A stretch of DNA of 64,000 bases from assembly GCF_000739695.1 (NCBI RefSeq), contig NZ_BBIO01000007.1, positions 1-64,000 on the forward strand. The letters run 5' to 3'. The position numbers and the translations under genes were made by a program. The notes beneath the pieces are model-generated. The model saw only the letters and a list, made by a program, of their open reading frames with translations. It did not search any database and was not told where the DNA came from. This stretch comes from Tepidicaulis marinus (lineage in GTDB: Bacteria; Pseudomonadota; Alphaproteobacteria; Parvibaculales; Parvibaculaceae). Every line of letters starts with the position of its first letter. Position 1 is the first letter of the stretch. Below, piece by piece: positions 1 through 64,000 of this stretch.

Positions 1-200
1 GATCTTATCGGCAGATCATGAGGGTTTTGAGAGAAGCGGGCTTTGTTCCCATCTATTACGAAAAACGCGGCTTTGTAAAAAACTATATACCGGTTGTTGG
101 GAGATGGTTGGCCTCAGACGGGGTTACGCTATCTATCTGCGCGCACGTTCTCGGCTGGTATCATTGTATTATTGCGATGCCACACACACCCCTGCAATAG
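1..200 (+). CDS. 3' end of a truncated protein, possibly a methyltransferase tail
   Basis: The frame is open from the window edge (first full codon at base 3) to TAG at 198-200, so only about 65 C-terminal residues are visible. The segment REAGFVPIYYEKRGF followed by a hydrophobic tail resembles the end of small SAM-dependent methyltransferases, where a leucine-rich helix and a 'GF' turn precede the last strands. No catalytic motif is in view, so the family is a guess. Base composition is AT-rich like the next gene and unlike the rest of the window. It points toward the opposite-strand methyltransferase at 375-1193. It could also be a chance open frame. Confidence 0.35.
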   Translation, partial: SYRQIMRVLREAGFVPIYYEKRGFVKNYIPVVGRWLASDGVTLSICAHVLGWYHCIIAMPHTPLQ

Positions 201-374
201 GTACAGCACGTTGACACTCCTGAGGGTGTTGATCATGCCGACCCATGTCGTGGCGGCGCTCTGCTTAGAGACTCTCTATACTGTTCGATATATGCAGATA
301 GCACTGCCGCTCCATTGCGGTTTGTATAGCAGCTCGAAGAGCTGTCGATTTGTTTTAGAGATTGTCAATGCTGT

Positions 375-1193
375 CTACTTCCGTGCGTGGGCGATCAAAT
401 ACCAGCCGACCGCCTTCCCCAAAAAATGAAGCAAGCTGCGCGGGATATATTTGAAGAAACGATGCACAAACCAAACTGCGGGAAGATCCTCCCATGTCAG
501 TTTGCGGACTTTGATCGATGATACTTTAAAGCCTGTTTGCTGAAGAAGGGCGCGCAACTCTCGTTTTGAATACACGTTCACGATCGGCCGTTCGTCAGCT
601 TCATTAAACTCGATGCGGGAAAGCTGCTCTTGTAGAGTTTCTTTATGACGATAGCCATGGATGATCTGATACCAGATGGCGAGTGTTATCCGATAGAACA
701 AAGAGTTTTTGTTGTAGACCAACACATAGAAGTCACCGCCCGGCTCGAGCACTCGGTGCACTTCGGAAAAAGCCTGCTCAATGCTTGGGACATGGTGCAG
801 CACGCCATTCGAGTAGGCAACGTCGAACGAGGCATCATCAAATGGCAATGCCTCCGCATCTCCTTGCCGTACTTCAGGCTCAAATCCAAATAGCGCCAGG
901 TGTTTTCGTGTGCGCTCCAGATTCTCTGGCGTGATGTCGATGCCGGAGTATGTCGCTCCAGCCTGCATGAAAGAGAGAGCGTCGTAGCCCGGACCGAAGC
1001 CAATCTCCAGGACACGCTTCCCCCTCATCTCCTGGAATGGGATGACATCCGGCAGCCACGGCATTTCATGCTTCGAACGGTACTTCAGCGCACGCTCGAA
1101 AAAGTCTTTTGTGCCGGGTGCTGAGCCTTTTGCAGATGTTGAGCCGGTTGGGGACGATCCCCAAGTTTTCTGTGCTCTGATTTTACCGTCCAT
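375..1193 (-). CDS. class I SAM-dependent methyltransferase
   Basis: 272 aa. The Rossmann-like methyltransferase core is clear: motif I VLEIGFGPGYD near residue 60 binds S-adenosylmethionine, the acidic end of strand 2 is in YSGIDIT, and FDVAYSNGVLHHVP with RVLEPGG are the strand 4 and 5 motifs of the Methyltransf_11/25 type (UbiE-like fold). The C-terminal third is basic and amphipathic, which suits membrane-proximal or glycan substrates, but the methyl acceptor cannot be read from sequence. The gene is noticeably AT-richer than the genes that follow, with many TTT, AAA and GAT-type codons, suggesting acquisition with an island whose remainder lies left of the window. No close operon partner is seen. 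Confidence 0.8.
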   Translation of the reverse strand: MDGKIRAQKTWGSSPTGSTSAKGSAPGTKDFFERALKYRSKHEMPWLPDVIPFQEMRGKRVLEIGFGPGYDALSFMQAGATYSGIDITPENLERTRKHLALFGFEPEVRQGDAEALPFDDASFDVAYSNGVLHHVPSIEQAFSEVHRVLEPGGDFYVLVYNKNSLFYRITLAIWYQIIHGYRHKETLQEQLSRIEFNEADERPIVNVYSKRELRALLQQTGFKVSSIKVRKLTWEDLPAVWFVHRFFKYIPRSLLHFLGKAVGWYLIAHARK

Positions 1194-1401
1194 AAGGCCC
1201 CCAAGGTATGATGATCATCACAATATCGCATCGCATTCGCTGCAGGGAACCCCAATAACTTGCGGTGGAGGCAAGATTTCCGATGCTTGTGGAAATTTCA
1301 AATCTCCGGCGTAATATACTCCGAAGCCGCAATTGTCATTACGTCTGAACGTGATTTGACGGATGCCGTGTCATCAAGCCGGCCAACCGCGATCCCCCCC
1401 C

Positions 1402-2619
1402 TCAAAAAAACGCCTGTATCCCAGTCTGCTCTCTGCCCAAAATCAGCGCGTGGACGTCATGCGTGCCTTCATAGGTGTTCACCGCTTCCAGGTTCATGAC
1501 GTGGCGGATGACGTGGTATTCGTCCGAGACGCCGTTGCCGCCATGCATGTCGCGGGCGGTGCGGGCGATGTCGAGGGCCTTGCCGCAATTGTTCCGTTTC
1601 ATGAGTGAAATGGCGGCGGGCGCGGCGGTGCCGGCGTCGAACATGCGCCCGAGCTGCAGGCAGCTTTGCAGGCCGAGAGTGATTTCGGTCTGCATGTCGG
1701 CGAGTTTCTTCTGGATGAGCTGATTGGCGGCAAGCGGGCGGCCGAACTGTTTGCGGTCCAGCGTATATTGCCGCGCCGCGTGCCAGCAGAACTCCGCCGC
1801 CCCCATGGCGCCCCAGGCAATGCCGTAGCGCGCCCGGTTGAGGCAGCCGAAGGGGCCGGCCAGGCCGCGCACATTGGGCAGGATGTTGTCTTCGGGCACG
1901 AACACGTCTTCGAGCACGATCTCCCCGGTGATAGAGGCGCGCAGCGAGAACTTGCCTTCGATCTTCGGCGTCTTGAAGCCCTCGAAACCGCGCTCCACGA
2001 TGAAGCCGCGGATCGTACCGTCCTTGCCCGGCGTCTCTTCAAGCTTCGCCCAGACGACGGCAAGGTCGGCGATGGGCGAATTGGTGATCCACATTTTCGC
2101 GCCGTTCAGCCGGTAGCCGCCATCCACTTTCACCGCCCGCGTTACCATGGAGCCGGGGTCGGAGCCATGGTCGGGCTCGGTCAGGCCGAAACAGCCCACC
2201 CATTCGCCGGTGGCGAGCTTCGGCAAATATTTCTCCCGCTGCTCCTCCGAGCCATAGGCATAGATCGGATGCATGACGAGGCTCGACTGCACGGACATGG
2301 CCGAGCGGTAGCCGGAATCGACCCGCTCAACCTCGCGCGCGGCCAGCCCGTAGGAGACGTAGGACAGCCCCGCGCAGCCGTATTTTTCGGGCAGCGTGAG
2401 GCCGAGCAGGCCCTGCTCGCCCATCTCGTTCATGATTTCCCGGTGGAAAATCTCATGGCGGTTCGCCTCCAGCACCCGGGGGAAGAGCTTGCCTTGCGCA
2501 AAGCTGTGGGCCGTGTCCCGCACCATGCGTTCTTCTTCGCTCAGCTGAGAGGAAAGCGCCAGCGGGTCTTCCCAGTTGAAGGGGGGCAGAACGGGGTTGG
2601 GCTTGGGTTCGGCGGCCAT
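1402..2619 (-). CDS. gcdH: glutaryl-CoA dehydrogenase (acyl-CoA dehydrogenase family)
   Basis: 405 aa from the ATG at 2619, which has an AGGA ribosome site 8 bases upstream; a TTG 24 bases earlier lengthens the frame but lacks a site. The soluble FAD enzyme oxidises and decarboxylates glutaryl-CoA to crotonyl-CoA in lysine, tryptophan and aromatic catabolism, passing electrons to ETF. Diagnostic segments are [19 protein letters not shown], the FAD-binding [16 protein letters not shown], and the C-terminal [16 protein letters not shown], whose Glu384 is the expected catalytic base. Length matches the family. The substrate assignment rests on close resemblance to GcdH rather than generic acyl-CoA dehydrogenases. 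It stands alone; the stop lies in an AT-rich border with the methyltransferase region. Confidence 0.88.
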
Positions 2620-2770
2620 GGCAAATCCTCGCGGCGGGAGCAAAAACTGGCGCCCTTATAACAGGCGCAGCAGCCTCAGGTAAGGCATCGCGTGATAATT
2701 TAGGCGCGCGCGCCGCCGTTTCGAGGCGTTGCCGCGCTGCGCGCCGTCACGCACTTGTGTTCATATTAGA

Positions 2771-4642
2771 ATGGTGAGTTTACAATTATTTCGACGCGTT
2801 CTGGCAAGCTTCTTTGCAGGTCTGGTGGGCGGAGTAGCGGATTTGTCGGATCAAGCGCGGACGATCGTGAAGAATGGGCAGCCCCGGCCAAATGGGCAGC
2901 CCCGGTCAAGGGAGGGCGAAGCAAGGGAAGGCAGGCCGCCGCTTTTCCGGATACGCCTGTCCGCCGGCCGTGAGCTGGTGCTGAAGAATTGCCGCCTGTG
3001 CTGGCGCATCACGGCGGCGGTGTTTCTGTCCATTTTGTTCATTGAAGCGCTGATCCTCATCCCCTCTTACCGTAACTACGAGGCGGACCGGCTCGGCGCG
3101 GCTTTCGCCGCTGCCGATGCGGCGCTGACGGCCAGCCTCGTGCAGGCCGCCCGCCCGGCAGGAACCGGTCCATCCGGCAAGCAGGGCGCCGCGCCGCGGG
3201 AGGCAGCGGCGGACATTCTGGGCGTCGCCAATATTTCCGGCCTCGTCTTTCTGGACGGCAAGGCCGAGCCACTACACCGGCTCGGCCAGCCTTTGCCGGG
3301 GCCGGAAGGCGCGGCGCTGGAAGGGGCGGTGGTGCAAGATGGCCGCGCCCGCGCTGCCCAGTTGCGCCGGATCGAGGCGCGCGGCACCTACCGGCTTTGG
3401 GTGACGGTGGAAACACCGCACCTTGCCGGCGAGCTTTTTTCCTTTCTGCTGCGCATCGCCGCGCTGGTGGCAATCGTTTCCATCGTGGTGACGGTCTCCA
3501 CCATGCTGGTGTTGCGCTGGGCGGTGCTCAAGCGGCTCATCGAGCTTGAAAACGCGGTCTGCGCGGCCTCGCGCGATCTGCCCCATGCGGAGCGCTATCA
3601 GGTTGCCTTGGCCGAGGAAGGGCCGGAGAGGCGCAAGGACGAGCTTGGGGCGCTGGTCGGCGGGGTGAACGCTCTTCTGCGCTCGGTCTCTCAGTCCATC
3701 GCGCAAATCGAGCACCGCGAGCAGCGCCTGGCCAGCCTCAATGCCTCGCTGGAAAACCGGGTCTGGGAGCGCACGGCGGAGCTGGAAGCGGCGCAGAAGG
3801 AAGCCGTGGCCGCCAGCAACGCCAAATCCGCTTTCCTTGCCAATATGAGCCATGAGCTTCGAACCCCGCTCAACGCCATTATCGGGTTCTCCGAGGTCAT
3901 CTCGGACGAATTGCTCGGCCCCATCCAGCAGCCGCGCTATGTGGAATATGCCCGCGACATTCTGGGCAGCGGCCAGCACCTGCTTTCCATCATCAACGAT
4001 GTGCTGGACCTCTCGCGCATCGAGGCGAACCGGGCAAAGCTCGATCTGGGCACGTTCGATCTCAACTGCGTCGTGCGGGAGATTACCCGCCTGCTCTACA
4101 TCAAGGCGCAGGAGCGCGGGGTTTCGCTTTCAAAGCTCCTGCCCGAGCGGCCAACCGTTCTTTATGCGGATGAGCGGCTGATCAAGCAGACTCTGCTCAA
4201 TCTCGCCGCCAATGCGATCAACTTCACCGAAGAGGGCGGCGACGTCGTCATTGCCGTCGCGCCGGGGCCGGATCATGTCCATATCGAGGTGCGCGACAGC
4301 GGCATCGGCATCGACAAAAAGGATCTGGAAAACGTCATCAAACCGTTCCGCCAGGTTGCCCATGTGGAATTCCGCTCGCATCAGGGCACGGGGCTCGGCC
4401 TGCCGCTGTCCAAGCGCTTTGTCGAGCTGCATGGGGGCACGTTCAAAATCACTTCAGAGCTGCATGTCGGTACGGTGGTCAACATGTGCCTGCCGCGCGC
4501 CGCCGTGCAGCCGGAAGAGGGGGACATGCGCCGCGAGCAGGGGGAAGAGGAAAACGCGGGCAGTGCCCAGCGTGAGACGGCCCCGCAGGGAGGGGACGAG
4601 GCGGGAGCGGCAGCGCTCAGCCGGCCGGCCGCCATCGGTTAG
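2771..4642 (+). CDS. membrane sensor histidine kinase, PleC/DivJ/PdhS-like
   Basis: 623 aa from ATG 2771; the frame runs open to a TTG at 2729 and no good ribosome site decides between them. Order: basic N-terminus with an imperfect NGQPRP/NGQPRS repeat, membrane helix near 78-98, periplasmic loop, second helix near 225-250, HAMP-like and coiled-coil linker, HisKA with phospho-acceptor His361 in MSHELRTPLNAIIGF, then HATPase_c with the N box near 477 and the DSGIGI and GTGLGLPLSK G boxes. The HisKA segment after the histidine (LGPIQQPRYVEYARDILGSGQHLL) is that of kinases acting on DivK-type single-domain regulators. No response regulator is adjacent, so it is an orphan. The periplasmic loop gives no clue to the signal. 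Confidence 0.85.
   Translation: MVSLQLFRRVLASFFAGLVGGVADLSDQARTIVKNGQPRPNGQPRSREGEAREGRPPLFRIRLSAGRELVLKNCRLCWRITAAVFLSILFIEALILIPSYRNYEADRLGAAFAAADAALTASLVQAARPAGTGPSGKQGAAPREAAADILGVANISGLVFLDGKAEPLHRLGQPLPGPEGAALEGAVVQDGRARAAQLRRIEARGTYRLWVTVETPHLAGELFSFLLRIAALVAIVSIVVTVSTMLVLRWAVLKRLIELENAVCAASRDLPHAERYQVALAEEGPERRKDELGALVGGVNALLRSVSQSIAQIEHREQRLASLNASLENRVWERTAELEAAQKEAVAASNAKSAFLANMSHELRTPLNAIIGFSEVISDELLGPIQQPRYVEYARDILGSGQHLLSIINDVLDLSRIEANRAKLDLGTFDLNCVVREITRLLYIKAQERGVSLSKLLPERPTVLYADERLIKQTLLNLAANAINFTEEGGDVVIAVAPGPDHVHIEVRDSGIGIDKKDLENVIKPFRQVAHVEFRSHQGTGLGLPLSKRFVELHGGTFKITSELHVGTVVNMCLPRAAVQPEEGDMRREQGEEENAGSAQRETAPQGGDEAGAAALSRPAAIG
2873..2908 (+). repeat. 18-bp in-frame tandem duplication in the kinase N-terminus
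   Basis: Two adjacent 18-bp units (2873-2890 and 2891-2908) differ at one base and encode NGQPRP then NGQPRS in the cytoplasmic N-terminal segment of the kinase. Confidence 0.9.
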
Positions 4643-4735
4643 GCCGGTGCCAGGAGGAGGGGCAGCGGCGCGCCCTCCCGCCTCGTTTCATCTTTACTTG
4701 ATGCTGGAAGTTCACGGTCCGGCGCTTTAAGGCGC

Positions 4736-5152
4736 TCAGGTTTCCTCACTGGAAAGCTGAAAGGTCTCGATAACGGCCGGATGCACGAGTTTCGCATGCA
4801 GGGTGAGGAGGATGATCTGCCCGTCGAGCGAGCCTTCTTCCTCAAGCGCCGCCTCGATGCGCCGTTCCTGCTGGCGGGCCAGCACGGGGTTGTTGACGGC
4901 GGTAAAAGCGTCGGGCCCGATCATGCAATAAGCGGCAAGGGCGGCGGCCTCTTCATAGTCGCGCGCCTCGGGCCGGGCAGGGACGGCTTCCCGGAGCAAT
5001 TTAACCAGCGTCAGCTTCACCGCTTCGGGCATGAGATTGGGGTGCAGATCGACTTCCCTCAACGCCTTGTCGAGGGCGCGCAGATCGGCCGAGCGGCCGA
5101 AGCGCCCCAGAAAGCCGAGCGAGGGAAAAGCGGAGGACCTGTTCTCTGTCAT
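4736..5152 (-). CDS. conserved hypothetical protein, soluble
   Basis: 138 aa; I do not recognise the family. It is hydrophilic and largely helical by composition, with no signal peptide or membrane segment. Features include the N-terminal FPSLGFLGRFGRSADLRALDKALREV, an internal acidic EARDYEEAAALAAYCMIGPDAF, and a repeated charged pattern (ARQQERRIEAALEEEGSLDG). It lies just downstream of the alkylsulfatase on the same strand (26-base gap), so the two may be co-transcribed. It ends convergently with the histidine kinase, about 90 bases apart. The ATG start has no clear ribosome site. Confidence 0.65.
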   Translation of the reverse strand: MTENRSSAFPSLGFLGRFGRSADLRALDKALREVDLHPNLMPEAVKLTLVKLLREAVPARPEARDYEEAAALAAYCMIGPDAFTAVNNPVLARQQERRIEAALEEEGSLDGQIILLTLHAKLVHPAVIETFQLSSEET

Positions 5153-5178
5153 AGTTCAAGTCTGCCACAGGCAGGGCC

Positions 5179-7071
5179 TTAAGGCATCACAATCTCGAAC
5201 CAGAAATCGAACGTGTCGAGGAAGGAGAGAAGGTCGGTGAGCGCTGCTTCATCGCCGGTCAGTTTTGCCGCGCCTGTTGCCTTCACCTCCGCCAGCATCT
5301 TTTCCGCGATCACGAGCTCGATGAAATCCATCCGCTTGATGGCAAGCGTCAAGTCCGCATCGTCATGGGCTTTGCCGGGCTCGTGGCGCAGCGTGGCGTT
5401 TTCCAGCGAGATAAGAAACTGCTCGCCCGTATCCGTGACGGTCAGATTGATGGCGAATTCCCGCCGCCCCGCTTTCGGGCCGTTGAGCCGCACGGAAAGC
5501 GCATCCAGCACTTCGTTCACGGGCAGCGTCTTCAGCTGGCCGTTGGCGCCGGGGCGCGGCGCATTGGAGGGCGCGCGCGGGCTGCGCAGCTCCTGCGCGC
5601 CGGTGAGATAAAACGCGCGCCAGGGCCCGCTTTCGGCCTGATAGCCCATCTGCTCCAGCGCATCGGCCTGCAGATGCCGCGCCTCTTCGTTTGCCGGGTC
5701 GGCAAAGACGAGGTGATTGACGATCTCCGCCACCCAGCGGTACTCGCCTTTCTCGAAGGCGGCGCGCGCGGTTTTCAGCACGCCGTCCGCCCCGCCCATG
5801 GCCTCCACATAGCGTTTGCCGGCTTCTTCGGGCGGCAGCTTGTGCAGGTTCGCCGGGTTGCCGTCGAACCAGCCGAGATAGCGCTGATAGACGGCTTTGG
5901 CATTGTGATTGAGCGTGCCGTAATAGCCCCGGCTGAACCATTCTTCTTCCAGCGAGGGCGGCATGCGGATTTCTTCGGCGATCTCCGTCGGCACCAGTCC
6001 GTGATTGGCAAGGCGCAGCGTCTGGTCATGCACATATTTGTACATGTCGCGCTGCTTCTTCAAAAAGTCGCGGGCGCGGTCCTCGCCCCAGCGCGGCCAG
6101 TGGTGGCTGGCGAAAAGCACATCCGTCTTGCCGGCGAAAAGCTCGATCGCCTCGTTGATATAATAGGACCAGGCCTTGGCATCGCGCACCTGCGCGCCGC
6201 GCGGGGTGTAGATATTGTGCAGATGACAGGAGCAATTCTCCGCCATGCAAAGGGCCTTGAATTGCGGGAAATAGAAATTCATTTCCGAGGGCGCTTCGGT
6301 ATCGGGCGTCACCTGGAAGACGATTTCCACCCCGTCGATGGTTAGCGTCTCGCCCGTCTCGCAAATGCTTTTCGTCGGCGGCACAAGGCTGACCGAACCC
6401 ATGGAAACGGTCTTGCCGAGGCCCGCATCCACATGGCCTTTCGGTCCGCGCGGCAACAGCGCGCCGTACATGTAAGTCGCGCGCCGTCCCATGGCATTGC
6501 CCGCCAGCACGTTCTCGCTTACCGCCGCTTCCAGAAAGCCTTCCGGCGCGATGATGGTCAGGCCTTTCGCAATGTCTTCATCCGAGATAACGCCTTTGAT
6601 GCCGCCATAATGGTCCACATGGGAATGGGTATAGATGACGGCGGTAACGGGCTTGTCGCCCCGGTGTTCGCGCATCAGCTTCAGCGCGGCGGCCGCCGGT
6701 TCGGCGGAAATCAGCGGGTCGATGACGATATAGCCCGTCTCCCCTTCGATGAAGGTGATGTTGGAGAGATCGAAATTGCGCACCTGGTAGATGCCGGGCG
6801 TTACCTCGAAAAGCCCGTGAATGGCATTGAGCTTCGCCTGCCGCCAGAGGCTGGGGTTCACCGTATCCGGCGCCTCGCCTTGCGTGAAGTCGAACTGGCT
6901 CATGTCCCACACGGCATGACCTGCCTCATGCAGCACCTTGGCGTGCGGTATGGTGGCGATGAAGCCGCGCCGGGCATCCTCGAAATCCTGCCCCGTTTCC
7001 TTCGGCAGTTGCTCTTTCAGCGCGGCCTGTGCGCAGCAGGTGGCATGTGTGGCGTCTTTCGGCGTTTCCAT
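5179..7071 (-). CDS. alkyl/aryl sulfatase, metallo-beta-lactamase type (SdsA1/BDS1-like)
   Basis: 630 aa, the usual length of this zinc hydrolase family, which cleaves primary or secondary alkyl sulfates such as dodecyl sulfate to alcohol and sulfate. The binuclear zinc site starts with THSHVDHYGG (His149, His151, Asp153, His154); further ligands lie in EAPSEMNFYFP and the ASHHWPRWG region. An alkyl sulfatase dimerisation region (about 370-500) and a C-terminal SCP2-like lipid-binding domain (about 520-630) follow. No Sec signal peptide is evident, unlike the secreted SdsA1, so it may act in the cytoplasm. A GGGAGAG ribosome site lies 5 bases before ATG 7071. It suggests use of surfactant-type sulfate esters. 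Confidence 0.9.
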   Translation of the reverse strand: METPKDATHATCCAQAALKEQLPKETGQDFEDARRGFIATIPHAKVLHEAGHAVWDMSQFDFTQGEAPDTVNPSLWRQAKLNAIHGLFEVTPGIYQVRNFDLSNITFIEGETGYIVIDPLISAEPAAAALKLMREHRGDKPVTAVIYTHSHVDHYGGIKGVISDEDIAKGLTIIAPEGFLEAAVSENVLAGNAMGRRATYMYGALLPRGPKGHVDAGLGKTVSMGSVSLVPPTKSICETGETLTIDGVEIVFQVTPDTEAPSEMNFYFPQFKALCMAENCSCHLHNIYTPRGAQVRDAKAWSYYINEAIELFAGKTDVLFASHHWPRWGEDRARDFLKKQRDMYKYVHDQTLRLANHGLVPTEIAEEIRMPPSLEEEWFSRGYYGTLNHNAKAVYQRYLGWFDGNPANLHKLPPEEAGKRYVEAMGGADGVLKTARAAFEKGEYRWVAEIVNHLVFADPANEEARHLQADALEQMGYQAESGPWRAFYLTGAQELRSPRAPSNAPRPGANGQLKTLPVNEVLDALSVRLNGPKAGRREFAINLTVTDTGEQFLISLENATLRHEPGKAHDDADLTLAIKRMDFIELVIAEKMLAEVKATGAAKLTGDEAALTDLLSFLDTFDFWFEIVMP

Positions 7072-7202
7072 TTTTCTCTCCCGGCAGCCTTGCAGCGCGA
7101 ATTGATGCGGGCGAGCCTAGAGCCAAGCCGCGCGGACGCCAATCCGCCGCGAAAAGCTGTTTCGTGAGGCGGAATTAAGGAGCGACTCTTAAGAGACCGC
7201 GT

Positions 7203-8384
7203 CTAGGAGCCGGAGGCTTTCGCCGGGGTCAGGCGGAGGATTTTGCCCTCTTCCTCATCCGTCAAAACCAGAATGGCCCCGTCCGGCGCCACGGCCACAT
7301 CGCGCAGCCGCGTCTGCTGCGGCACGAGATAGACCTCCTGGGCCTTCGGCGCGCCGCCTTCGATGTCGATCCGCCGCAGGCTCATTTCGACGAGCGAGGT
7401 GACGAGTAAATCACCTTCCCAGTCCTTGAACATGGCGCCCTCGTAAAGCGCCATGCCGGCCGGGGCGATGGAAGGTGTCCATTCCACCCAGGGCTGCTCC
7501 ATGCCCGGATATTCTTTGTAAGGAGAGATTTGCGCGCCCGAATAATCGGTGCCGCCGGTGATCACGGGCCAGCCGTAATTCTTGCCCGGCTCCAGCACAT
7601 TCACTTCATCGCCGCCGCGCGGTCCGTGTTCCTGCTCGTAAATCCGGTCGGAGGCCGCATCGTAAAGAATGGCCTGTTGATTGCGGTGGCCATAGGTGTA
7701 GATTTCCGGCAGCGCGTCATTGTCGTTCACGAAGGGATTGTCCTCAGGCACCGTGCCGTCCCGGTTGATGCGCACCACCGTGCCCAGATGATTGGAAAGG
7801 CGCTGCGCGTCTTCGCGGTAATCGAAGCCGTCCCCCACGGTCACGAGCAGCGTGCCGTCGCCCTTCAGCGCCATGCGTCCGCCATAATGGACGGGCGTAT
7901 CTTTCTGCGGGCTTGCATCGAAAATCGTCTCGACATTGGAAAGCGCCGTGCCGTCGAACGTAGCGCGCACGACGCGGGTATTGTTCGCCTCCGGCGTGCC
8001 ATGGGCGAAGGACAGATAGATCACGCGGTTTTGCGCGAAATCCGGATCGAGCAGCACATCGAAAAGCCCGCCTTGCCCGGCATGATAAACCTCCGGCACG
8101 CCCGCCACGGGCTCGGGCACCACCTCGCCGCCGCGCACGATGCGCAGGCGTCCGGGAAGCTCCGTCACGAGCAGGGAGCCGTCGGGCAGAAAGGCAACAT
8201 TCCAGGGATGGTCGAGCCCTTCGGCCAGCGTTTCCACATCGAAGGGGGCGGCATGGACCGCCTCTTGCGCCGCGGCCGGGGCGGCAGGCAGCATGAATGC
8301 GCTTGCCGTCAAGACAGCGCCTGCGAGGGCGGCCCCTCTGAAGGCTGCGATAAAGGGAATGGTCCTTGCAGCGTCTTTGGCCAT
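7203..8384 (-). CDS. PQQ-dependent sugar dehydrogenase (Asd/YliI-like), exported
   Basis: 393 aa from ATG 8384, preceded by GGGAGGA at 9 bases; an upstream in-frame ATG at 8411 lacks this. The N-terminus is a Sec signal peptide (basic start, hydrophobic GAALAGAVLTASAFML, then AAPAAAQ cleavage region). The mature part is a six-bladed propeller of the soluble glucose/aldose dehydrogenase family: LAEGLDHPWNVAFLPDGSLLVTELPGRLR opens blade 1, and HNH/RNQQ-type segments (GHRNQQ, EHGPRGGDEVN, GKNYGWP) form the active site and cofactor pocket. It would oxidise aldoses in the periplasm with PQQ. No PQQ synthesis genes are in the window. It is divergent from the membrane protein at 8516. Confidence 0.87.
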   Translation of the reverse strand: MAKDAARTIPFIAAFRGAALAGAVLTASAFMLPAAPAAAQEAVHAAPFDVETLAEGLDHPWNVAFLPDGSLLVTELPGRLRIVRGGEVVPEPVAGVPEVYHAGQGGLFDVLLDPDFAQNRVIYLSFAHGTPEANNTRVVRATFDGTALSNVETIFDASPQKDTPVHYGGRMALKGDGTLLVTVGDGFDYREDAQRLSNHLGTVVRINRDGTVPEDNPFVNDNDALPEIYTYGHRNQQAILYDAASDRIYEQEHGPRGGDEVNVLEPGKNYGWPVITGGTDYSGAQISPYKEYPGMEQPWVEWTPSIAPAGMALYEGAMFKDWEGDLLVTSLVEMSLRRIDIEGGAPKAQEVYLVPQQTRLRDVAVAPDGAILVLTDEEEGKILRLTPAKASGS

Positions 8385-8515
8385 GATGCGCGTCCTCCCG
8401 GCTTGGCTCATAGGTGCCGCGGGTCTTTACCCCGCGTCGTTCGGCGATCATAGTACATCAGCGCGCGCTGCGGGAAACCACATGCGCATCAATGAAGAGC
8501 AAGAGGGGAGCGCCC

Positions 8516-8950
8516 ATGCGGGTCGTCAATATAACGGTCGCGTTTATCATCGCGGTTCTGACCGTCACGGTGCTGGGCACGGCATCTCACTCGATCTTTG
8601 TGTTAAATGATCTGGCCGCCATCGGCGTCAATGTGGAAGGGCAGTATCTTTCCAGCATTTTGAACGATCTCGTGGGCATGGGCCCGCTTTACGGCGCGCT
8701 GATGGCTATCGGTTTCGTGATCGCCTTCATTGCCGCGCATTTCGTGCAGCGTCTTGCCCCTTCGCTGCGCTGGTTCGTCTATATGGTGGCAGGCGCCGTC
8801 TCGGTCTATGTGACCTTGACGGTGATGGGCATTCTTTTCGACATCACGCCCATTGCCGGGGCCCGTTCTGCCCTCGGCATGGCTTTTCAGGCAGGCGCGG
8901 GCGCGATGGCGGGCCTCGTTTTCGCGCTGATGACGCCCCGGCGCGATTGA
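8516..8950 (+). CDS. four-helix inner membrane protein, unknown function
   Basis: 144 aa from ATG 8516, which has a GAGGGGAG ribosome site; an upstream ATG at 8414 would add a basic tail without a site. Four hydrophobic helices are evident (about 5-27, 50-75, 83-106, 117-139), separated by short loops, with a C-terminal RRD. I do not recognise the family and see no transport or catalytic motif. The gene is divergent from the PQQ dehydrogenase and ends at a strong bidirectional terminator at 8985-9011. Confidence 0.75.
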   Translation: MRVVNITVAFIIAVLTVTVLGTASHSIFVLNDLAAIGVNVEGQYLSSILNDLVGMGPLYGALMAIGFVIAFIAAHFVQRLAPSLRWFVYMVAGAVSVYVTLTVMGILFDITPIAGARSALGMAFQAGAGAMAGLVFALMTPRRD

Positions 8951-8984
8951 GCCGGCGCGGTACCCCCGCCCAGTCCGGATATGA

Positions 8985-9011
8985 AAACGGCGGCCCTGAA
9001 GGCCGCCGTTT
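8985..9011. terminator. bidirectional rho-independent terminator
   Basis: An 11-bp perfect stem (8985-8995 with 9001-9011), loop CTGAA, flanked by an A run on the left and a T run on the right. It separates the convergent genes ending at 8950 and 9033. Confidence 0.85.
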
Positions 9012-9032
9012 CCGTTGGGGGACGTGGCTGTG

Positions 9033-10040
9033 TTACTCGGCGGCCTGCGCAAGCTGGGCGCGCGCTTCGGCCGGCATCTTCGCCAGGAACTCGCGGCAAG
9101 CCTCCACATATTCGCTTTTCAGCCGGGCGACGAGTTCTTCCACGGGCGGCGCGTCCTTGATCGAGCCGATGCCCTGGCCGCAGCCCCAGATGTCTTTCCA
9201 GGCTTTCGATTTCTGATTGCCGCCGGAGCCGAAATTCATTTTCGACTTATCGGCTTCGGGCAGGTTATGCGGATCAAGCCCGGCATTGACGATGGAAGGC
9301 GCCAGATAGTTGCCGTGCACCCCGGTAAAGAGGTTGGAATAGACGATGTCCTCGGCGGCCGATTCCTGCAGCATTTGCTTATAGCCCGCATCGGCATTGG
9401 CTTCCTGCGTGGCGATGAAGCGTGAGCCCATATAGGCAAGGTCCGCGCCGAGCGCCTGCGCCGAGGCGATGCCATAACCGTCCGACAGCGCGCCGGAGAC
9501 GAGCACCGTCCCGTCGAACCATTCCTTGACCTCGCGCACCAGGGCGAAGGGTGAGAGCGTGCCCGCATGGCCGCCCGCGCCAGCGCAAACGAGAATGAGC
9601 CCGTCCACGCCCTGCTGAGCCGCCTTCTTGGCATGTTTGACGTTGATAACGTCGTGGAAGACCACGCCGCCATAAGAATGGGCGGCGGTGACGACCTCTT
9701 CGGGCGGGCGCAGGCTGGTGATGATGATCGGCACTTCCTGGCGCGTGCACACCTCGATGTCGTGCTGCAGCCGGTCGTTGGAGGCATGGCAGATCTGGTT
9801 CACCGCGAAAGGCGCGACTTTCTTGTCCGGATTGGCGGCCTGATATTCGGCGAGCTCCTCCTTGATGCGGATGATCCATTCTTCCAGCACATGGGCGGGC
9901 CGGGCATTGAGCGCGGGGAAGGAGCCGACGATCCCCGCCTTGCACTGGGCGATCACGAGCTCGGGGCCCGAAACGATGAAGAGCGGGGACCCGACCACCG
10001 GCAGTTCCAGCCGGTCCTGAAGAATTGAAGGCAGCGCCAT
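9033..10040 (-). CDS. nitronate monooxygenase / 2-nitropropane dioxygenase family FMN protein
   Basis: 335 aa from ATG 10040, with AAGGAG 6 bases upstream; the longer frame to 10094 is poorly supported. It is a TIM-barrel flavoprotein that oxidises alkyl nitronates, or a related FMN reductase. Family marks are VGSPLFIVSGPELVIAQCKAG near the N-terminus, the phosphate-binding ILVCAGAGGHAGTLSPFALV with its glycine run, LVSGALSDGYGIASAQALGADLAYMGSRF, and EAxxxxGYK near 225. Its C-terminus differs from the second nitronate monooxygenase at 14560. It is divergent from the peroxiredoxin-like gene. The physiological substrate is unknown; many members protect against propionate-3-nitronate. Confidence 0.82.
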   Translation of the reverse strand: MALPSILQDRLELPVVGSPLFIVSGPELVIAQCKAGIVGSFPALNARPAHVLEEWIIRIKEELAEYQAANPDKKVAPFAVNQICHASNDRLQHDIEVCTRQEVPIIITSLRPPEEVVTAAHSYGGVVFHDVINVKHAKKAAQQGVDGLILVCAGAGGHAGTLSPFALVREVKEWFDGTVLVSGALSDGYGIASAQALGADLAYMGSRFIATQEANADAGYKQMLQESAAEDIVYSNLFTGVHGNYLAPSIVNAGLDPHNLPEADKSKMNFGSGGNQKSKAWKDIWGCGQGIGSIKDAPPVEELVARLKSEYVEACREFLAKMPAEARAQLAQAAE

Positions 10041-10259
10041 GGAAGGCTCCTTGAGCAGTTTCCGAGTGAGCGGTTTCTTTCGACCGGTGAGCAATATAGG
10101 TCAGCGGGCCCGCGACGTCTTGTACGCAGGTAATCAATCACCGGATCAAAAATGGGCAGAGGGTGTTCGAAAATACCTGTGGAACTCCGGATAATGTGAA
10201 CGGGTGCCCTGGCGTCCCGCTCCTATAGTGGCGCAAGAAAACCAAAGGGTGGAGGGCAT

Positions 10260-10919
10260 ATGTCGCTGAAAGACGAACTGGAAAACATGAAGAATCTGGC
10301 CGGCAAGCGGATTCCCGCCGACGTGCTGGACCTCATGGAGCAGGCGACGAAGGATCTGGCGGCAACGGGTATTGCCGCGCGGGCGGTGGCCAAGGGAAAG
10401 GTCTTTCCCGGCCTGACGCTTAAAAACGCGGTGGGAAAGCCGGTGAACCTCGGCCAGCTTTATACGCAAAGCCCGCTCATCGTGACGTTTTACCGGGGCG
10501 CCTGGTGCCCGTACTGCAATTTGGAGCTGCGCGCCTATCAGGCGCTCTTGCCGGAGATCAAAGCGGCGGGCGGCCAGCTCGTTGCCGTGACGCCGGAACT
10601 GCCGGACGGCGCGCTTAGCTCGGTGGAGCGCCACGGGCTCGAATTCGAAGTGCTTTCCGATGAAGGCCTGGCGCTTGCCGGTGTGCTGGGCATTACGTTC
10701 GAGCTGCCGGCCAAGCTTGCCGCGGTTTACGGCAAGATCGGCAATGATTTGCCAAAGCTGAACGGCACCGAGGACTGGGTGCTGCCGCTGCCCGCGACTT
10801 ATGTGGTCGGCACGGACGGGCGCATCGCGCTTGCCAATGTCGAGGTCGATTACCGCGACCGGATGGAGCCGCGCGTGGCGCTGGACGCCTTGAAGGAAAC
10901 CGTCGCCCAGGTAGCGTGA
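10260..10919 (+). CDS. peroxiredoxin-like (AhpC/TSA) protein
   Basis: 219 aa; start ATG 10260 follows GGAGG closely. Residues 45-200 form a thioredoxin fold of the AhpC/TSA/redoxin type. The active-site segment FYRGAWCPYCNLELRAYQ carries Cys83 and Cys86, the CxxC spacing typical of the peroxiredoxin-like branch that lacks the classical PxxxTxxC motif. A helical N-terminal extension (1-40) is also typical. It probably reduces peroxides or acts as a thiol oxidoreductase in the cytosol, as no signal peptide is present. A strong terminator follows at 10957-10979. A possible -10 TATAGT lies at 10224-10229 but no good -35 pairs with it. Confidence 0.8.
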   Translation: MSLKDELENMKNLAGKRIPADVLDLMEQATKDLAATGIAARAVAKGKVFPGLTLKNAVGKPVNLGQLYTQSPLIVTFYRGAWCPYCNLELRAYQALLPEIKAAGGQLVAVTPELPDGALSSVERHGLEFEVLSDEGLALAGVLGITFELPAKLAAVYGKIGNDLPKLNGTEDWVLPLPATYVVGTDGRIALANVEVDYRDRMEPRVALDALKETVAQVA

Positions 10920-10956
10920 AGGGTGGCAGCGTGAGACATAAGCGCAGCGGAAAAGG

Positions 10957-10979
10957 AAAGGGGCCAGACGGCCCCTTTT
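10957..10979 (+). terminator. rho-independent terminator after the peroxiredoxin-like gene
   Basis: A 9-bp perfect stem (10957-10965 with 10970-10978) with loop AGAC, ending in TTTT. It lies between two convergent genes and may work in both directions. Confidence 0.85.
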
Positions 10980-11003
10980 GCTTGCGCGTTTCCGGCGGGC
11001 AGC

Positions 11004-11885
11004 TTAGGCCAGCACAGGCTCGGGCCCGACGCTTGCCTTCACTTCTTCCAAGAGCTTGCGGTTGTCATGCTGCCAGGGGTGGAAATCGGCTTTGAAATAA
11101 TCCAGCCATTCCCGGCCCATGCCGCGCAAAATACCGTCCTTGCCGAGAAGGAAGGAAAGCCCGCTGCGCCAGATTTTCATGCGCTGCCAGAAGCTGTAGC
11201 CGTCGCGTTTGAGCATATGATTGATATTGCGCGCCGTGTCGCGGATGAAATTCACCGTGATGAAGAGCATGGACATGCGCCGCTCTTTCACCGTGCCGCC
11301 GGCCAGCTTCAGCACATCGAAGGCAACGGCTTTATGTTCCGTTTCCTCGATCGCGTGCCAGCGCCAAAGCGCTTTCATGGTCGGGTCCGCGCCTTCCAGC
11401 CATTTCGGATTGGAGAGCGTGCCGTTCGCCATGATCGCGGTGTAATGCTCATAGGCAACGGTCGCATAAAGCTGCGCGATGACGGGCAGATTGGCATGGG
11501 CCCAGTCACGCCGCTTGATGATCGGCTGTTCCATATAATCGAGATCATAGCCGCGCAGCGCGCAGAGCCGCTCGTTATATTTGCGGTGTTCGCGGCTATG
11601 AATTGCCTCCTGGCCGAGAAAGCCTTTCACGTCTTCCTGCAAGGCCGGGTCGGTAACCTTGTTCCGGAAGGCCTTCACCGCATCCATGAAGGATTTTTCG
11701 CCGACGGGAAACATCATGGAAAGCGCGTTGAAGAAAGCGGTCTTGAACGGATCGCCGCTGTGCCAATTGGCCGCGAGCGCGCTTTCCAAATCGAATTCAT
11801 AATTGCGCGGTTTGATGTCGACCATGCCGGGTGCCGGAGCGGCTTCGGGCTGGGGGGCATCTTGTGTATTTTCGGCCGTGGTCAT
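11004..11885 (-). CDS. predicted metal-dependent hydrolase, ferritin-like fold (PF10118 type)
   Basis: 293 aa if the second ATG (11885) is used: GGAGG sits 6 bases before it but touches the first ATG at 11891. Family marks with metal ligands in helices are FPVGEKSFMDAV, FLGQEAIHSREH, TVAYEHYTAIM and WHAIEETEHKAVAFD (an EExxH-type di-metal site). This COG3687 family is common near fatty-acid, alkane and aromatic degradation genes and resembles di-iron oxidases more than hydrolases; the reaction is not established. No signal peptide; the N-terminus is proline/alanine rich and probably disordered. A perfect 14-bp palindrome overlaps its predicted -35 element (11932-11945), so expression is probably repressor-controlled. 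Confidence 0.8.
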   Translation of the reverse strand: MTTAENTQDAPQPEAAPAPGMVDIKPRNYEFDLESALAANWHSGDPFKTAFFNALSMMFPVGEKSFMDAVKAFRNKVTDPALQEDVKGFLGQEAIHSREHRKYNERLCALRGYDLDYMEQPIIKRRDWAHANLPVIAQLYATVAYEHYTAIMANGTLSNPKWLEGADPTMKALWRWHAIEETEHKAVAFDVLKLAGGTVKERRMSMLFITVNFIRDTARNINHMLKRDGYSFWQRMKIWRSGLSFLLGKDGILRGMGREWLDYFKADFHPWQHDNRKLLEEVKASVGPEPVLA

Positions 11886-11918
11886 CGTCATCCTCCAGAC
11901 TGACGTAGGGTCTTGCGC

Positions 11919-11946
11919 ATATTATGTTTACTGACATTAATGTCAA
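11919..11946 (-). promoter_or_regulatory. promoter of the ferritin-like gene with overlapping palindromic operator
   Basis: Read on the minus strand, a consensus TTGACA (11941-11946) is followed after 16 bases by TAATAT (11919-11924). The perfect palindrome TGACATTAATGTCA (11932-11945) covers most of the -35 and part of the spacer, the classic position of a TetR- or GntR-type repressor operator. No such repressor gene is in the window. Confidence 0.6.
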
Positions 11947-12061
11947 TACCGATCAGATTCCCCTGAAATCCGGGAATTTTTGAACCTCTTTCCCAAAGCA
12001 GGCGTAGAGAGGGCAGGATGGCTCGAAGCATATCCTCCCCAAGCACGAGCAGGAGAACTCG

Positions 12062-13405
12062 ATGAAATATGCATCGCTCGACGATTTCATGAACGGCGTG
12101 GAAGCGCGCGATCCCCATCAGCGCGAATTCCTGCAAGCGGTGAAAGAGGTGATGGACAGTGTCTGGCCCTTCGTCGAAGAAGTGCCGCATTATGCCGAGC
12201 AGGGCCTCCTCGACCGGCTGGTGGAGCCGGAGCGTGTCATTCAGTTCCGCATTCCCTGGACCGATGATGAGGGCGTGGTGCGGGTGAACCGCGGCTGGCG
12301 CGTGCAGCACAATTCCGCGCTCGGCCCTTATAAGGGCGGCATGCGTTTCAAGCCAGATCTGACGCTTTCCGTCCTTAAGTTTCTCGCCTTCGAGCAGACG
12401 TTCAAAAACGCGCTGACCACGCTGCCGCTCGGCGGGGGTAAGGGCGGGGCGGATTTCGATCCCAAGGGCAAGAGCGAAGGCGAGGTGATGCGCTTTTGCC
12501 AATCGCTCGTGCTGGAGCTGAGCCGGCATGTGGGGCCCCATACGGATGTGCCGGCAGGCGACATCGGCGTCGGCGAGCGGGAGATCGGCTTCATGGCCGG
12601 CATGGCGCGCAAGATCACGAACAGCGCCGAGGCGGTTTTCACCGGCAAGAATCTCAGCTTCGGCGGCAGCCATCTGCGCAAACAGGCAACGGGCTACGGC
12701 GTGATTTATTTCACCGAGCGCATGCTCGCCCGGCGCGGCGAAAGTCTGGAAGGCAAGAGCATTGCGATTTCAGGGGCGGGCAATGTCGCCCAGCATGCGA
12801 TCGAGAAAGCCATGCAGCACGGCGCGCGTGTGGTGACGGCATCCGATTCCTCCGGTGCGGTTTTCGATCCGGCAGGTTTCGATGAAGAAAAATTCGCGGC
12901 CCTTCAACACATCAAGAATGTGGAGCGCGGCTCGCTTGAAACCTATGCCGAAAAATTCGGCCTTGCCTTTGAAAAAGGCAAACATCCCTGGGGCGCCAAG
13001 GCGGAGATTGCCATGCCCTGCGCCACGCAGAACGAGCTGATGGAAAAAGACGCCAAGACGCTGGCGGAAAACGGCACGCGCTATGTGGTGGAAGGGGCGA
13101 ACATGCCCGTCTCGGCGGATGCGCTGGAAGTCTTTAAAGAGGCCGGTGTCTGCTTTGCCCCGGGCAAGGCGGCGAATGCGGGCGGCGTTGCGGTTTCCGG
13201 CCTTGAAATGTCGCAAGGCTCCATGGGCTTGCGCTGGCCGCGCGAGGAGGTGGAGCAGCGCCTGCAAAGCATCATGTGCGAGATCGAGGAAAGCTGCGCT
13301 GTTTACGGCACGAAGAACGGCGACTGCGTGAACTATGTGGACGGGGCGAATGTCGTGGGCTTTACCCGCGTCGCCGATGCGATGCTCGCGCAAGGGGTAA
13401 CGTAA
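12062..13405 (+). CDS. gdhA: NADP-type glutamate dehydrogenase
   Basis: 447 aa, the standard length for hexameric small-subunit GDH. It catalyses reversible reductive amination of 2-oxoglutarate with ammonia to glutamate in the cytosol. Diagnostic segments are GWRVQHNSALGPYKGGMRF (glutamate and 2-oxoglutarate binding lysine), TTLPLGGGKGGADFDPKGKS (second catalytic lysine), DVPAGDIGVG, and the Rossmann dinucleotide-binding SGAGNVAQHAIEKAM. GVAVSGLEMSQ near the C-terminus is typical of GdhA. The start at 12062 has AGGAG 5 bases upstream. It is divergent from the ferritin-like gene with about 175 bases between and convergent with the LysR gene. Confidence 0.93.
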   Translation: MKYASLDDFMNGVEARDPHQREFLQAVKEVMDSVWPFVEEVPHYAEQGLLDRLVEPERVIQFRIPWTDDEGVVRVNRGWRVQHNSALGPYKGGMRFKPDLTLSVLKFLAFEQTFKNALTTLPLGGGKGGADFDPKGKSEGEVMRFCQSLVLELSRHVGPHTDVPAGDIGVGEREIGFMAGMARKITNSAEAVFTGKNLSFGGSHLRKQATGYGVIYFTERMLARRGESLEGKSIAISGAGNVAQHAIEKAMQHGARVVTASDSSGAVFDPAGFDEEKFAALQHIKNVERGSLETYAEKFGLAFEKGKHPWGAKAEIAMPCATQNELMEKDAKTLAENGTRYVVEGANMPVSADALEVFKEAGVCFAPGKAANAGGVAVSGLEMSQGSMGLRWPREEVEQRLQSIMCEIEESCAVYGTKNGDCVNYVDGANVVGFTRVADAMLAQGVT

Positions 13406-13429
13406 GCGCGGGGAAGGGCAGGCTCACGC

Positions 13430-14332
13430 CTACTCTTTCCATTCCCCCAGCAGCTTTTCCTTGTCGGTCTGGGCGGAGGCGGCGATGAAATCGAAAACCG
13501 CGCGCACCGGCGCCGTGTCGCGCAGATCCGGATGGGCAAGCATCCAGATATCCGTCGCGCTGAAAAGCTTGTCGGGCGCGATGCGGATGAGATCGTCATA
13601 GGTATCGCCGATCAGCGTGGTGAGCACCGAAATGCCAAGCCCCGCGCGCACCGCATGTACCTGGTCTGCAACGGAGGAAAAGCGCAAGGCGGTGGGCGCG
13701 CTGCGCGTAACATGGTCTGACCAGTGCGCCAGTTCCTGCTCCGCCGCGCCCCCGGCAAAACCGATCATCGTATGTTTTGCCCATTCCTCGCGCTTGGCGG
13801 GCAGCCCGTGCTGGGCGGCATATTCATGCGAGGCATAAAAGGCAACGCCGCAGCGGGCGATCTTTTTGCCCACCAGATTTTCCTGCCCCGGCCCGTAAAG
13901 CCTTATGACGATATCCGCCTCGCGCCGGCGCACGCTGGCAGGCCAGGTATCGGTGACGAATTCGAGTTCGATATGCGGGTATTGCTCGCGGAAAGCGGCC
14001 ATATGCGGCATCAGCCAGTAGCCTGCAAGGGTGGCGGCGGTGGAAATGCGCACGATGCCCTTGGGCGCGCCGTCCGCCGCGCTCGCCGCCCGCTCCGCGC
14101 GCAAGGCCGCCGAGGCCATGTCATCGACTTCCGCTTTCAGCCGCTCGCCCGCCGGGGTGAGCGAATACCCATCCGCATCGCGCACGAAGAGCTTGGTGCC
14201 GAGGCTGCGCTCAAGCTCCGTGACATGGCGCCCGACCGTGGCGTGGCTCAGTTTCAGCCGCCGCCCGGCCGCCGAATAAGAGCGCACATCGGCAACGGCA
14301 AGAAAGGTGCGGAAGAGATTCCAGTCGGCCAT
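13430..14332 (-). CDS. LysR-family transcriptional regulator
   Basis: 300 aa. The winged helix-turn-helix is at residues 3-60 (FRTFLAVADVRSYSAAGRRLKLSHATVGRHVTELE; the alanine/valine spacing and LGTKLFVR wing are typical), followed by a linker helix and a periplasmic-binding-protein-like effector domain (about 90-290). A tetramer binding T-N11-A sites is expected. It is divergent from the nitronate monooxygenase at 14560 with about 230 bases between, the usual arrangement for a LysR protein and its target, so control of that gene is inferred. The effector cannot be deduced. The ATG start has only a weak ribosome site. Confidence 0.88.
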   Translation of the reverse strand: MADWNLFRTFLAVADVRSYSAAGRRLKLSHATVGRHVTELERSLGTKLFVRDADGYSLTPAGERLKAEVDDMASAALRAERAASAADGAPKGIVRISTAATLAGYWLMPHMAAFREQYPHIELEFVTDTWPASVRRREADIVIRLYGPGQENLVGKKIARCGVAFYASHEYAAQHGLPAKREEWAKHTMIGFAGGAAEQELAHWSDHVTRSAPTALRFSSVADQVHAVRAGLGISVLTTLIGDTYDDLIRIAPDKLFSATDIWMLAHPDLRDTAPVRAVFDFIAASAQTDKEKLLGEWKE

Positions 14333-14526
14333 ATTCTGTTCATCAGCGGTGATTTGGTGTTCAATTATGCACGAAGATGGGGTGTACCCTCGCGGAAATC
14401 AAGGAAAACAGAAACCGGCGCCTCAGGCCCGCGCAAAAGCTGACCTAAGGGAAGGGTCTTACTCAATCATAGGCCCTGGCCCGGCGATCTGGTAAAACGG
14501 TGACACCGCAATTGACCGGCCGCTAA

Positions 14527-15558
<1,032 letters not shown>

Positions 15559-15589
15559 ACCCTGCTTTTGCATATATATACCGAGCGGA

Positions 15590-15616
15590 CGGCCCCCCTT
15601 ATTGCGGGGGCCGTTT
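15590..15616 (+). terminator. rho-independent terminator
   Basis: An 8-bp GC stem (15590-15597 with 15606-15613) with an 8-base loop, followed by TTT, 31 bases downstream of the nitronate monooxygenase stop. Confidence 0.8.
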
Positions 15617-15662
15617 GCGTTCCGCTAGGCTGGGCCCATAAAAAGAAATGGGGAGAGGAACC

Positions 15663-16517
15663 ATGGCCTACCGGCATATTGAGGTGCGCGCGAACGAGAC
15701 CGGCTTCGGCGCGGAGATTAAAGGGCTCGATCTTTCTGCCCCGCTTGCTCCGCAAACCCTGGAAGAGGTGAAGCGCGCCTGGGCCGAGCATGGTGTCGTC
15801 TGGTTTCCCGATCAGCCGCTGGAGCTTGAAGCGCTGGAGCGGTTCACCGAAGAGATCGGTCCCTTCGGCCATGATCCTTTCATCAAGCCCATGGCGGACC
15901 ATCCCCATGTGCTGGAGCTGCGCCGGGAGCCCGATGAAAAGGCGACGAATTTCGGCGCGGGCTGGCATTCCGACTGGAGCTTTCAGGAAACCCCGCCGGC
16001 TGCGACGCTGCTCCATTCCAAGGTCGTGCCGCCCAAGGGCGGCGACACGCTTTATGCCGATTGCACGCGCGCCTATGAGGCGCTTTCTCCTGCCATGAAA
16101 GAGCTGCTGGCGCCGCTCAATGCCGTGCATAGCGCCATTCTGCCCTATTCCAAGAAAGGCATCTTCGCGCAGGAAAAAGAAAAACGCACGATGCAGATCA
16201 TCACCTCGGACGAGGCGGAGAAGACGCAGGCCCATCCCCTTGTGCGCACCCATCCTGTAACGGGCCGCAAGGCGCTTTATGTCAGCCCCGTCTATACGGT
16301 CGGTATTGAAGGCATGAGCAATGAGGAAAGCCAGTGGCTCCTCGGCGGTCTTTATCAGCACATGACGAAGCCTGAATTCATCTACCGCCATAAATGGCGC
16401 GAGAACATGCTGGTCATGTGGGACAACCGCTCGACGCTGCATTTCGCCGAAGGCGGCTATGACGGTTATTTGCGCGTCATGCACCGCACGACCGTGGCGG
16501 GCGAAAAACCGCTTTAG
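15663..16517 (+). CDS. TauD/TfdA-family Fe(II)/2-oxoglutarate dioxygenase
   Basis: 284 aa from ATG 15663 behind GGGGAGAGGA; an ATG 15 bases earlier overlaps that site. The double-stranded beta-helix enzyme has facial-triad residues His102 and Asp104 in WHSDWSF and distal His260 in DNRSTLHF, and Arg275 for the 2-oxoglutarate carboxylate. Relatives hydroxylate taurine, alkyl sulfates, 2,4-D or related acids, releasing sulfite, sulfate or a phenol; substrate is not predictable here. The gene overlaps by 4 bases, tail to tail, with the DMT transporter. A paralogue with the same triad is at 23238. Cytosolic, no signal peptide. Confidence 0.87.
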   Translation: MAYRHIEVRANETGFGAEIKGLDLSAPLAPQTLEEVKRAWAEHGVVWFPDQPLELEALERFTEEIGPFGHDPFIKPMADHPHVLELRREPDEKATNFGAGWHSDWSFQETPPAATLLHSKVVPPKGGDTLYADCTRAYEALSPAMKELLAPLNAVHSAILPYSKKGIFAQEKEKRTMQIITSDEAEKTQAHPLVRTHPVTGRKALYVSPVYTVGIEGMSNEESQWLLGGLYQHMTKPEFIYRHKWRENMLVMWDNRSTLHFAEGGYDGYLRVMHRTTVAGEKPL

Positions 16518-17419
16518 GCGGTAAGCACCAGGACGATGAGCCCTGCGACAATAAGCAAGGTGCCCGTCACTTCCTGCCGGTTGCTCTTTTCCTTGAAGAT
16601 GAACCAGGAAGCGGCGAAGGTGAAAACAAGCTCGATCTGCCCGAGTGCTTTCACATAAGCCGCATTCTCCAGCGTCATGGCCGAGAACCAGCCGATGGAG
16701 CCGAGCGCCCCGGCAAGCCCGGTGAGCGCCCCCCATTTCCAGTTGCGCAAAGCCGCGGCAAGCTGTCCCCGCTCGCGCCATAAAAGCCAACCCGTCATGA
16801 TCAGCGTTTGCACGGCGAGCACATAGCAAAGCGTGATGGCGGCGGGCACCGCAAAGCCCTCCATCCCGAGCGAGAGGGAAGCGGCGCGGTAGGAGACGGA
16901 GGCAACGCCGAACGCCGCCCCGCAGGCAAGGCCGGTGAGGGCGACTTTTTCCTTGAAGGAGCGCAGTACCCGCGCAAACGAAATGGAACTGTGGCCGAGC
17001 GAGAGAAAGAGGACACCGACAAGGCTCACGAGAATGGCAAGCCCCGCGCCGGGCGTAATGGCATCTCCCAGCACGGCAAAACCGATCAGCGCGGTCTGCA
17101 CCGTTTCGGTTTTCGAATAAGCGGTGCCGACGGCAAAGACCCGGTACTGGAAAAGCGAGACGAGAAAAAACGTCCCGAGTATCTGCCCGATGCCGCCGAC
17201 GAGCCCGTAGATGAAAAAAGAGAGGCCGGGCGCGGGCAGGGCGCTTTGCGAGCTTTGCAGCAGGACCCAGAGATAAAGCGCGGCGATGGGCAGGCCATAA
17301 AGAAAGCGCACATAAGTCGCCCCGCCGACGCTCAGCGCGCCGGTCAGATGCTTTTGCAGAACCGAGCGCAGATTCTGCATGAAAGCAGCCGCGACCGTGA
17401 TGGGGATCCAAAGCGGCAA
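16514..17419 (-). CDS. EamA/DMT-family membrane transporter
   Basis: 301 aa, ten predicted membrane helices in two five-helix halves, the EamA/DMT pattern (two internal repeats each ending near a small-residue-rich helix). TVQTALIGFAVLGDAITP in the first half and QIELVFTFAASWFIFKEKSNRQEVTGTLLIVAGLIVLV in the second correspond to repeat helices 4-5. Starts at TTG 17419 with AAGGA 8 bases upstream. DMT members export metabolites, amino acids or drugs; the substrate is unknown. The stop overlaps the TauD-type gene. It is the last gene in a same-strand run starting at 20198. Confidence 0.85.
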   Translation of the reverse strand: MPLWIPITVAAAFMQNLRSVLQKHLTGALSVGGATYVRFLYGLPIAALYLWVLLQSSQSALPAPGLSFFIYGLVGGIGQILGTFFLVSLFQYRVFAVGTAYSKTETVQTALIGFAVLGDAITPGAGLAILVSLVGVLFLSLGHSSISFARVLRSFKEKVALTGLACGAAFGVASVSYRAASLSLGMEGFAVPAAITLCYVLAVQTLIMTGWLLWRERGQLAAALRNWKWGALTGLAGALGSIGWFSAMTLENAAYVKALGQIELVFTFAASWFIFKEKSNRQEVTGTLLIVAGLIVLVLTA

Positions 17420-17452
17420 GGGAAACGTCCTTGATGTGGGAAAGAGGCTTCC

Positions 17453-18694
17453 CTAGTCGGTCAGCGCGCCGTAAACGAGCTGCTGGAATTGCGGGCGCAG
17501 CGGATAGGCCCGCGAAGGCATGAGCTGGGTCATGAAAATCCCGATCAGCTCTTCATCCGGGTCGATCCAGAAGTAGGTCGAGGCAAGCCCACCCCAGCTA
17601 TAAGAACCCGGCGAGACCGGCATCGCCGCTTCGGCCATATCCATGATGATGGAAAAACCGAGGCCGAAGCCCGCCCCGTCCATGCCCGTCTCGGAAAAGG
17701 CGGACTGGTCCATATCTTTCATGCTTTGCCCGCCGGGCAGATGGTTGAGGGTCATGAAGTCGATCGTTTTGGGTGAGGCGATGCGTACCCCGTCAAGCTC
17801 GCCGCCGTTGAGCAGCATCTGGCAGAAGCGGAAATAATCGGTGGAAGTGGAGACGAGCCCGCCGCCGCCGGAGAGGAACTTTTGCGGGCGCGCATAGGTG
17901 CTGTTTTTATCCGCCGGATCGGCAAGACGCACTTCTTTCGTCTTCGGGTCTTTTTCGTAATTGGCGGCAAAGCGGGCAAGTTTTTCATCGGGCACCGAAA
18001 AGCCCGTGTCATGCATGCCGAGGGGTTCGAAAATCCGTTCCTTCAAAAAGACATCGAGCGGTTTGCCGGAAATCACTTCCACAAGCCGCCCGCACACATC
18101 CGTCGACATGGAATAGTTCCAGTGTTCGCCCGGCGAAAAGAGAAGCGGAATATCGGCGATCTTTTCCACCATCTCTTCCAGCGTGATGCCGTCCGTCGCA
18201 GCGCCTGCAAGCCCGGCTTTGCGGTACATCGCATCCACCGGATGGGCATGCATGAAGCCGTAGGTGAGCCCGGATGTATGGGTGAGCAGATCGCGGATCG
18301 TCATGGCCCGCTTCAACGGCTTTGTCGTGAAGCTCTCCCGGTCGCCCTCATCGAAAACGCGCAGCCGCTCGAAGGCGGGCAGATAGCGCGCCACTTCATG
18401 GGTGATCTGAAAGCGGCCTTCCTCATGCAGCAGCATCAGGGCAAGGCTGGTGATCGGCTTCGTCATGGAATAGATGCGGAAAATCGTGTCTTTTTCCACC
18501 GGTGTGCCGTTTTCCCGGTCGCGCAGGCCCACCGTTTCGAAATGGGCGATCTTGCCTTGCCGGGCAATAAGGGTGGAAAAGCCGGAAAATTTTTGCCGGT
18601 CCACATAGTGTTTGAAGAAGGCGGGAATGCGCGCCAGCCGCTCGCTCGAAAGTCCGAGTTCTTCCGGCGTCGTGAATTCTCCTGCATGCGTCAT
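17453..18694 (-). CDS. serine hydrolase, class C beta-lactamase/esterase family
   Basis: 413 aa. The SxxK nucleophile motif is in FRIYSMTKPITSLAL (near residue 75), the YxN-type motif is in HWNYSMSTDVCGRL (near 190), and YSWGGLASTYFWIDPDE near 370 replaces the third KTG-like motif. These are the marks of EstB-like esterases and related beta-lactamase-fold hydrolases rather than true AmpC enzymes. No signal peptide, so cytosolic action on small esters is more likely than antibiotic resistance. GGGAGGATGCG precedes ATG 18694. It lies 29 bases after the small gene at 18724 and may share its transcript. Confidence 0.85.
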   Translation of the reverse strand: MTHAGEFTTPEELGLSSERLARIPAFFKHYVDRQKFSGFSTLIARQGKIAHFETVGLRDRENGTPVEKDTIFRIYSMTKPITSLALMLLHEEGRFQITHEVARYLPAFERLRVFDEGDRESFTTKPLKRAMTIRDLLTHTSGLTYGFMHAHPVDAMYRKAGLAGAATDGITLEEMVEKIADIPLLFSPGEHWNYSMSTDVCGRLVEVISGKPLDVFLKERIFEPLGMHDTGFSVPDEKLARFAANYEKDPKTKEVRLADPADKNSTYARPQKFLSGGGGLVSTSTDYFRFCQMLLNGGELDGVRIASPKTIDFMTLNHLPGGQSMKDMDQSAFSETGMDGAGFGLGFSIIMDMAEAAMPVSPGSYSWGGLASTYFWIDPDEELIGIFMTQLMPSRAYPLRPQFQQLVYGALTD

Positions 18695-18723
18695 CGCATC
18701 CTCCCTCTTGGTTTCTTTCGCCC

Positions 18724-19038
18724 TTAGCGGGCCTCATTGTCATTGGGCCGGAAGGGAATGCGCGGCGCCAGAAGCCGCATCAGTTCCTGCGTATCGCGCG
18801 CGCTTGCCGCGATGATGCGCGTGCCGCATTCAAGATCGACCGCATCCCACCCTTGCGGGGTCTTCTCCAGACGGAAGCTCGGCTGAGCATAGCCGCAGCG
18901 GAAGAGATAGGCTTCCGGCTCTCCGGTCGCGTCGGGCTCGAAAAAGACATCGAAGATCGTGCCCGCCACGGCCTCTTTCAGCCGTGCCTGATCGTGATTC
19001 GTAATGCGTTCCGCGGGAAACCGGACGACCGATCCCAT
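18724..19038 (-). CDS. small conserved hypothetical protein
   Basis: 104 aa from ATG 19038 behind AGGAGGAG; the longer frame to 19089 lacks support. I do not recognise a named family. It is a compact mixed-charge soluble protein starting MGSVVRFPAERI, with two cysteines (RCGYAQPS, LECGTRI) and no export signal. It sits between two serine hydrolase genes on the same strand (29 bases to the downstream one, about 90 to the upstream one), so co-expression is likely. Confidence 0.65.
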   Translation of the reverse strand: MGSVVRFPAERITNHDQARLKEAVAGTIFDVFFEPDATGEPEAYLFRCGYAQPSFRLEKTPQGWDAVDLECGTRIIAASARDTQELMRLLAPRIPFRPNDNEAR

Positions 19039-19127
19039 GCTCTCCTCCTGCTTCTGAGGAAGTTTAGCGCGAGTCAGGGCCGTATTCACCCCCCTTGGAG
19101 GCGATCTGTCCTTCTAGCGGCCCATGC

Positions 19128-20198
19128 CTACTTGCGAAACGTCTCCGTCACCGCGCCCAGCCATTTCTTGACGTTTTTCGACTGCTCGCCCGGCGAGCGG
19201 CCATGGCGCACGAAAACCATGTCGAGATCGGGGACGATCAGCGTGAATTGCCCTTCAAAGCCATTGGCCGAGAAACTTCCCGGCCCGCCCATGCCAAGCC
19301 ACCAATGGGCGCCGTAAGGCCCTTCTTCCTCGAAAGCTTTCGGGGTCTGGGCGGTGGGGGTGCGGGCATAATCCACCCAGCCCTCGGGCAGCACCTGACG
19401 CCCGTCCCAGACGCCGCCGCGCAAGTAGAGAAGCCCGAATTTCGCAAAGTCCCGCGCCTCGGCATAACAGAAGGAGGAGCCGATAAAAGTGCCCGCCTTA
19501 TCGAATTTCGGCAGGACGTTTTTCATGCCGATGACGCCGAAAAGTTCTTCGCGCATGAAGGTCTCGAACTCGGCGCCTTTCTTGCCCGCCGCCTCCGCCG
19601 CGCAGCGCGCCACGATATTGCTGGTGCCGCTCGAATAAGACCAGAAATGATCCGGCGCATGGGCTGCCGGGAAAGAGGCGGCGAAATGCGCCACGTCGTC
19701 CTTGCCGCTGCCCCAGAGCATGTCGATCACATCGGAAGGATTGTCCGGTTCATAATCTTCGCGGAAGGCAAGCCCGCTCGACATGCGCAAAAGCTGATCG
19801 AGCGTAATGGCGGCGCGCGGGTCGCCCGCCGGCCATTCCGGCGCTTTCACGGGCGCGTGAATGTCGATCTTACCCTCGCGCACCAAAATGCCGATCAGCG
19901 CCTGAGTAATGCTTTTCGCCATCGACCAGGATTTATAAGTGTCATGCGGACCGAACCCTTCGGCGTATTTCTCGAAAACCAGCTTGCCGCCTTGCACCGC
20001 GAGAAAGGCATGGGTCTCGCCGAGATCCGCCGGCTGGGAGAAGGCCTTGGCGACCAGCGCGTCGAACCCTTCCCGGTCCATCTGGCGCGGCATTTCGCCG
20101 AGCGGCCATGTCTCAGTCGGCCAGGGCGTGCCCTCCGGCTGCCGAGGCAGAGCAGGAAGCGGAAGATCGGGGGTGATAAGCCGGTCGTGAGATGTCAT
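19128..20198 (-). CDS. serine hydrolase, beta-lactamase-fold (second paralogue)
   Basis: 356 aa from ATG 20198. The frame is open far upstream, but that part is antisense to the GH5 gene and is not coding. The nucleophile motif SxxK is in YKSWSMAKSITQALIG (near residue 90), with YSSGTSNIVARC as the YxN-like motif (near 185) and WWLGMGGPGSFSANGFEGQF near the C-terminus. This pattern matches 6-aminohexanoate-dimer hydrolase/EstB relatives. No signal peptide is visible. It is divergent from the GH5 gene across 93 bases that contain an 18-bp palindrome, suggesting shared control. Confidence 0.85.
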   Translation of the reverse strand: MTSHDRLITPDLPLPALPRQPEGTPWPTETWPLGEMPRQMDREGFDALVAKAFSQPADLGETHAFLAVQGGKLVFEKYAEGFGPHDTYKSWSMAKSITQALIGILVREGKIDIHAPVKAPEWPAGDPRAAITLDQLLRMSSGLAFREDYEPDNPSDVIDMLWGSGKDDVAHFAASFPAAHAPDHFWSYSSGTSNIVARCAAEAAGKKGAEFETFMREELFGVIGMKNVLPKFDKAGTFIGSSFCYAEARDFAKFGLLYLRGGVWDGRQVLPEGWVDYARTPTAQTPKAFEEEGPYGAHWWLGMGGPGSFSANGFEGQFTLIVPDLDMVFVRHGRSPGEQSKNVKKWLGAVTETFRK

Positions 20199-20227
20199 GA
20201 AGCTGAACCTTGCGCTTGATCCCGTGT

Positions 20228-20245
20228 TTGCTGACTGGTCAGCAA
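20228..20245. promoter_or_regulatory. 18-bp palindromic operator between divergent hydrolase genes
   Basis: TTGCTGACTGGTCAGCAA has perfect 8-bp arms around a TG centre. It lies 30 bases from the serine hydrolase ATG and 47 from the GH5 ATG, well placed to control both. The TGAC/GTCA core resembles TetR-family operators; the cognate regulator is not in the window. Confidence 0.6.
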
Positions 20246-20291
20246 GACTGATATTGCTAGGATAAGCATAACAGGAAAGCAAAGGGAGGCC

Positions 20292-22280
20292 ATGCCGGTG
20301 CCGAAAACCAAGCCGATGCCGAAAATCACCATCGACGGCTCGAAATTCAGGGACGAAAAAGGGCGGATGGTGATTCTGCGGGGCGTCAATCTCGGCGGCG
20401 ACTGCAAGGTTCCTTTCCCCGATGGCGGCACGCACCGGCCGACGGATTTTTCCGATCACCGCACCGTCTCCTTCACCGGCCGGCCTTTTCCGCTGGAAGA
20501 GGCGGATGAGCATTTCTCCCGCCTGAAAGCCTGGGGCTTCAATTGCCTGCGTCTTCTCACGACCTGGGAAGCGGTGGAGCATGAAGGCCCGGGCAAATAC
20601 GACACCGCCTATCTCGATTATTACACCGAGCTTTGCCGGCTGGCGGGCGAGTACGAATTCTATGTCTTTGTGGATTTCCACCAGGACGTCTGGAGCCGCA
20701 TGACGGGCGGGGACGGCGCGCCCGGCTGGCTCTTTGAAAAAGTCGGTCTCGATTTCACGAAGTTCCATGAGGCGGGCGCCGCCCATGTCATGCAATATAA
20801 ATATGACTATGCGCGCGGCGGGCGGCAGGAAGAAAACTACCCGACCATGACCTGGTCGCAGAATTACCGCCTGCCGGCAAACGGCATCATGTGGACGCTG
20901 TTCTTTGCCGGGCGCGACTTTACGCCGGACTTCATGATCGAAGGCCAGAACGTTCAGGACTATATGCAGTCTCATTATCTGGGCGCGATGCGCGAGATTG
21001 CGCGCCGCCTTGCGGACATGCCCCATGTCATGGGGTTCGATACGCTGAACGAGCCGGGCACAGGCTTCATCGGCGAGCCCGTGAGCTACCGCCATACCGG
21101 CCCGAGTGAGGTCAACCCGCGCATCGCAGCGCCCGGCCCTGCCTGGTCCGTGCTCGACTGTCTGGCCGTGGCGCGCGGGGTGACGCGCTCCATTCCTCAG
21201 CTTGAATTCTCGCTGGAGGAAATGAAATCGGTCGTCACGCACGAGAAAACGGAAAATGCGAACGGCGTTTCCATCTGGCTCGAAGGCCATGGCTGCCCCT
21301 TTGAGGCGGCAGGTGTTTACAGCATGGAGGGCGGCGAGCTTAAAGTTGCCGATGAAGAGTATTTCCGCAAAGTGAAGGGCACGCCCGTCACCGTCGAGGA
21401 CACCTATATGGCGCCTTTCTTCAAAAAGGTGGCCGAAACCGTGCAGGCGATCCGCGAGGACTGGCTGGTCTTTGCCGAGCTTGATCCATTCACCGGGCTT
21501 CTTGGCGGCGCCTTTCCGGAAGAAACGCCTGAGGGTACGGTCAATGCCTCGCACTGGTATGACATCGTCACGCTCTCCACCAAGACCTTCATGTATCCCA
21601 CCTCCGTCAATCCCTTTTCCGGCAAGGTGCTGGAAGGGCGCGAGGCGATCGAAGCGCATTACGCCAAGCAGCTTTCGCGCATCCGCGACACCGCCCGTAC
21701 TTTAAACGGCGGCAAGGGCGCGCCGACGCTGATCGGGGAATGCGGCATTCCTTTCGATCTCGATGGCGGGGCGGCCTATGAGGCATTCCGCGCAGGGGAC
21801 CATTCGCAAAAGCCATGGGAAAAGCACATCATGGCGCTCGACTTTCTTTATAACGCGCTCGATGCGCTGCATCTTTCCTCGGCGCAGTGGAATTACACCG
21901 CCTCCAACAGCAACGATCTGGCGGTGGGCGATGGCTGGAACCAGGAGGACCTGTCGATCTGGAGCCGCGACCAGCAGGTGGACAGCCAGAACATCCATTC
22001 GGGCGGGCGGGCGCTGCATGGCTTCGTGCGCCCTTACGCCAAGGCCATTGCGGGCACGCTGCAGGAGATTTCCTTTGAGCGGGAGAGCCGCCACTTCGAG
22101 ATGACCTATGAGGCGGCGGGCAGCGAGGCGACGGAAGTGTTTCTGCCTGCTGTGCAATATCCGGAAGGGGCGAACCTGACCGTGGATGGGGGCGAGGCGA
22201 CCTATAACGGCCACACGCAAATGCTGGCGATCACGGCGCTGAAAGACGGGCCGGTGACGATCACCATCACCCCGCGCTGA
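20292..22280 (+). CDS. glycoside hydrolase family 5 enzyme, glucosylceramidase/steryl-glucosidase-like
   Basis: 662 aa. GH5 TIM-barrel marks: ILRGVNLGGDCK (strand 1), FVDFHQDVWSR, acid/base Glu254 in FDTLNEPGTGF, nucleophile Glu483 in LIGECGIPFD, then a C-terminal beta-sandwich. Long insertions and WNYTASNSNDLAVGDGWNQEDLSIWSRD resemble fungal EGCrP-type glucocerebrosidases and sterylglucosidases, so a glycolipid beta-glucoside is a plausible substrate (inference). No signal peptide. GGAGG is only two bases from ATG 20292; GTG two codons later has better spacing and may be the true start. Its stop lies 3 bases from that of iclR. Confidence 0.82.
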   Translation: MPVPKTKPMPKITIDGSKFRDEKGRMVILRGVNLGGDCKVPFPDGGTHRPTDFSDHRTVSFTGRPFPLEEADEHFSRLKAWGFNCLRLLTTWEAVEHEGPGKYDTAYLDYYTELCRLAGEYEFYVFVDFHQDVWSRMTGGDGAPGWLFEKVGLDFTKFHEAGAAHVMQYKYDYARGGRQEENYPTMTWSQNYRLPANGIMWTLFFAGRDFTPDFMIEGQNVQDYMQSHYLGAMREIARRLADMPHVMGFDTLNEPGTGFIGEPVSYRHTGPSEVNPRIAAPGPAWSVLDCLAVARGVTRSIPQLEFSLEEMKSVVTHEKTENANGVSIWLEGHGCPFEAAGVYSMEGGELKVADEEYFRKVKGTPVTVEDTYMAPFFKKVAETVQAIREDWLVFAELDPFTGLLGGAFPEETPEGTVNASHWYDIVTLSTKTFMYPTSVNPFSGKVLEGREAIEAHYAKQLSRIRDTARTLNGGKGAPTLIGECGIPFDLDGGAAYEAFRAGDHSQKPWEKHIMALDFLYNALDALHLSSAQWNYTASNSNDLAVGDGWNQEDLSIWSRDQQVDSQNIHSGGRALHGFVRPYAKAIAGTLQEISFERESRHFEMTYEAAGSEATEVFLPAVQYPEGANLTVDGGEATYNGHTQMLAITALKDGPVTITITPR

Positions 22281-22283
22281 GCA

Positions 22284-23105
22284 TCAGGCGGCAGCGGCGA
22301 TCTGTTTTGCCATTTCATGCAAAGGGCCCGCATAGCGGGTGGCCGCTTCCTGCTCGCTCATGGCGCTGTCATAAAAGCGCAAGGTGATGGCGGCGAGCAC
22401 GGCATCGCCTTTCATGATCGGCACGGCAATGCCGTTTGCCGTCTCCCCCGGCACTGTCGCCATGGTGGCATAGCCTTTGGCACGAATTTCCGACATCAGC
22501 CGGGCGATGAAATTCTTGTCCTTTGCCTCCCGGTCCGCCGCATGGCCTGATTGGCGCAGGAGGCGCAGCAGCACGTCGCGCTCATCCTGCGGGCAATAAG
22601 CAAGATAGGCGCGTCCGAGCGCCGCCTGCAAAACGGGAATGCGGTTCGGGCGTTTGACATCCGCGTCATAGCTGAAAGGGCTGAGCCCTTGCGTGCCGTA
22701 ATGCACATGCATGCGCGCGCCTTCCAGCGTTGCAATCGCCACGGGCCATTTGTGGACGCGGGTAAAGGCATCCATGTAAGGGCGGGCTACCTCCACCACA
22801 TGATGGTCGAAGCGGAAGCCGCGCGAAAGCTGCAGCACCGCCTGCGTCAGCCGGTAGCCATGGCGGCGGGAGAGCTGTTCCACATAGCCTGCCGCTATCA
22901 GCGTTTGCAGAAGGCGCACGAGGGTGGGTTTGGGAAGGCCCGTGCGCTCATGCAAAAAAGCGAGGGAAGCCGGGTTCTTTTCATTCAGGACACGCAATAT
23001 ATCGAGCGCCCGCAAAACTGGCTGCACCGCGCTCTCGCCGTTCTGGAGCGCTGGCGCGGTCTCCGGGGCACTCTCAAAAGCCGGGTTTTGCGCGGGTTTT
23101 GACAT
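22284..23105 (-). CDS. IclR-family transcriptional regulator
   Basis: 273 aa from ATG 23105. The winged helix (about 28-95) contains LRALDILRVLNEKNPASLAFLHERTGLPKPTLVRLLQTLIAAGYVE, and the IclR effector-binding domain follows (VARPYMDAFTRVHKWPVAIA, then GYATMATVPGETANGIAVPI). A TTG at 23153 extends the frame but would put the probable operator 23120-23138 inside the coding region, which argues for 23105. It is divergent from the TauD-type gene at 23238. A 7-5-7 palindrome immediately upstream fits autoregulation and control of the dioxygenase. The effector is unknown, perhaps the dioxygenase substrate. Confidence 0.88.
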   Translation of the reverse strand: MSKPAQNPAFESAPETAPALQNGESAVQPVLRALDILRVLNEKNPASLAFLHERTGLPKPTLVRLLQTLIAAGYVEQLSRRHGYRLTQAVLQLSRGFRFDHHVVEVARPYMDAFTRVHKWPVAIATLEGARMHVHYGTQGLSPFSYDADVKRPNRIPVLQAALGRAYLAYCPQDERDVLLRLLRQSGHAADREAKDKNFIARLMSEIRAKGYATMATVPGETANGIAVPIMKGDAVLAAITLRFYDSAMSEQEAATRYAGPLHEMAKQIAAAA

Positions 23106-23119
23106 GGGTGTGATTCTCA

Positions 23120-23138
23120 AATTCCGTGTTGCGGAATT
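23120..23138. promoter_or_regulatory. IclR-type operator in the iclR/tauD-like divergon
   Basis: AATTCCG-TGTTG-CGGAATT is a perfect inverted repeat with 7-bp arms and a 5-bp spacer. It matches the TTCCG...CGGAA class of IclR-family sites and starts 14 bases upstream of the iclR ATG, about 100 from the dioxygenase ATG. Confidence 0.7.
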
Positions 23139-23237
23139 CTGCCACAAAAGCACTGCGCGCCCAAGCCGCCCCTCCTAGCCTTTTCTCAAGCCGCGGGAAC
23201 GGCGGCACGGGAGAAAAGCGATCTGGAGGAGATTCTG

Positions 23238-24119
23238 ATGAACGTGCAGGTACTGGACGGGCAATTGCCCGGCAAATCCATCGAAATCGGTGAAGGCTTC
23301 ACGCTGGAGCCCATGACCCCGACCATCGGCGCTGTCGTGCGCGGCGTGGATATGAGCAAAGTGCCCTTGGGTAAGACGAAAGACGCGCTGCGCGCCGCGT
23401 TGCTCGACTGGAAGGTGTTGTTCTTCCGCGATCAGGATGTCTCGACCGAAGCCCATATCGAGTTTGCCCGCGCCTTTGGTGAGCTCGAAGTCCATCCCTT
23501 CGCCCCTCACAAGGAAGGCTATCCGGAAATCCTTGCCATCACCCATGACAAGGACCGGCCGGGCAAGGAGAACGAATGGCATTCGGATGTGACCTGGCGC
23601 GAATGCCCCTCGCTCGGCTCCATCCTGCGCGCCATCGAGGTGCCGCCCGTCGGCGGCGACACGCTCTTTTCCGACATGTATGCCGCTTACGAGGGGCTGA
23701 GCGATGAGGTGAAAGAGAAGATCGAGGGCAAGGTTGCCATCCACGATTTCGCGTATTTCCGCGGCATGATGAAAAAGCGCGGGGCGAGCGATGCGGAAAT
23801 TGAGGAGATGAACAAGAAATACCCCATGGTCGAGCATCCGGTGGTGCGCACGCATCCTGAAACGAAGCGCAAGGGCCTTTACGTCAATGTCGCCTTCACC
23901 CAGTACATCAAGGGCATGGAGCGGGCCGAATCCGACGCGCTGCTGCAGCACCTTTATGCGCAGGCCGCGATCCCGGAATATCAGTGCCGCTTCCGCTGGG
24001 AGAAAAACTCCGTCGCCTTCTGGGACAACCGGGCTTGCCAGCATTATGCCGCGTCCGATTATTGGCCGGCCGTGCGCCGCATGGAACGGGTGACGATTAT
24101 CGGCGACAGGCCTTTTTAA
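23238..24119 (+). CDS. TauD/TfdA-family Fe(II)/2-oxoglutarate dioxygenase (second)
   Basis: 293 aa; ATG 23238 follows GGAGGAG. Facial triad His115 and Asp117 in NEWHSDVTW, distal His269 in DNRACQHYAASDYWP, and 2-oxoglutarate-binding Arg284 in ERVTIIGDRPF. The last segment closely follows TauD and alkylsulfatase AtsK patterns. The reaction couples oxidative decarboxylation of 2-oxoglutarate to hydroxylation of a sulfonate, sulfate ester or similar acid. It is divergent from an IclR regulator with an operator between them, so it is probably substrate-induced. The DUF1214/DUF1254 pair follows on the same strand after 41 bases and may be co-transcribed. Confidence 0.88.
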   Translation: MNVQVLDGQLPGKSIEIGEGFTLEPMTPTIGAVVRGVDMSKVPLGKTKDALRAALLDWKVLFFRDQDVSTEAHIEFARAFGELEVHPFAPHKEGYPEILAITHDKDRPGKENEWHSDVTWRECPSLGSILRAIEVPPVGGDTLFSDMYAAYEGLSDEVKEKIEGKVAIHDFAYFRGMMKKRGASDAEIEEMNKKYPMVEHPVVRTHPETKRKGLYVNVAFTQYIKGMERAESDALLQHLYAQAAIPEYQCRFRWEKNSVAFWDNRACQHYAASDYWPAVRRMERVTIIGDRPF

Positions 24120-24160
24120 CCGCGCGGCCCTGAAGGGCGGTACTTTAAACGGATAAAGCG

Positions 24161-24736
24161 ATGAAGAAGCTTCTATTCTGGGCGAGCGCTGCCGTTGCGG
24201 CGCTTGTCCTGGGGGCGGGTAGTGCTGCCTTGATCCTGAAATCGAACACGCTGGCGGGCGGCGTGCGCTCGGGCAGTTGGGGCACGAATCTTGCCATCGG
24301 CTCGGAAGAAGCGGGGCTTTATACCCGCGCCATGGTTTCCCTTTACGGTCTCCTCGCGCTTAGCAAGGAAGAGACGGTTTATTACACGGCGGGCACCGAT
24401 GATAGCGGCGCGCCGCTTTCGGGTGATTGTACCTATAGGCTCGAGGGAAAAGACCTCGATGCGCGCTGGTGGAGTATTACCGCCTATGGGCCGGACAGTT
24501 TTCTCATGGATACCGGCGCCGATCATTATTCGGTGAGCCAGACAAGCATTGCAAAAGAGGCCGATGGCAGCTTTACCGTCCGTGTCTCCGCCAAACCTCA
24601 AGAGGGCAATTGGCTGCCGGTCAAAGCGGGCCAGCGTTTCGACATGACGGCCCGTTTCTATAATCCGGGTCCGGCCATCTATGAGAGCCCGGAAGCTGCG
24701 CCGCTTCCCGCCATCGTCAAGGAGACATGCGAATGA
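24161..24736 (+). CDS. DUF1214-domain exported or anchored protein
   Basis: 191 aa. An N-terminal hydrophobic helix (about 3-27: LLFWASAAVAALVLGAGSAALIL) acts as signal anchor. The rest is the DUF1214 beta-sandwich with conserved LSGDCTYRLEG, RWWSITAYGPDSFLMD and GNWLPVKAGQRFDMTARFYNP. The family has no assigned reaction and is normally found with DUF1254, often fused to it. Here it is a separate gene whose TGA overlaps the next ATG (ATGA at 24733-24736), indicating translational coupling. Confidence 0.82.
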   Translation: MKKLLFWASAAVAALVLGAGSAALILKSNTLAGGVRSGSWGTNLAIGSEEAGLYTRAMVSLYGLLALSKEETVYYTAGTDDSGAPLSGDCTYRLEGKDLDARWWSITAYGPDSFLMDTGADHYSVSQTSIAKEADGSFTVRVSAKPQEGNWLPVKAGQRFDMTARFYNPGPAIYESPEAAPLPAIVKETCE

Positions 24737-25275
24737 AACCCTGGATGAAATGGACCCTGACGGTTCTCGTCGGCGCGGTGCTTGTGCATGTCGCCGCCAC
24801 ATGGGCGCTGCCGCGTGTCATCATGAATGTCGCCATGACGCGGATCGGCGGAGAAGGCGGGATCAACCGGTTTTCCCATGCCGCCCGCGCCACCCATGAA
24901 TTCAAGGCGGTGGTGCGGCCAAGCCCCGATCTCAACTACTCTATTTGCGTTCTCGATGTCGGCGCCGGCCCCGTGCGTATCGAAGCGCCGGTGAGTGCGC
25001 CTTACACCTCCGTTTCCGTTTTCGCGGCGAATACCGACAATGTCTTTGCACAGAACGACAAGGACGCGGCGGCGGACGGCACGGTCTCCGTCATCGTGGC
25101 GCGCGAGGGAGCCGAGACCGCAGATGCAAGCGCCGCAGATGCAAGCGCCAATGTGGTTTATCTGCCGGGCGACAAGGGCCTGGCGCTCGTGCGCCGCGTC
25201 ATAACTTCGGACGCGCAAAACGCGCAGCTTAATGCGTTGCGGGAAAGCTCGATCTGCGCGCCGCTTGGGAGCTGA
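24733..25275 (+). CDS. DUF1254-like membrane-anchored protein
   Basis: 180 aa from ATG 24733, with AAGGAG 9 bases upstream; an ATG at 24727 is too close to that site. One N-terminal membrane helix (about 6-26), then RIGGEGGINRFSHAARATHEFKAVVRPSPDLNYSICVLDV, which resembles the first part of DUF1254 proteins. It is much shorter than full DUF1254 proteins, so it is a short split version partnering DUF1214. A 15-bp tandem duplication gives an ADASA repeat. Function unknown; a periplasmic complex with its partner is inferred from the coupling. Confidence 0.72.
   Translation: MKPWMKWTLTVLVGAVLVHVAATWALPRVIMNVAMTRIGGEGGINRFSHAARATHEFKAVVRPSPDLNYSICVLDVGAGPVRIEAPVSAPYTSVSVFAANTDNVFAQNDKDAAADGTVSVIVAREGAETADASAADASANVVYLPGDKGLALVRRVITSDAQNAQLNALRESSICAPLGS
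25120..25149 (+). repeat. 15-bp perfect in-frame tandem duplication
   Basis: Two identical 15-bp units (25120-25134 and 25135-25149) encode ADASA twice in the DUF1254-like protein. Confidence 0.92.
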
Positions 25276-25279
25276 GCGC

Positions 25280-27388
25280 TCAGGCGGCGTCCTTGCCGGT
25301 GACGGCGAGCGCAAAGGCATAAACGAGCGCCACTTCTTTCAGCCGCTCGAACCGGCCCGAAGCGCCGCCATGCCCTGCCTCCATATTGGTTTTAAGGAGC
25401 AGGGCGTTGTCGTCGGTCTTGGCTGCGCGCAGCTTCGCCACCCATTTCGCCGGTTCCCAATAGGTCACACGCGGGTCCGTCAGCCCGGCAATCACCAGCA
25501 TATTGGGATAGTCTTGCGCTTTGACATTGTCGTAAGGCGAATAGGAGGCGATGTAGCGATAGGCTTCCTCATCCTCGATCGGGTTGCCCCATTCCAGCCA
25601 TTCGGGCGGGGTGAGCGGCAGGCTCGCATCGAGCATGGTGCTCAGCACATCGACGAAGGGCACCTCGGCGATGATCCCTTTGAAAAGCTCGGGCGCTTCA
25701 TTCGCCACCACCCCCATCAACATGCCGCCGGCGCTGCCCCCATGGGCCACGATATTGCCGCGTGAGGTAAAGCCCTCATCGGCAAGAAAGGTGCCCGCGG
25801 CGGTGAAATCGGTGAAGGTGTTTTTCTTCGAACTGGTCTTGCCCGCCTTGTACCAGCGGTAACCGCCTTCCTTGCCGCCCCTGATATGGGCGACGGCGTA
25901 AATCATGCCGCGATTGACGAGGCTGAGAACGCTCGCGGAAAAATAAGGGTCCATGCTGATTCCATAGGACCCGTAGCCGTAAAGATAAAGCGGGGCGCTG
26001 CCACCGAGCGGCGTCGATTTTTTGTAAAGAAGCGAGATGGGAATGCGCTCGCCGTCTTCCGCCGTCGCAAAAAGCCGCCGCGTGACGTAATCGCCCGGCG
26101 CATGGCCGCTCGGAATTTCCTGGCGCTTGCGCAAGGTGCGTGTGCCCGTCTCGATATCGTAATCATAGACTTCCGCCGGCGTCGTCATGGAACTATAGGC
26201 AAAGCGCAATGTGTGCGCGTCATATTCATAGCCGCCATGAAGATCGAGATCGTAAGCTTCTTCATCGAGCTTGATCACGTCTTCGGCACCCGTTTCCAGC
26301 GTGCGGATGACGATGCGTTTCAGCCCATCCCGCCGCTCGATACGCAAATGATAATCGCGGAAGAGAAGCTGGCCGAGAATATAGGTGCCTGCCTCATGGG
26401 GCACCACATCGCGCCAATGGGCGGCATTCGGCGCTTCGACCGGCGCTTCGACGATCTTGAAATCTTCCGCGCCATTGTCGTTCGTATGAATGAGAAAGCG
26501 TTCGCGCGGGGCATCGTGTTCCACGTCATATTCGATGGCCGCCCGGCGCGGTTCGACGCAGCGCGGCGCGCTCTCAGGCTTTTGCGCATCGATCAGCCAA
26601 ACCTCGGAGGTCTGGTGGTCATGGGTATTGATCAGAATGAAGGCGCTGTCCTGCGTTTCGGAAACGGAGACGAAGAAACCGGGATCGGGCTCCTCATAGA
26701 CGAGCGCATCCGTTTCAGGGTCATCGCCCAGCCTGTGCCGGTAAACCCGGCAAGGGCGGTGATTGTCGTCGAGCTTGGTATAAAAAAGCGTCGTGCCGTC
26801 CGGCGCCCAGACAGGATCGCCGTTCGTATCGGGAATGGTGTCGGCAAGTTCCTTGCCGGTGGCAAGATCGCGGATATGGAGCGTGAAAAACTCCGAGCCT
26901 TTGCGGTCCACCGCCCAGGCGAGCTTGCTGTGATCGCGCGAATGGCTGATGCCGCCGAGCCGGAAATAGGCCTCGCCTGCCGCTTCCTTGTTTCCGTCGA
27001 GCAGGACCTCGACGTTTTCTTTTCCGGCCGCATCCGAGGAGCGGCATTCGAGCGGATGCTGCGCGCCGGTCTCGAACTTGCGGAAATAATACCAGGGCCC
27101 GTCTTTCGCCGGCACGGAGCTGTCGTCTTCCTTGATGCGCGCGCGGATTTCGCTGAAGAGCGTCTCGCGCAGGTCCGAAAGCGGCTCGAGCGCGGCATCC
27201 GCATAAGCGTTTTCCGCTTCGAGATAGGCGCGGATTTCCGCATCCAACACGTCCGGATCGCGCATCACGTCCTGCCAGTTCTCCGCCCTCAGCCAGGCAT
27301 AAGGGTCGGTGACCGTGATGCCGTGATGGGTGTGGCTGGCGTCTTTCAGCGCGGCGACGGGGGCGTTTGCGGGGCGGGCGAGGGGCAT
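25280..27388 (-). CDS. ptrB: oligopeptidase B (S9A prolyl oligopeptidase family)
   Basis: 702 aa from ATG 27388, which has GGAG 7 bases upstream. Residues about 80-410 form the seven-bladed propeller that limits substrates to short peptides; the C-terminal alpha/beta hydrolase domain has catalytic Ser552 in HGGSAGG, Asp638 in GLTDPRV and His673 in EAGHGG. It cleaves after Arg or Lys in peptides below about 30 residues, in the cytosol or periplasm. RGGKEGGYRWYKAGK and SGRFERLKE are typical of oligopeptidase B rather than prolyl endopeptidase. The 3' end is 4 bases from the DUF1254-like gene, tail to tail. Confidence 0.92.
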   Translation of the reverse strand: MPLARPANAPVAALKDASHTHHGITVTDPYAWLRAENWQDVMRDPDVLDAEIRAYLEAENAYADAALEPLSDLRETLFSEIRARIKEDDSSVPAKDGPWYYFRKFETGAQHPLECRSSDAAGKENVEVLLDGNKEAAGEAYFRLGGISHSRDHSKLAWAVDRKGSEFFTLHIRDLATGKELADTIPDTNGDPVWAPDGTTLFYTKLDDNHRPCRVYRHRLGDDPETDALVYEEPDPGFFVSVSETQDSAFILINTHDHQTSEVWLIDAQKPESAPRCVEPRRAAIEYDVEHDAPRERFLIHTNDNGAEDFKIVEAPVEAPNAAHWRDVVPHEAGTYILGQLLFRDYHLRIERRDGLKRIVIRTLETGAEDVIKLDEEAYDLDLHGGYEYDAHTLRFAYSSMTTPAEVYDYDIETGTRTLRKRQEIPSGHAPGDYVTRRLFATAEDGERIPISLLYKKSTPLGGSAPLYLYGYGSYGISMDPYFSASVLSLVNRGMIYAVAHIRGGKEGGYRWYKAGKTSSKKNTFTDFTAAGTFLADEGFTSRGNIVAHGGSAGGMLMGVVANEAPELFKGIIAEVPFVDVLSTMLDASLPLTPPEWLEWGNPIEDEEAYRYIASYSPYDNVKAQDYPNMLVIAGLTDPRVTYWEPAKWVAKLRAAKTDDNALLLKTNMEAGHGGASGRFERLKEVALVYAFALAVTGKDAA

Positions 27389-27424
27389 GGGGAACTCCGG
27401 CAATGAAAACCAAGTTTACAATGA

Positions 27425-27460
27425 AAAAGCCCCCGGCGCGCAAGCGGGCCGGGGGCTTTT
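27425..27460 (-). terminator. rho-independent terminator after maoC-like gene
   Basis: A 13-bp stem (27425-27437 with 27448-27460), 10-base loop, with an A/T run on both sides. It lies between ptrB and the upstream MaoC gene, both read leftward, and would end the MaoC transcript. Confidence 0.88.
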
Positions 27461-27474
27461 AAAGAGGCGCGCTC

Positions 27475-27927
27475 TTATTCGTAGAGCAGCGTGATCGTTT
27501 CGGCGATCAGGGCCGGGCGTTCCTGGCCTTCGATCTCCACGGTCACTTCATTGATGAACTGCGTGCCGCCGCCCTTGGGATTGGCTTCTTTCAGCTTCAC
27601 GCGGGCACGGACCTTGGAATTGACCGGCACCATATTGGTGAAACGCACGGAGTTGGAGCCGTAATTGATGCCGCGCGTCACGCTTTTCACGGCGCTGATC
27701 TGGCTCATCAGCGCGGGCAGCAGCGAGAGCGTCAGATAGCCATGGGCGATGGTCGGCATGCCCAGTTCTTTCTTGGTGCGCTCCGGATCGGTGTGAATCC
27801 ACTGATGGTCGCCCGTCGCATCGGCGAACAGGTTGATGCGGTCCTGGTCGATTTCCATCCACTCGCTGACGCCGATTTCATTGCCGGCCTCTTTTGCATA
27901 ATCGGCCACGGTGTCGAAAACGCGCAT
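27475..27927 (-). CDS. MaoC-family (R)-specific enoyl-CoA hydratase / dehydratase
   Basis: 150 aa from ATG 27927, with GGAGG 5 bases upstream; the open frame to 28056 is an unsupported extension. Single hot-dog domain. The hydratase-2 motif is DRINLFADATGDHQWIHTDPERTKKELGMPTIAHGYLTLSL, with Asp and His of the A-T-G-D-x-x-x-x-H signature as catalytic residues. Members hydrate trans-2-enoyl-CoA to (R)-3-hydroxyacyl-CoA (PhaJ) or act in nodulation-type NodN pathways. It is monocistronic with its own terminator, near the acyl-CoA ligase and hydratase genes. Confidence 0.87.
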   Translation of the reverse strand: MRVFDTVADYAKEAGNEIGVSEWMEIDQDRINLFADATGDHQWIHTDPERTKKELGMPTIAHGYLTLSLLPALMSQISAVKSVTRGINYGSNSVRFTNMVPVNSKVRARVKLKEANPKGGGTQFINEVTVEIEGQERPALIAETITLLYE

Positions 27928-28121
27928 AAATGCCTCCGTCTTTTCTGATTTTGCCGCTGTGAGTGACAGCTGGTTGCGTATGGCGCGGCGCGGGCTCACC
28001 CGCCGCCGTCCGGGAATCTGGCCCCAAAGGTAGCGGTCCGCGCGCCGGATTTCCAACGCTTAATTAAAGGCGGAAAAGGCGGTGTTTCACGCCCTTACAT
28101 GGACCCTGCATGGCCTCCTTC

Positions 28122-28598
28122 CTACATGGAGAGGCGGATGCGCACGCGCCGGTCTTCCTTGGAATCCCAGGTCAGGCTTTCGGCAATCCAGCCCATGGCC
28201 TCGCCTTCCGGTTCGATGGCGATTTTCGAGGCAGGCCAGCCCAGCTTTTGGAAAGCGCGGGCCACGGCCTCGGAGCGCTTGCGGGCGAGCTCGGCATTAT
28301 AAGCGGCATTGCCCTTCTTGCTGGCTTTGCCGAAAAGGCAGATCTGCTGCATGTGCTGGCCCGTCGCCCGCTCATAAACCCGCTCGATCTTATCGAGATA
28401 TTCCGGGGCGATGGCGGCACTGTCGGTCTCGAAATAGATATATTCTTCCCGCTGCAGCTTGCCCGAGGCGCCGAATTTGTTGTTGCATTCCTTGCCGGAG
28501 GAATGAACTTCCTGCGCGGCTGCCGGGCCCGAGGCGCTCATGGCTGTGAGCCCCAATCCGAGTGATGCGGCGAAGAAAACCGTGGTGAGAATACGCAT
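28122..28598 (-). CDS. OmpA-like domain protein, exported
   Basis: 158 aa. Signal peptide at 1-28 (MRILTTVFFAASLGLGLTAMSASGPAAAQ). The mature protein is one OmpA/MotB-type peptidoglycan-associated domain: EYIYFETDSAAIAPEYLDKIERVYERA, a central segment with two cysteines flanking it (ECNN, QICLFGKASKKG), and ARKRSEAVARAFQKLGWPASKIAIEPEGE ending in RRVRIRLSM. The usual NxxLSxxRA is recognisable as NAELARKRSEAV. Probably a periplasmic or outer-membrane-associated wall-binding protein; no lipobox is present. Confidence 0.8.
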   Translation of the reverse strand: MRILTTVFFAASLGLGLTAMSASGPAAAQEVHSSGKECNNKFGASGKLQREEYIYFETDSAAIAPEYLDKIERVYERATGQHMQQICLFGKASKKGNAAYNAELARKRSEAVARAFQKLGWPASKIAIEPEGEAMGWIAESLTWDSKEDRRVRIRLSM

Positions 28599-28691
28599 GG
28601 CAAGCCCCCATTTGCGATGATGCAGCCAATCTAGCCTTATTCAGTCAAATGCAAAACAGCTGAACCGGCGCTGAACGGGGCGCTGAAAAGA

Positions 28692-28716
28692 AAAGGCCCG
28701 GCGGTGCCGGGCCTTT
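28692..28716 (-). terminator. rho-independent terminator of the acyl-CoA ligase gene
   Basis: An 11-bp perfect stem (28692-28702 with 28706-28716) and 3-base loop with A/T flanks, 20 bases beyond the ligase stop as read leftward. The right arm runs into a 9-bp perfect tandem duplication at 28712-28729. Confidence 0.87.
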
Positions 28717-28729
28717 GAAGCCTTTGAAG
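28712..28729. repeat. 9-bp tandem duplication beside a terminator
   Basis: CCTTTGAAG occurs twice without gap, the first copy inside the terminator arm. Confidence 0.85.
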
Positions 28730-28735
28730 GGAAGG

Positions 28736-30301
28736 TCAAACGATCTTTGAATCGTGATTGCCCCAATATTTGTCGCGGATGAGCCGCTTATAGAGCTTGC
28801 CCGTCGGGTGGCGCGGCAATTCCTTGTCGAAATCCACCGAGCGCGGGCATTTGATCTTGGAAAGTTCGCTCTGGCAGAACGCGATGAGCTCTTCTTCAAG
28901 CTCGGGGCCCGCATCCGCCCAGTCCATGGGCTGGACGATGGCTTTCACCTCTTCGCCGAAATCGGGGTTCGGCACGCCGATCACCGCCACATCGGCAACC
29001 TTCGGATGGGTGATGAGCAGGTTTTCCGCTTCCTGCGGGTAGATATTCACCCCGCCGGAAATGATCATGAAGGCCTTGCGGTCGGTAAGATAAAGATAGC
29101 CGTCTTCATCCAGCCGGCCGATATCGCCCAGCGTCGTCCAATGCTTGTGCTTGGGGTGGCGGCTGTCGCGGGTCTTCTTTTCATCGTTGTAATATTGGAA
29201 TTGCGGCGCGTTGGGGTCATCGGCCTCGAAATAGATCGTGCCGGCCTCGCCCACGGGCAGTTCGTTGCCCTCATCGTCGCAAATATGCACCTTGCCGAGC
29301 AGCGCCTTGCCGACGGAGCCTTTGTGCTGCAACCATTCTTCGGAATTGAGCGCGCAGAACCCGTTGCCTTCCGAGCCGGCGTAATACTCGTGAATGACCG
29401 GCCCCCACCACTCGATCATCTGTTCCTTCACCGGCACCGGGCAGGGGGCAGCGGCGTGGATCGCGCATTCGAGCGAGGAGACGTCGTATTTCTTGCGCAC
29501 CTCTTCGGGCAGCTTGAGCATGCGCACGAACATGGTCGGCACCCACTGGCTGTGCGTGACCTTGTATTTCTCGATCAATTGCAGCGCTTGTTCTTCATCG
29601 AAATGTTCCATCACGATGCAGGTGCCGCCAAGGCGCTGCACCGTCATATTGTAGCGCAGGGGCGCTGCGTGATAGAGCGGCGCCGGGGAAAGATAGACCG
29701 TGTCCCCGTCGAAGCCGTAAAGCGCCTGGGCCAGCATGACGAGACCCGGCACTTCGTCGATGGGTCCGCCGGAAAGCGGAATGCGGATGCCTTTCGGCCG
29801 CCCCGTCGTGCCCGAGGAATAGAGCATGTCCGTGCCCGCCGTTTCATCGGCGATCGGCGTTTTGGGCATGGCATCGCGCGCTTCTTCATAAGCGCTGTAA
29901 CCTGCTTCCGCGCCGCCGATCATGTAGCGGTGCTTCGCCCCTTTGATGAGGTTCTTGGCGAGCAGGTCTTTTGCCGTTGCCGCCAGCGCCTTCGAGGTGA
30001 AGAAGGCCTTCGCCCCGCAATCTTCCACGATGTAGTCGATCTCGCTCGGCGTCAGGCGCGAGGAAATGCAGGTGAAGTAAAGCCCGGCCCGCTGCGCGCC
30101 CCAGCAAAGCTCCAGATAGCGGGCATTGTTTTCCATGAAAATGGCAATGGCATCGCCCGTCTTCAGCCCCAGGCTGCGCAGGAGCTGGGCGACCTGGTTG
30201 GAGCGCTCGTCGAGCTCTTTATAGGTTACGGTTTCGCCCGTATTCGCCATGATATAGGCGGGCCGGTCGGGCGCATTGGCCGCATGATGAAACGGATGCA
30301 T
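28736..30301 (-). CDS. acyl-CoA synthetase, AMP-binding family
   Basis: 521 aa; GGGAGA lies 8 bases before ATG 30301. The ANL-superfamily enzyme adenylates a carboxylic acid, then forms the CoA thioester. Motifs: P-loop YSSGTTGRPKGI (near 165-176), the acyl pocket HEYYAGSEGNGFC, the adenosine-binding WTTLGDIGRLDEDGYLYLTDRKAFMIISGGVNIYPQEAE hinge region, and the final PRHPTGKLYKRLIR with the catalytic lysine. Chain length and head group of the acid are not predictable. It is divergent from an enoyl-CoA hydratase gene across about 210 bases that hold degenerate repeats and a TGACG/CGTCA palindrome, suggesting one beta-oxidation-type regulon. Confidence 0.88.
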   Translation of the reverse strand: MHPFHHAANAPDRPAYIMANTGETVTYKELDERSNQVAQLLRSLGLKTGDAIAIFMENNARYLELCWGAQRAGLYFTCISSRLTPSEIDYIVEDCGAKAFFTSKALAATAKDLLAKNLIKGAKHRYMIGGAEAGYSAYEEARDAMPKTPIADETAGTDMLYSSGTTGRPKGIRIPLSGGPIDEVPGLVMLAQALYGFDGDTVYLSPAPLYHAAPLRYNMTVQRLGGTCIVMEHFDEEQALQLIEKYKVTHSQWVPTMFVRMLKLPEEVRKKYDVSSLECAIHAAAPCPVPVKEQMIEWWGPVIHEYYAGSEGNGFCALNSEEWLQHKGSVGKALLGKVHICDDEGNELPVGEAGTIYFEADDPNAPQFQYYNDEKKTRDSRHPKHKHWTTLGDIGRLDEDGYLYLTDRKAFMIISGGVNIYPQEAENLLITHPKVADVAVIGVPNPDFGEEVKAIVQPMDWADAGPELEEELIAFCQSELSKIKCPRSVDFDKELPRHPTGKLYKRLIRDKYWGNHDSKIV

Positions 30302-30319
30302 GTAGCGTCTCCCTGATTC

Positions 30320-30370
30320 CCGGTCTTTATGGCCGGTTCTTATCCGGCTCTTGCGGCCGGCTCTCTTTGG
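30320..30370. repeat. degenerate CCGG-containing tandem repeat in the ligase leader
   Basis: Four consecutive 11-14-base units each begin CCGG(T/C) followed by a CT/TT-rich stretch (starts near 30320, 30333, 30344 and 30357). The array lies 20-70 bases upstream of the ligase ATG. Confidence 0.55.
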
Positions 30371-30430
30371 CCCGGATCATAAACCAGTTGGAAATTTTGT
30401 GCACCGGTTTGCATGGCCGCAGGAGCCGCC

Positions 30431-30443
30431 TGACGCAACGTCA
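30431..30443. promoter_or_regulatory. small palindrome in the acyl-CoA ligase/enoyl-CoA hydratase divergon
   Basis: TGACGCAACGTCA has perfect 5-bp arms around CAA, about 67 bases before the hydratase ATG. The TGAC/GTCA half-sites resemble those at 11932 and 20228. It could be a TetR-type operator, but the short arms make chance occurrence possible. Confidence 0.35.
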
Positions 30444-30510
30444 AGGAGAAAAGAAGGCGGAAATTCCGGGCCGCCTCTTGTATGGTGCCCCCATCGATAG
30501 GGAGAAAACC

Positions 30511-31416
30511 ATGACCTACAAGACCATCAAATACGAAGTGGCGGAGAATATCCTCACCATCACCCTCAACCGCCCGGACAAGCTGAATGCCTTTACCGGC
30601 GAAATGATGTTCGAGCTGATCGACGCCTTCGACAAGGCCGATGCGGACGACAATGTTGGCGCGGTCATCGTGACGGGCGAGGGCCGGGCCTTTTGCGCCG
30701 GGGCCGACCTTTCCGCCGGGGCGAAAACCTTCGACTATGAAAAGCGCGAAGACCGCCCTGACAAGGCGGGTGATCCGCGCCGCGCCGACGGCTCCATCGA
30801 TTATTCCCATGAAGCGGTGCGCGATGGCGGCGGGCGCGTTTCCTTGCGCATCTTCGAATGTCTGAAGCCCGTCATCGCCGCGGTCAACGGCCCGGCGGTC
30901 GGCGTGGGCGTTACCATGCAGCTGCCGATGGATATTCGTCTTGCCTCGGAAGATGCGAAATTCGGCTTCGTCTTCAACCGGCGCGGCATCAACCCGGAAG
31001 CCTGTTCGAGCTGGTTCCTGCCGCGCCTTGTCGGCATCAGCCAGGCGCTGGAATGGACTTATACGGGCCGTGTCTTCCCCGCCCAGGAAGCCTTGGAAGG
31101 CGGTCTCGTCAAGAAGCTCTATAAAGCCGATGAACTGCTGCCCGCCGCCCGTGCGCTTGCGCGGGAAATCATCGACAACACCGCGCCCGTTTCCAACGCC
31201 CTGACGCGCCAGATGATGTGGCGCATGCTCGGCGCGGACCATCCGATGGAAGCGCATAAGGTCGATAGCCGCGCCATCTATTCGCGCGGCGCTTCGGCGG
31301 ATGCCAAAGAAGGCGTCATGTCGTTCCTGGAAAAACGCCCGGCGGAATATCCTTGCACGGTCTCCAAGGACATGCCGGACTTCTTCCCCTGGTGGGACGA
31401 GCGTAAATACAGCTAA
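30511..31416 (+). CDS. enoyl-CoA hydratase/isomerase family protein
   Basis: 301 aa from ATG 30511 behind AGGGAGA; the frame open to 30367 is upstream noncoding. Crotonase fold: LTITLNRPDKLNAFTGEM near the N-terminus, oxyanion-hole and CoA-binding GRAFCAGADLSAG, VIAAVNGPAVGVGVTMQLPMDIRLAS, and the catalytic-glutamate region FVFNRRGINPEACSSWFLPRLVG. The C-terminal half (EAHKVDSRAIYSRGASADAKEGVMSFLEKRPAEYP) is typical of the branch annotated as enoyl-CoA hydratase in fatty-acid or terpenoid breakdown. Divergent from the acyl-CoA synthetase. The substrate chain is unknown. Confidence 0.88.
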   Translation: MTYKTIKYEVAENILTITLNRPDKLNAFTGEMMFELIDAFDKADADDNVGAVIVTGEGRAFCAGADLSAGAKTFDYEKREDRPDKAGDPRRADGSIDYSHEAVRDGGGRVSLRIFECLKPVIAAVNGPAVGVGVTMQLPMDIRLASEDAKFGFVFNRRGINPEACSSWFLPRLVGISQALEWTYTGRVFPAQEALEGGLVKKLYKADELLPAARALAREIIDNTAPVSNALTRQMMWRMLGADHPMEAHKVDSRAIYSRGASADAKEGVMSFLEKRPAEYPCTVSKDMPDFFPWWDERKYS

Positions 31417-31425
31417 GACGCCGGA

Positions 31426-32694
31426 TCAGGAGGCGCCGCTTCCCACTTTGTGAGGCGGCGCTTCCAATCCCCAGAGCGGGGAAAAGAAGAACATCGTCAG
31501 CCAGACCACCACCATAGCGGCGGAGGGCACGAGCACCGCGTTGAGCGGGCCGATGGCCTTGATGATATAGCCCGTGGCGAAAGAGCCGATCGGCCCGCCG
31601 CCCATCATCCCCAATTGAAAAATCGAGAGCACCCGGGCGCGGTGCGTATCGCTGGCAAATTCCTGCACGATGGCGCGCGACTGCGTCATGGAAACACCGG
31701 CGGCCAGCCCCCATGAGGCGGCAAGCACGTAAACGCTCCAGAAGGGCGGCTCGAAATGAAAGCCGACCATCGCCGCCGAGCCGGTGCAGAGCGCCAGCAT
31801 GATGGCGCGGCCCTGCCGTTTGATGGGCCGCAGGCGGCTTTGCACGGTGGAGGAAATGCCGATGCCGGAAAAGAAGACGACATAGACCCCGGCCAAGGCC
31901 GCCGATCCCCCGCCATAAACATCCGGAATGAGAATGGGGAAGAACACCATGAAGACGCCGATATAAAGCACGCCGGAGGAAAACATCATGGTGATGACGG
32001 GGCGCAGCCGCTCCGACTGCCAGACGATGACGAGCCCTTCCTTGATGAGTTGCCATTGGGAGGGGTGTTTCTGGTCTTCCTGCAAGGGGGCTGCGGGCGG
32101 GGGCGGGGCTTTGGGCAAGCGGCTGGTGGTAAAAGCGGCGGCGGCGAGCGCCAGCGCCTGGGTAAGCACTATAAAGAGCGGGCCTGCAATCCCGGCAAGC
32201 CCGCTGAGGAGATTGCCCAGCACCTGCGACATGAACTGCATGCTCATGGCCGAGGCGACGGCTTTTTGAATGGCGCCCGGCCGCTCCCGGTTGATGACGC
32301 GGGTGAGAAGCGAATCGCGCGCCGGGGTGACGAAGGCACCGAGTGTCGAGAAAACCAGAAGATAGACGATCATCACCGGATAAGAGAGATAGCCCATATA
32401 AATCGCGGCGGCGAGCGCGAGCGGCACCACCATGCCCATCAGCTGCAGGCGCATGAGATAAGAGCGCAGTTCCATGCGGTCCGCCGTCGCCCCGCCGAAA
32501 AGCCCGAGCAGCAGCATGGCGAGCATCGAGCAGGCTTGGGCAATGCCCACATATTCCGGCCCCATGCCCAGCACTTCTTTGATGAGCCAGGGCGCCAGCA
32601 CCATCTGAATGCCGGTGGCGAAGAAATAGGTGCCGAGCCCGCCCATATACCATTTGAGATGAGCGGGAAGGGGCGGGCTTGCCGCAGCATTCAT
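31426..32694 (-). CDS. MFS transporter, second of a coupled paralogous pair
   Basis: 422 aa, twelve predicted helices in two six-helix halves with a cytoplasmic loop near 195-220. MFS motif A-like loops are GGATADRMELRSYLMR between helices 2 and 3, and ARVLSIFQLGMMGGGPIGSFATGYII in the second half. The ATG overlaps the stop of the upstream paralogue (ATGA at 32691-32694), so the two are translationally coupled. The sequence belongs to the broad group of MFS efflux proteins (MFS_3-like). Substrate unknown. The stop is 9 bases from the enoyl-CoA hydratase stop, tail to tail. Confidence 0.87.
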   Translation of the reverse strand: MNAAASPPLPAHLKWYMGGLGTYFFATGIQMVLAPWLIKEVLGMGPEYVGIAQACSMLAMLLLGLFGGATADRMELRSYLMRLQLMGMVVPLALAAAIYMGYLSYPVMIVYLLVFSTLGAFVTPARDSLLTRVINRERPGAIQKAVASAMSMQFMSQVLGNLLSGLAGIAGPLFIVLTQALALAAAAFTTSRLPKAPPPPAAPLQEDQKHPSQWQLIKEGLVIVWQSERLRPVITMMFSSGVLYIGVFMVFFPILIPDVYGGGSAALAGVYVVFFSGIGISSTVQSRLRPIKRQGRAIMLALCTGSAAMVGFHFEPPFWSVYVLAASWGLAAGVSMTQSRAIVQEFASDTHRARVLSIFQLGMMGGGPIGSFATGYIIKAIGPLNAVLVPSAAMVVVWLTMFFFSPLWGLEAPPHKVGSGAS

Positions 32695-33947
32695 GAGCGG
32701 CCCTCATTGTGAAGTTCGGGGCGGGGCGCGTGAAGGGAAAGCAGCGCCGTGCGCAGGCAAAGCCAGGCAAGGATGCCCGCCATCAAAAGTGCGGGCAAAA
32801 GCACGGCATTCGCAAGTCCGGTGAGGTCGATAAGTCCGCCCATGGCGAAGGAGCCGATGGGGCCGCCCCCCATCATGCCGAGCTGATAGATGGAGAGAAC
32901 GCGGGCGCGGTGCGTCGGGCGCGCTTCGCTCTGCACGATGGTGCGCGTGATGGTCATGGTCGTGCCCGCGCCGATGCCCCAGAGAAAAGAGAGCGCGCAA
33001 AACATCCAGAAGGAAATGGGAAGCGAAAAGAGCGCGAGGATAATCGCGCCTGAGCCTACCGAGACGACGAGCACCTTGCCGCGCGCTTCCACATGGCCGA
33101 AGCGCAGCAGCGTCACGGTGGCGAGGATCGTGCCGCCCCAGAAGGAAAGGTTCGCGGCGCTGAGCTGCGAGACCCCGCCGCCGTAAATATCGCGCACCAT
33201 GAGCGGCATCAGCACCATGAAGCTGCCCACATATAAAAGCCCGATCGCCGTGATCAGCACGATCACGGGAAAAATCGACGGGGAGTGCCAAACCTCGCGC
33301 AGCCCGTCCAGAATGTCGCTGCCGCGCGTTGCCCCGCTTGGCTCATGCAGCGAGGGCATGGGGCGGAGCTGAAAGACCGCCATGCCGCCCAGGACCATGA
33401 CAAGCGCCTGCACATGCAGGAACAGCGAGACGGCGCTCAAGTCTTCCAGGCCGAAATAAGTGGAAAGGAAGGGAATGAGCTGAACCGAGAGCATGCCGAG
33501 AAGCTGCCCGCTCAGCTGCACGCCCATGGCGATCGTGACAATGCGCTGAATATCCTGCCCGCCGAGCCGGCTCAAAGAGGAATCGCGGGCGGGAATGGCA
33601 AAGGCCCCGAGGGTCCCCATGGTCAGCGCATAAAGAATGAGAATTTCATAGGCGAGCATGCCTTCAAGCAGCGCATAGCCGAGCCCGAGGGCCGGCAGCG
33701 CGGCGATGAGATGGACGCGGATGAGAATGGTCCGGCAATCCGAGCGCTCCGCCGTCAGCCCGCCCACCAGCATGAGAAGGAGAGCAGGAATTTGCAGGCA
33801 CATCTGCGCCAGGCCGACGAAAAAGGCCGGCTCGTGCAGCACATTGGCAACGAGATGGGGAAAGAGGACGAATTGCATGCCAAGGCTGATGAACCAGCTT
33901 GCCTGTCCGCCCATATACCAGCCGAGTTGCCCCTCGGTTCTTGCCAT
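32691..33947 (-). CDS. MFS transporter, first of a coupled paralogous pair
   Basis: 418 aa from ATG 33947 preceded by GGGAGG; the frame continues open to 34061 without a site. Twelve helices. It shares landmarks with the downstream protein: GWYMGGQASWFISLGMQFVLFP at the start, GGLTAERSDCRTILIR, FAIPARDSSLSRLGG, and THRARVLSIYQLGMMGGGPIGSFAMGG. The overlapping arrangement and paralogy indicate an old tandem duplication maintained as a pair, possibly a heteromeric exporter. A 308-base region separates it from the divergent CBS-kinase gene. Confidence 0.87.
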   Translation of the reverse strand: MARTEGQLGWYMGGQASWFISLGMQFVLFPHLVANVLHEPAFFVGLAQMCLQIPALLLMLVGGLTAERSDCRTILIRVHLIAALPALGLGYALLEGMLAYEILILYALTMGTLGAFAIPARDSSLSRLGGQDIQRIVTIAMGVQLSGQLLGMLSVQLIPFLSTYFGLEDLSAVSLFLHVQALVMVLGGMAVFQLRPMPSLHEPSGATRGSDILDGLREVWHSPSIFPVIVLITAIGLLYVGSFMVLMPLMVRDIYGGGVSQLSAANLSFWGGTILATVTLLRFGHVEARGKVLVVSVGSGAIILALFSLPISFWMFCALSFLWGIGAGTTMTITRTIVQSEARPTHRARVLSIYQLGMMGGGPIGSFAMGGLIDLTGLANAVLLPALLMAGILAWLCLRTALLSLHAPRPELHNEGRS

Positions 33948-34255
33948 CTTTGCCTCCCGGCGCCCTGTTTGTTGCCCGGTTTTGCCCGGCTTTTGCCGCC
34001 GCTGTTTCGCGCGCTGTCTCACGTCCTGTTTCAACGCGGCGCATTTTATTAACACCGGCACATGGCACGGTGCCGATTATATCGGTTCGATGTCATTTTA
34101 TCGCATTTTTCCGCCACTTCATGCGCGAATATGAATTTTACATGACATTCAGGAATCTTAAGATTTGTGCAATGGCAGGTGCGAAAGATAGCCGCAACTA
34201 AAATGCGTTTCCCGCGCGGGCAAGAACCTCGCGCTGTGAGGCAAGGGATGCGGCT
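33948..34255. other. divergent intergenic region, MFS pair / CBS-kinase
   Basis: The 308 bases hold no supported gene. The left part has three loose copies of a TTGCCCGG(T/C)TTT-like 10-mer (33972-34003). The right part is AT-rich and includes CCGAT-TAT-ATCGG near 34073 and the perfect 12-bp palindrome AATCTTAAGATT at 34154-34165. Both promoters must lie here, but I could not fix the hexamers. Confidence 0.5.
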
Positions 34256-35506
34256 ATGAGTGTGGAGTATGGACGGGGCGGCGCGTTGCACCCGGTGGCG
34301 CGGGATCTGGCGGTGCCGGTGGCGCCTGTGGATGTCACGGCGCCTTGCTCGGATATTTTCGACAGGCTGATGGAAGATGCCGCATTGATGCATATTCCCG
34401 TGCTCGATGGCGACGTCATTGCCGGGCTGGTCTCGCGCCAGCAATTCATGCTCACTTATGCCAGCCTTTACGGGCGCGATATTTTCGGGCGCAAGCCTAT
34501 TACCGAGCTCATGGACAGCGCCCCCATCCTGGTGGAAGCCGCGCTCGACTGCGAAGAGGTCAACCGCCGCCTGTTGCAGTTCGATCTGCAATCGTCCGAT
34601 GTGCAGGGTTTCATCGTGGTGGAAGAGGGGCGCTATCTCGGCGTGGCGGCGATCACCGGCCTTCTTGCCGTCATTGCCAATGTCATGACGCACCGCGCCG
34701 AAGAGCTGGAGCTGGCACGCCAGCGCGCGGAAGCGGCCAGCAAATCCAAAACCCAGTTTCTGGCCAGCATGTCCCATGAACTCAGAACGCCGCTCAACGC
34801 GGTGATCGGTTTTGCCGATCTCATCTGCAAGCAGACCTTCGGGCCGGTCACGCCGGCGAAATATCTCGAATATGTCGAAGACATTCACGCCAGCGGCTCG
34901 CATCTTCTGTCCATGATCAACGACATTCTGGACATGGCGAAAATCGAATCCGGCCGCTTCGGCCTGCGCGAGGATGTTTTCGATCCGGTGGACACCGCTA
35001 TCGATATTGTGCGCATGTTCATGCCCGAAATGAAAGAGCGCCAATTGCAATTCCGCATTTGCGGTATCCGCGGCGAAGACGTGCCTTATGTGCGCGCCGA
35101 TGAACGCCATATGCGCCAGATATTGCTCAATCTTCTCTCCAATGCGGTGAAATTCACACCGCCGGGCGGGCGGATCGATCTGTGCACGCTGCGGCATGAG
35201 AACGGCGATCTCTCCATCATCGTCGAAGATACGGGCGCGGGCATTCCCGCTCATATGGTTGAGCGCGTCTTCGAGCCTTTCGAGCAGGTGGAATGTTCTT
35301 TCACCCGCAAAACTTCCGGCACCGGCCTCGGTCTGCCGCTCGCCCGCGCCATGATGGAGGCCCATGACGGCACGCTGACGCTGACAAGCGAGGAAGGCAA
35401 AGGCACGCGCGTCATGGCGCGCCTGCCGGCCGAGCGGGTCGTGCAGCGCAAAGCGGCCGCCTTAAGGTCTGAAAACGGCAATTGGCCCGGCGTGCTTACG
35501 GCCTGA
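34256..35506 (+). CDS. CBS-domain histidine kinase, PleC/DivJ/PdhS-like
   Basis: 416 aa, soluble. Residues about 15-145 form a CBS-pair-like module (VTAPCSDIFDRLMEDAALMHIPVLDGDVIAGLVSRQQF, then ITELMDSAPILVE and GFIVVEEGRYLGVAAITGLL). A short coiled coil leads to HisKA with His174 in MSHELRTPLNAVIGFADLI, followed by FGPVTPAKYLEYVEDIHASGSHLLSMINDILDMAKIE, the DivK-interacting type. HATPase_c has the N box LLSNAVKF and GTGLGLPLARAM. No regulator gene is adjacent. CBS pairs usually bind adenine nucleotides, so energy or nucleotide sensing is inferred. It overlaps the next gene by 11 bases, tail to tail. Confidence 0.85.
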   Translation: MSVEYGRGGALHPVARDLAVPVAPVDVTAPCSDIFDRLMEDAALMHIPVLDGDVIAGLVSRQQFMLTYASLYGRDIFGRKPITELMDSAPILVEAALDCEEVNRRLLQFDLQSSDVQGFIVVEEGRYLGVAAITGLLAVIANVMTHRAEELELARQRAEAASKSKTQFLASMSHELRTPLNAVIGFADLICKQTFGPVTPAKYLEYVEDIHASGSHLLSMINDILDMAKIESGRFGLREDVFDPVDTAIDIVRMFMPEMKERQLQFRICGIRGEDVPYVRADERHMRQILLNLLSNAVKFTPPGGRIDLCTLRHENGDLSIIVEDTGAGIPAHMVERVFEPFEQVECSFTRKTSGTGLGLPLARAMMEAHDGTLTLTSEEGKGTRVMARLPAERVVQRKAAALRSENGNWPGVLTA

Positions 35507-36182
35507 GAAGGCGCATCATCTCATCATAGTGGTAAATGTTGACGGCGCCGTCCCCGTCCCCCGTCTCGGCGGCTTTCGCCATGGCGCGCGCCACTTCATC
35601 TGCCTTAATGGGCTTGTAGAGCCGCAAGGGGCCGAGAAGAAGCGGCGAAAGCAAGGGGGCGGCAAGCTGGCCGAGCCCTTCCCCGATCCGCTCTTCCTTG
35701 CGCGCGCCGATCAAAAGGCTCGGGCGGAACAGGCGCAAGCGCTCGAAGCGCAGATCGATCAGCCGTCTCTCCGTTTCCCCTTTGCAGTGCAGATAGAAAT
35801 TGGGGGAGTGCGCGTTCGCGCCGACGGAGGAGACGAGATTGAAACTCCGCGCGCCCGCGCCCTCGCAGGCCGCGGCAAAGGCGCTGTTGAAATCGCAGTC
35901 CACCCGGCGGAAGGCTTCCCGGCTCCCCGCCGTCTTGATCGTCGTGCCGAGGGCGGAAAAGCCTTCCGCGATCAATGTTTCAAGCTGGGCGACCGCTTCG
36001 CCGATGCGGTTGAAATCGGGCAGTTCGATGGCGCGCAGTTTCGGGTGCTGAAAGCCCGGCGCCTGGCGGGTGAAGGTGATCACCTGATCGAAGGCGGGCG
36101 AGGCAAGCAGCGCCTTGGTCAAAGCCCGGCCGATGAGCCCGGTGGCCCCGGCAATGGCGGCGATTTTCGGGTGCTGGCTCAT
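35496..36182 (-). CDS. NAD(P)-binding Rossmann protein, atypical SDR / HTATIP2-like
   Basis: 228 aa; AAGGA ribosome site before ATG 36182. The N-terminal nucleotide-binding motif AAIAGATGLIGRALTKALL matches GxxGxxG of extended and atypical SDRs. NLVSSVGANAHSPNFYLHCKGETERRLIDL provides the Ser and the YxxxK-like region (YLHCK), close to the NAD(P)H-binding HTATIP2/TIP30-like oxidoreductases and UPF-type epimerases. The fold is cytosolic and the substrate unknown. The 3' end overlaps the CBS-kinase gene tail to tail. Confidence 0.8.
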   Translation of the reverse strand: MSQHPKIAAIAGATGLIGRALTKALLASPAFDQVITFTRQAPGFQHPKLRAIELPDFNRIGEAVAQLETLIAEGFSALGTTIKTAGSREAFRRVDCDFNSAFAAACEGAGARSFNLVSSVGANAHSPNFYLHCKGETERRLIDLRFERLRLFRPSLLIGARKEERIGEGLGQLAAPLLSPLLLGPLRLYKPIKADEVARAMAKAAETGDGDGAVNIYHYDEMMRLLRP

Positions 36183-36228
36183 GCGTGTGGTTCCTTGCGC
36201 GTTGGCGGCAAGCCTAGCACGGATCGCT

Positions 36229-36654
36229 TTAGCAGGGATCGATAACGTTGAAGGCCTGCATTACAAGCTCGACGGCGGGTTTGTCGAGAAGCTCCGGGTG
36301 CCAGTCGGCGGCGCGGGAAATTTTCTTTTCCAAATCTTCCATATAGCCGACGCGGGGGACCTGCGCGCATTGCACATAGTCCTTTTCGTTATGAGGATGA
36401 ACTTTCTGTGTGCCGCGCCCTTTCTGCAGGGCATCGAGCGCGCCGAAATAGCCGTTGATATATTGCCGGCAATAGCGCGCCTTGCCGCTGAGCGGCGCCT
36501 GCGGGCGCTGCAAGCGGTGCTCGACGGCAAGCTGGCAGGCGGCGGCAAGGTCGCGGCCCGTTTCGATACGCGCGCGGGCCTGTGCCGGGGCTTGCGCAAG
36601 CCACATCAAAGCGGTTGCCGCAAGAAGCAAAGCAAAGAGACGTTCGTTTCGCAA
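36229..36654 (-). CDS. small secreted protein, Rap1a/Tai-like
   Basis: 141 aa starting at TTG 36654, which has GGAG 6 bases upstream. Signal peptide about 1-27 (LFALLLAATALMWLAQAPAQARA). The mature part has four cysteines and the segment YCRQYINGYFGALDAL, which resembles the C-x-x-Y-I-x-G pattern of the Rap1a/Tai family of secreted immunity-like proteins; the C-terminus (KPAVELVMQAFNVIDPC) also fits. The family includes type VI secretion immunity proteins, but most members, and probably this one, are simply periplasmic proteins of unknown role. It lies upstream of an SDR gene and downstream of two other small exported proteins. Confidence 0.6.
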   Translation of the reverse strand: MRNERLFALLLAATALMWLAQAPAQARARIETGRDLAAACQLAVEHRLQRPQAPLSGKARYCRQYINGYFGALDALQKGRGTQKVHPHNEKDYVQCAQVPRVGYMEDLEKKISRAADWHPELLDKPAVELVMQAFNVIDPC

Positions 36655-36682
36655 ACAGGACTCCTTTGCATCAAGAGCCGTT

Positions 36683-36952
36683 TCAGCTTTCCTCGCCGCC
36701 GGTCCAGCGCGCCCACAATTTGCTGGCGCAGGTGGACGTGTCGTATTGGCTGGTCACAAGGCGCATGGCGCGCACCGCGCTTTCCGGCGTCTCGCCGGGC
36801 TCGCTGCCGAGCGCGGCTTGCACCTCGCCGAAGGTTTCATCCGCCATGTCCTGGGCCAGCGCCCGGCAGGGCTCCAGCGTGCCGTAGCGGTAATACATCA
36901 GTCCGGCGGCAAGTCCGGCCAGCGCAACCAGAACGATCAGAAAAAGACGCAT
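36683..36952 (-). CDS. small single-helix membrane or exported protein
   Basis: 89 aa; GGAG precedes ATG 36952. A hydrophobic N-terminus (RLFLIVLVALAGLAAGLMYYRYG) is a signal anchor or uncleaved helix, followed by a 65-residue polar domain with two cysteines (EPCRALAQDM, TSTCASKLWARW) that could pair in the periplasm. I do not recognise the family. It is 28 bases from the next gene on the same strand. Confidence 0.62.
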   Translation of the reverse strand: MRLFLIVLVALAGLAAGLMYYRYGTLEPCRALAQDMADETFGEVQAALGSEPGETPESAVRAMRLVTSQYDTSTCASKLWARWTGGEES

Positions 36953-36994
36953 ATGTTTCTCCAGCCTGAAGATGCCGCGAGGATATCGGTGAAA

Positions 36995-37348
36995 TCAGAA
37001 ACGTCCCGCATCCCAGGGCTGGGCGCTGCCGCGTTCGTTGAACAGCTCGCCATTGTCCCCGCGCGTCGCGCCGCCGCAGGTGCCATAGCCGTTCTTCCAG
37101 CCTTCGCGGTAATTTTCCTCGCGCTCATAAAGCGCCTCGTTGCGGTGCACGGTCTTCTTCTCGAAGCCTTCGACGCGGGTATGGGCGGTGCGGCAGCCAT
37201 CCGAATAGCCGAGCTTATAAAGCGGGTCGTTCAGCACCTCCGGTTCGGGTTCGGAAATACAGCCGGCAAGGAGGACCGAAAACGTGAAGGCCGCCAGAAT
37301 GCCAGTAAACCGGTCAGTAAACTGGCCGCGCCGCATGGAATTGAACAT
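36995..37348 (-). CDS. small lipoprotein with tyrosine/glycine repeat motif
   Basis: 117 aa. Lipobox LLAGC (Cys about 30) after a hydrophobic signal. The mature segment has two similar halves, YKLGYSDGCRTAHTR and YREGWKNGYGTCGGA, each a Y-x-x-G-(Y/W) followed by a cysteine a few residues later, with ALYEREENY between. This arrangement occurs in many uncharacterised alphaproteobacterial lipoproteins. Third of a run of small exported proteins read leftward. No function can be assigned. Confidence 0.65.
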   Translation of the reverse strand: MFNSMRRGQFTDRFTGILAAFTFSVLLAGCISEPEPEVLNDPLYKLGYSDGCRTAHTRVEGFEKKTVHRNEALYEREENYREGWKNGYGTCGGATRGDNGELFNERGSAQPWDAGRF

Positions 37349-37547
37349 CGAGAACCCCTTTACCGTTGATCCCGGGTCCCCCCGGACCTGGAAAAGTTGC
37401 GGGCGAGCTTAACGGAATAAAACCGGCAGGCCAATTGATCTGCCAGTTGATCTCAAGGGCGGGGAGAGCCTTCTTCCGGCGTCTTTACGGGATTTTAGGG
37501 GCAGGAGGGGAAAATCAGGGTTAACCCGCTGGAAAGGATGATTTTTC

Positions 37548-38702
37548 TTGGCCGATTCGCCTGAAAGGCACGACCTGCCGCAAACCGCCGCTGGTATCGG
37601 GATCGGTACTCCCGGTGCGCAAGCCCGCGCAGGCGCAGCGCCCGCAGGCGGCGATCTTGCCTTGCTGCTGCGCCGTCTGGCGGATCTGGCCTTGATGCCG
37701 GCTGGGCGCATTCCCAAGCCCGAGCGCGATTTGCTCGATCTCAGCCTGTCCCATGCCTATGGCCGGCTCGATCTTGTCACCAAGCGCCGCCTTGCCGAGC
37801 GCACGGCGCAAATGGCCGAGCCATTGCCCCATCTCACCCGCCATCTGGCGCTCGACGTGCCGCCCGTTGCCGAGCCGCTATTGCTGGAAGGGGCGCATAT
37901 GCCCGTCTCGGTGCTGGTCGAAGCGGCGGCGGTTTCTGAAAAGCACCGTGCGCTTCTGGCGCTGCGCGAGGAAGTGCCGCCCGAGCTTGCTGCCGCCATC
38001 TTGCGTCATGACGATGTGGAGGCGGTCTATCTTCTCCTTGCCAATCCCGGCTCCGAGCTCTGCCCCCGTTCCATGGAAAATGCGGTGCGCGCGGCCAATG
38101 GGCGTGAAAGCTGGCACCGGCCTTTGGTGCTGCGCGTCGAGCTGAGCACCTGGACGGCGAGCCTGCTTTTCTGGTGGGTGAATGCGGAGCTGCGCCGCGA
38201 GATCGTGCGCCTGCATCTGCCCGATGCGGTGATGACCCATTCGACGATCGAAGACACGCTGGGCGAGGGGGTGGATACCGCCGCGCTGCCACAGCTCTTG
38301 CGCTTCTTCCGCCGCCTCCCGCCGCTCGGCATTGAGGCTCAGCGCGCCGTCCAGCAAGCGGCCATGGCCGAAAGCCCGGCAGCGGGCGTGCAGGCTTTAA
38401 GCGATCATTGCGGCCTGCGGGCGGAATTGCTCTCGCGTATTTTCGCCGATCCGGGCGGCGAGCCTGCCGCCGTTATTGCCCGCGCGCTGGGGCTAAGTTT
38501 GGAAGAAGCGGGGGCTCTGGCGCAAACGCTTGGCGGGCCGGGCAGGGAGGGCCTGCCGGAAAATGCCGCCGCGCTTTTCGAAGAACTGACGATCTCCCGC
38601 GCCACGGCGCTTTTGCAATTATGGGACGAGGCCATGGCCGCCGATATTGCCGAATTGCACAGCCAGGCGCTGCTCGGCACGGGCGAAGAGAGCGGCTTCT
38701 AA
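37548..38702 (+). CDS. DUF2336 domain protein
   Basis: 384 aa starting at TTG 37548, with a GGAAAGGA-like site upstream. All-helical, soluble, HEAT-like composition. After a proline/alanine-rich N-terminus (about 1-30) comes the DUF2336 region (about 45-260): repeated helical pairs with runs such as LTRHLALDVPPVAEPLLLEGAHMPVSVLVEAAAVSEKHRALLA and LPPELAAAILRHDDVEAVYLLLANPGSELC. The family is alphaproteobacterial and of unknown function. A second member lies at 56003. It ends convergently with the HTH antitoxin-like gene. Confidence 0.78.
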   Translation: MADSPERHDLPQTAAGIGIGTPGAQARAGAAPAGGDLALLLRRLADLALMPAGRIPKPERDLLDLSLSHAYGRLDLVTKRRLAERTAQMAEPLPHLTRHLALDVPPVAEPLLLEGAHMPVSVLVEAAAVSEKHRALLALREEVPPELAAAILRHDDVEAVYLLLANPGSELCPRSMENAVRAANGRESWHRPLVLRVELSTWTASLLFWWVNAELRREIVRLHLPDAVMTHSTIEDTLGEGVDTAALPQLLRFFRRLPPLGIEAQRAVQQAAMAESPAAGVQALSDHCGLRAELLSRIFADPGGEPAAVIARALGLSLEEAGALAQTLGGPGREGLPENAAALFEELTISRATALLQLWDEAMAADIAELHSQALLGTGEESGF

Positions 38703-38718
38703 GGAAATAAGAAACGGG

Positions 38719-39492
38719 CTATTCGGCGGCGTTCATTTGCGCGGGCGCGGGTATAATTCGGCGCTGGGCGGCTTTGGGCGGCTGTTTGAAACTGTCCAGC
38801 GCCACCACCCGCTCCAGATCGAGCCGGGCGTTCTGCGCCGTTTCGATAATATTGCCTTCCGCCTTTTCGATGAGCGCGCGGATTTCATCCACCCCGCGCA
38901 GCACTTCGCCGAGCCAGGGGCGCAACTCTTCATCCTCATCCATCAATTGCCGGGCTTCGCCCGCAAGGGATTCGGCAGCCTGACGCACCGCGCCGGTGGA
39001 AAAATCGGCCGAGCCGGTCACGAGCTGTTCGATCAGGCGGATTTGCGCGCGCACCCGGTTGATGCGCTGAGCATGTTCGCGCTCGGCCCGCTCGTCTTCA
39101 TCCATGACGGGGGCAAGATCGTCGAGCGAGACATCGAGGCAGGCGGCAATCGCCGTCATCGTGCGGAACGTGCCGTCCTTCTTACCCGTTTCGATTTCCG
39201 AAAGATAAGCCGGGCTGATCCCGGCGGCGCGGGCAAGCTCCACGGCTTTATGGCCCCGGTGCTCGCGCCAGACGCGGACAGGATTCTCCCCGCGCGCAAT
39301 GCGGTGCACGATATGGGCGGGGACGAGATCGGCGCGGAAATTTTCCTCAAGTGCGGAGCGGGCAGCGCGCAGGTCTTCGGCGTCGGCGGCAAGCTGTTTG
39401 AGGCGCTTATAATCGCCGATCGGCAGCACGGCATAGGCCGGTGTGCCGTCCGGGCCCTGAATGATCTGCGGAGAGTCTTTTTTCTTTGTCAT
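38719..39492 (-). CDS. XRE-family regulator, antitoxin-like, with long C-terminal extension
   Basis: 257 aa. Residues about 8-40 (IIQGPDGTPAYAVLPIGDYKRLKQL) resemble Phd/YefM antitoxin N-termini. An HTH_3 domain at about 75-130 contains VRVWREHRGHKAVELARAAGISPAYLSEIETGKKDGTFRTMTAIAACLDV. A further 125-residue charged, helical tail follows that ordinary antitoxins lack. It is 19 bases downstream of a RelE-like gene on the same strand, the toxin-first order of HigBA-like modules. DNA binding and autoregulation are expected. The tail is undescribed as far as I can tell. Confidence 0.78.
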   Translation of the reverse strand: MTKKKDSPQIIQGPDGTPAYAVLPIGDYKRLKQLAADAEDLRAARSALEENFRADLVPAHIVHRIARGENPVRVWREHRGHKAVELARAAGISPAYLSEIETGKKDGTFRTMTAIAACLDVSLDDLAPVMDEDERAEREHAQRINRVRAQIRLIEQLVTGSADFSTGAVRQAAESLAGEARQLMDEDEELRPWLGEVLRGVDEIRALIEKAEGNIIETAQNARLDLERVVALDSFKQPPKAAQRRIIPAPAQMNAAE

Positions 39493-39511
39493 TCGTCTCT
39501 TGCAATCGACG

Positions 39512-39793
39512 TTAGGCCGCTATGCGGCCGGTAATGGCCAGAACCGTTATCTGGGTTCCCTCGTCACGCAGGACAAGCCGGCGCCCGCCCGAAAGGGCAA
39601 TACCTTCATGGGTCTGGCCGAGCATCCGCCGTTCCTCGCGCGAGGGCAGGTCTTTCAGCACACGCATGACTTCCGAACGGGTCTTTTCATCGAGCCGGAC
39701 CATGGTGCGGAAGGCGGCGCGGCTGTACTGAATGCCGCTGCCGATGGCCATCCCGCTTTTTGCCTTGCTGCTTTTGTGTCCGGTATCCGTCAC
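39512..39793 (-). CDS. RelE/HigB-like putative toxin
   Basis: 93 aa from GTG 39793; ATG 39751 is an alternative start. The core YSRAAFRTMVRLDEKTRSEVMRVLKDLPSREERRMLG...ALSGGRRLVLRDEGTQITVLAITGRI fits the short alpha-alpha-beta-beta-beta layout of RelE/ParE-type toxins: helices first, then strands with arginines and a C-terminal LVLRDEG/ITVLAI pair. Overall similarity to characterised toxins is low and the catalytic residues cannot be named safely. The neighbouring antitoxin-like gene supports the call. It would be a ribosome-dependent RNase if of RelE type. Confidence 0.55.
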   Translation of the reverse strand: MTDTGHKSSKAKSGMAIGSGIQYSRAAFRTMVRLDEKTRSEVMRVLKDLPSREERRMLGQTHEGIALSGGRRLVLRDEGTQITVLAITGRIAA

Positions 39794-39945
39794 GCGTGTC
39801 CCCGCCGCTTCGGCTGCCTCTCAAGTATCTCAGCTTATACCGTGATTCGTGAAGAAACTGCTGAGCTTGCCTGCGGCAAGGGGGCGGGCGCATGATGCCC
39901 CGAAATGGCGGCCCTTGAGGCCCATGCGATCCGGGGAGGCAGATA

Positions 39946-40863
39946 ATGAGCGAGGAACTTAGACCTATCGACAAGCTGAAAGCGCTGGTGCGCCAAAGAT
40001 CGGCGGAGCGCGACAACCTGCCGCTCGAAGAACGCCGCCGCGCGATGGACGCGACGCTTGAAGTGTTCGGCGTGCCGGAAGGGGCTGAGGTCAACGAAAC
40101 GGAGCTTGCCGGTATAAAGACCGACCGGATCGTGCCCGCGGGTAAGACGCCTCAAGGCCGCTTTCTTTATTTTCATGGCGGCGGCTATGTCCTCGGGTCT
40201 CCGCGCTCGCACCGGCATATGACGGCGCTCTTGGCCCTGAAAACGGGCCGCGAGCTTGTCGTGCCCGATTACCGCCTGGCGCCGGAGCATGTGTTCCCGG
40301 CGGCGGTGGAAGACGGGCTCGCCGCTTACCGCGCGCTTCTGGAGGAAGGCCATGCGCCGGGCGACATTGTGCTGGGCGGGGATTCGGCGGGCGGCGGGCT
40401 AACGCTCGCCGTGCTTATCAAAGCGCGGGAGGAAGGCCTGCCCATGCCGGCAGCCGCCTGCCTCATCAGCCCCTGGGCGGACTTGAAATGCAATAGCGGC
40501 GCCTATGAAAGCCGGGCCGAGGCCGATCCCATGATCGACCAGTCCGGTATCGCCGAAATGGCGGCGCTTTATCTGGGCGGGGCTGCGGCGGGCGATCCGC
40601 TGGCCTCACCGCTTTTCGCCGATCTTACAGGCCTGCCCCCGCTCTTTATTCAGGTGGGCGATGCGGAAGTGCTGCTCGATGATTCCCGCGTCCTTGCCGA
40701 ACGGGCAAAGGCGGCAGGCGTCGATGCCATGCTCGATGTTTGGCCGGAGATGATCCATGTCTGGCACGCTTATTATCCGATGCTGCCGGAAGGCGGCCAA
40801 GCGCTGGGCGATATTGCTGCCTATCTGGCGAAAATTGCGGGCGGCAAACGCTTGAGCGCGTAG
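39946..40863 (+). CDS. alpha/beta hydrolase, hormone-sensitive lipase family esterase
   Basis: 305 aa; ATG 39946 follows GGGAGG. HSL-family marks: oxyanion motif HGGGYVLG (77-84), nucleophile elbow GGDSAGGG with Ser147, VPDYRLAPEHVFPAAVEDGLAAYRALL between them, then a catalytic Asp in the GDAEVLLDD region and His in MIHVWHAYY. An N-terminal helical cap (1-45) covers the active site. It hydrolyses short or medium acyl esters in the cytosol. Monocistronic by context; it precedes ompW by 119 bases that hold the ompW regulatory region. Confidence 0.88.
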   Translation: MSEELRPIDKLKALVRQRSAERDNLPLEERRRAMDATLEVFGVPEGAEVNETELAGIKTDRIVPAGKTPQGRFLYFHGGGYVLGSPRSHRHMTALLALKTGRELVVPDYRLAPEHVFPAAVEDGLAAYRALLEEGHAPGDIVLGGDSAGGGLTLAVLIKAREEGLPMPAAACLISPWADLKCNSGAYESRAEADPMIDQSGIAEMAALYLGGAAAGDPLASPLFADLTGLPPLFIQVGDAEVLLDDSRVLAERAKAAGVDAMLDVWPEMIHVWHAYYPMLPEGGQALGDIAAYLAKIAGGKRLSA

Positions 40864-40908
40864 AAACCCGGCAGCGGAACACTTTGTCGCAGGCTGTAAG
40901 CCTTCCGA

Positions 40909-40922
40909 TTGATCGGTATCAA
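40909..40922 (+). promoter_or_regulatory. FNR/FixK (Anr) box upstream of ompW
   Basis: TTGATCGGTATCAA is a perfect match to the TTGAT-N4-ATCAA consensus for CRP/FNR-family oxygen regulators. Its centre is 67 bases upstream of the ompW ATG, so a start near 40957 would put it at -41.5, the class II activator position. A weak CATTTT lies at 40945-40950. Confidence 0.75.
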
Positions 40923-40936
40923 GGACCGGCCGGTCC
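40923..40936. promoter_or_regulatory. 14-bp perfect palindrome abutting the FNR box
   Basis: GGACCGGCCGGTCC is perfectly self-complementary and starts immediately after the FNR box. It would overlap the spacer of an FNR-activated promoter, so it may bind a second regulator or form an RNA hairpin. Its GC-rich make-up makes chance more likely than for the FNR box. Confidence 0.4.
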
Positions 40937-40982
40937 CTTGCGCGCATTTTCCTTGCAGACAGTTAAACCTGCGAGGGATGAG

Positions 40983-41639
40983 ATGACGAACCTTAAAAAA
41001 TATACCGCACTTCCTGCCGCGCTGCTTGGCGCGGCCGCGATGACGTTTTCCGCAATTGCCGTACCGGCCATGGCTGCCGAGGGTGAAAAAGACAGTCCCT
41101 GGCTTGTCCGCGTGCGCGGCTTGGCCGTGGTGCCGGATGAAGGTGCCGATGTGAACCCGCTGGGCGGCACGGTGGAGATCGACGAGGACTATGTCCCCGA
41201 AGTCGATATCTCTTATTTCTTCACCGACAACATCGCCGCCGAACTCATCCTGGCGACGACCCGCCACGATGTGACGTGGAAAGGCGCGGGCAGCCTGGAC
41301 CTCGGCAAAGTCAGCCTTCTGCCGCCGACCCTGACGCTGCAATATCACTTCATGCCGAAAGAAACCTACCGTCCTTATGTAGGGGCGGGCGTCAACTACA
41401 CGATCTTCTACAATGAAGATGCGCCGGGCGGTGCTATCACCAGCGCCGACTATGACAATGCTTTCGGCTGGGCGCTGCAGGCGGGCATGGATATCGATAT
41501 GGGCAACAAATGGGTTGCCAATATCGACGTGAAGAAGATCTTCCTGAATACCGATGTCAGCCTGAACGGCGGCGCGGTGACGGCGGATGTCGATATCGAT
41601 CCCTGGATCTTCGGCCTCGGCGTCGGCTACCGCTTCTAA
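40983..41639 (+). CDS. ompW: OmpW-family outer membrane protein
   Basis: 218 aa from ATG 40983 with GAGGGATGAG upstream; longer frames overlap the esterase gene and are not coding. Signal peptide about 1-31 (TALPAALLGAAAMTFSAIAVPAMAA). The mature protein is an eight-strand barrel: VRVRGLAVVPDEGADVNPLGGTVEIDEDYVPEVDISYFFTDNIAAELILATTRHDV, then LPPTLTLQYHFMPKETYRPYVGAGVNYTIFY, and a final strand ending GVGYRF with the C-terminal phenylalanine needed for BAM assembly. OmpW forms a narrow channel for small hydrophobic molecules. The FNR box upstream matches known oxygen control of ompW in enteric bacteria. Confidence 0.9.
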   Translation: MTNLKKYTALPAALLGAAAMTFSAIAVPAMAAEGEKDSPWLVRVRGLAVVPDEGADVNPLGGTVEIDEDYVPEVDISYFFTDNIAAELILATTRHDVTWKGAGSLDLGKVSLLPPTLTLQYHFMPKETYRPYVGAGVNYTIFYNEDAPGGAITSADYDNAFGWALQAGMDIDMGNKWVANIDVKKIFLNTDVSLNGGAVTADVDIDPWIFGLGVGYRF

Positions 41640-41645
41640 GACAAG

Positions 41646-41665
41646 GGCGCAGCCTTAGCTGCGCC
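41646..41665. terminator. possible hairpin terminator between ompW and the Rieske gene
   Basis: GGCGCAGC and GCTGCGCC form an 8-bp stem with loop CTTA, 7 bases after the ompW stop. No T run follows, so termination efficiency is doubtful. The TAA stop of the Rieske gene is partly in the loop. Confidence 0.5.
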
Positions 41666-42710
41666 AGCGTAAAGTCACGGGCTGGACGGGGTTTTCGAAA
41701 TCCCGTCCGGCCTCTTTTGCATCCGCCCATTCTTTTTTCAGCCGGTGATACCACTTGGCCTGAACATCCGAATCGTTGATCAGCATGAGCCGCGGTTCGA
41801 ATTTCAGCCCCTTCTGCTGCAAGTTCACCATATCCCCGTCCTGCTTCAGAAAGGCGCGGATGAAACGCCGCGCCACGGGTTTGAGCAGGCTGAGCGCGGG
41901 CATGGTCCAGTAAAAGCTCTGGGTGATTTCGGTGGTGTTCTCATCGACCGGCGTCACCGCCGTAAAGCCGACGACGCGGTGGCGGCCTGCCTGAATGTTT
42001 TCGATGCGCACGCCGGGCAGCTGGAAGGTGATTTCGGTCACCGGCGCGCCGCCGAGGATCTTATAGGCGAAGGAATTCTTGGAAGGGCGGTGCGCGACCA
42101 TGGAAAAGCCCTGCGGGGCGGGGGCGAAGTCTTTCGCCTTTTCATGGATCGAGCCGCCCGTGCGCCACCACCAGGAGCGGTGGACGAAGGGCCCATGCGC
42201 CGGGTCCATCAGCCCGATCACCGCATGGTCGATATGGCAGGCAAACGTCATCGCCTCGCGCAAATTGGGCGCGGCGCCCTCGAAACCCGGCATGAGAGGC
42301 GGGGCGGTTTCAGGTTCCGCCTCCGCGCGGCTCTCCGCGGCCATATAAATCCAGATATTGCCCTGCACCTCGCGCACCGGATAGCGGCGCACCTTGATGC
42401 GGCCGACATCCATGTCCTGACCCGGCACGAGCGAGGGGATTTCAAGGCACGCGCCGTCCGTGCCGAATTTCCAGCCGTGATAAGGGCATTCCAGCGCCGC
42501 TTTGCCGCAGCCGCTCTTTTCTTTGGCATAAAGCTGGCCGGAGGAGAGCGGCACGCCCCTATGCGGGCAAATGTCGCGCAGCGCGAAGGGCGCGCCTTCC
42601 GCGTCCCGGCCGATCACCACCGGTTCGCCGAGCAAGACTTTGTGATGCATGTCGCCTTTTTTCAGGCTTTCCCCGGGCAGCGCGAAATACCAGATATCTT
42701 TTAGGAACAT
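41655..42710 (-). CDS. Rieske [2Fe-2S] aromatic-ring-type oxygenase subunit
   Basis: 351 aa. N-terminal Rieske domain with Cys48 and His50 in DICPHRGVP and Cys75 and His78 in ECPYHGWKF. The C-terminal catalytic domain (about 130-350) carries a putative mononuclear iron site near HIDHAVIGLMDPAHGPFVH. Layout and length fit vanillate O-demethylase (VanA) and related monooxygenase subunits that need a separate reductase, not encoded here. The start ATG 42710 lies beside a 17-bp duplicated leader that doubles the AAGAGA ribosome site. The stop lies inside a GC hairpin shared with the convergent ompW end. Confidence 0.85.
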   Translation of the reverse strand: MFLKDIWYFALPGESLKKGDMHHKVLLGEPVVIGRDAEGAPFALRDICPHRGVPLSSGQLYAKEKSGCGKAALECPYHGWKFGTDGACLEIPSLVPGQDMDVGRIKVRRYPVREVQGNIWIYMAAESRAEAEPETAPPLMPGFEGAAPNLREAMTFACHIDHAVIGLMDPAHGPFVHRSWWWRTGGSIHEKAKDFAPAPQGFSMVAHRPSKNSFAYKILGGAPVTEITFQLPGVRIENIQAGRHRVVGFTAVTPVDENTTEITQSFYWTMPALSLLKPVARRFIRAFLKQDGDMVNLQQKGLKFEPRLMLINDSDVQAKWYHRLKKEWADAKEAGRDFENPVQPVTLRWRS

Positions 42711-42713
42711 GTT

Positions 42714-42747
42714 CTTGTTTCTCTTGGGGCCTTGTTTCTCTTGGGGC
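42714..42747. repeat. 17-bp perfect tandem duplication containing a ribosome site
   Basis: Two identical 17-bp units (42714-42730 and 42731-42747) lie directly upstream of the Rieske-oxygenase ATG. On the coding strand each contains CCCAAGAGAAACAAG, so the AAGAGA ribosome site is present twice. Confidence 0.92.
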
Positions 42748-43187
42748 GGGGCCGGTCCGCCGCACGCGTCATGGAACGGGCGTCATTATGCTGTGCAGCG
42801 GCCTTTATAGAAAGGCGCCGATGGCCGCAGGGCGCGCAAAGGCGCGCAAACCGGGGAATCGCAGATGCGCCCCGCCGGTTCAAGTGCCTTGCGCCATTAA
42901 TTGAAGCGGCGTGATAAATAGCCCGCGCAAATGAATGATAGAGAAAAAATAGGGAAATTTTCCCTGGTTTCGGCCGTATTGGTGAGCATGAGCATTACAA
43001 ATCAAGCGGGACCGATTTATATAATCACTGCCCGTACCGGCCAGGATGGCCAAGAACTAGATTTCGCCGCGTAGGCTTTACTTTTTTGGAACGTGAGTGC
43101 GTGTGAAAACGTTTGTCTTCGTGTGTGAGTATTAGCACTTAGACAGGATACAGAGTGTAATTATATCGCAAATTCTTTCGTTATACG

Positions 43188-43216
43188 TTGCCGGTCAATT
43201 TGAAAATTGATAGAAT
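43188..43216 (+). promoter_or_regulatory. predicted mucR promoter with palindromic operator in its spacer
   Basis: TTGCCG (43188-43193) and TAGAAT (43211-43216) are 17 bases apart. The perfect inverted repeat TCAATTT-GA-AAATTGA (43195-43210) fills that spacer. The first transcribed base would be near 43223, giving an 80-base leader to the ATG at 43304. The design is that of a repressor-blocked, probably autoregulated promoter. Confidence 0.6.
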
Positions 43217-43303
43217 TATCCTAAATAGTCTGTTTTGGGAAGGGGCTAAAGCATACCCGAAATATGGACTTGGACCGGACGCATGTCGGGCGGAGACGAG
43301 CGC

Positions 43304-43732
43304 ATGACTGAAAAAGCGGATCTCATCGACATGACCGCGGGGATTGTGTCGGCTTATGTGACGAATAATTCGCTCCCGCTATCCGATGTGCCGGCCTTTA
43401 TTCATCAGGTCTATAAGGCCTTGGAAGCGGCTATGAGCGATCTGCCGGCCTCCGGCGAGGCCTTGCCGGTGCCGGCCGTATCGGTGGAAGAATCCGTCAC
43501 ACCCGATTATTTGATCTGCCTGGAAGACGGGAAGCGCTTCAAATCTCTCAAGCGCCATATCCGCACCCATTACAACCTCTCGCCTGAAGAATACCGGACG
43601 AAATGGGGCCTGCCGGCGGATTATCCGATGGTCGCGCCCAATTACGCCAAGGCCCGCTCCAAACTCGCCAAACGCATGGGGCTCGGGCAGAAATCCGTTG
43701 GCCGCCCGCGCGGCGCGCGCCGCTCGGGCTAG
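43304..43732 (+). CDS. mucR: MucR/Ros-family transcriptional regulator
   Basis: 142 aa from ATG 43304, with GGAG 9 bases upstream; ATG 43283 adds seven residues. The N-terminal half (MTAGIVSAYVTNNSLPLSDVPAFIHQVYKAL) is the oligomerisation helix pair. The C-terminal DNA-binding domain DYLICLEDGKRFKSLKRHIRTHYNLSPEEYRTKWGLPADYPMVAPNYAKARSKLAKRMGLG is the prokaryotic zinc-finger fold. The second cysteine of the Ros finger is Asp here (CLED), as in other MucR-branch proteins, so zinc would be held by Cys-Asp-His-His. MucR proteins act as H-NS-like repressors of AT-rich genes and usually repress themselves, which fits the upstream palindrome. Confidence 0.92.
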   Translation: MTEKADLIDMTAGIVSAYVTNNSLPLSDVPAFIHQVYKALEAAMSDLPASGEALPVPAVSVEESVTPDYLICLEDGKRFKSLKRHIRTHYNLSPEEYRTKWGLPADYPMVAPNYAKARSKLAKRMGLGQKSVGRPRGARRSG

Positions 43733-43869
43733 TCATCGCTCGCATACCGGCGCCTCATTTTCCCGCTATTCGTCAACTATCTCAGAGACTTAAAGCGCAT
43801 CTGTGACTTTTTAGATTCTTGCTATGCGCGTGTCTTCTCTTCATAGTTAACGAATCGGAGGAGAGCGCG

Positions 43870-44406
43870 GTGCAGGAAGCACAGTTCACGCAGTCGCAGG
43901 ATGGATACAGGGGCTTTCGCTCCCAGTTACCGCTGCCTGAATTGCAGAAGCTCTTCGATTATTGGCTGGCGCGCCACCCGGACGGCGCGCTTCCCAGCCG
44001 CGCCGACATCGACCCGGTTCATATCCCCTCTTTGTTGCCCGGCATTTGCCTGATGGAAATCAGCCATCCCGATCTCAAGGCCAAAGTCCGCCTGGCCGGC
44101 ACGCGCCTGCGTGAGGGGTACGGCATGGAGCTGACGGGCCGGATGCTCGATGAGGCCCTGCCGCCCGGCGAGGCGCGGTATTGGCAGGCGGTGGCGCACC
44201 GCGTGGCCGTGCAGCGCAAGCCCGCTTATGGCGTCACGCGCAATGTCGGGGAGGACCGGCCGACCTTTCATCAGGTCTGGCTGCGCTTGCCGCTGGCCGG
44301 CGAAAATGGCGAAGTGGCGATGATGATCGGCTATGACGCCTTCCTGCTTTCCAAAAAGGCGGATGCGCTGGTCAAGGATCCCGGTAAGATCGTCCAGATC
44401 GCTTGA
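43870..44406 (+). CDS. PAS_5-type (DUF1788-like) regulatory protein
   Basis: 178 aa from GTG 43870, preceded by CGGAGGAGAG; the frame open to 43819 is not needed. A single PAS-like domain of the alphaproteobacterial PF07310 type: LFDYWLARHPDGALPSRADIDPVHIPSLLPGICLMEI, then VRLAGTRLREGYGMELTGRMLDEALPPGEARYW and a C-terminal strand pair. These proteins carry a sensory fold alone, with no output domain, and are numerous in stalked and budding alphaproteobacteria. Cytosolic; the ligand is unknown. Confidence 0.82.
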   Translation: MQEAQFTQSQDGYRGFRSQLPLPELQKLFDYWLARHPDGALPSRADIDPVHIPSLLPGICLMEISHPDLKAKVRLAGTRLREGYGMELTGRMLDEALPPGEARYWQAVAHRVAVQRKPAYGVTRNVGEDRPTFHQVWLRLPLAGENGEVAMMIGYDAFLLSKKADALVKDPGKIVQIA

Positions 44407-44496
44407 AACCTGGCTCTCCCGCCCGCACGCTTGCAAGCATGGCGGCGGGGAGCCCGTGTCCTTGGGGACCGGGGGGCTCGCAATGGGGATATTGTC

Positions 44497-45024
44497 ATGA
44501 TGTATCGGCGCGGCGCCATTAAAGGCCGTTCTTTTTCTTTTACCGCTTTCTTGCTGCTGGTCTTACTGGCCTCTGCTTTCGCTCTTTCAGGACCGGGCGT
44601 AGTGCCTGCCGCCCATGCCGCTGCCGCCCATGCCTCCGTCGCACAGGCGCGCATCGAAGAAGGGGTGAAGGAAGTTGGCCCGCGCGATGCCGCCCGCTTC
44701 AAAGTCGATGCTCCGGCAGATCAGGCAAGCGAGTTTGCCGGCCGCTGCACGCTGAGCGCTGTCGGCGGCTCTGTCAATGTGGCGGTGGACGGTGTGCATT
44801 ACGTGCCGCTATCGGCGCCCGCCATCGGCGATGTGCTGACGCTGCAGCCCGGCGAAAGCCGTACCTATGAAATGACCGGCACCTTTGCGCCGAATGAGCG
44901 CGGCGATGCCGAGATCGCTTTCATCTTCAATGGCTCGCCTGCCGGGTTCTGCTTTCCCGGCCAGCAATGCGCCAAGGCGGCGGAAGGCGCAACCGCGCTG
45001 CGGGCCGAGTGCACGAACAGGTAA
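44497..45024 (+). CDS. secreted hypothetical protein with cysteine pairs
   Basis: 175 aa from ATG 44497 (a second ATG follows at once), with GGGGA upstream. A long signal peptide (hydrophobic SFTAFLLLVLLASAFAL, alanine-rich cleavage region near 45). The mature domain, about 125 residues, is beta-rich by pattern: GRCTLSAVGGSVNVAVDGVHYVPLSAPAIGDVLTLQPGESRTYEMTGTF, ending in NGSPAGFCFPGQQCAK. Three or four cysteines could form disulfides. I do not recognise a family. It is 9 bases from the large membrane-anchored gene that follows, so they likely form one operon. Confidence 0.65.
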   Translation: MMYRRGAIKGRSFSFTAFLLLVLLASAFALSGPGVVPAAHAAAAHASVAQARIEEGVKEVGPRDAARFKVDAPADQASEFAGRCTLSAVGGSVNVAVDGVHYVPLSAPAIGDVLTLQPGESRTYEMTGTFAPNERGDAEIAFIFNGSPAGFCFPGQQCAKAAEGATALRAECTNR

Positions 45025-45033
45025 TGGCGTCGG

Positions 45034-46998
45034 GTGAACGGTAAGATGCGTGGCAGGCTCGGGTATGCGGCACTCGCCGCCGGCGTTTTTGTCGCCGGGC
45101 TCACGCTTACTTGGGCCATTTTGTTTTTCGTTATCGGGCGCGGTGTCCCGAACGGTCCTGAGCTTCAGCAAAATCTCGGCTCCCCTGCGACGCGCAGGCT
45201 CGGCGCCGAACTGGAAGAGGCGCTCGCCGCCGCCGCGCGTCTGCGCGAAGGCCAGGGGCGCGAGGCGAAGGGCGAGCTTGCGGGCGGTGCCTGTCCCGCT
45301 TGCACCGGCACCTGGAAGAGCGTGCGCTTTTTCGAGGAAGAGGCGCGGCGCGCCATGGGCCAGGTCCGCCGCCTTGAAACGCGGATGAACGAAGCCCCCG
45401 GGCCCGGCGATGCCGCCGCCGAGGAGGGGCGCCTTGCCGGGCAATTGGCTGCGGCGCAGGAAACGGCGGGCGTTTCCGTTCTCGCCTACCGGCATTTTCT
45501 GGGTGCTTTCGAGCAGTGCCGCCTCGATGCAGGCTGCGGCGGGAGCGGGCAGAGCGTGCCTGCCGCCTTTTCCTGCCGCGCCGACGAGCCGCTTTTGCGC
45601 ACGGCGCTGGCCCGCGTCACGGCGCTGGCGGGTGCCATCGAAAAAGAAGCCGATGCCTGCAATCATCTTTCCTGTCCGGTGCTCGATTGCAAACCGGCCC
45701 GCGCCATGATGGACGATCTGGCCGTGGCCGAAGAAGCGCTGGTGGCGCTGGCGAACGGTGCGCCGATCAGCGCGAAATATACCCCTCACCCCGCCGAAAA
45801 CCGTTTGCAGACACTCGATGTATCCCGGGCGCTCGGCAAGCTGGAAGAACCGTTCAAGACGCTGGCGCGCGGCCCGGAAGATCCGCAAGCATGGGTGCAG
45901 GCGCAAGCGGAAGTGGGCGGGGTCGCCTCGGGCCTTTCGGAGTTTATCCGCGAGGCGGAGGAGAGCGATGAAGGCGATACGGTCTGGCGTTTGCGGGCCG
46001 TGGTGCTCTCTTTGTCGCGGGCACAGCGTTTCATGCAAGTGGCCGCCGAAGATCAGACCGCCCGCAGTCTCAGCCTCAAGGCGCTTGCCGATGCCATGCT
46101 GAATGGCGGGCGTTTGGCGGCGAGCCTGCATGTAAGGGATGCAGCGCCTGCGCCGCAAAAGACCGGTGACGGGATTTGCGCGGCTGCCGATCTTCTTGCC
46201 GCGCTGCATGCGGTCAAAGCGGCGCGCGCCGGCTACCGGCTTTGCTGGGAACGTTCGACCTGCAAGGCGCCGGAGCCGGACGAGATAAAAGAGGCGGAAG
46301 AGGCCAAGCGCCCGATCCGCACGCCCGCCGCCGCGCTTGAGGCGCTGGTGCGCGGGCTCGAGCTCGATCCGCGCCGCTCGCTTGCCGCCGGCGTGCGCCC
46401 GGCGCCTGCGCCGCAGCTTTCCTTGCAGCGCGAAGAATATAAGGAAGGCGAGGTGATCCGCGTCGATCCGGATTTCGGCCCCGGCATGTGCCTGGCCGAT
46501 GGCGGCTATCTCAGTCTCAATGCGCCAAGCGCTCCGGATACGGAGCAAAAATATGCGCTGAGCGATGCGCCCGGCGGCGCGCTGCTATTTGCGCCGGAAG
46601 AGCCGGGCGAACATGAGCTTGGCGCTTATGCCAGCCTTGAACATGGCGGCGGGCTTTTGGCCGCGCGGCGCTTCGAGGTGACGCCGCTGCCCGATACATG
46701 CGAGGGCTTTACCGGCCTCTGGCAAACGGATGTGGGCGAGCTGCATCTGATCGAGCGGGACGGCGCGGTAACCGGCAGCTACCGGCGCGAGGCGGGCATG
46801 CGTCCCGGTTTCGTCATTGGCGAGGTTGAGGGAAGCCGTTTCGAGGGTACCTGGATTTCCGAAATCGCGCGCGGCGATGCGGAGTTCGTGCTCGATGAAG
46901 AAGGCCAGTCCTTCACCGGGCGCTGGTCGCTGGAGCATGATGCGCGCGCCGGGGGCGTGTGGAACGGCGCCTGCGCGCTGCCCCGGGAAGAAAACTGA
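45034..46998 (+). CDS. large membrane-anchored protein with C-terminal beta domain, unknown
   Basis: 654 aa starting at GTG 45034 or ATG 45046. One N-terminal membrane helix (about 10-35), then a mostly helical, acidic, cysteine-containing region (about 45-430; CPAC at 87-90, CGGSGQ, CNHLSCPVLDC, ICAAAD, LCWERSTC), then two beta-rich modules (about 440-555, and 560-654 starting CEGFTGLWQTDVGELHLIERDGAVTGSYR). The last module has the repeated G-x-W/F-x-G-x-Y pattern of lipocalin-like or Tricorn-like small barrels found at the end of other exported proteins. Periplasmic display from the inner membrane is inferred. I know no described homologue. Confidence 0.68.
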   Translation: MNGKMRGRLGYAALAAGVFVAGLTLTWAILFFVIGRGVPNGPELQQNLGSPATRRLGAELEEALAAAARLREGQGREAKGELAGGACPACTGTWKSVRFFEEEARRAMGQVRRLETRMNEAPGPGDAAAEEGRLAGQLAAAQETAGVSVLAYRHFLGAFEQCRLDAGCGGSGQSVPAAFSCRADEPLLRTALARVTALAGAIEKEADACNHLSCPVLDCKPARAMMDDLAVAEEALVALANGAPISAKYTPHPAENRLQTLDVSRALGKLEEPFKTLARGPEDPQAWVQAQAEVGGVASGLSEFIREAEESDEGDTVWRLRAVVLSLSRAQRFMQVAAEDQTARSLSLKALADAMLNGGRLAASLHVRDAAPAPQKTGDGICAAADLLAALHAVKAARAGYRLCWERSTCKAPEPDEIKEAEEAKRPIRTPAAALEALVRGLELDPRRSLAAGVRPAPAPQLSLQREEYKEGEVIRVDPDFGPGMCLADGGYLSLNAPSAPDTEQKYALSDAPGGALLFAPEEPGEHELGAYASLEHGGGLLAARRFEVTPLPDTCEGFTGLWQTDVGELHLIERDGAVTGSYRREAGMRPGFVIGEVEGSRFEGTWISEIARGDAEFVLDEEGQSFTGRWSLEHDARAGGVWNGACALPREEN

Positions 46999-47016
46999 AG
47001 AAAGAAAACCGAGTCT

Positions 47017-47583
47017 TCAAAGCGCCCGCACGGCCAGCACCGGCCGGGCCGCCCAGGAAAGTGCTGCCGCCCGAGAGGCTTCTCCATCGCCAAGCGGCAC
47101 GAGAAGATAAGGCGCATCGCTTTCAGGCATGGGCACGAGCCGGGCAAGGCGCACCCGGCCATCTTCAAGCCCGGCAAGGCAGAGACGGTTGTGAAGCTGG
47201 CCGGTCTGAAAGGAGGGCAGGCGGTCGGCGATCAGCACTTCGCCCGCTTTAAAGCCGCCTTGATCCGCGCCGATCAACACCTGCACCGGATCGGCAAGCG
47301 GCACCTCGCCGAGTAATCCCGCAATATCGGGCAGCGTGCCCGGCACCGCCCAGCCATCGGCGCGGATATGGCCGAGCGCCTTCATGGCGGGGCGGGGGCG
47401 CTCCTCGATCAACTCCCCCGTCCGCGCGCCCAGCGCCTTGGCAATCCGCGTCAGCCAATCGGCGGAAAGGCGGATATCGGCGCTTTCCAGCCGGGAGATG
47501 GTGGCAACGCTCGTCTCCAGCCGGCGCGCCAGTTCCGCCTGGGTCATGCCCTGTGCCTTGCGCAACTGGCGGATGTTGTTCAT
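47017..47583 (-). CDS. XRE-family regulator with C-terminal S24/beta-like domain
   Basis: 188 aa. HTH_3 at 1-60 (IRQLRKAQGMTQAELARRLETSVATISRLESADIRLSADWLTRIAKAL). The C-terminal part (about 85-185: VQVLIGADQGGFKAGEVLIADRLPSFQTGQLHNRLCLAGLEDGRVRLARLVPMPE) has the GD-hinge and strand order seen in LexA/CI-type peptidase-like domains, but the Ser/Lys catalytic dyad is not evident. It is divergent from the DnaA-like gene across 231 bases and may control it. A possible operator pair is AACTTA (47686) and TAAGTT (47715). Confidence 0.8.
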   Translation of the reverse strand: MNNIRQLRKAQGMTQAELARRLETSVATISRLESADIRLSADWLTRIAKALGARTGELIEERPRPAMKALGHIRADGWAVPGTLPDIAGLLGEVPLADPVQVLIGADQGGFKAGEVLIADRLPSFQTGQLHNRLCLAGLEDGRVRLARLVPMPESDAPYLLVPLGDGEASRAAALSWAARPVLAVRAL

Positions 47584-47685
47584 GGCCTTGTCCTCATCTG
47601 TCTGCCCCGCGCCTGTCCGCCCTGCCGGCCAGCGCGCCCTGTCTGGCCGGCCCGGCCTTTCCGCAGGTGTTTGGGAAATTTGCGT

Positions 47686-47720
47686 AACTTATCCCCGCTG
47701 CCTTGCGCACTACGTAAGTT
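47686..47720. promoter_or_regulatory. inverted AACTTA/TAAGTT pair in the XRE/DnaA-like divergon
   Basis: The 6-mers at 47686-47691 and 47715-47720 face each other in similar contexts (GCGTAACTTA and ACGTAAGTTT), 29 bases apart. It is a candidate site for the adjacent XRE repressor; the arms are short. Confidence 0.35.
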
Positions 47721-47814
47721 TTACCTTGGAGTGCGCTCATGTTCCCTATATGTTCTTTATCGGCAATAGGGGGAATGAGCAACCGGTTTTCCAGGGTAGG
47801 AGGTCTGAACGCGT

Positions 47815-48363
47815 ATGGAACCTGTCAAAAACCAAGTCAGAAAAGCCAATCGTCCCGCCATTTCCCCATCCATTTCCCCATCCATTTCCCCGTCGGTATT
47901 GTCACCGGCCAGGCCGCCATCCAGGCCGCCCTTCCTGATGACCTCTGCCCGCCATGCTCAGCGCGAGCGGGCCTTTCGCCTGGCGCAATTGACCAAGCAG
48001 GCGGTTTCTCATGCCTGGGCCGTGCCCGAGGATGAATTGCGCGCCGCCACAAGGCGCAGGGCCCCTGTGGCCACGGCGCGGCAGATCGCCATGTATCTGT
48101 GCCATGTGGTGTTCGGGCTGAGCTTTGCGGAAGTGGGCCGCCAGTTTTACCGGGACCGCACCACTGTCGCTTATGCCTGTGAGTGTATCGAGGACCGGCG
48201 CGACGATGCCGAGTTCGATCTGATGCTGGACAGGATCGAGCTGGCGGTGCGCGCCGTCTCCGCGCTTGGTGAGCGGCCGGTGCCGCAAAGCAGGCGCCCG
48301 CGCGCCGCCTGCATGCCCGCCTTTGCCGGTACTGTGCAAAAGGGAGGGTCGCATCATGCCTGA
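47815..48363 (+). CDS. free-standing DnaA domain IV (DNA-binding) protein
   Basis: 182 aa. Only the DnaA C-terminal helix-turn-helix is present: ATARQIAMYLCHVVFGLSFAEVGRQFYRDRTTVAYACECIEDRRDD at about 85-130 aligns with the DnaA signature in which RDHTTV contacts the DnaA box; here it reads RDRTTV. There is no AAA+ domain. The start region has an SISP repeat from 12-bp duplications; ATG 47815 has AGGAGG 13 bases upstream, rather far, and ATG 47938 is an alternative. It overlaps the DUF6456 gene by 8 bases. Such proteins could compete for DnaA boxes or act as transcription factors; this is inference. Confidence 0.82.
   Translation: MEPVKNQVRKANRPAISPSISPSISPSVLSPARPPSRPPFLMTSARHAQRERAFRLAQLTKQAVSHAWAVPEDELRAATRRRAPVATARQIAMYLCHVVFGLSFAEVGRQFYRDRTTVAYACECIEDRRDDAEFDLMLDRIELAVRAVSALGERPVPQSRRPRAACMPAFAGTVQKGGSHHA
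47858..47891 (+). repeat. 12-bp tandem repeat encoding SISP
   Basis: CCATTTCCCCAT is repeated at 47858-47869 and 47870-47881, with a partial third copy to 47891. In frame it gives SISPSISPSISP near the N-terminus of the DnaA-like protein. Confidence 0.9.
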
Positions 48364-49270
48364 GCCTCATACCCGCGCTCCTTCCGGCGCTCGTTCTGGT
48401 TTCCCTTCGCAGGCGCAAGCGCGCCCGGCGATTGCCCGGGGCGAGCTGGAACGGGAGGCAAGGCGCATCTTCCGCCGTTTGCAGGAAGAAGGCGCCCATC
48501 TCATGCCGCTTGAAAAAGACGAGGCAGGGCTCTTCGTTGCCCGCAACCGGTGGGCGAAGCCTGTCATGCGGGTCCCGCTGCGCCTGCTTGCCGCTTTTTT
48601 GGCGGAAGACTGGCTGAGCGCGAGCGCTGCCCATGCCAGTTCCGCTCATGGAAGAGCGGGCGGGCCGGAGAATGAAGGCCCGCCGCTTGCCCTTTACCGG
48701 CTCTCCGAGGCAGGTCTTGCCTGGTACCGGCGCAGCCTCGCGCCGGAAGATGGCTTTCGCGCCCAGCATCAATTGCGGGTGCGCGAAAAACTCACCGGTG
48801 CGGCGCAAACGGAGGCGCCCGTCACGCTCAATGCCGGAGAAAGCCCGCTTGGCTGGCTGCGCCGGCGGCGGGGACGGGGCGGCGCGCCCTTTATCGATGA
48901 GGCGCAATATGAAGCGGGCGAGAAGCTGCGGCGGGATTTCACGCTGGCAGCGCTCACCCCTTCCGTCACGCGGGACTGGTCCATGGCACTGCCGAGCGAG
49001 GCGCGGCAGAAAGGCTCTTACCGCCAGGGCGAGATCAGCGATAGGGCGCTCGAAGCGCGGCGGCGTTTTGAAGCCGCGCTGGCGGAAGCCGGGCCCGGCC
49101 TTTCGGATCTTCTCATCGAAGTGTGCTGCCATTTGCAGGGGCTGGAAAGCGCCGAGCGCGGCTTCGGCTGGCCCCAGCGCAGCGGCAAAGTGGTGCTGAG
49201 GCTGGCGCTTGAAAGGCTGGCCCTCCATTACGGATTGCGCAGAAAAGAAGGAAGCGGGAAAAGGCTCTAG
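48356..49270 (+). CDS. DUF6456 domain protein
   Basis: 304 aa from ATG 48356, with GGGAGG upstream. The DUF6456 region occupies about 150-290: ESPLGWLRRRRGRGGAPFIDEAQYEAGEKLRRDFTLAALTPSVTRDWS, then GLSDLLIEVCCHLQGLESAERGFGWPQRSGKVVLRLALERLALHYGL. The last segment has the look of a DNA-binding helix bundle. The N-terminal 120 residues contain a possible winged fold (LEREARRIFRRLQEEGAHLMPLEKDEAGLF). It is translationally coupled to the DnaA-IV protein, so a joint role in DNA binding is likely but undefined. The downstream SufE gene is convergent, 6 bases away. Confidence 0.78.
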   Translation: MPEPHTRAPSGARSGFPSQAQARPAIARGELEREARRIFRRLQEEGAHLMPLEKDEAGLFVARNRWAKPVMRVPLRLLAAFLAEDWLSASAAHASSAHGRAGGPENEGPPLALYRLSEAGLAWYRRSLAPEDGFRAQHQLRVREKLTGAAQTEAPVTLNAGESPLGWLRRRRGRGGAPFIDEAQYEAGEKLRRDFTLAALTPSVTRDWSMALPSEARQKGSYRQGEISDRALEARRRFEAALAEAGPGLSDLLIEVCCHLQGLESAERGFGWPQRSGKVVLRLALERLALHYGLRRKEGSGKRL

Positions 49271-49276
49271 CGGAGC

Positions 49277-49708
49277 TTAGGCGGGCTGGGCGCCGGCAAT
49301 GGCCGCCGTTGCGTCCGCCCGCGCCCGGTTCACCATGGAATAAAGCCCGTTGGAGCGCTGCGGGCTCAAATGCTCATCGAGGCCGAGTTTGGAGAACACC
49401 TCTTTGGCATCGATGGCCAGAATTTCTTCCGGGGATTTGCCCGAATACATTTCCAGAAGAATGGCGATCAGGCCTTTGACGATATGCGCATCGGAATCGC
49501 CGCGGAAGAGCACCTTGGTCTTGCCTTGCTCTTCGGCGATTTCCGAAACGAGCCAGACCTGGCTGACACAGCCTTGCACTTTCGTCTCGCTATTGTGCTC
49601 GGCCTCGGAAAGCGGCGCGAGCCCCTTGCCGAGTTCGATGACATAGCGGTAGCGGTCCTCCCAATCGTCGAGGAACGCAAAATCTTCCAAAAGGCTTTCA
49701 ATGCTCAT
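49277..49708 (-). CDS. sufE: SufE-family cysteine desulfuration protein
   Basis: 143 aa from ATG 49708; the frame open to 49933 is not coding upstream. SufE receives persulfide sulfur from the desulfurase SufS for iron-sulfur cluster assembly. The acceptor cysteine is Cys47 in ETKVQGCVSQVWLV. Other family marks are EDFAFLDDWEDRYRYVIELG at the start and FRGDSDAHIVKGLIAILLEMYSGKSPEEIL. No suf genes adjoin, as is common for sufE in this group. The C-terminus LSPQRSNGLYSMVNRAR is typical. Confidence 0.92.
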   Translation of the reverse strand: MSIESLLEDFAFLDDWEDRYRYVIELGKGLAPLSEAEHNSETKVQGCVSQVWLVSEIAEEQGKTKVLFRGDSDAHIVKGLIAILLEMYSGKSPEEILAIDAKEVFSKLGLDEHLSPQRSNGLYSMVNRARADATAAIAGAQPA

Positions 49709-49801
49709 TCTGACGGGCCGAAATTGTGCAAAAGGCACAGCACATGGCTGTGCCCCTGACATAGTCCCTGGGCGCGGCAAAGGCAACCGGGCGGTAATGT
49801 C

Positions 49802-49864
49802 CCTAATAGCGCTGCGGGCGTGCCTAGTAACGCTGTGGGCGGGCCTAGTAACGCTGTGGGCGGG
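49802..49864. repeat. 21-bp repeat, three copies, containing a stop codon
   Basis: Units at 49802-49822, 49823-49843 and 49844-49864; the last two are identical and the first differs at four bases. The unit at 49844-49864 encodes the last residues (RPQRY) and TAG stop of the DUF5330-like gene; the other two lie just beyond it, each repeating the stop in the same frame. Confidence 0.92.
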
Positions 49865-50384
49865 GAAGCGGGACCGGCCCTTCGGCGGTTTGCACCCGCC
49901 GCCAGATGACGTCCGGGTCGTCCACGCCTTCATTCACGGCCGCGCCGATCAGCTCCAGCCCCTTCAGGCCGTAATGCTCGGCCTGGGCCCGCACGAAATT
50001 GGCGGTCGTTACCGCAGTGTCGCAAACCTGCGGATTGCGGTCGCAAAATTCCATCAGATCGCCGATTGCCTGGCCCGTGGCACGGGCCAGCTGCAAGGCA
50101 TGGGCAAGCTTGTCGCCGGTTGCGATAGGCATGTCGCTTGCCGGGTCGATCGGGGTGCTGGCATAGGAGCCGTCCGTACCATTGCTGACCGTCTCATAAC
50201 CATAAGCGTCCCCGCCGGAGCCATAGGCGTCCTCTCCGGGCCGGTAAGCGGCGGGCAGGGGCCGGTAATCTTCGTTTTGGGCAGCGGAGAAGCCGTGCCC
50301 GGCGCGTGTCGGCGCAGAGCCTTCGCCCGTGGGCAGAAGGAAGGCCAAGACAGCAATCCAGAATATGGCTCGCAGAATAAACAT
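49845..50384 (-). CDS. DUF5330-like exported protein
   Basis: 179 aa from ATG 50384 (GAGAG upstream; a GTG lies one codon earlier). It begins MFILRAIFWIAVLAFLLP, a signal anchor typical of the alphaproteobacterial DUF5330 group, followed by a low-complexity GEDAYGSGGDAYGY stretch. The conserved core is LARATGQAIGDLMEFCDRNPQVCDTAVTTANFVRAQAEHYGLKGLEL, with two cysteines that could pair. Function unknown; periplasmic. Its 3' end has been tandemly triplicated (21-bp units), leaving two extra stop-containing copies downstream. Family assignment is from memory of the N-terminus and cysteine pattern. Confidence 0.68.
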   Translation of the reverse strand: MFILRAIFWIAVLAFLLPTGEGSAPTRAGHGFSAAQNEDYRPLPAAYRPGEDAYGSGGDAYGYETVSNGTDGSYASTPIDPASDMPIATGDKLAHALQLARATGQAIGDLMEFCDRNPQVCDTAVTTANFVRAQAEHYGLKGLELIGAAVNEGVDDPDVIWRRVQTAEGPVPLPRPQRY

Positions 50385-50747
50385 CACTCTCGCTGCTTCT
50401 TCTCGGGTTAACCGATATCTCAGCGTAAAAGCGGGAAACTGAGCCAGTCTTAAGCACTTTGTTAAAATTCAAAGCACCCGGACTTAAGTTGGGAAAACTA
50501 TGTTCTTTAGCTAGCAAAGACTCAAGGAAACTCGCTTAAGTCGATGTAGTTTTTCGCAAAAAACGAAAAGTATTTGAAAGGCTTTTGCTTCAAATGCCGT
50601 GAAAATTTTAAAGACCCGCCCCCGTTTTGCTTCCTGTAAAGGACGATGACAAGGCGCTGCGGTAATAAAGATTAACGGGCAAAAGAAAACCGCGCGTCAA
50701 CCAAGGTTAACGCGCGGCGGGATCGGGATACCGGTAAGAAGAAAAGC
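50385..50747. other. AT-rich intergenic region
   Basis: About 360 bases without a gene. It holds the upstream lipoprotein gene's terminator (50681-50717), the inverted repeat TTTTCG/CGAAAA at 50551-50569, and three CTTAAG sites (50450, 50484, 50535). The DUF5330-like promoter must lie here, but no hexamer pair is convincing. Confidence 0.55.
50681..50717 (-). terminator. rho-independent terminator of the lipoprotein gene
   Basis: Arms CCGCGCGT (50690-50697) and ACGCGCGG (50710-50717), with an inner AACC/GGTT pair, followed on the minus strand by TTTTCTTTT. It lies 31 bases past the stop at 50748. Confidence 0.88.
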
Positions 50748-51818
50748 TTATTCTTCTTTCGCTTTCAGGCGGGCGCTGCGGGGCAGCACTTTTGCCCAGC
50801 AGGCGCGCACATCTTCCAGCCCGTGCTTGCCCGTGCACCAGGCTTCCTCGGAGGGGAAGTGGGCGGCGGCCAGGCACTGATTGAGATTGAGCCGGGCCCA
50901 GCGCAGGCAGCGCGTGGAATTGGAATTGGCGGTAAAGCTGTCGATGAGCTGGGACTGGGCTTCCTGCTCGTCGATGACATGGCGCGCGGCCACGGCCAGA
51001 ACCTGCTCCATCAGCGGCGCGGAGGCGGCATGGGCGGTGGAAACCGGGCTGAATTCCCGTTTGATGGCCTCAAATACGCCGCGCCCTTCCTCCAGAGCGG
51101 CCGTATCGACCGTGCGCTCTTCGGGCAGCGGGGTGAGGCTGCCCCATTTTTTCGACTGGAAATCGCGGGCCGCTGTCAGGAAGCGCTGGCTGAGCGTCGC
51201 CATCTTCACATTATCGGCGGCGATCGTCTCGATCACGGCGGCGGTGGCAGAGCCTGCCCCGTCGATCCGGCGGGCATAAACGCCGCGCCCGCTCAAATTG
51301 GCAAGCACATTGTCGCGCCCTTCGGCGGCCACACGGGCCTGCACGCCGCGGGCAAAGGCCGGATCGCGCGCCGCGATCAGCGCCCGGTAGGCGATCCAGC
51401 CGCGCGCGATGCGTTTGGGCTCGGAATAGCGCAGCTGCTGCAGCACATGGCGCACTTGATTGGGGGTATTGAGTTTCAGCGTGCTCGCATCGTTCAGCAC
51501 GCTTTGAAAGACCGCATAATCCTGGGCAAAGCCATTGAGGCTCGTATCGCTCGGCAGCGGGCCGGATAGCGCGGCGACGCCTTGCGCCGGGCGCGGCTCG
51601 GGCAGGATAAAGACTTCCGTGCCGCTATCGGCGGGCGCGGGCAGGTTGACCTGCTGGCTTTTTTGTTGTGCCGGGCTCGTGCCGGCCGGCTGGGCGCTTC
51701 TGTCACCGTCAATGACGGCGCAGCCGCCAAGGGCCAGAAAGGCAACCCCGGTAATGGCAGCGCGGATGGAAAGAAAACCGGAAGAACCGCATCCGGCGGC
51801 GAAACGCGACTTCGTCAT
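50748..51818 (-). CDS. large lipoprotein of unknown function
   Basis: 356 aa from ATG 51818; a longer start at 51917 would bury the signal. The signal ends in the lipobox LALGGC (Cys33), after which a proline/glutamine-rich linker (about 40-75) leads to an all-helical domain with QDYAVFQSVLNDASTLKLNTPNQVRHVLQQLRYSEPKRIARGWIAYRALIAARDPAFARGVQ and a C-terminal cluster of cysteines (CLRWARLNLNQCLAAAHFPSEEAWCTGKHGLEDVRACW). I do not recognise the family. It has its own terminator, and TTCAATATT motifs upstream may be operators. Confidence 0.7.
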   Translation of the reverse strand: MTKSRFAAGCGSSGFLSIRAAITGVAFLALGGCAVIDGDRSAQPAGTSPAQQKSQQVNLPAPADSGTEVFILPEPRPAQGVAALSGPLPSDTSLNGFAQDYAVFQSVLNDASTLKLNTPNQVRHVLQQLRYSEPKRIARGWIAYRALIAARDPAFARGVQARVAAEGRDNVLANLSGRGVYARRIDGAGSATAAVIETIAADNVKMATLSQRFLTAARDFQSKKWGSLTPLPEERTVDTAALEEGRGVFEAIKREFSPVSTAHAASAPLMEQVLAVAARHVIDEQEAQSQLIDSFTANSNSTRCLRWARLNLNQCLAAAHFPSEEAWCTGKHGLEDVRACWAKVLPRSARLKAKEE

Positions 51819-51979
51819 ACCCGAAACCCCTCGAAAGGCTGTGCCCATGCCCCACGCAACAGCAATGCCAATTGCCCCCGATTCAATATTCATATCATGG
51901 TTGTGCGGATGGCGCATATATTAGTGTGAAGCTCCTGCCCGATGCAATTGCCAAAAAAGAACGCCCATAGCCGGCCTTA

Positions 51980-51991
51980 TTCAATATTGAA
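51980..51991. promoter_or_regulatory. 12-bp palindrome upstream of the lipoprotein gene
   Basis: TTCAATATTGAA is perfectly symmetrical, and its first nine bases recur at 51882-51890. The 98-base spacing suggests two sites for one regulator, though the AT-rich sequence could coincide by chance. Confidence 0.4.
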
Positions 51992-52018
51992 CGGCGGCAC
52001 TGTTTTGGGCCGGAATGC

Positions 52019-52051
52019 CGGGCGGTACATAGCCTGGCATAATACCGCCCG
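52019..52051. other. GC-rich hairpin without T run
   Basis: CGGGCGGTA (52019-52027) pairs with TACCGCCCG (52043-52051) around a 15-base loop. It may be a terminator for upstream transcription or an RNA structure in the DUF1491 leader. Confidence 0.5.
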
Positions 52052-52151
52052 CGCGGACGGTTCTTTCGAACCTGTTCCGTATAGGGATGTTTACCATGCC
52101 TCTTGAGCGGAAGGCGCTTCTGCGGCGCCTCATTCTTATAGCCGGGCGATC

Positions 52152-52259
52152 ATGTGTATCAGGTTAAAGGACGGGGCCGATCTCGCAAAGAATGCCCGCA
52201 CCCATCGCCTCATTCATGATATGAGAGAGCGCGGTTTCAATAAGAAAGCGGTCCTCTAG
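52152..52259 (+). CDS. possible 35-codon small ORF upstream of DUF1491
   Basis: ATG 52152 to TAG 52257-52259, one base before the GTG of the DUF1491 gene. The 35-residue product is hydrophilic and basic (it begins MCIRLKDGADLAKNAR and ends ERGFNKKAVL). Its position suggests translational coupling of DUF1491 to this frame, which would explain the weak ribosome site of the latter. Its own ribosome site is poor. It could be a small protein, a leader peptide or chance. Confidence 0.35.
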   Translation: MCIRLKDGADLAKNARTHRLIHDMRERGFNKKAVL

Positions 52260-52260
52260 C

Positions 52261-52659
52261 GTGCCTCATAGCGATGAACCCCGGCTCAAAGCGGAAATCT
52301 GGGTGAAAGCCTTGATCCGCCGCGCGGGCGCGGAAAATGTTCCTGCCATGGTGGTGCGGCGGGGCGATGACACGTCGGGCACGGTGCTGGTGAAGGTGAA
52401 CGGGCTTGACGGCACGGCCATGGTCTATGCCCGCGCGCGGGCAGGCGACGGCAGCCCCGTCTGGATACCGGGCAATGGGCCTGAACCCGTGAGTGAGGCC
52501 GATGCGGACGCTTATATAGAACGCCAGCGCAAGTTCGACCCGGATATCTGGGTCGTGGAAATCGAGGACCCGGCGCGGCGGCACTTCCTGCAGGAAAAAG
52601 TGGAGGGCGAGGAGACCCGCCCTCCGGATCTTTCCGCCTCGTCTCTTTTCAAGATTTAA
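52261..52659 (+). CDS. DUF1491 family protein
   Basis: 132 aa starting at GTG 52261, almost touching the preceding small ORF. The family signature is RLKAEIWVKALIRRAGAENVPAMVVRRGDDTSGTVLVKVNGLDG near the N-terminus and DADAYIERQRKFDPDIWVVEIEDPARRHFL. DUF1491 proteins are small cytosolic alphaproteobacterial proteins of unknown function, often near peptidoglycan or replication genes. The 3' end, including the stop codon, is duplicated by a 15-bp tandem repeat. Confidence 0.85.
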   Translation: MPHSDEPRLKAEIWVKALIRRAGAENVPAMVVRRGDDTSGTVLVKVNGLDGTAMVYARARAGDGSPVWIPGNGPEPVSEADADAYIERQRKFDPDIWVVEIEDPARRHFLQEKVEGEETRPPDLSASSLFKI

Positions 52660-52676
52660 GCTTTCAAGATTTAAGC
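52647..52676 (+). repeat. 15-bp tandem duplication spanning the DUF1491 stop codon
   Basis: TTTCAAGATTTAAGC occurs at 52647-52661 and 52662-52676. The TAA stop at 52657-52659 is in the first copy, so the second copy follows in the same frame with another stop. Confidence 0.93.
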
Positions 52677-52701
52677 CCCGGCGCCTCGAGGTTCAGGTCT
52701 T

Positions 52702-52923
52702 TCAGGGACGCATGAACATATAATCGCCGTCCGGATCGATATTCTCCGCGGAGCTGATGAGTTCGGCGGCGATATCCTCGTTCGAGCGCACGGTGCGGAA
52801 AAGCTGAATGGCTTTTTCCAGAAAAAGCCGGCCGACCACATCGGCGTCGTATTTGGCCGCCTCCGCCTCGGCAATAGCCGCTTCCAGATGCGGGGTCACG
52901 ATGTCACGGGCTGTTCCAGCCAT
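52702..52923 (-). CDS. small conserved hypothetical protein
   Basis: 73 aa from ATG 52923, preceded by AGGA; the frame open to 53175 is an upstream extension. It is a helical, acidic protein (DIVTPHLEAAIAEAEAAKYDADVVGRLFLEKAIQLFRTVRSNEDIAAELISSAENIDP) with no signal. Not a family I can name; it looks like a small adaptor or regulatory helix bundle. It is convergent with DUF1491 and divergent from prfC. Confidence 0.6.
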   Translation of the reverse strand: MAGTARDIVTPHLEAAIAEAEAAKYDADVVGRLFLEKAIQLFRTVRSNEDIAAELISSAENIDPDGDYMFMRP

Positions 52924-53183
52924 GGGAAATCCTTTCGTCTGATGAGCTTGATAGGTTGAATGCCGGATGGCGCCATTCTGCCTGTTTCCCCGGCCTGCGT
53001 CATGATGTGAATCAAGTAAGGGGGCGCGCGAAAACGCCGGGTCCGCCCGGGTCTCTGCGGCGCCTGCCGGGGCCTTTTCAAGGTATGGCATCCGCCGCCT
53101 GCTTGGGTTAGGGTGCGCCGCCTTTAGGAGCGGGGCCGGCTCCTCGTTTCCGGCCCGAAATTGCAGTTCAGGCACTTGAATTC

Positions 53184-54773
53184 ATGTACGAACCGAAAAC
53201 CGAAGCCGTGCGCCGCCGGCGCACTTTTGCGATCATCTCCCACCCGGATGCGGGCAAGACGACCCTGACCGAAAACCTGCTCCTGATGGGCGGGGCCATT
53301 CGCATGGCCGGACAGGTGAAGGCGAAGGGCGAGCGCCGCCGCACCCAATCGGACTGGATGAAGATCGAGCAGGAACGCGGCATTTCGGTTTCCTCTGCCG
53401 TCATGACCTTCGAGTTCGAGGATACGATCTGCAACCTGCTCGACACGCCGGGCCACGAAGATTTTTCCGAAGACACCTACCGCACGCTGACCGCCGCCGA
53501 CAGCGCCATCATGGTGATCGACGCGGCCAAGGGCATCGAGGCGCAGACATTGAAGCTCTTCGAGGTTTGCCGCTTGCGCGATGTGCCGATCATCACCTTC
53601 ATCAACAAGGTGGACCGGGAAGGCCAGAGCCCGTTCGAGCTGATGGACGAAATCGCCGAACGCCTGGCGCTCGATACCGTGCCGATGATGTGGCCGGCGG
53701 GCATGGGCGGGCTCTTCAAGGGCCTCATCGATCTGAGGCAAAACACCTTCCTGCCCCATACCAAGGGCGAGGAAGGCACGGGCGAGGCGGTGGATTTTTC
53801 CTCCGATGCCATGGCCGAATATATTCCGGAAAAAGAACTGGAGACCTTGCGCGAGGAAGCCGAGCTGGCGCAGGTGGCCAGTCCCGACTTCGATCTCGAC
53901 CTTTACCGCGCAGGCGCCATGACGCCGGTCTTCTTCGGCTCGGCCTTGCGTAAAGTGGGCGTGCGCCAGCTTCTGCGCGGCGTAACGAGCCTTGCGCCCT
54001 CGCCGCGCCCGCAAAAAACGACGGTGCGCACCGTCGAGCCCGATGAAGCGAAAGTCTCCGGCTTCGTCTTCAAAGTGCAGGCGAATATGGACGCCAATCA
54101 CCGCGACCGGATCGCCTTCATGCGGCTTTGCTCGGGCCGTTTCAAACGCGGCATGAAACTGAAAATCTCATCGAGCGGCAAGGTCATCTCCGTCCACAAT
54201 CCCATTCTCTTTTTTGCGCAGGACCGCGAACTGGTGGAAGAAGCCTGGCCGGGCGACATTATCGGCATTCCGAACCACGGCACGATCCGTGTCGGCGACA
54301 CGCTCACCGAAGGCGAGGATCTGGTTTTTACCGGCATTCCGAATTTCGCACCGGAAATCCTGCAGCGCGTGCGCCTCGACGATCCGATGAAGATGAAGCA
54401 TCTGCGCCGGGCGCTAGAAAGCCTTGCCGAGGAAGGCGTGACGCAGGTCTTCAAGCCGAAGATCGGTGCCAATTGGGTGATCGGCGTGGTCGGCCAGCTG
54501 CAGCTTGAAGTGCTGCGCGAGCGCATCGATGCCGAATACGGCATCAAGGTGGGGCTGGAACCGGCGCCCTTCGAAACCGCGCGCTGGGTCTCGGCGGATG
54601 ACCCTTTGGAGCTCAAGCGTTTCGTCGATGCCAATCAGGGCAATATTGCCGAGGACAGGGACGCAGCCCCCGTCTTCATGGCGAAAAGCGCCTGGGAGGT
54701 CGGCTATATAACGGACAAGTGGCCGAATATTTCCTTCTCGGCGACACGCGAACGTCAAGCGGCCGAGACATAA
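53184..54773 (+). CDS. prfC: peptide chain release factor 3
   Basis: 529 aa, standard length. RF3 is the translational GTPase that recycles RF1/RF2 after termination. G motifs are clear: G1 HPDAGKTTL near residue 20, G2 in QERGISV, G3 DTPGHEDF, G4 NKVDRE, then EF-Tu domain II (GFVFKVQANMDANHRDRIAFMRL) and the RF3-specific C-terminal domain (QVFKPKIGANWVIGVVGQLQLEVLRERIDAEY). The start is ATG 53184 with a weak site. The MscS gene follows 38 bases downstream on the same strand. Confidence 0.95.
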   Translation: MYEPKTEAVRRRRTFAIISHPDAGKTTLTENLLLMGGAIRMAGQVKAKGERRRTQSDWMKIEQERGISVSSAVMTFEFEDTICNLLDTPGHEDFSEDTYRTLTAADSAIMVIDAAKGIEAQTLKLFEVCRLRDVPIITFINKVDREGQSPFELMDEIAERLALDTVPMMWPAGMGGLFKGLIDLRQNTFLPHTKGEEGTGEAVDFSSDAMAEYIPEKELETLREEAELAQVASPDFDLDLYRAGAMTPVFFGSALRKVGVRQLLRGVTSLAPSPRPQKTTVRTVEPDEAKVSGFVFKVQANMDANHRDRIAFMRLCSGRFKRGMKLKISSSGKVISVHNPILFFAQDRELVEEAWPGDIIGIPNHGTIRVGDTLTEGEDLVFTGIPNFAPEILQRVRLDDPMKMKHLRRALESLAEEGVTQVFKPKIGANWVIGVVGQLQLEVLRERIDAEYGIKVGLEPAPFETARWVSADDPLELKRFVDANQGNIAEDRDAAPVFMAKSAWEVGYITDKWPNISFSATRERQAAET

Positions 54774-54811
54774 GCGCAAGGTTACTGCGTAGCTGATACA
54801 AGAGGACGCCG

Positions 54812-55990
54812 ATGGAAAACGTACCGGCTCAGTTCGAGGAATTGTGGAGCATCACCCGGGAAGTCTGGAATAGCGGTGTCTTCGGCTATTCGGTGGGCGA
54901 TGCACTGATCGCGCTCGGTATCTTTCTCTTCTTCTATCTGCTGCGCGGGCTTTTTTCCCGCTTCATCTTTTCCGTCGTCGACCGCTGGGTAAAGAACACG
55001 CCCAATCATTGGGACGACAAACTTCATGCGGCGCTTGCCGAGCCTTTGCGCTTCGTCTTCGTCATTATCGGTGTTTTCTTCGCGCTCGATTATCTCGATC
55101 TCGGTGGCACGGCGGCGGTGGTTGCCAGCAACGTCCTGCGCTCGCTCATCGCCATTGCGATTTTCTGGGGCGTTCACAATGCGCTGACCCCGATCTCCGA
55201 TCTCTTGCGCGAGCTTGAGCGGGTTTTGACCGAAGAGATGCTGGACTGGCTGGTGACGGGCGCCAAATGGGGCGTCATCGCCATCGGCGCGGCGACCGTG
55301 CTGCAAATCTGGGGCGTGCAGGTTGCCCCCATCATTGCCGGGCTCGGGCTTTTCGGCGTGGCGGTCGCGCTCGGCGCGCAAGATCTTTTCAAAAACCTCA
55401 TCGGCGGGCTTTCCATTCTGGTGGAAAAACGCTTCCGCAAGGGCGACTGGATTTTGGTCGATGGGGTGGTGGAAGGCACGGTGGAGCATATCGGCTTCCG
55501 CTCCACCATGGTGCGCCGTTTCGACAAGGCGCCGGTCTTCGTGCCCAATCAAAAGCTTTCCGATGCGGCGGTAACGAATTTCTCCGACATGACCTACCGG
55601 CGCATCTTCTGGAAGATCGGCGTCGAGTACCGCACGAGCCTCGATCAGCTCAAAGAAATCCGCGACAAGATCGAAGCGTACTTGCGCGAGCATGAGGCTT
55701 TTGTCGGCCCCGCCGAAGCCCCGCTCTTCGTGCGCATCGATGCCTTCGGCGCCTCGTCCATCGACATTCTGCTTTACACTTTCACCCACACCACCGTTTG
55801 GGGCGAATGGCTAGAGCTGAAAGAAGAGCTTGCCTTCAAGGTGAAGGAAATCGTGGAAGGGGCGGGCACCGGCTTTGCCTTCCCGAGCCAGTCGCTTTAC
55901 GTGGAAAAATGGCCCGAAGGCTGCCCCGAGCCTTTCGTGCCGCCCGGCGATGGTCGAGGTGAGGCCCGGCAAGCGCCCCGCGCCAATTAA
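54812..55990 (+). CDS. MscS-family mechanosensitive ion channel
   Basis: 392 aa; AGAGG precedes ATG 54812. Membrane helices at about 25-48, 78-99, 107-125 and 150-172 lead to the pore helix region APIIAGLGLFGVAVALGAQDLFKNLIGGLSILVEKRF, which closely follows the MscS TM3 pore-lining helix with small residues, and then the beta domain (KGDWILVDGVVEGTVEHIGFRSTMVRRFDKAPVFVPNQKLSDAAVTNFS). The C-terminal cytoplasmic vestibule follows. It relieves hypo-osmotic pressure. It is larger than E. coli MscS, owing to one extra N-terminal helix pair. Confidence 0.92.
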   Translation: MENVPAQFEELWSITREVWNSGVFGYSVGDALIALGIFLFFYLLRGLFSRFIFSVVDRWVKNTPNHWDDKLHAALAEPLRFVFVIIGVFFALDYLDLGGTAAVVASNVLRSLIAIAIFWGVHNALTPISDLLRELERVLTEEMLDWLVTGAKWGVIAIGAATVLQIWGVQVAPIIAGLGLFGVAVALGAQDLFKNLIGGLSILVEKRFRKGDWILVDGVVEGTVEHIGFRSTMVRRFDKAPVFVPNQKLSDAAVTNFSDMTYRRIFWKIGVEYRTSLDQLKEIRDKIEAYLREHEAFVGPAEAPLFVRIDAFGASSIDILLYTFTHTTVWGEWLELKEELAFKVKEIVEGAGTGFAFPSQSLYVEKWPEGCPEPFVPPGDGRGEARQAPRAN

Positions 55991-56002
55991 GCGGGAGCGG
56001 GG

Positions 56003-57097
56003 TTACGCCGCCTCGCTCTTTTCCTGCGCCCGCACCCGCCAGAAGCGCATGGTGCGCTGGGCGACATCCACCGGCACTTCATCGTAAAGCGCGAGCAGCT
56101 TGTACGTATCCTCGATGGAGCGCTGGGAATCCGTTTCGCGCAGGAGGATGAAGGTGGAGAAGGTCGAGCGGTCGAAGCGCGAGGCCTTGCAGGCGATCGC
56201 GAGGCCCTCGCCCGTCTTGTCGAAGAAAACGCGCTTGGCCGTCTTCTCGTCGATATTGGCAAGATAGGCGAGGCCGCAAACGAGTTCGGGCCATTGCTTT
56301 TCCCGGCACAGTTTCACGAGCAGCGCTTCGGTCAGCTCGCGTTTGGCGGCCATCTTTTCGATATAAAGATGGGCGCGGGATTTTTCCGGCGGGGCGGAGC
56401 CCATTTCCAGAAGGATGCGCTCTTCGGATTCGCGCAGCAGCCGGTTGACCATGTCGGGGTCGAGATTGGTCGCTTTGGACAGGATCGTCTCGCGCAAGGT
56501 GGAAGAGACGAACCAGAACATGTCATGCATCAGTTCTGGCGAAAGATCGTCGCGGTCGACAAGCGGCTTGTGCAGCTTGTCGTTCCCTTCGGCGCGTTTG
56601 ACGACGCGCTTCATCGTTTCCTTGTCGATCTGCGCGCCTTTGTTCGTGACGAGCCTTTCCAGCACCGTGTCATCGCCATGTTCCACCAGCGCGCCGGAAA
56701 CCGCCCATGTCACATCGTCGCGCCCCGCGATGAGTTCCTGATGCGGGCCGCCCTTCTGCTGAATGATGGCGATCAGGTCTTCTTCTTTAAGGCCCCGGCT
56801 TTTTTCGAGAATGGGCCGGGCGACTTCCACGTCGTCGCTTGCAAGCTGGCGCAGGACCTCGCGCGGCGTATCCACGACTTCCGCGAGGCGGTAAGCAAGC
56901 TCGGAGCGCACGCGCGCTTCCATCTCGCTGGCGACATGGGTCATGATATCGGCCAGATGCCCGCGCTCGCTTTCGGTGAAGCCAGCAGGGTTCTCGACGA
57001 AAATATCGGTGATTTCGCGCAGCAGCGTGCGCCGCCGCTCGCTCGATGGTTCCTTCGCCAGTTCGATCAGTTGGTTGAGACGCGCAAACTCGGCCAT
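56003..57097 (-). CDS. DUF2336 domain protein (second)
   Basis: 364 aa. All-helical with HEAT-like repeats (SELAYRLAEVVDTPREVLRQLASDDVEVARPILEKSRGLKEEDLIAIIQQKGGPHQELIAGRDDVTWAVSGALVEHGDDTVLERLVTNKGAQID), the pattern of DUF2336. It has the same architecture as the protein at 37548, but the sequence is diverged and less alanine/proline-rich. Both DUF2336 proteins are soluble and of unknown function; scaffold or regulator roles are guesses. Convergent with the MscS gene, 12 bases apart. Confidence 0.82.
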   Translation of the reverse strand: MAEFARLNQLIELAKEPSSERRRTLLREITDIFVENPAGFTESERGHLADIMTHVASEMEARVRSELAYRLAEVVDTPREVLRQLASDDVEVARPILEKSRGLKEEDLIAIIQQKGGPHQELIAGRDDVTWAVSGALVEHGDDTVLERLVTNKGAQIDKETMKRVVKRAEGNDKLHKPLVDRDDLSPELMHDMFWFVSSTLRETILSKATNLDPDMVNRLLRESEERILLEMGSAPPEKSRAHLYIEKMAAKRELTEALLVKLCREKQWPELVCGLAYLANIDEKTAKRVFFDKTGEGLAIACKASRFDRSTFSTFILLRETDSQRSIEDTYKLLALYDEVPVDVAQRTMRFWRVRAQEKSEAA

Positions 57098-57382
57098 GGT
57101 CGCAAAACCCTAACGATCCCCGTCCTGAATCTTCGGTGAATGCCCCCAATATCCTGCAGAGACGTTAAAAGAAGGTGCCGGAAATCCATTAAATTTCGCG
57201 CATTTTGCCTCGAATCACCGCGGCGAATCTCTCCCGGCGCACCGGTTAATTTTTTCATTTTGAAACGCCCGCCAAGAGGCCCGTTAATTCTTCATTCATG
57301 ACAAATGATAATGATGGGACATAGGGAGGCTGTCGTGCTCACACCTTCAATAGGGGGGCGGTTCTCAATCGGGAGCGATGAG

Positions 57383-57556
57383 ATGGCCAAGATCATAGAG
57401 TTCAAACCCCGCGAGGCGGGTGCCCGGCATTACGATGAACCGGCAAAGATTCTCGAATTTCCCAAGGCGAATGATGGCGCGCCGAAAGCCGCGCGCAGCA
57501 GCGAGATTTCGCTGGCTGCCATCATGGATGCCTCTTGGCCCGCGCAAGACGGCTGA
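57383..57556 (+). CDS. small hypothetical protein with IEFKP/LEFPK motif
   Basis: 57 aa from ATG 57383, with GGGAGCGA upstream; longer frames start poorly. It has two similar segments, KIIEFKPREAGA and KILEFPKANDGA, each with an (I/L)EF-P core, followed by an alanine/serine-rich tail. This looks like a short linear-motif protein, perhaps an adaptor. No named family. The start is supported by spacing and codon use, but the protein could be longer from 57305. Confidence 0.55.
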   Translation: MAKIIEFKPREAGARHYDEPAKILEFPKANDGAPKAARSSEISLAAIMDASWPAQDG

Positions 57557-57865
57557 GAGGGCGGCTCACGCCGTCCGAACGAGAGCGGGGCCTGGCGGCG
57601 GGGAAGCCAAATCACCGCGCGGCCATTGGGGGGAAATAGAAAGCAGGGGCGCGTTCCTTCGGCGCCCTTTCCAAGACCCTTTCCCTTCCTTCACATGAAT
57701 GTCAGCGCCCGCGTGCCTCTCCCGGCCGGACAGGGCGCAATGTGTCGATATTTTCCAAAGAGAGAGGTTGCATCCTTTCTCCCGGCATGGTTCCTCTGAG
57801 CCGGCCGGGCGCTATTCCTATGGCGCGCCGGCGCTGCGAGAGCCAGCGCTCTGAGAGGAAGTGAC
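57557..57865. other. intergenic region before dadA-like gene
   Basis: 309 bases without a supported gene. A weak hairpin (57647-57670, GGGCGC/GCGCCC then TTT) may terminate the small gene. The dadA ribosome site GAGAGGAAG is close to the start. No clear promoter hexamers were found. Confidence 0.5.
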
Positions 57866-59146
57866 GTGCAACTTGTCGTTTTGGGCGCAGGGCTGATAGG
57901 CGTGACAAGCGCCTACCGCCTTGCCGAAGAAGGCCATGACGTGACCGTCATCGACCGGCGTGAAGGGCCGGGACTGGAGACGAGCTTTGCCAATGGCGGC
58001 CAGCTCGGCTTCCGCGAAGTCTCGCCCTGGGCCGCGCCCGATGTGCCCTGGACCGCGCTCAAGATGCTGCGGGACCCGGCAGCCCCTTTCCGCTGGAAGC
58101 CCAAGGCCGAGCTGGAGCAATGGCGCTGGCTTCTGGCGTTTCTCTTGCGCTGCAATTCACCAGCCCGCGCCGAGCGCGAGCGGCACAATCTCTCCCTCGG
58201 GCTTTTCAGCCAGAAGGAGCTTGAAGGCCTGCTCGCCCGCCTTGCCGGCGAAGGGGAAAGTTTTTCCTTCGATCACAAGCGCAAGGGTATTTTGCGGCTC
58301 TTGCCGGATGCCAAAGCCGTCAAACACGCCAGAGAAGAAATGGCGCGCCTTGCCGATATGGAGCCGGGGCTTGAAGTGTTGGAGGCGGGGGCCTGCGTTG
58401 CGCTTGAACCGGCGCTTGCCTCCATCCATCAGCGCGGCGAGCTTGCGGGCGGGCTTTATGCGCCGGGCGACCAGTCGGGGGACGCGCATCTTTTCACGCG
58501 CGCGCTGGCAAAGCGCGCCGAGGCCAAAGGCGTGCGCTTTCTTTATGGCCGGGAAATTACGTCGTTCGAGGAAAGCGCCGGGCGGCTGAAAGCCGTGCGC
58601 TGCGGCGCGGAGAAGATAGAAGCGGAGGCTTTCGTCTTTTCGCTTGGCGTGGGCGGGCTCAAACTTGCCCGCAAGCTCGGCTTCCGTTTGCCCTTCTATC
58701 CCGTCAAAGGCTATTCAGTGAGCGTTGAGATGGAAGAAGGCGCGCCGGAAGTGAGCCTCACCGATGAGGGAAGGCGCATCGTCGTTTCCAATCTCGGCGG
58801 GCGGCTGCGTGCGGCGGGCAAGGCGGAGATTGCCGGTTTCGACACCGCGCTCGACCGCACCCGCGCCCGCGCCGTGCTGCAGGGGCTGCAAGAACTCATC
58901 CCTTCGGTGGGCGAGGCGGCGGAAGCTGAATTCTGGACGGGCCTGCGCCCCATGACCGCCGATGGCAGCCCGATCATCGACAAGGCGCCGGGCTATGAGA
59001 ACCTTTATCTGAATACCGGCCATGGCACGCTCGGCTGGACGCTTGCCATGGGCTCGGCCTCGCTTCTCGCCGATCTGATCGGCGGCAAGGCGACCCAGAT
59101 CGATCCCACGCCTTTCGCGCTGAAACGGCCCTCCCTTTTTCCTTAA
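57866..59146 (+). CDS. dadA: D-amino-acid dehydrogenase (DadA-like FAD oxidoreductase)
   Basis: 426 aa from GTG 57866 behind GAGAGGAAG. The N-terminal Rossmann FAD motif LVVLGAGLIGVTSAYRLAEEGHDVTVIDR starts at residue 3. GLETSFANGGQLGFREVSPWA, the DAO-type substrate domain and the C-terminal GLRPMTADGSPIIDKAPGYENLYLNTGHGTLGWTLAMGSASLLADLI are typical of DadA, which deaminates D-amino acids (D-alanine and others) to keto acids and passes electrons to the respiratory chain. No dadX racemase is adjacent. A GTG start is common here. Confidence 0.88.
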   Translation: MQLVVLGAGLIGVTSAYRLAEEGHDVTVIDRREGPGLETSFANGGQLGFREVSPWAAPDVPWTALKMLRDPAAPFRWKPKAELEQWRWLLAFLLRCNSPARAERERHNLSLGLFSQKELEGLLARLAGEGESFSFDHKRKGILRLLPDAKAVKHAREEMARLADMEPGLEVLEAGACVALEPALASIHQRGELAGGLYAPGDQSGDAHLFTRALAKRAEAKGVRFLYGREITSFEESAGRLKAVRCGAEKIEAEAFVFSLGVGGLKLARKLGFRLPFYPVKGYSVSVEMEEGAPEVSLTDEGRRIVVSNLGGRLRAAGKAEIAGFDTALDRTRARAVLQGLQELIPSVGEAAEAEFWTGLRPMTADGSPIIDKAPGYENLYLNTGHGTLGWTLAMGSASLLADLIGGKATQIDPTPFALKRPSLFP

Positions 59147-59200
59147 GAGGCCCCTAACCATTCCCGCCTAAACTTGCCCGCTCATGGATGGAGGCAGGCC

Positions 59201-60160
59201 ATGCGGGTTTCGGTCGGATCGGCAGCAGGAGCAGCGCTTGTGGCGCTTACCCTCGGCGCGTGCACGGGCGGCGATTACGGGCGCCAGGCCCGCGGCTTCG
59301 AGGGAACGGCTGCGCGTGTTTGGGCAAGCCTGCCGGAGCTTGCCCGTGAACAGCGCGAGGAAAGTTCCCTCGCCCTGACCGGCGGGGAAGCGGGCCTGCG
59401 GGCGACGGCAGATCAGATCGGCGCCCCTAAAGCCGGTTCCACCGAACATGACCCCCTCGGCATTGCCAAGCTGGAGCGCGTGCTGAGCGATGTACAGGCG
59501 CCGGAAGATCCCGAAACCTATTACCGGTTTATGGCGCGCACCTATCAGGATGTGCCCGAAGCGATGCTCTTTGCCATGGCCGCGCATCTGGCCGAAGACC
59601 GCGACATGACAAGCCGTTTTGCCCGCCAGGCAGGCGAGATCATCGAGGCCGACCGCGCGCGCCTTGCAGCGCTTGCTACTGCGGGCAGCGAAGCTGCCCT
59701 TGGCCGCCGCGCCATGGTGGAGGGGGCCGTGGATGTGCTGCGCCGGGTCGATGAAAACGGCGAAGCGATGGATGAGACCATCACCGTGCTCAATCACCGC
59801 ATCGCTTCTTACCGCCACGCACTGGTACGCGCGCGCCTTGCGGTGCCCGGCCACGCGCAGCTCATGGTCATTGAAGATGAAATCGGCGCGCTGGAAGAAG
59901 CGGTGATGGGGCTCGAGCTCGATGCCAGCCGCCACGGCGCTTTGATGCAGGCGCTCTTTGCGCCGCAAATGGAATTGCCCGGTGCTGCCGATGAAATGGG
60001 CCTCGGCATGATGATGGGCAGTCCGCCCGAGGCGGAAGAAAAGAGCGCGGAGAAAACAGCAAAGGGTGACGCATCTTCCGCCGCGCCGCCTGTAACGCCC
60101 CCTGGCGCTCAGCCTGCGCCTTCAGGCCCGCGCAATATCCTGCCCGGCAAAACCACCTGA
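59201..60160 (+). CDS. alphaproteobacterial lipoprotein of unknown function
   Basis: 319 aa from ATG 59201, with GGAGG 6 bases upstream. Lipobox LTLGAC (Cys21) after a hydrophobic signal. Mostly helical mature part: FMARTYQDVPEAMLFAMAAHLAEDRDMTSRFARQAGEIIEADRARLAALA and MDETITVLNHRIASYRHALVRARLAVPGHAQLMVIEDEIGALEEAVMGLELDASRHGALM, with a low-complexity proline/alanine C-terminus (about 275-319). Resembles other outer-membrane-directed coiled-coil lipoproteins; I cannot name the family. It follows the dadA-like gene on the same strand with a 54-base gap. Confidence 0.72.
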   Translation: MRVSVGSAAGAALVALTLGACTGGDYGRQARGFEGTAARVWASLPELAREQREESSLALTGGEAGLRATADQIGAPKAGSTEHDPLGIAKLERVLSDVQAPEDPETYYRFMARTYQDVPEAMLFAMAAHLAEDRDMTSRFARQAGEIIEADRARLAALATAGSEAALGRRAMVEGAVDVLRRVDENGEAMDETITVLNHRIASYRHALVRARLAVPGHAQLMVIEDEIGALEEAVMGLELDASRHGALMQALFAPQMELPGAADEMGLGMMMGSPPEAEEKSAEKTAKGDASSAAPPVTPPGAQPAPSGPRNILPGKTT

Positions 60161-60178
60161 CATAAGCGGCGCCTTTGT

Positions 60179-60547
60179 CTAACGATAAGGACGCACCGGA
60201 TCGCTGGTGCCCACCGTGACGCCGGAAACGCAGCACGGGCTTTCGGCGCGGAAGGGCACCGTCACTTTCAGTTTGCACATGGCCGGAGCATTGCCGTGGC
60301 CGGGCTTCACATATGTCCAGGCCTGACACTTGCCGTCTTCCTCGCAGGCGCGCATGCAATGGGCGGGCGCGGCGCTTTTCAGCTCGAAGACGCGGTAATC
60401 TGCGCCCGGCCGGTCGGTGTTCTGTTCCATAAAGACTTTCGCCTCGAGCGGGCGGGTCATGAGCGGCACGGCCATCAGCGCGGTAATCGCAAGAATGGTC
60501 GCGGTGACGCCGAAAAAAGTCCGGCGCATATAGATGTGATCGGTCAT
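60179..60547 (-). CDS. PAN/apple-domain exported protein
   Basis: 122 aa. Signal anchor about 8-30 (FFGVTATILAITALMAVPLM). The PAN-like domain has NTDRPGADYRVFELKSAAPAHCMRACEEDGKCQAWTYVKPGHGN and a second cysteine group AMCKLKVTVPFRAESPCCVSG, giving the C-x3-C ... C ... C pattern of PAN_4 domains, which bind protein or carbohydrate. Convergent with the lipoprotein gene. The terminator at 60587-60622 isolates it from the sulfite-reductase operon. Confidence 0.75.
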   Translation of the reverse strand: MTDHIYMRRTFFGVTATILAITALMAVPLMTRPLEAKVFMEQNTDRPGADYRVFELKSAAPAHCMRACEEDGKCQAWTYVKPGHGNAPAMCKLKVTVPFRAESPCCVSGVTVGTSDPVRPYR

Positions 60548-60586
60548 GGATCTGTCCTGGGTCCCCGTTCTGTCGGACCCAAAGAC

Positions 60587-60622
60587 TAAAGGGGTCCAGT
60601 GAGCATTTACTGAACCCCTTTA
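60587..60622 (-). terminator. rho-independent terminator of the cysI operon
   Basis: A 14-bp stem (60587-60600 with 60609-60622, one mismatch) and 8-base loop. On the minus strand the stem is followed by TTTAGTCTTTG. It lies 49 bases after the DUF934 stop. Confidence 0.8.
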
Positions 60623-60671
60623 TTCGAATTTTAGGCTTTTGAGGCCGCAAACGGGCCGAAAGGCCGGAAAA

Positions 60672-61160
60672 TCAGCCGCCGTGGCGGGCCTGGAAGATGG
60701 TTTTGCGCCCGTCGCTTGCCGGCTGATAGACCACGGAAATCTCGTCCATCGCCTCTTTCCAGCCATCGATGGTGATGCGCTGGCTCACTTCATAGGCATC
60801 GAAGCCGCAGCGGTGCATGAAGAAAAGCTGGTCGCGCAGCACATCGCCCGTGGCGCGCAGCTCACCCTTATAGCCATACCGCTCGCGCAGGAGCCGCGCG
60901 TAAGAATAGGCGCGCCCGTTCTTGAACATCGGAAAATCGAGCGCGATCACGGCGAATTTATCGAGGTCGCCCGCAATCTCCTTCGGCTCTTCCCCGGAAA
61001 GAAGTTTGATGCCGAGCGGGGCGGTGCGGGCGGCAAGCGCCTCTTTTTCGTTATGCCAGCGCGTCAGCGAGACAATGACGGGCCCTTCCGGCAGCGGGCC
61101 TTCCTCATCAGCATACGTCCATTTGTCTTCGACGAAGGCTCCATCCTTAATGAGCGGCAT
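60672..61160 (-). CDS. DUF934 protein of the sulfite reductase operon
   Basis: 162 aa; AAGGAG precedes ATG 61160. It begins MPLIKDGAFVEDKW and contains RWHNEKEALAARTAPLGIKLLSGEEPKEIAGDLDKFAVIALDFPMFKNGRAYSYARLLRERYGYKGELRATGDVLRDQLFFMHRCGFDAYEV, the DUF934 core found next to assimilatory sulfite/nitrite reductases. Overlaps the cysI end by 14 bases, so translation is coupled. Its biochemical role is not established; a redox or assembly partner is plausible. A single cysteine (HRCGFD) is conserved. Confidence 0.88.
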   Translation of the reverse strand: MPLIKDGAFVEDKWTYADEEGPLPEGPVIVSLTRWHNEKEALAARTAPLGIKLLSGEEPKEIAGDLDKFAVIALDFPMFKNGRAYSYARLLRERYGYKGELRATGDVLRDQLFFMHRCGFDAYEVSQRITIDGWKEAMDEISVVYQPASDGRKTIFQARHGG

Positions 61161-62805
61161 AGAGTTTCTCCTTGAACGGTTTCATGCCGATGCGGCGATA
61201 GGTGTCGAGGAAGCGCTCGCCATCCTGACGCTCGCTCAAATAGGTTTCCACGATGTTTTCCACCGCGCCGACGATCTTATCTTCGGTGAAGGCGGGGCCG
61301 GTAATGTCGCCGAGCGAGGTCTTCTCGTCCGCCGAACCGCCGAGGGAGACCTGATAGAATTCGGTGCCCTTTTTGTCCACGCCCAGAATGCCGATATGGC
61401 CGACATGGTGGTGACCGCAGGCATTGATGCAGCCGGAGATTTTGATTTTCAATTCGCCGATATCGTTCTGCCGGTCGAGGTCTTCGAACTTCTTGGCGAT
61501 CGCCTGGCCGATCGGGATCGAGCGGGCATTGGCAAGGTTGCAATAGTCGAGACCCGGGCAAACGATCTGGTCGGTAATGAGGCCGAGATTGGGCGTGCCG
61601 AGGCCGTTCGCGTCGAGCTCCTGCCAAAGCGCGAAAAGGTCTTTCTGCGGCACATCGGCGAGCACCAGGTTCTGCTCATGGGTCACGCGGATCTCGCTAA
61701 AGGAATAAGCGTCCGCCAGCTCGGCGACTTTTTCCATCTGCTCGGACGAGGCATCGCCTGCAACGCCGCCCACGGGTTTGAGTGAAATATTGGCGATGGC
61801 GTAGCCCGGCACTTTATGCGCGGCGACATTCTGCTTCACCCAGCGGGCAAAGGCAGGGGTCTTTTCAAAGGCCTCATTAAGCTCGGCCGGATCGTTTTCC
61901 AGCGTCTCGTAAGCGGGCGGGGCAAAATAGGCCTGAATGCGCTCGATCTCGGCTTTCGGCAGTTCCACCGGCCCATCTTTCTGCATGGCGGCAAACTCTT
62001 CTTCCACCTGGCGGCGCATTTCTTCTTCGCCGATCGTGTGGACGAGGATTTTGATGCGCGACTTGAAGAGATGGTCGCGCCGGCCATGCATGTTGTAAAC
62101 GCGCATGATGGCTTCGAGATAGGTCAAGAGGTTTTCCTGCGAAATCGCCTTGCCGATCAGCTTGCCGATCATGGGCGTGCGGCCCTGGCCGCCGCCGACA
62201 TAAATGTCGAACGCGGTGCGCCCGTCTTTGCCCTTCACAAGTTCGATGCCGATATCGTGCACGCGGATGGCGGCGCGGTCTTCCGGCGCGCCGGTGACGG
62301 CGAACTTGAACTTACGCGGCAGGAACGAGAATTCCGGATGCAGCGTCGACCATTGGCGGATGATCTCGGACCAGATGCGCGGGTCTTCCACTTCATTGGC
62401 GGCGACGCCCGCATATTGGTCGGAGGTCACGTTGCGGATGCAGTTGCCGCTCGTCTGCAGCGCGTGCATTTCAACGGAAGCCAAATCTTCCAGAATGGCG
62501 GGAATGTCTTTCAGCGCCGGCCAATTGTACTGAATGTTCTGGCGCGTCGTGAAATGGCCGTAGCCTTTGTCGTATTTGCGCGCGATATGGGCGAGCATCC
62601 GCATCTGGCGCGAAGAAAGCGTGCCGTAAGGCACCGCAACGCGCAGCATATAGGCGTGAAGCTGCAAATAGACGCCGTTCATCAGGCGCAGCGGCTTGAA
62701 CTCGTCCTCGGTAATTTCACCGGCCAGGCGGCGCTGCACCTGTCCGCTGAACTGTTTCACCCGGTCCTGGACCAGAGCGTGGTCGAATTCGTCATAACGA
62801 TACAT
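61147..62805 (-). CDS. cysI: assimilatory sulfite (nitrite) reductase hemoprotein
   Basis: 552 aa. Two ferredoxin-like/nitrite-sulfite reductase repeats. The [4Fe-4S]-siroheme ligands are in CPGLDYCNLANARS and SGCINACGHHHVGHIG (C-x5-C and C-x3-C), as in CysI/NirA. GHFTTRQNIQYNWP and MHALQTSGNCIRNVTSDQYAG are substrate-side segments. It reduces sulfite to sulfide for cysteine synthesis. The gene order DUF2849-cysI-DUF934 is the common alphaproteobacterial arrangement; cysG, which makes siroheme, is not in view and may lie elsewhere or beyond the right edge. Confidence 0.92.
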   Translation of the reverse strand: MYRYDEFDHALVQDRVKQFSGQVQRRLAGEITEDEFKPLRLMNGVYLQLHAYMLRVAVPYGTLSSRQMRMLAHIARKYDKGYGHFTTRQNIQYNWPALKDIPAILEDLASVEMHALQTSGNCIRNVTSDQYAGVAANEVEDPRIWSEIIRQWSTLHPEFSFLPRKFKFAVTGAPEDRAAIRVHDIGIELVKGKDGRTAFDIYVGGGQGRTPMIGKLIGKAISQENLLTYLEAIMRVYNMHGRRDHLFKSRIKILVHTIGEEEMRRQVEEEFAAMQKDGPVELPKAEIERIQAYFAPPAYETLENDPAELNEAFEKTPAFARWVKQNVAAHKVPGYAIANISLKPVGGVAGDASSEQMEKVAELADAYSFSEIRVTHEQNLVLADVPQKDLFALWQELDANGLGTPNLGLITDQIVCPGLDYCNLANARSIPIGQAIAKKFEDLDRQNDIGELKIKISGCINACGHHHVGHIGILGVDKKGTEFYQVSLGGSADEKTSLGDITGPAFTEDKIVGAVENIVETYLSERQDGERFLDTYRRIGMKPFKEKLYAAH

Positions 62806-62879
62806 CGGACTTGTCCTGCAGCTTTAAAACATTCACGCGGGGCGGGGCTTCGGCCCTTATCCCTTGCCTCTCAGGCCCC

Positions 62880-63209
62880 TCAAGCGGTTTTGCCTTCCGC
62901 CTGTTTGCCGAGATCGAGGCGGACCGTCGGCCCGGCCATGCGGATGCGCTCGCGCACGGAAGCGGGCACGAGCGTGCCGTCTTCCTCGGCGATTTCGAAG
63001 AGATAGGGCTCCACGATCTCTTGTTGCTCGAGCGCGGGATTGGCTTTTGCAAGCAGCGCCTCGGCCGCTTCCTTGCCTTCGGCAATGGCGGCATCGGCCA
63101 GCTTTTCCGACCACGCGCCCTTGGCCGTCAGATAAACCACCACCCCGTCGATCAGCCGGTTGGCGGTGACGGCCTGAACCTGGGCCATTTTGTTAGAGTG
63201 CTGGGCCAA
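62880..63209 (-). CDS. DUF2849 protein of the sulfite reductase operon
   Basis: 109 aa starting at TTG 63209 with GGAG upstream; ATG 63188 is an alternative with a weaker site. The core VQAVTANRLIDGVVVYLTAKGAWSEKLADAAIAEGKEAAEALLAKANPALEQQEIVEPYLFEIAEEDGTLVPASVRERIRMAGPT is the DUF2849 pattern, a family almost restricted to alphaproteobacterial siroheme/sulfite-reduction operons. No enzyme activity is known. It is the first gene of the operon, so the promoter is upstream of 63210. Confidence 0.87.
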   Translation of the reverse strand: MAQHSNKMAQVQAVTANRLIDGVVVYLTAKGAWSEKLADAAIAEGKEAAEALLAKANPALEQQEIVEPYLFEIAEEDGTLVPASVRERIRMAGPTVRLDLGKQAEGKTA

Positions 63210-63360
63210 AACCTATCTCCGGTAAAATTCCGCGGGCCTTCACACGCGCGCGGGGAATATGCCTCATTTGGGCGTAAACATGGTCATTTTCATAATCTGC
63301 GTCAATAGAGGTGTAGAAATATATTATCCACATGACGTGCATGTGAATATGGCGCGGGAC
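63210..63360. other. promoter region of the cysI operon
   Basis: 150 bases between the leftward operon start and the permease stop. AT-rich 63291-63350. The palindrome CACATG-ACGTG-CATGTG lies at 63329-63345. A TTGACG (minus strand, near 63301) has no good -10 partner. A CysB-like or other sulfur-responsive regulator would be expected to act here. Confidence 0.5.
63329..63345. promoter_or_regulatory. 17-bp palindrome upstream of the cysI operon
   Basis: CACATG and CATGTG are perfect inverted arms around ACGTG, 16 bases beyond the permease stop and about 120 bases upstream of the DUF2849 start. Confidence 0.45.
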
Positions 63361-64000
63361 TCAGCTCTCCCGTTTGACGGCACTTTCGTGCCAGCGGCGC
63401 AAAAGGGCGTATTCCAAAAGGCTGAGCGCGAAGAAAATCGCGATGCCGAGGAGGGAGAGCAGCACTAAAGCCGCAAACATTTTAGGGATTTGCAGCCTGT
63501 TGCCTGCCTCGATGATGCGCCAGGCAAGGCCGGTGGAGGCGCCGGAGCCGGCGACGAACTCCGCCACCACGGCCCCGATAAGCGCGAGCCCGCCCGACAC
63601 TTTCATGCCGCTGAGGATATGGGGCAGGGCGGCGGGAAGCTGCAGGCCGGTCAGCGTCTGCCAGCGGCTGGCCCCGTAAAGGCGGAAGAGATCGCGCAGA
63701 TTGTGATCGACCGAGCGCAAGCCGAGCACACTGTTGGAGAGAATGGGAAAGAAGGCGACGATCCAGGCGAGAATGAGAAGCGCGAGTTCCACATTGTCGA
63801 GCCCGACCCAGATGAGAATGAGCGGGGCGATGGCGACGACGGGCGTGACCTGCAAAATCACCGCATAAGGAAAGAAGGCGGTTTCCACCACCCGGCTCTG
63901 GGAAAAGAGCACGGCAAGGCCGACGCCGCTGACCGTGGCCAGAAGAAAAGCGGCGAGCGTCACCTTTAGCGTTACCCAGGCGGAAAGGAAAAGCGATCCG
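63361..64000 (-). CDS. ABC transporter permease, SsuC/TauC-like, 5' truncated
   Basis: About 212 residues visible. The frame remains open past GTG 63963 to the window edge, so the true start is beyond 64000. Binding-protein-dependent permease fold with the EAA-type loop DLFRLYGASRWQTLTGLQLPAALPHILSGMKVSGGLALIGAVVAEFV (the typical EAAxxxGAxxxxxxxxxxLP region), five visible helices. The family carries sulfonate, taurine, nitrate or pyrimidine precursor ABC systems. Sulfur-assimilation genes next door make a sulfonate system plausible, but the substrate cannot be fixed from this fragment. Confidence 0.82.
   Translation of the reverse strand, partial: GSLFLSAWVTLKVTLAAFLLATVSGVGLAVLFSQSRVVETAFFPYAVILQVTPVVAIAPLILIWVGLDNVELALLILAWIVAFFPILSNSVLGLRSVDHNLRDLFRLYGASRWQTLTGLQLPAALPHILSGMKVSGGLALIGAVVAEFVAGSGASTGLAWRIIEAGNRLQIPKMFAALVLLSLLGIAIFFALSLLEYALLRRWHESAVKRES

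Follow-up and report, generated by a model that had tools for sequence, protein, structure and literature searches.

Gene transfer agents (GTAs) are tamed viruses used by bacteria for shipping DNA between cells. The GTA activator of Rhodobacter, GafA, is a single protein with a DnaA-like N-terminus, homologues of which are annotated as DUF6456; the genes designated gafA in Hyphomicrobiales mostly follow a small DnaA-like gene and have sufE on their downstream side and mucR or a helix-turn-helix (HTH) gene upstream (PMC9638019). The Caulobacter literature describes a pair instead, GafY (formerly HdaB) and GafZ, the genes of which are silenced by RogA (PMC9632790) and additionally repressed by CdxB (PMC13236601). 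GafY acts together with IHF to activate the GTA promoter, and GafZ is an anti-terminator (PMC11150451); GafY and GafZ form a complex, GafY binds RpoD and GafZ travels with RNA polymerase, and the GTA programme switched on by GafY, IHF and GafZ is suicidal (PMC9632790, PMC11150451). GafZ enrichment is limited to the GTA cluster, GafY is enriched upstream of all but one of the ten most up-regulated loci, and no motif could be predicted for GafYZ according to the same study, which describes RogA as LexA-like with the catalytic residues missing and encoded (CCNA_00080) away from gafYZ (CCNA_01111-01112) (PMC9632790).

Across 1,331 genomes the same authors counted RogA in 819 and GafZ in 759, 494 of the latter with an adjacent GafY (PMC9632790), a survey in which activators without a GTA may already be visible. 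GTA pseudogenisation or loss has been reported in several alphaproteobacterial lineages, and 'cheater' lineages have been proposed (PMC10883770); the name gafA does not occur in the main text of that paper, and no report of gafYZ being retained after GTA loss was found in the literature searched, supplements excluded. Here we describe a locus of Tepidicaulis marinus that is very probably the RogA-GafY-GafZ switch of an RcGTA-type GTA, left intact after its output had been deleted.

The rogA-type, gafY and gafZ genes of Tepidicaulis

The locus lies in the window, by which we mean the whole 64-kb stretch of DNA that was analysed, and its features are collected in Table 1. The sole Pfam match of the GafY protein is Bac_DnaA_C (PF08299), over residues 62-124 (E 7.7e-17, over the cut-off) and with the RDRTTV helix present; no other match, AAA+ included, appears up to E 1, which agrees with the first-pass annotation of this DNA, where the protein was described as having the DnaA box-binding HTH alone. 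The solved DnaA chains 3pvp, 1l8q and 1j1v match its sequence over this domain. An alternative start lies at ATG 47938, and the N-terminal residues encoded from the upstream start are kept in an alignment with the congener. The DUF6456 gene, gafZ, follows directly, its model also over the cut-off and matching the Caulobacter vibrioides control genome as well; its likely start is ATG 48356 rather than the TTG 48266 of the list of open reading frames, and the overlap with gafY that had been noticed earlier amounts to eight bases, ATGCCTGA (48356-48363). A sequence search of the PDB with GafZ returned nothing credible (best E 0.67).

Table 1. Positions in the window of the genes and candidate sites at the locus.
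Feature	Position	Strand	Remarks
rogA-type gene of the putative XRE repressor	47017..47583	-	188 aa; divergent from gafY; HTH_31/HTH_3
TTATCCCC, DnaA-box-like 8-mer, candidate site for GafY (or the repressor)	47689..47696	+	family conservation
TTGCG-CACTA-CGTAA dyad, candidate XRE operator	47703..47717	.	family conservation
gafY (hdaB), predicted DnaA domain IV-only activator	47815..48363	+	182 aa; PF08299
gafZ, DUF6456 protein	48356..49270	+	304 aa; PF20057 E 3.4e-51 (frame read from TTG start)
sufE	49277..49705	-	143 aa from MSIESLL; PF02657 E 6.1e-47 (longer frame); convergent to gafZ; synteny marker of gafYZ loci

The divergent XRE gene that had been counted as the third member is present, although it falls just outside the interval 47584-49270 to which the trio had been assigned. 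Its product matches HTH_31 (E 5.4e-13) and HTH_3 (E 8.4e-13), and its PDB sequence matches are HTH chains only, over residues 2-61. The LexA-like C-terminal domain once ascribed to it was not confirmed, there being no S24 or LexA model among its Pfam matches up to E 1 or among the best 25 of its 28 NCBIfam matches; what speaks for such a domain is the way Caulobacter RogA has been described in print, together with a motif. AlphaFold models built from two and three sequences were unusable, with a mean pLDDT of about 40 (40.5 for the XRE model, from two sequences). S24 repressors carry a GDSMxPxxxxGD region, which the motif GxYxxGD(I/L)LIADR in the alignment of the XRE family loosely resembles with the serine missing, and the protein probably lacks the catalytic S24 serine. 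Its position suggests that it represses gafYZ; the label 'RogA' rests on this position, the HTH and conservation in the family, because the Caulobacter operator is absent here and rogA is unlinked to gafYZ in Caulobacter.

The arrangement is conserved. In all 34 loci compared from the same family (f1), gafY and gafZ are found together with sufE downstream of gafZ, and a divergent RogA-type XRE gene accompanies 31 of them, so that the pair, flanked by an HTH regulator on its upstream side and by sufE on the other, reproduces the synteny of the Hyphomicrobiales type. These loci come from 40 genomes, those left out being G008 and G037, where the DUF6456 match is absent, and G006, G021, G027 and G034, where it is partial or at a contig end. 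DUF6456 occurs in 38 of the 40 genomes and GTA_TIM in 33 (25/25 and 23/25 among those listed as at least 95% complete). Both occur in 32 of the 40: in 19 of these on the same contig and strand, with the GTA 30-47 kb downstream of gafZ, and in the other 13 on separate contigs. Identity to the congener is 91% for the XRE repressor and 94% for gafZ.

The gap between rogA and gafY holds a conserved composite, TTATCCCC followed by a TTAC-N7-GTAA dyad. The DnaA box is TTATCCACA. TTATCCCC is found exactly in 24 of 31 family gaps, against a mean of 0.13 and a maximum of 2/31 in dinucleotide shuffles, which ignore relatedness; since this DnaA-box-like site is conserved in the gap, GafY may read it. The dyad, allowing at most one mismatch, occurs in 20 of the 31 gaps (exactly in 4), compared with a mean of 1.73 and a maximum of 7 in shuffles that likewise ignore relatedness, and is perfect as TTACG-N5-CGTAA in the congener. 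An exact search for the Caulobacter RogA site, GGAA-N4-TTCC, gave 0/33 gaps. We propose that TTATCCCC may be a GafY box and that the repressor may have its operator in the dyad.

At the GTA promoters themselves, the shorter TATCCCC, a candidate GafY box, is present in 9 of 17 regions (shuffle mean 0.21, maximum 2), in each of the nine with a -35-like TTGxCx hexamer two bases after it, and is missing from the GTA promoter region of Tepidicaulis itself. This count omits 12 fetched regions, namely that of G009, where the terS match starts at residue 60, and those with terS missing or partial (G019 with two loci, G022, G023, G028, G031, G039, G042, G043, G092 and G095); locus L121 of G038 also lies outside it. 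As a universal GafY box TTATCCCC was rejected, being missing from the GTA promoter regions of Tepidicaulis, its congener, G003, G007, G010, G016, G004 and G012. Together, TTATCCCC or TATCCCC and the TTAC-N7-GTAA dyad provide concrete candidate binding sites.

By homology the trio is a GTA switch of the RogA-GafY-GafZ type, and the roles of such genes, which the first-pass annotation had taken to be undescribed, are already in print: gafY, gafZ and rogA, as well as the fused gafA, have been published as GTA regulators (PMC9632790, PMC11150451, PMC9638019).

A deleted transfer agent cluster

The RcGTA-type cluster that such a switch would control is missing from this genome. None of the models for GTA_TIM, the HK97 capsid, DUF2460 and the portal has a match anywhere in the genome, which is 99.98% complete, while all four match the Caulobacter control and the congener. 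Marker absence is in itself no proof of GTA absence, because the control genome G288 has GTA_TIM and is missing a portal match. The congener is colinear at about 91% identity, and its stretch 30307-44739, which codes for the terminase, portal, capsid, connector, tail tube, DUF2460 and GTA_TIM proteins, is missing from Tepidicaulis. The deletion, of about 14.4 kb relative to the congener and seen in one genome, a draft of 46 contigs, lies at contig position ~71,011, which is 7 kb past the end of the window. At the scar (C40:71005-71018), residues 1-61 of terS are joined to DUF2793, the last tail gene, through a short GC-rich similarity, and the 175 bases in front of the terS stub agree with the congener at 168 positions. 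The missing cluster lowers the probability that a GTA is active now, not that of the assignment of the pair to the gafYZ family.

Downstream of the scar the two genomes differ a second time, by 1.7 kb that hold a 447-aa ORF in the congener; the corresponding stretches of G002-G004 lack the 1.7 kb too, which points to the congener having gained an insertion.

The switch has accumulated no excess of substitutions. Between Tepidicaulis and its congener, dN/dS is 0.197 for rogA, 0.167 for gafY and 0.100 for gafZ, and the median over the 53 ORF pairs kept, six of which are poor at 27-43% identity, is 0.100; by these values rogA and gafY evolve at a rate a little above the regional median and gafZ at that median. 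At sites that differ between the congeners and have the same residue in half or more of the family, the derived residue is found 0 times in Tepidicaulis and 3 times in the congener. With so few informative sites (0 vs 3), a branch-specific test of relaxation yields only that the switch appears to show no sign of decay, which is weak evidence of selection.

The following scenario extends the Caulobacter and Rhodobacter work to this locus. While the switch is off, the XRE repressor would sit on the shared intergenic region and keep gafYZ silent. Once repression is lifted, GafY, with its DnaA-type HTH and missing ATPase, would bind the GTA promoter and recruit RNA polymerase, which GafZ would join during elongation and carry through terminators across the cluster. 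The deletion, which starts within the small-terminase gene and ends within the DUF2793 tail gene, has removed the structural cluster and left the upstream promoter region, the terS stub and the intact switch, the sole recognised cluster target now presumably being the region before the stub; particles would no longer be made. Most likely, this lineage has become GTA-negative recently. That the switch persists can be attributed either to the youth of the loss or to other targets of GafYZ. On a plain reading, the GTA was lost recently, as expected of 'cheaters', and the switch has not yet followed.

Recurrence and competing readings

The separation of switch and output is not confined to Tepidicaulis. 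In a second genome of the same family (G020, 100% complete), rogA-gafY-gafZ-sufE is kept and the GTA is broken inside terL, with no match to GTA_TIM, DUF2460, capsid or portal. The other genomes of this family without GTA_TIM are G006, G037, G030, G034 and G035; the first three are counted as incomplete assemblies because DUF2460 is present in G006 and G037 and the capsid in G030, and the last two are 79 and 88% complete, G034 lying outside the capsid search.

A wider sample of the class comprised 389 genomes at least 95% complete, with both marker searches assumed to be drawn from the same genomes. Of 76 DUF6456-positive genomes, 32 with weaker matches (E above 1e-30) were dropped, which left 44 with strong ones (E<1e-30). 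GTA_TIM occurs in 41 genomes of the sample, 14 of them without a strong DUF6456 match and 27 with one (partial in G172). The remaining 17 strong-DUF6456 genomes are without GTA_TIM: five have DUF2460 (G050, G164, G237, G297 and G402), and of the 12 that have neither DUF2460 nor capsid, three (G060, G167 and G424) show a partial portal match, that of G424 lying 13 kb from gafZ. None of the four markers was matched in the other nine, namely Tepidicaulis (G000), G056, G149, G170, G240, G290, G300, G353 and G357. Separate gafY and gafZ genes are kept in six of these nine (G000, G056, G149, G170, G240 and G300); G290 and G353 have a RogA-type gene and gafZ, with the GafY match missing beside gafZ, and G357 has a weak GafY match only (E 8e-4), in the frame of GafZ.

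G149, a single contig from another family, has the trio and sufE, and its congeners G225 and G288 have GTA_TIM; the losses in Tepidicaulis, G020 and G149 look independent. The family f18 contributes G056, G170, G240 and G300, genomes of 1.7-1.9 Mb from three genera, each with gafY-gafZ-sufE and with the RogA match missing nearby, and none of the 41 GTA_TIM genomes belongs to f18. GafZ identity is 31-44% between the f18 genera and 88% for a close pair, and a shared recent loss is unlikely since the proteins are too diverged.

We know of no non-GTA function of GafYZ. That the pair nevertheless serves some purpose apart from the GTA, at other promoters, in DNA uptake or at stationary-phase genes, and is kept by selection for it, is an unlikely explanation that draws on several of these observations: nine of the 44 strong-DUF6456 genomes are without any marker and most of these retain both genes, the independent appearance of the G000, G020 and G149 losses points the same way, and the f18 genomes with their kept gafY-gafZ-sufE order are its main support. 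The breadth of GafY enrichment in Caulobacter, upstream of nearly all of the top up-regulated loci, is consistent with it too (PMC9632790). Against this, f18 genomes without DUF6456 may sit among the 293 unlisted genomes, so that retention in f18 may be patchy; the f18 GTA may be too diverged for the models or have been lost genus by genus; GafY is absent beside gafZ in G290 and G353 and weak in G357; and retention in Tepidicaulis needs no selection because the loss looks recent. One form of this idea would be that selection keeps GafYZ in GTA-less genomes (G000, G020, G149 and the f18 four) since promoters still driven by GafY benefit survivors, for instance in recipient or stress functions, without the suicidal output, and we would advance it only as a doubtful speculation.

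It is improbable that the deletion arose in assembly, or is the variant of a single strain, in a species that still makes GTA. Such an artefact might be expected of a 46-contig draft, with one genome to go by and a scar in GC-rich sequence, but the scar lies inside a contig of 167.5 kb with no Ns in its first 120 kb, and all four GTA markers are missing from every contig of the nearly complete genome. Frandi and Collier (2020) reportedly proposed a replication role for the Caulobacter homologue, which they named HdaB. HdaB is the earlier name of Caulobacter GafY, the same gene, which was later reinterpreted as a GTA activator, with its effects on copy number and division attributed to GTA production (PMC9632790). 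That the Tepidicaulis protein follows the HdaB model, as a modulator of DnaA with binding sites at DnaA boxes or oriC, is very improbable, since domain IV and the DnaA-box-like TTATCCCC are all that speaks for it, gafY travels with gafZ and sufE in every family locus, gafZ goes with GTA_TIM in most family genomes, and gafY and the full-length DnaA candidate (a 564-aa frame) lie on different contigs of the draft, C40 and C46. The replication switch titrating DnaA boxes that had been proposed for the trio was rejected with it, the Caulobacter effects having been reassigned to the GTA in print (PMC9632790); what survives of the three-gene switch is the XRE protein as its probable repressor, by homology, and not the link to replication.

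The reading as a GTA switch that has outlived its output explains the trio itself. What is possibly new is the natural separation of switch from output, with a readable scar and signs of recurrence. Genomes with gafYZ and without a GTA amount to natural GTA-deletion strains with the activators in place, and they make testable both the origin of 'cheater' lineages by GTA loss, as has been proposed (PMC10883770), and roles of GafYZ beyond particles.

Comparison with known systems

With the 'cheater' lineages of PMC10883770 Tepidicaulis shares the loss of the GTA; the keeping of activators after such a loss is not discussed in the portions of that paper that were searched. Compared with Caulobacter RogA, by published description and not by alignment, the XRE protein has the same XRE-type N-terminal HTH; its gene differs in being adjacent and divergent to gafYZ, and the GGAA-N4-TTCC operator is missing from the rogA-gafY gap. 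The likeness to Caulobacter GafY and GafZ, judged from their published descriptions, lies in the split activator, with a homologue of the GafA C-terminus encoded after a DnaA-domain-IV protein, whereas the GTA cluster is deleted in Tepidicaulis. R. capsulatus GafA is one gene, while Tepidicaulis has two and its RcGTA markers are gone (PMC9638019). In gene order the locus resembles the split gafA loci of Hyphomicrobiales as they are described in that paper, with the DUF6456 annotation, a DnaA-like gene upstream, sufE downstream and an HTH gene upstream (PMC9638019).

Losses and a probable addition around the GTA cluster

Deletion of the gene transfer agent (GTA) cluster in T. marinus has left the small-terminase gene fused to the DUF2793 tail gene. 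In G020, another genome of the family, two copies of the GATATCCCCAATTGGCA element lie upstream of a broken large terminase, while capsid, portal, DUF2460 and GTA_TIM are all without a match; this loss looks independent of the others. The 447-aa ORF of the congener G001 has no Pfam or PADLOC match and is unmatched in the compared stretches of G000 (T. marinus), G002, G003 and G004.

Features outside the gafYZ switch
Feature	Coordinates	Strand	Remark
447-aa ORF	L043:5389-6732 (congener G001)		immediately after last GTA gene
Broken large terminase	L127:1613-2683 (G020)		interrupted after about three quarters
Second DnaA-domain-IV-only protein, 180 aa	G000:C46:100207-100404 (L003:1171-1713)	-	adjoins MuB and Mu Gam homologues
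GTA deletion scar	G000:C40:71005-71018 (L038:11005-11018)		beyond the window; small-terminase gene joined to DUF2793 tail gene

Candidate regulatory sites and a second domain IV protein

In genus g3 (loci of G003, G007, G010, G016) the rogA-gafY intergenic region shares a TTGC...GCAA palindrome with the stretch ahead of the GTA cluster. That stretch lacks the candidate GafY box TATCCCC, which suggests that the site has changed in a lineage-specific way. T. marinus also encodes a second DnaA-domain-IV-only protein on another contig, and its Mu-like neighbours make it probable that this protein belongs to a Mu-like prophage.

A repeat within gafY

The 5' part of gafY (window 47858-47893) contains tandem CCATTTCCCCAT units encoding SISPSISPS, a tract that is possibly length-variable. 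The units are a feature of the T. marinus gene, whereas gafY of the congener G001 lacks them as such.
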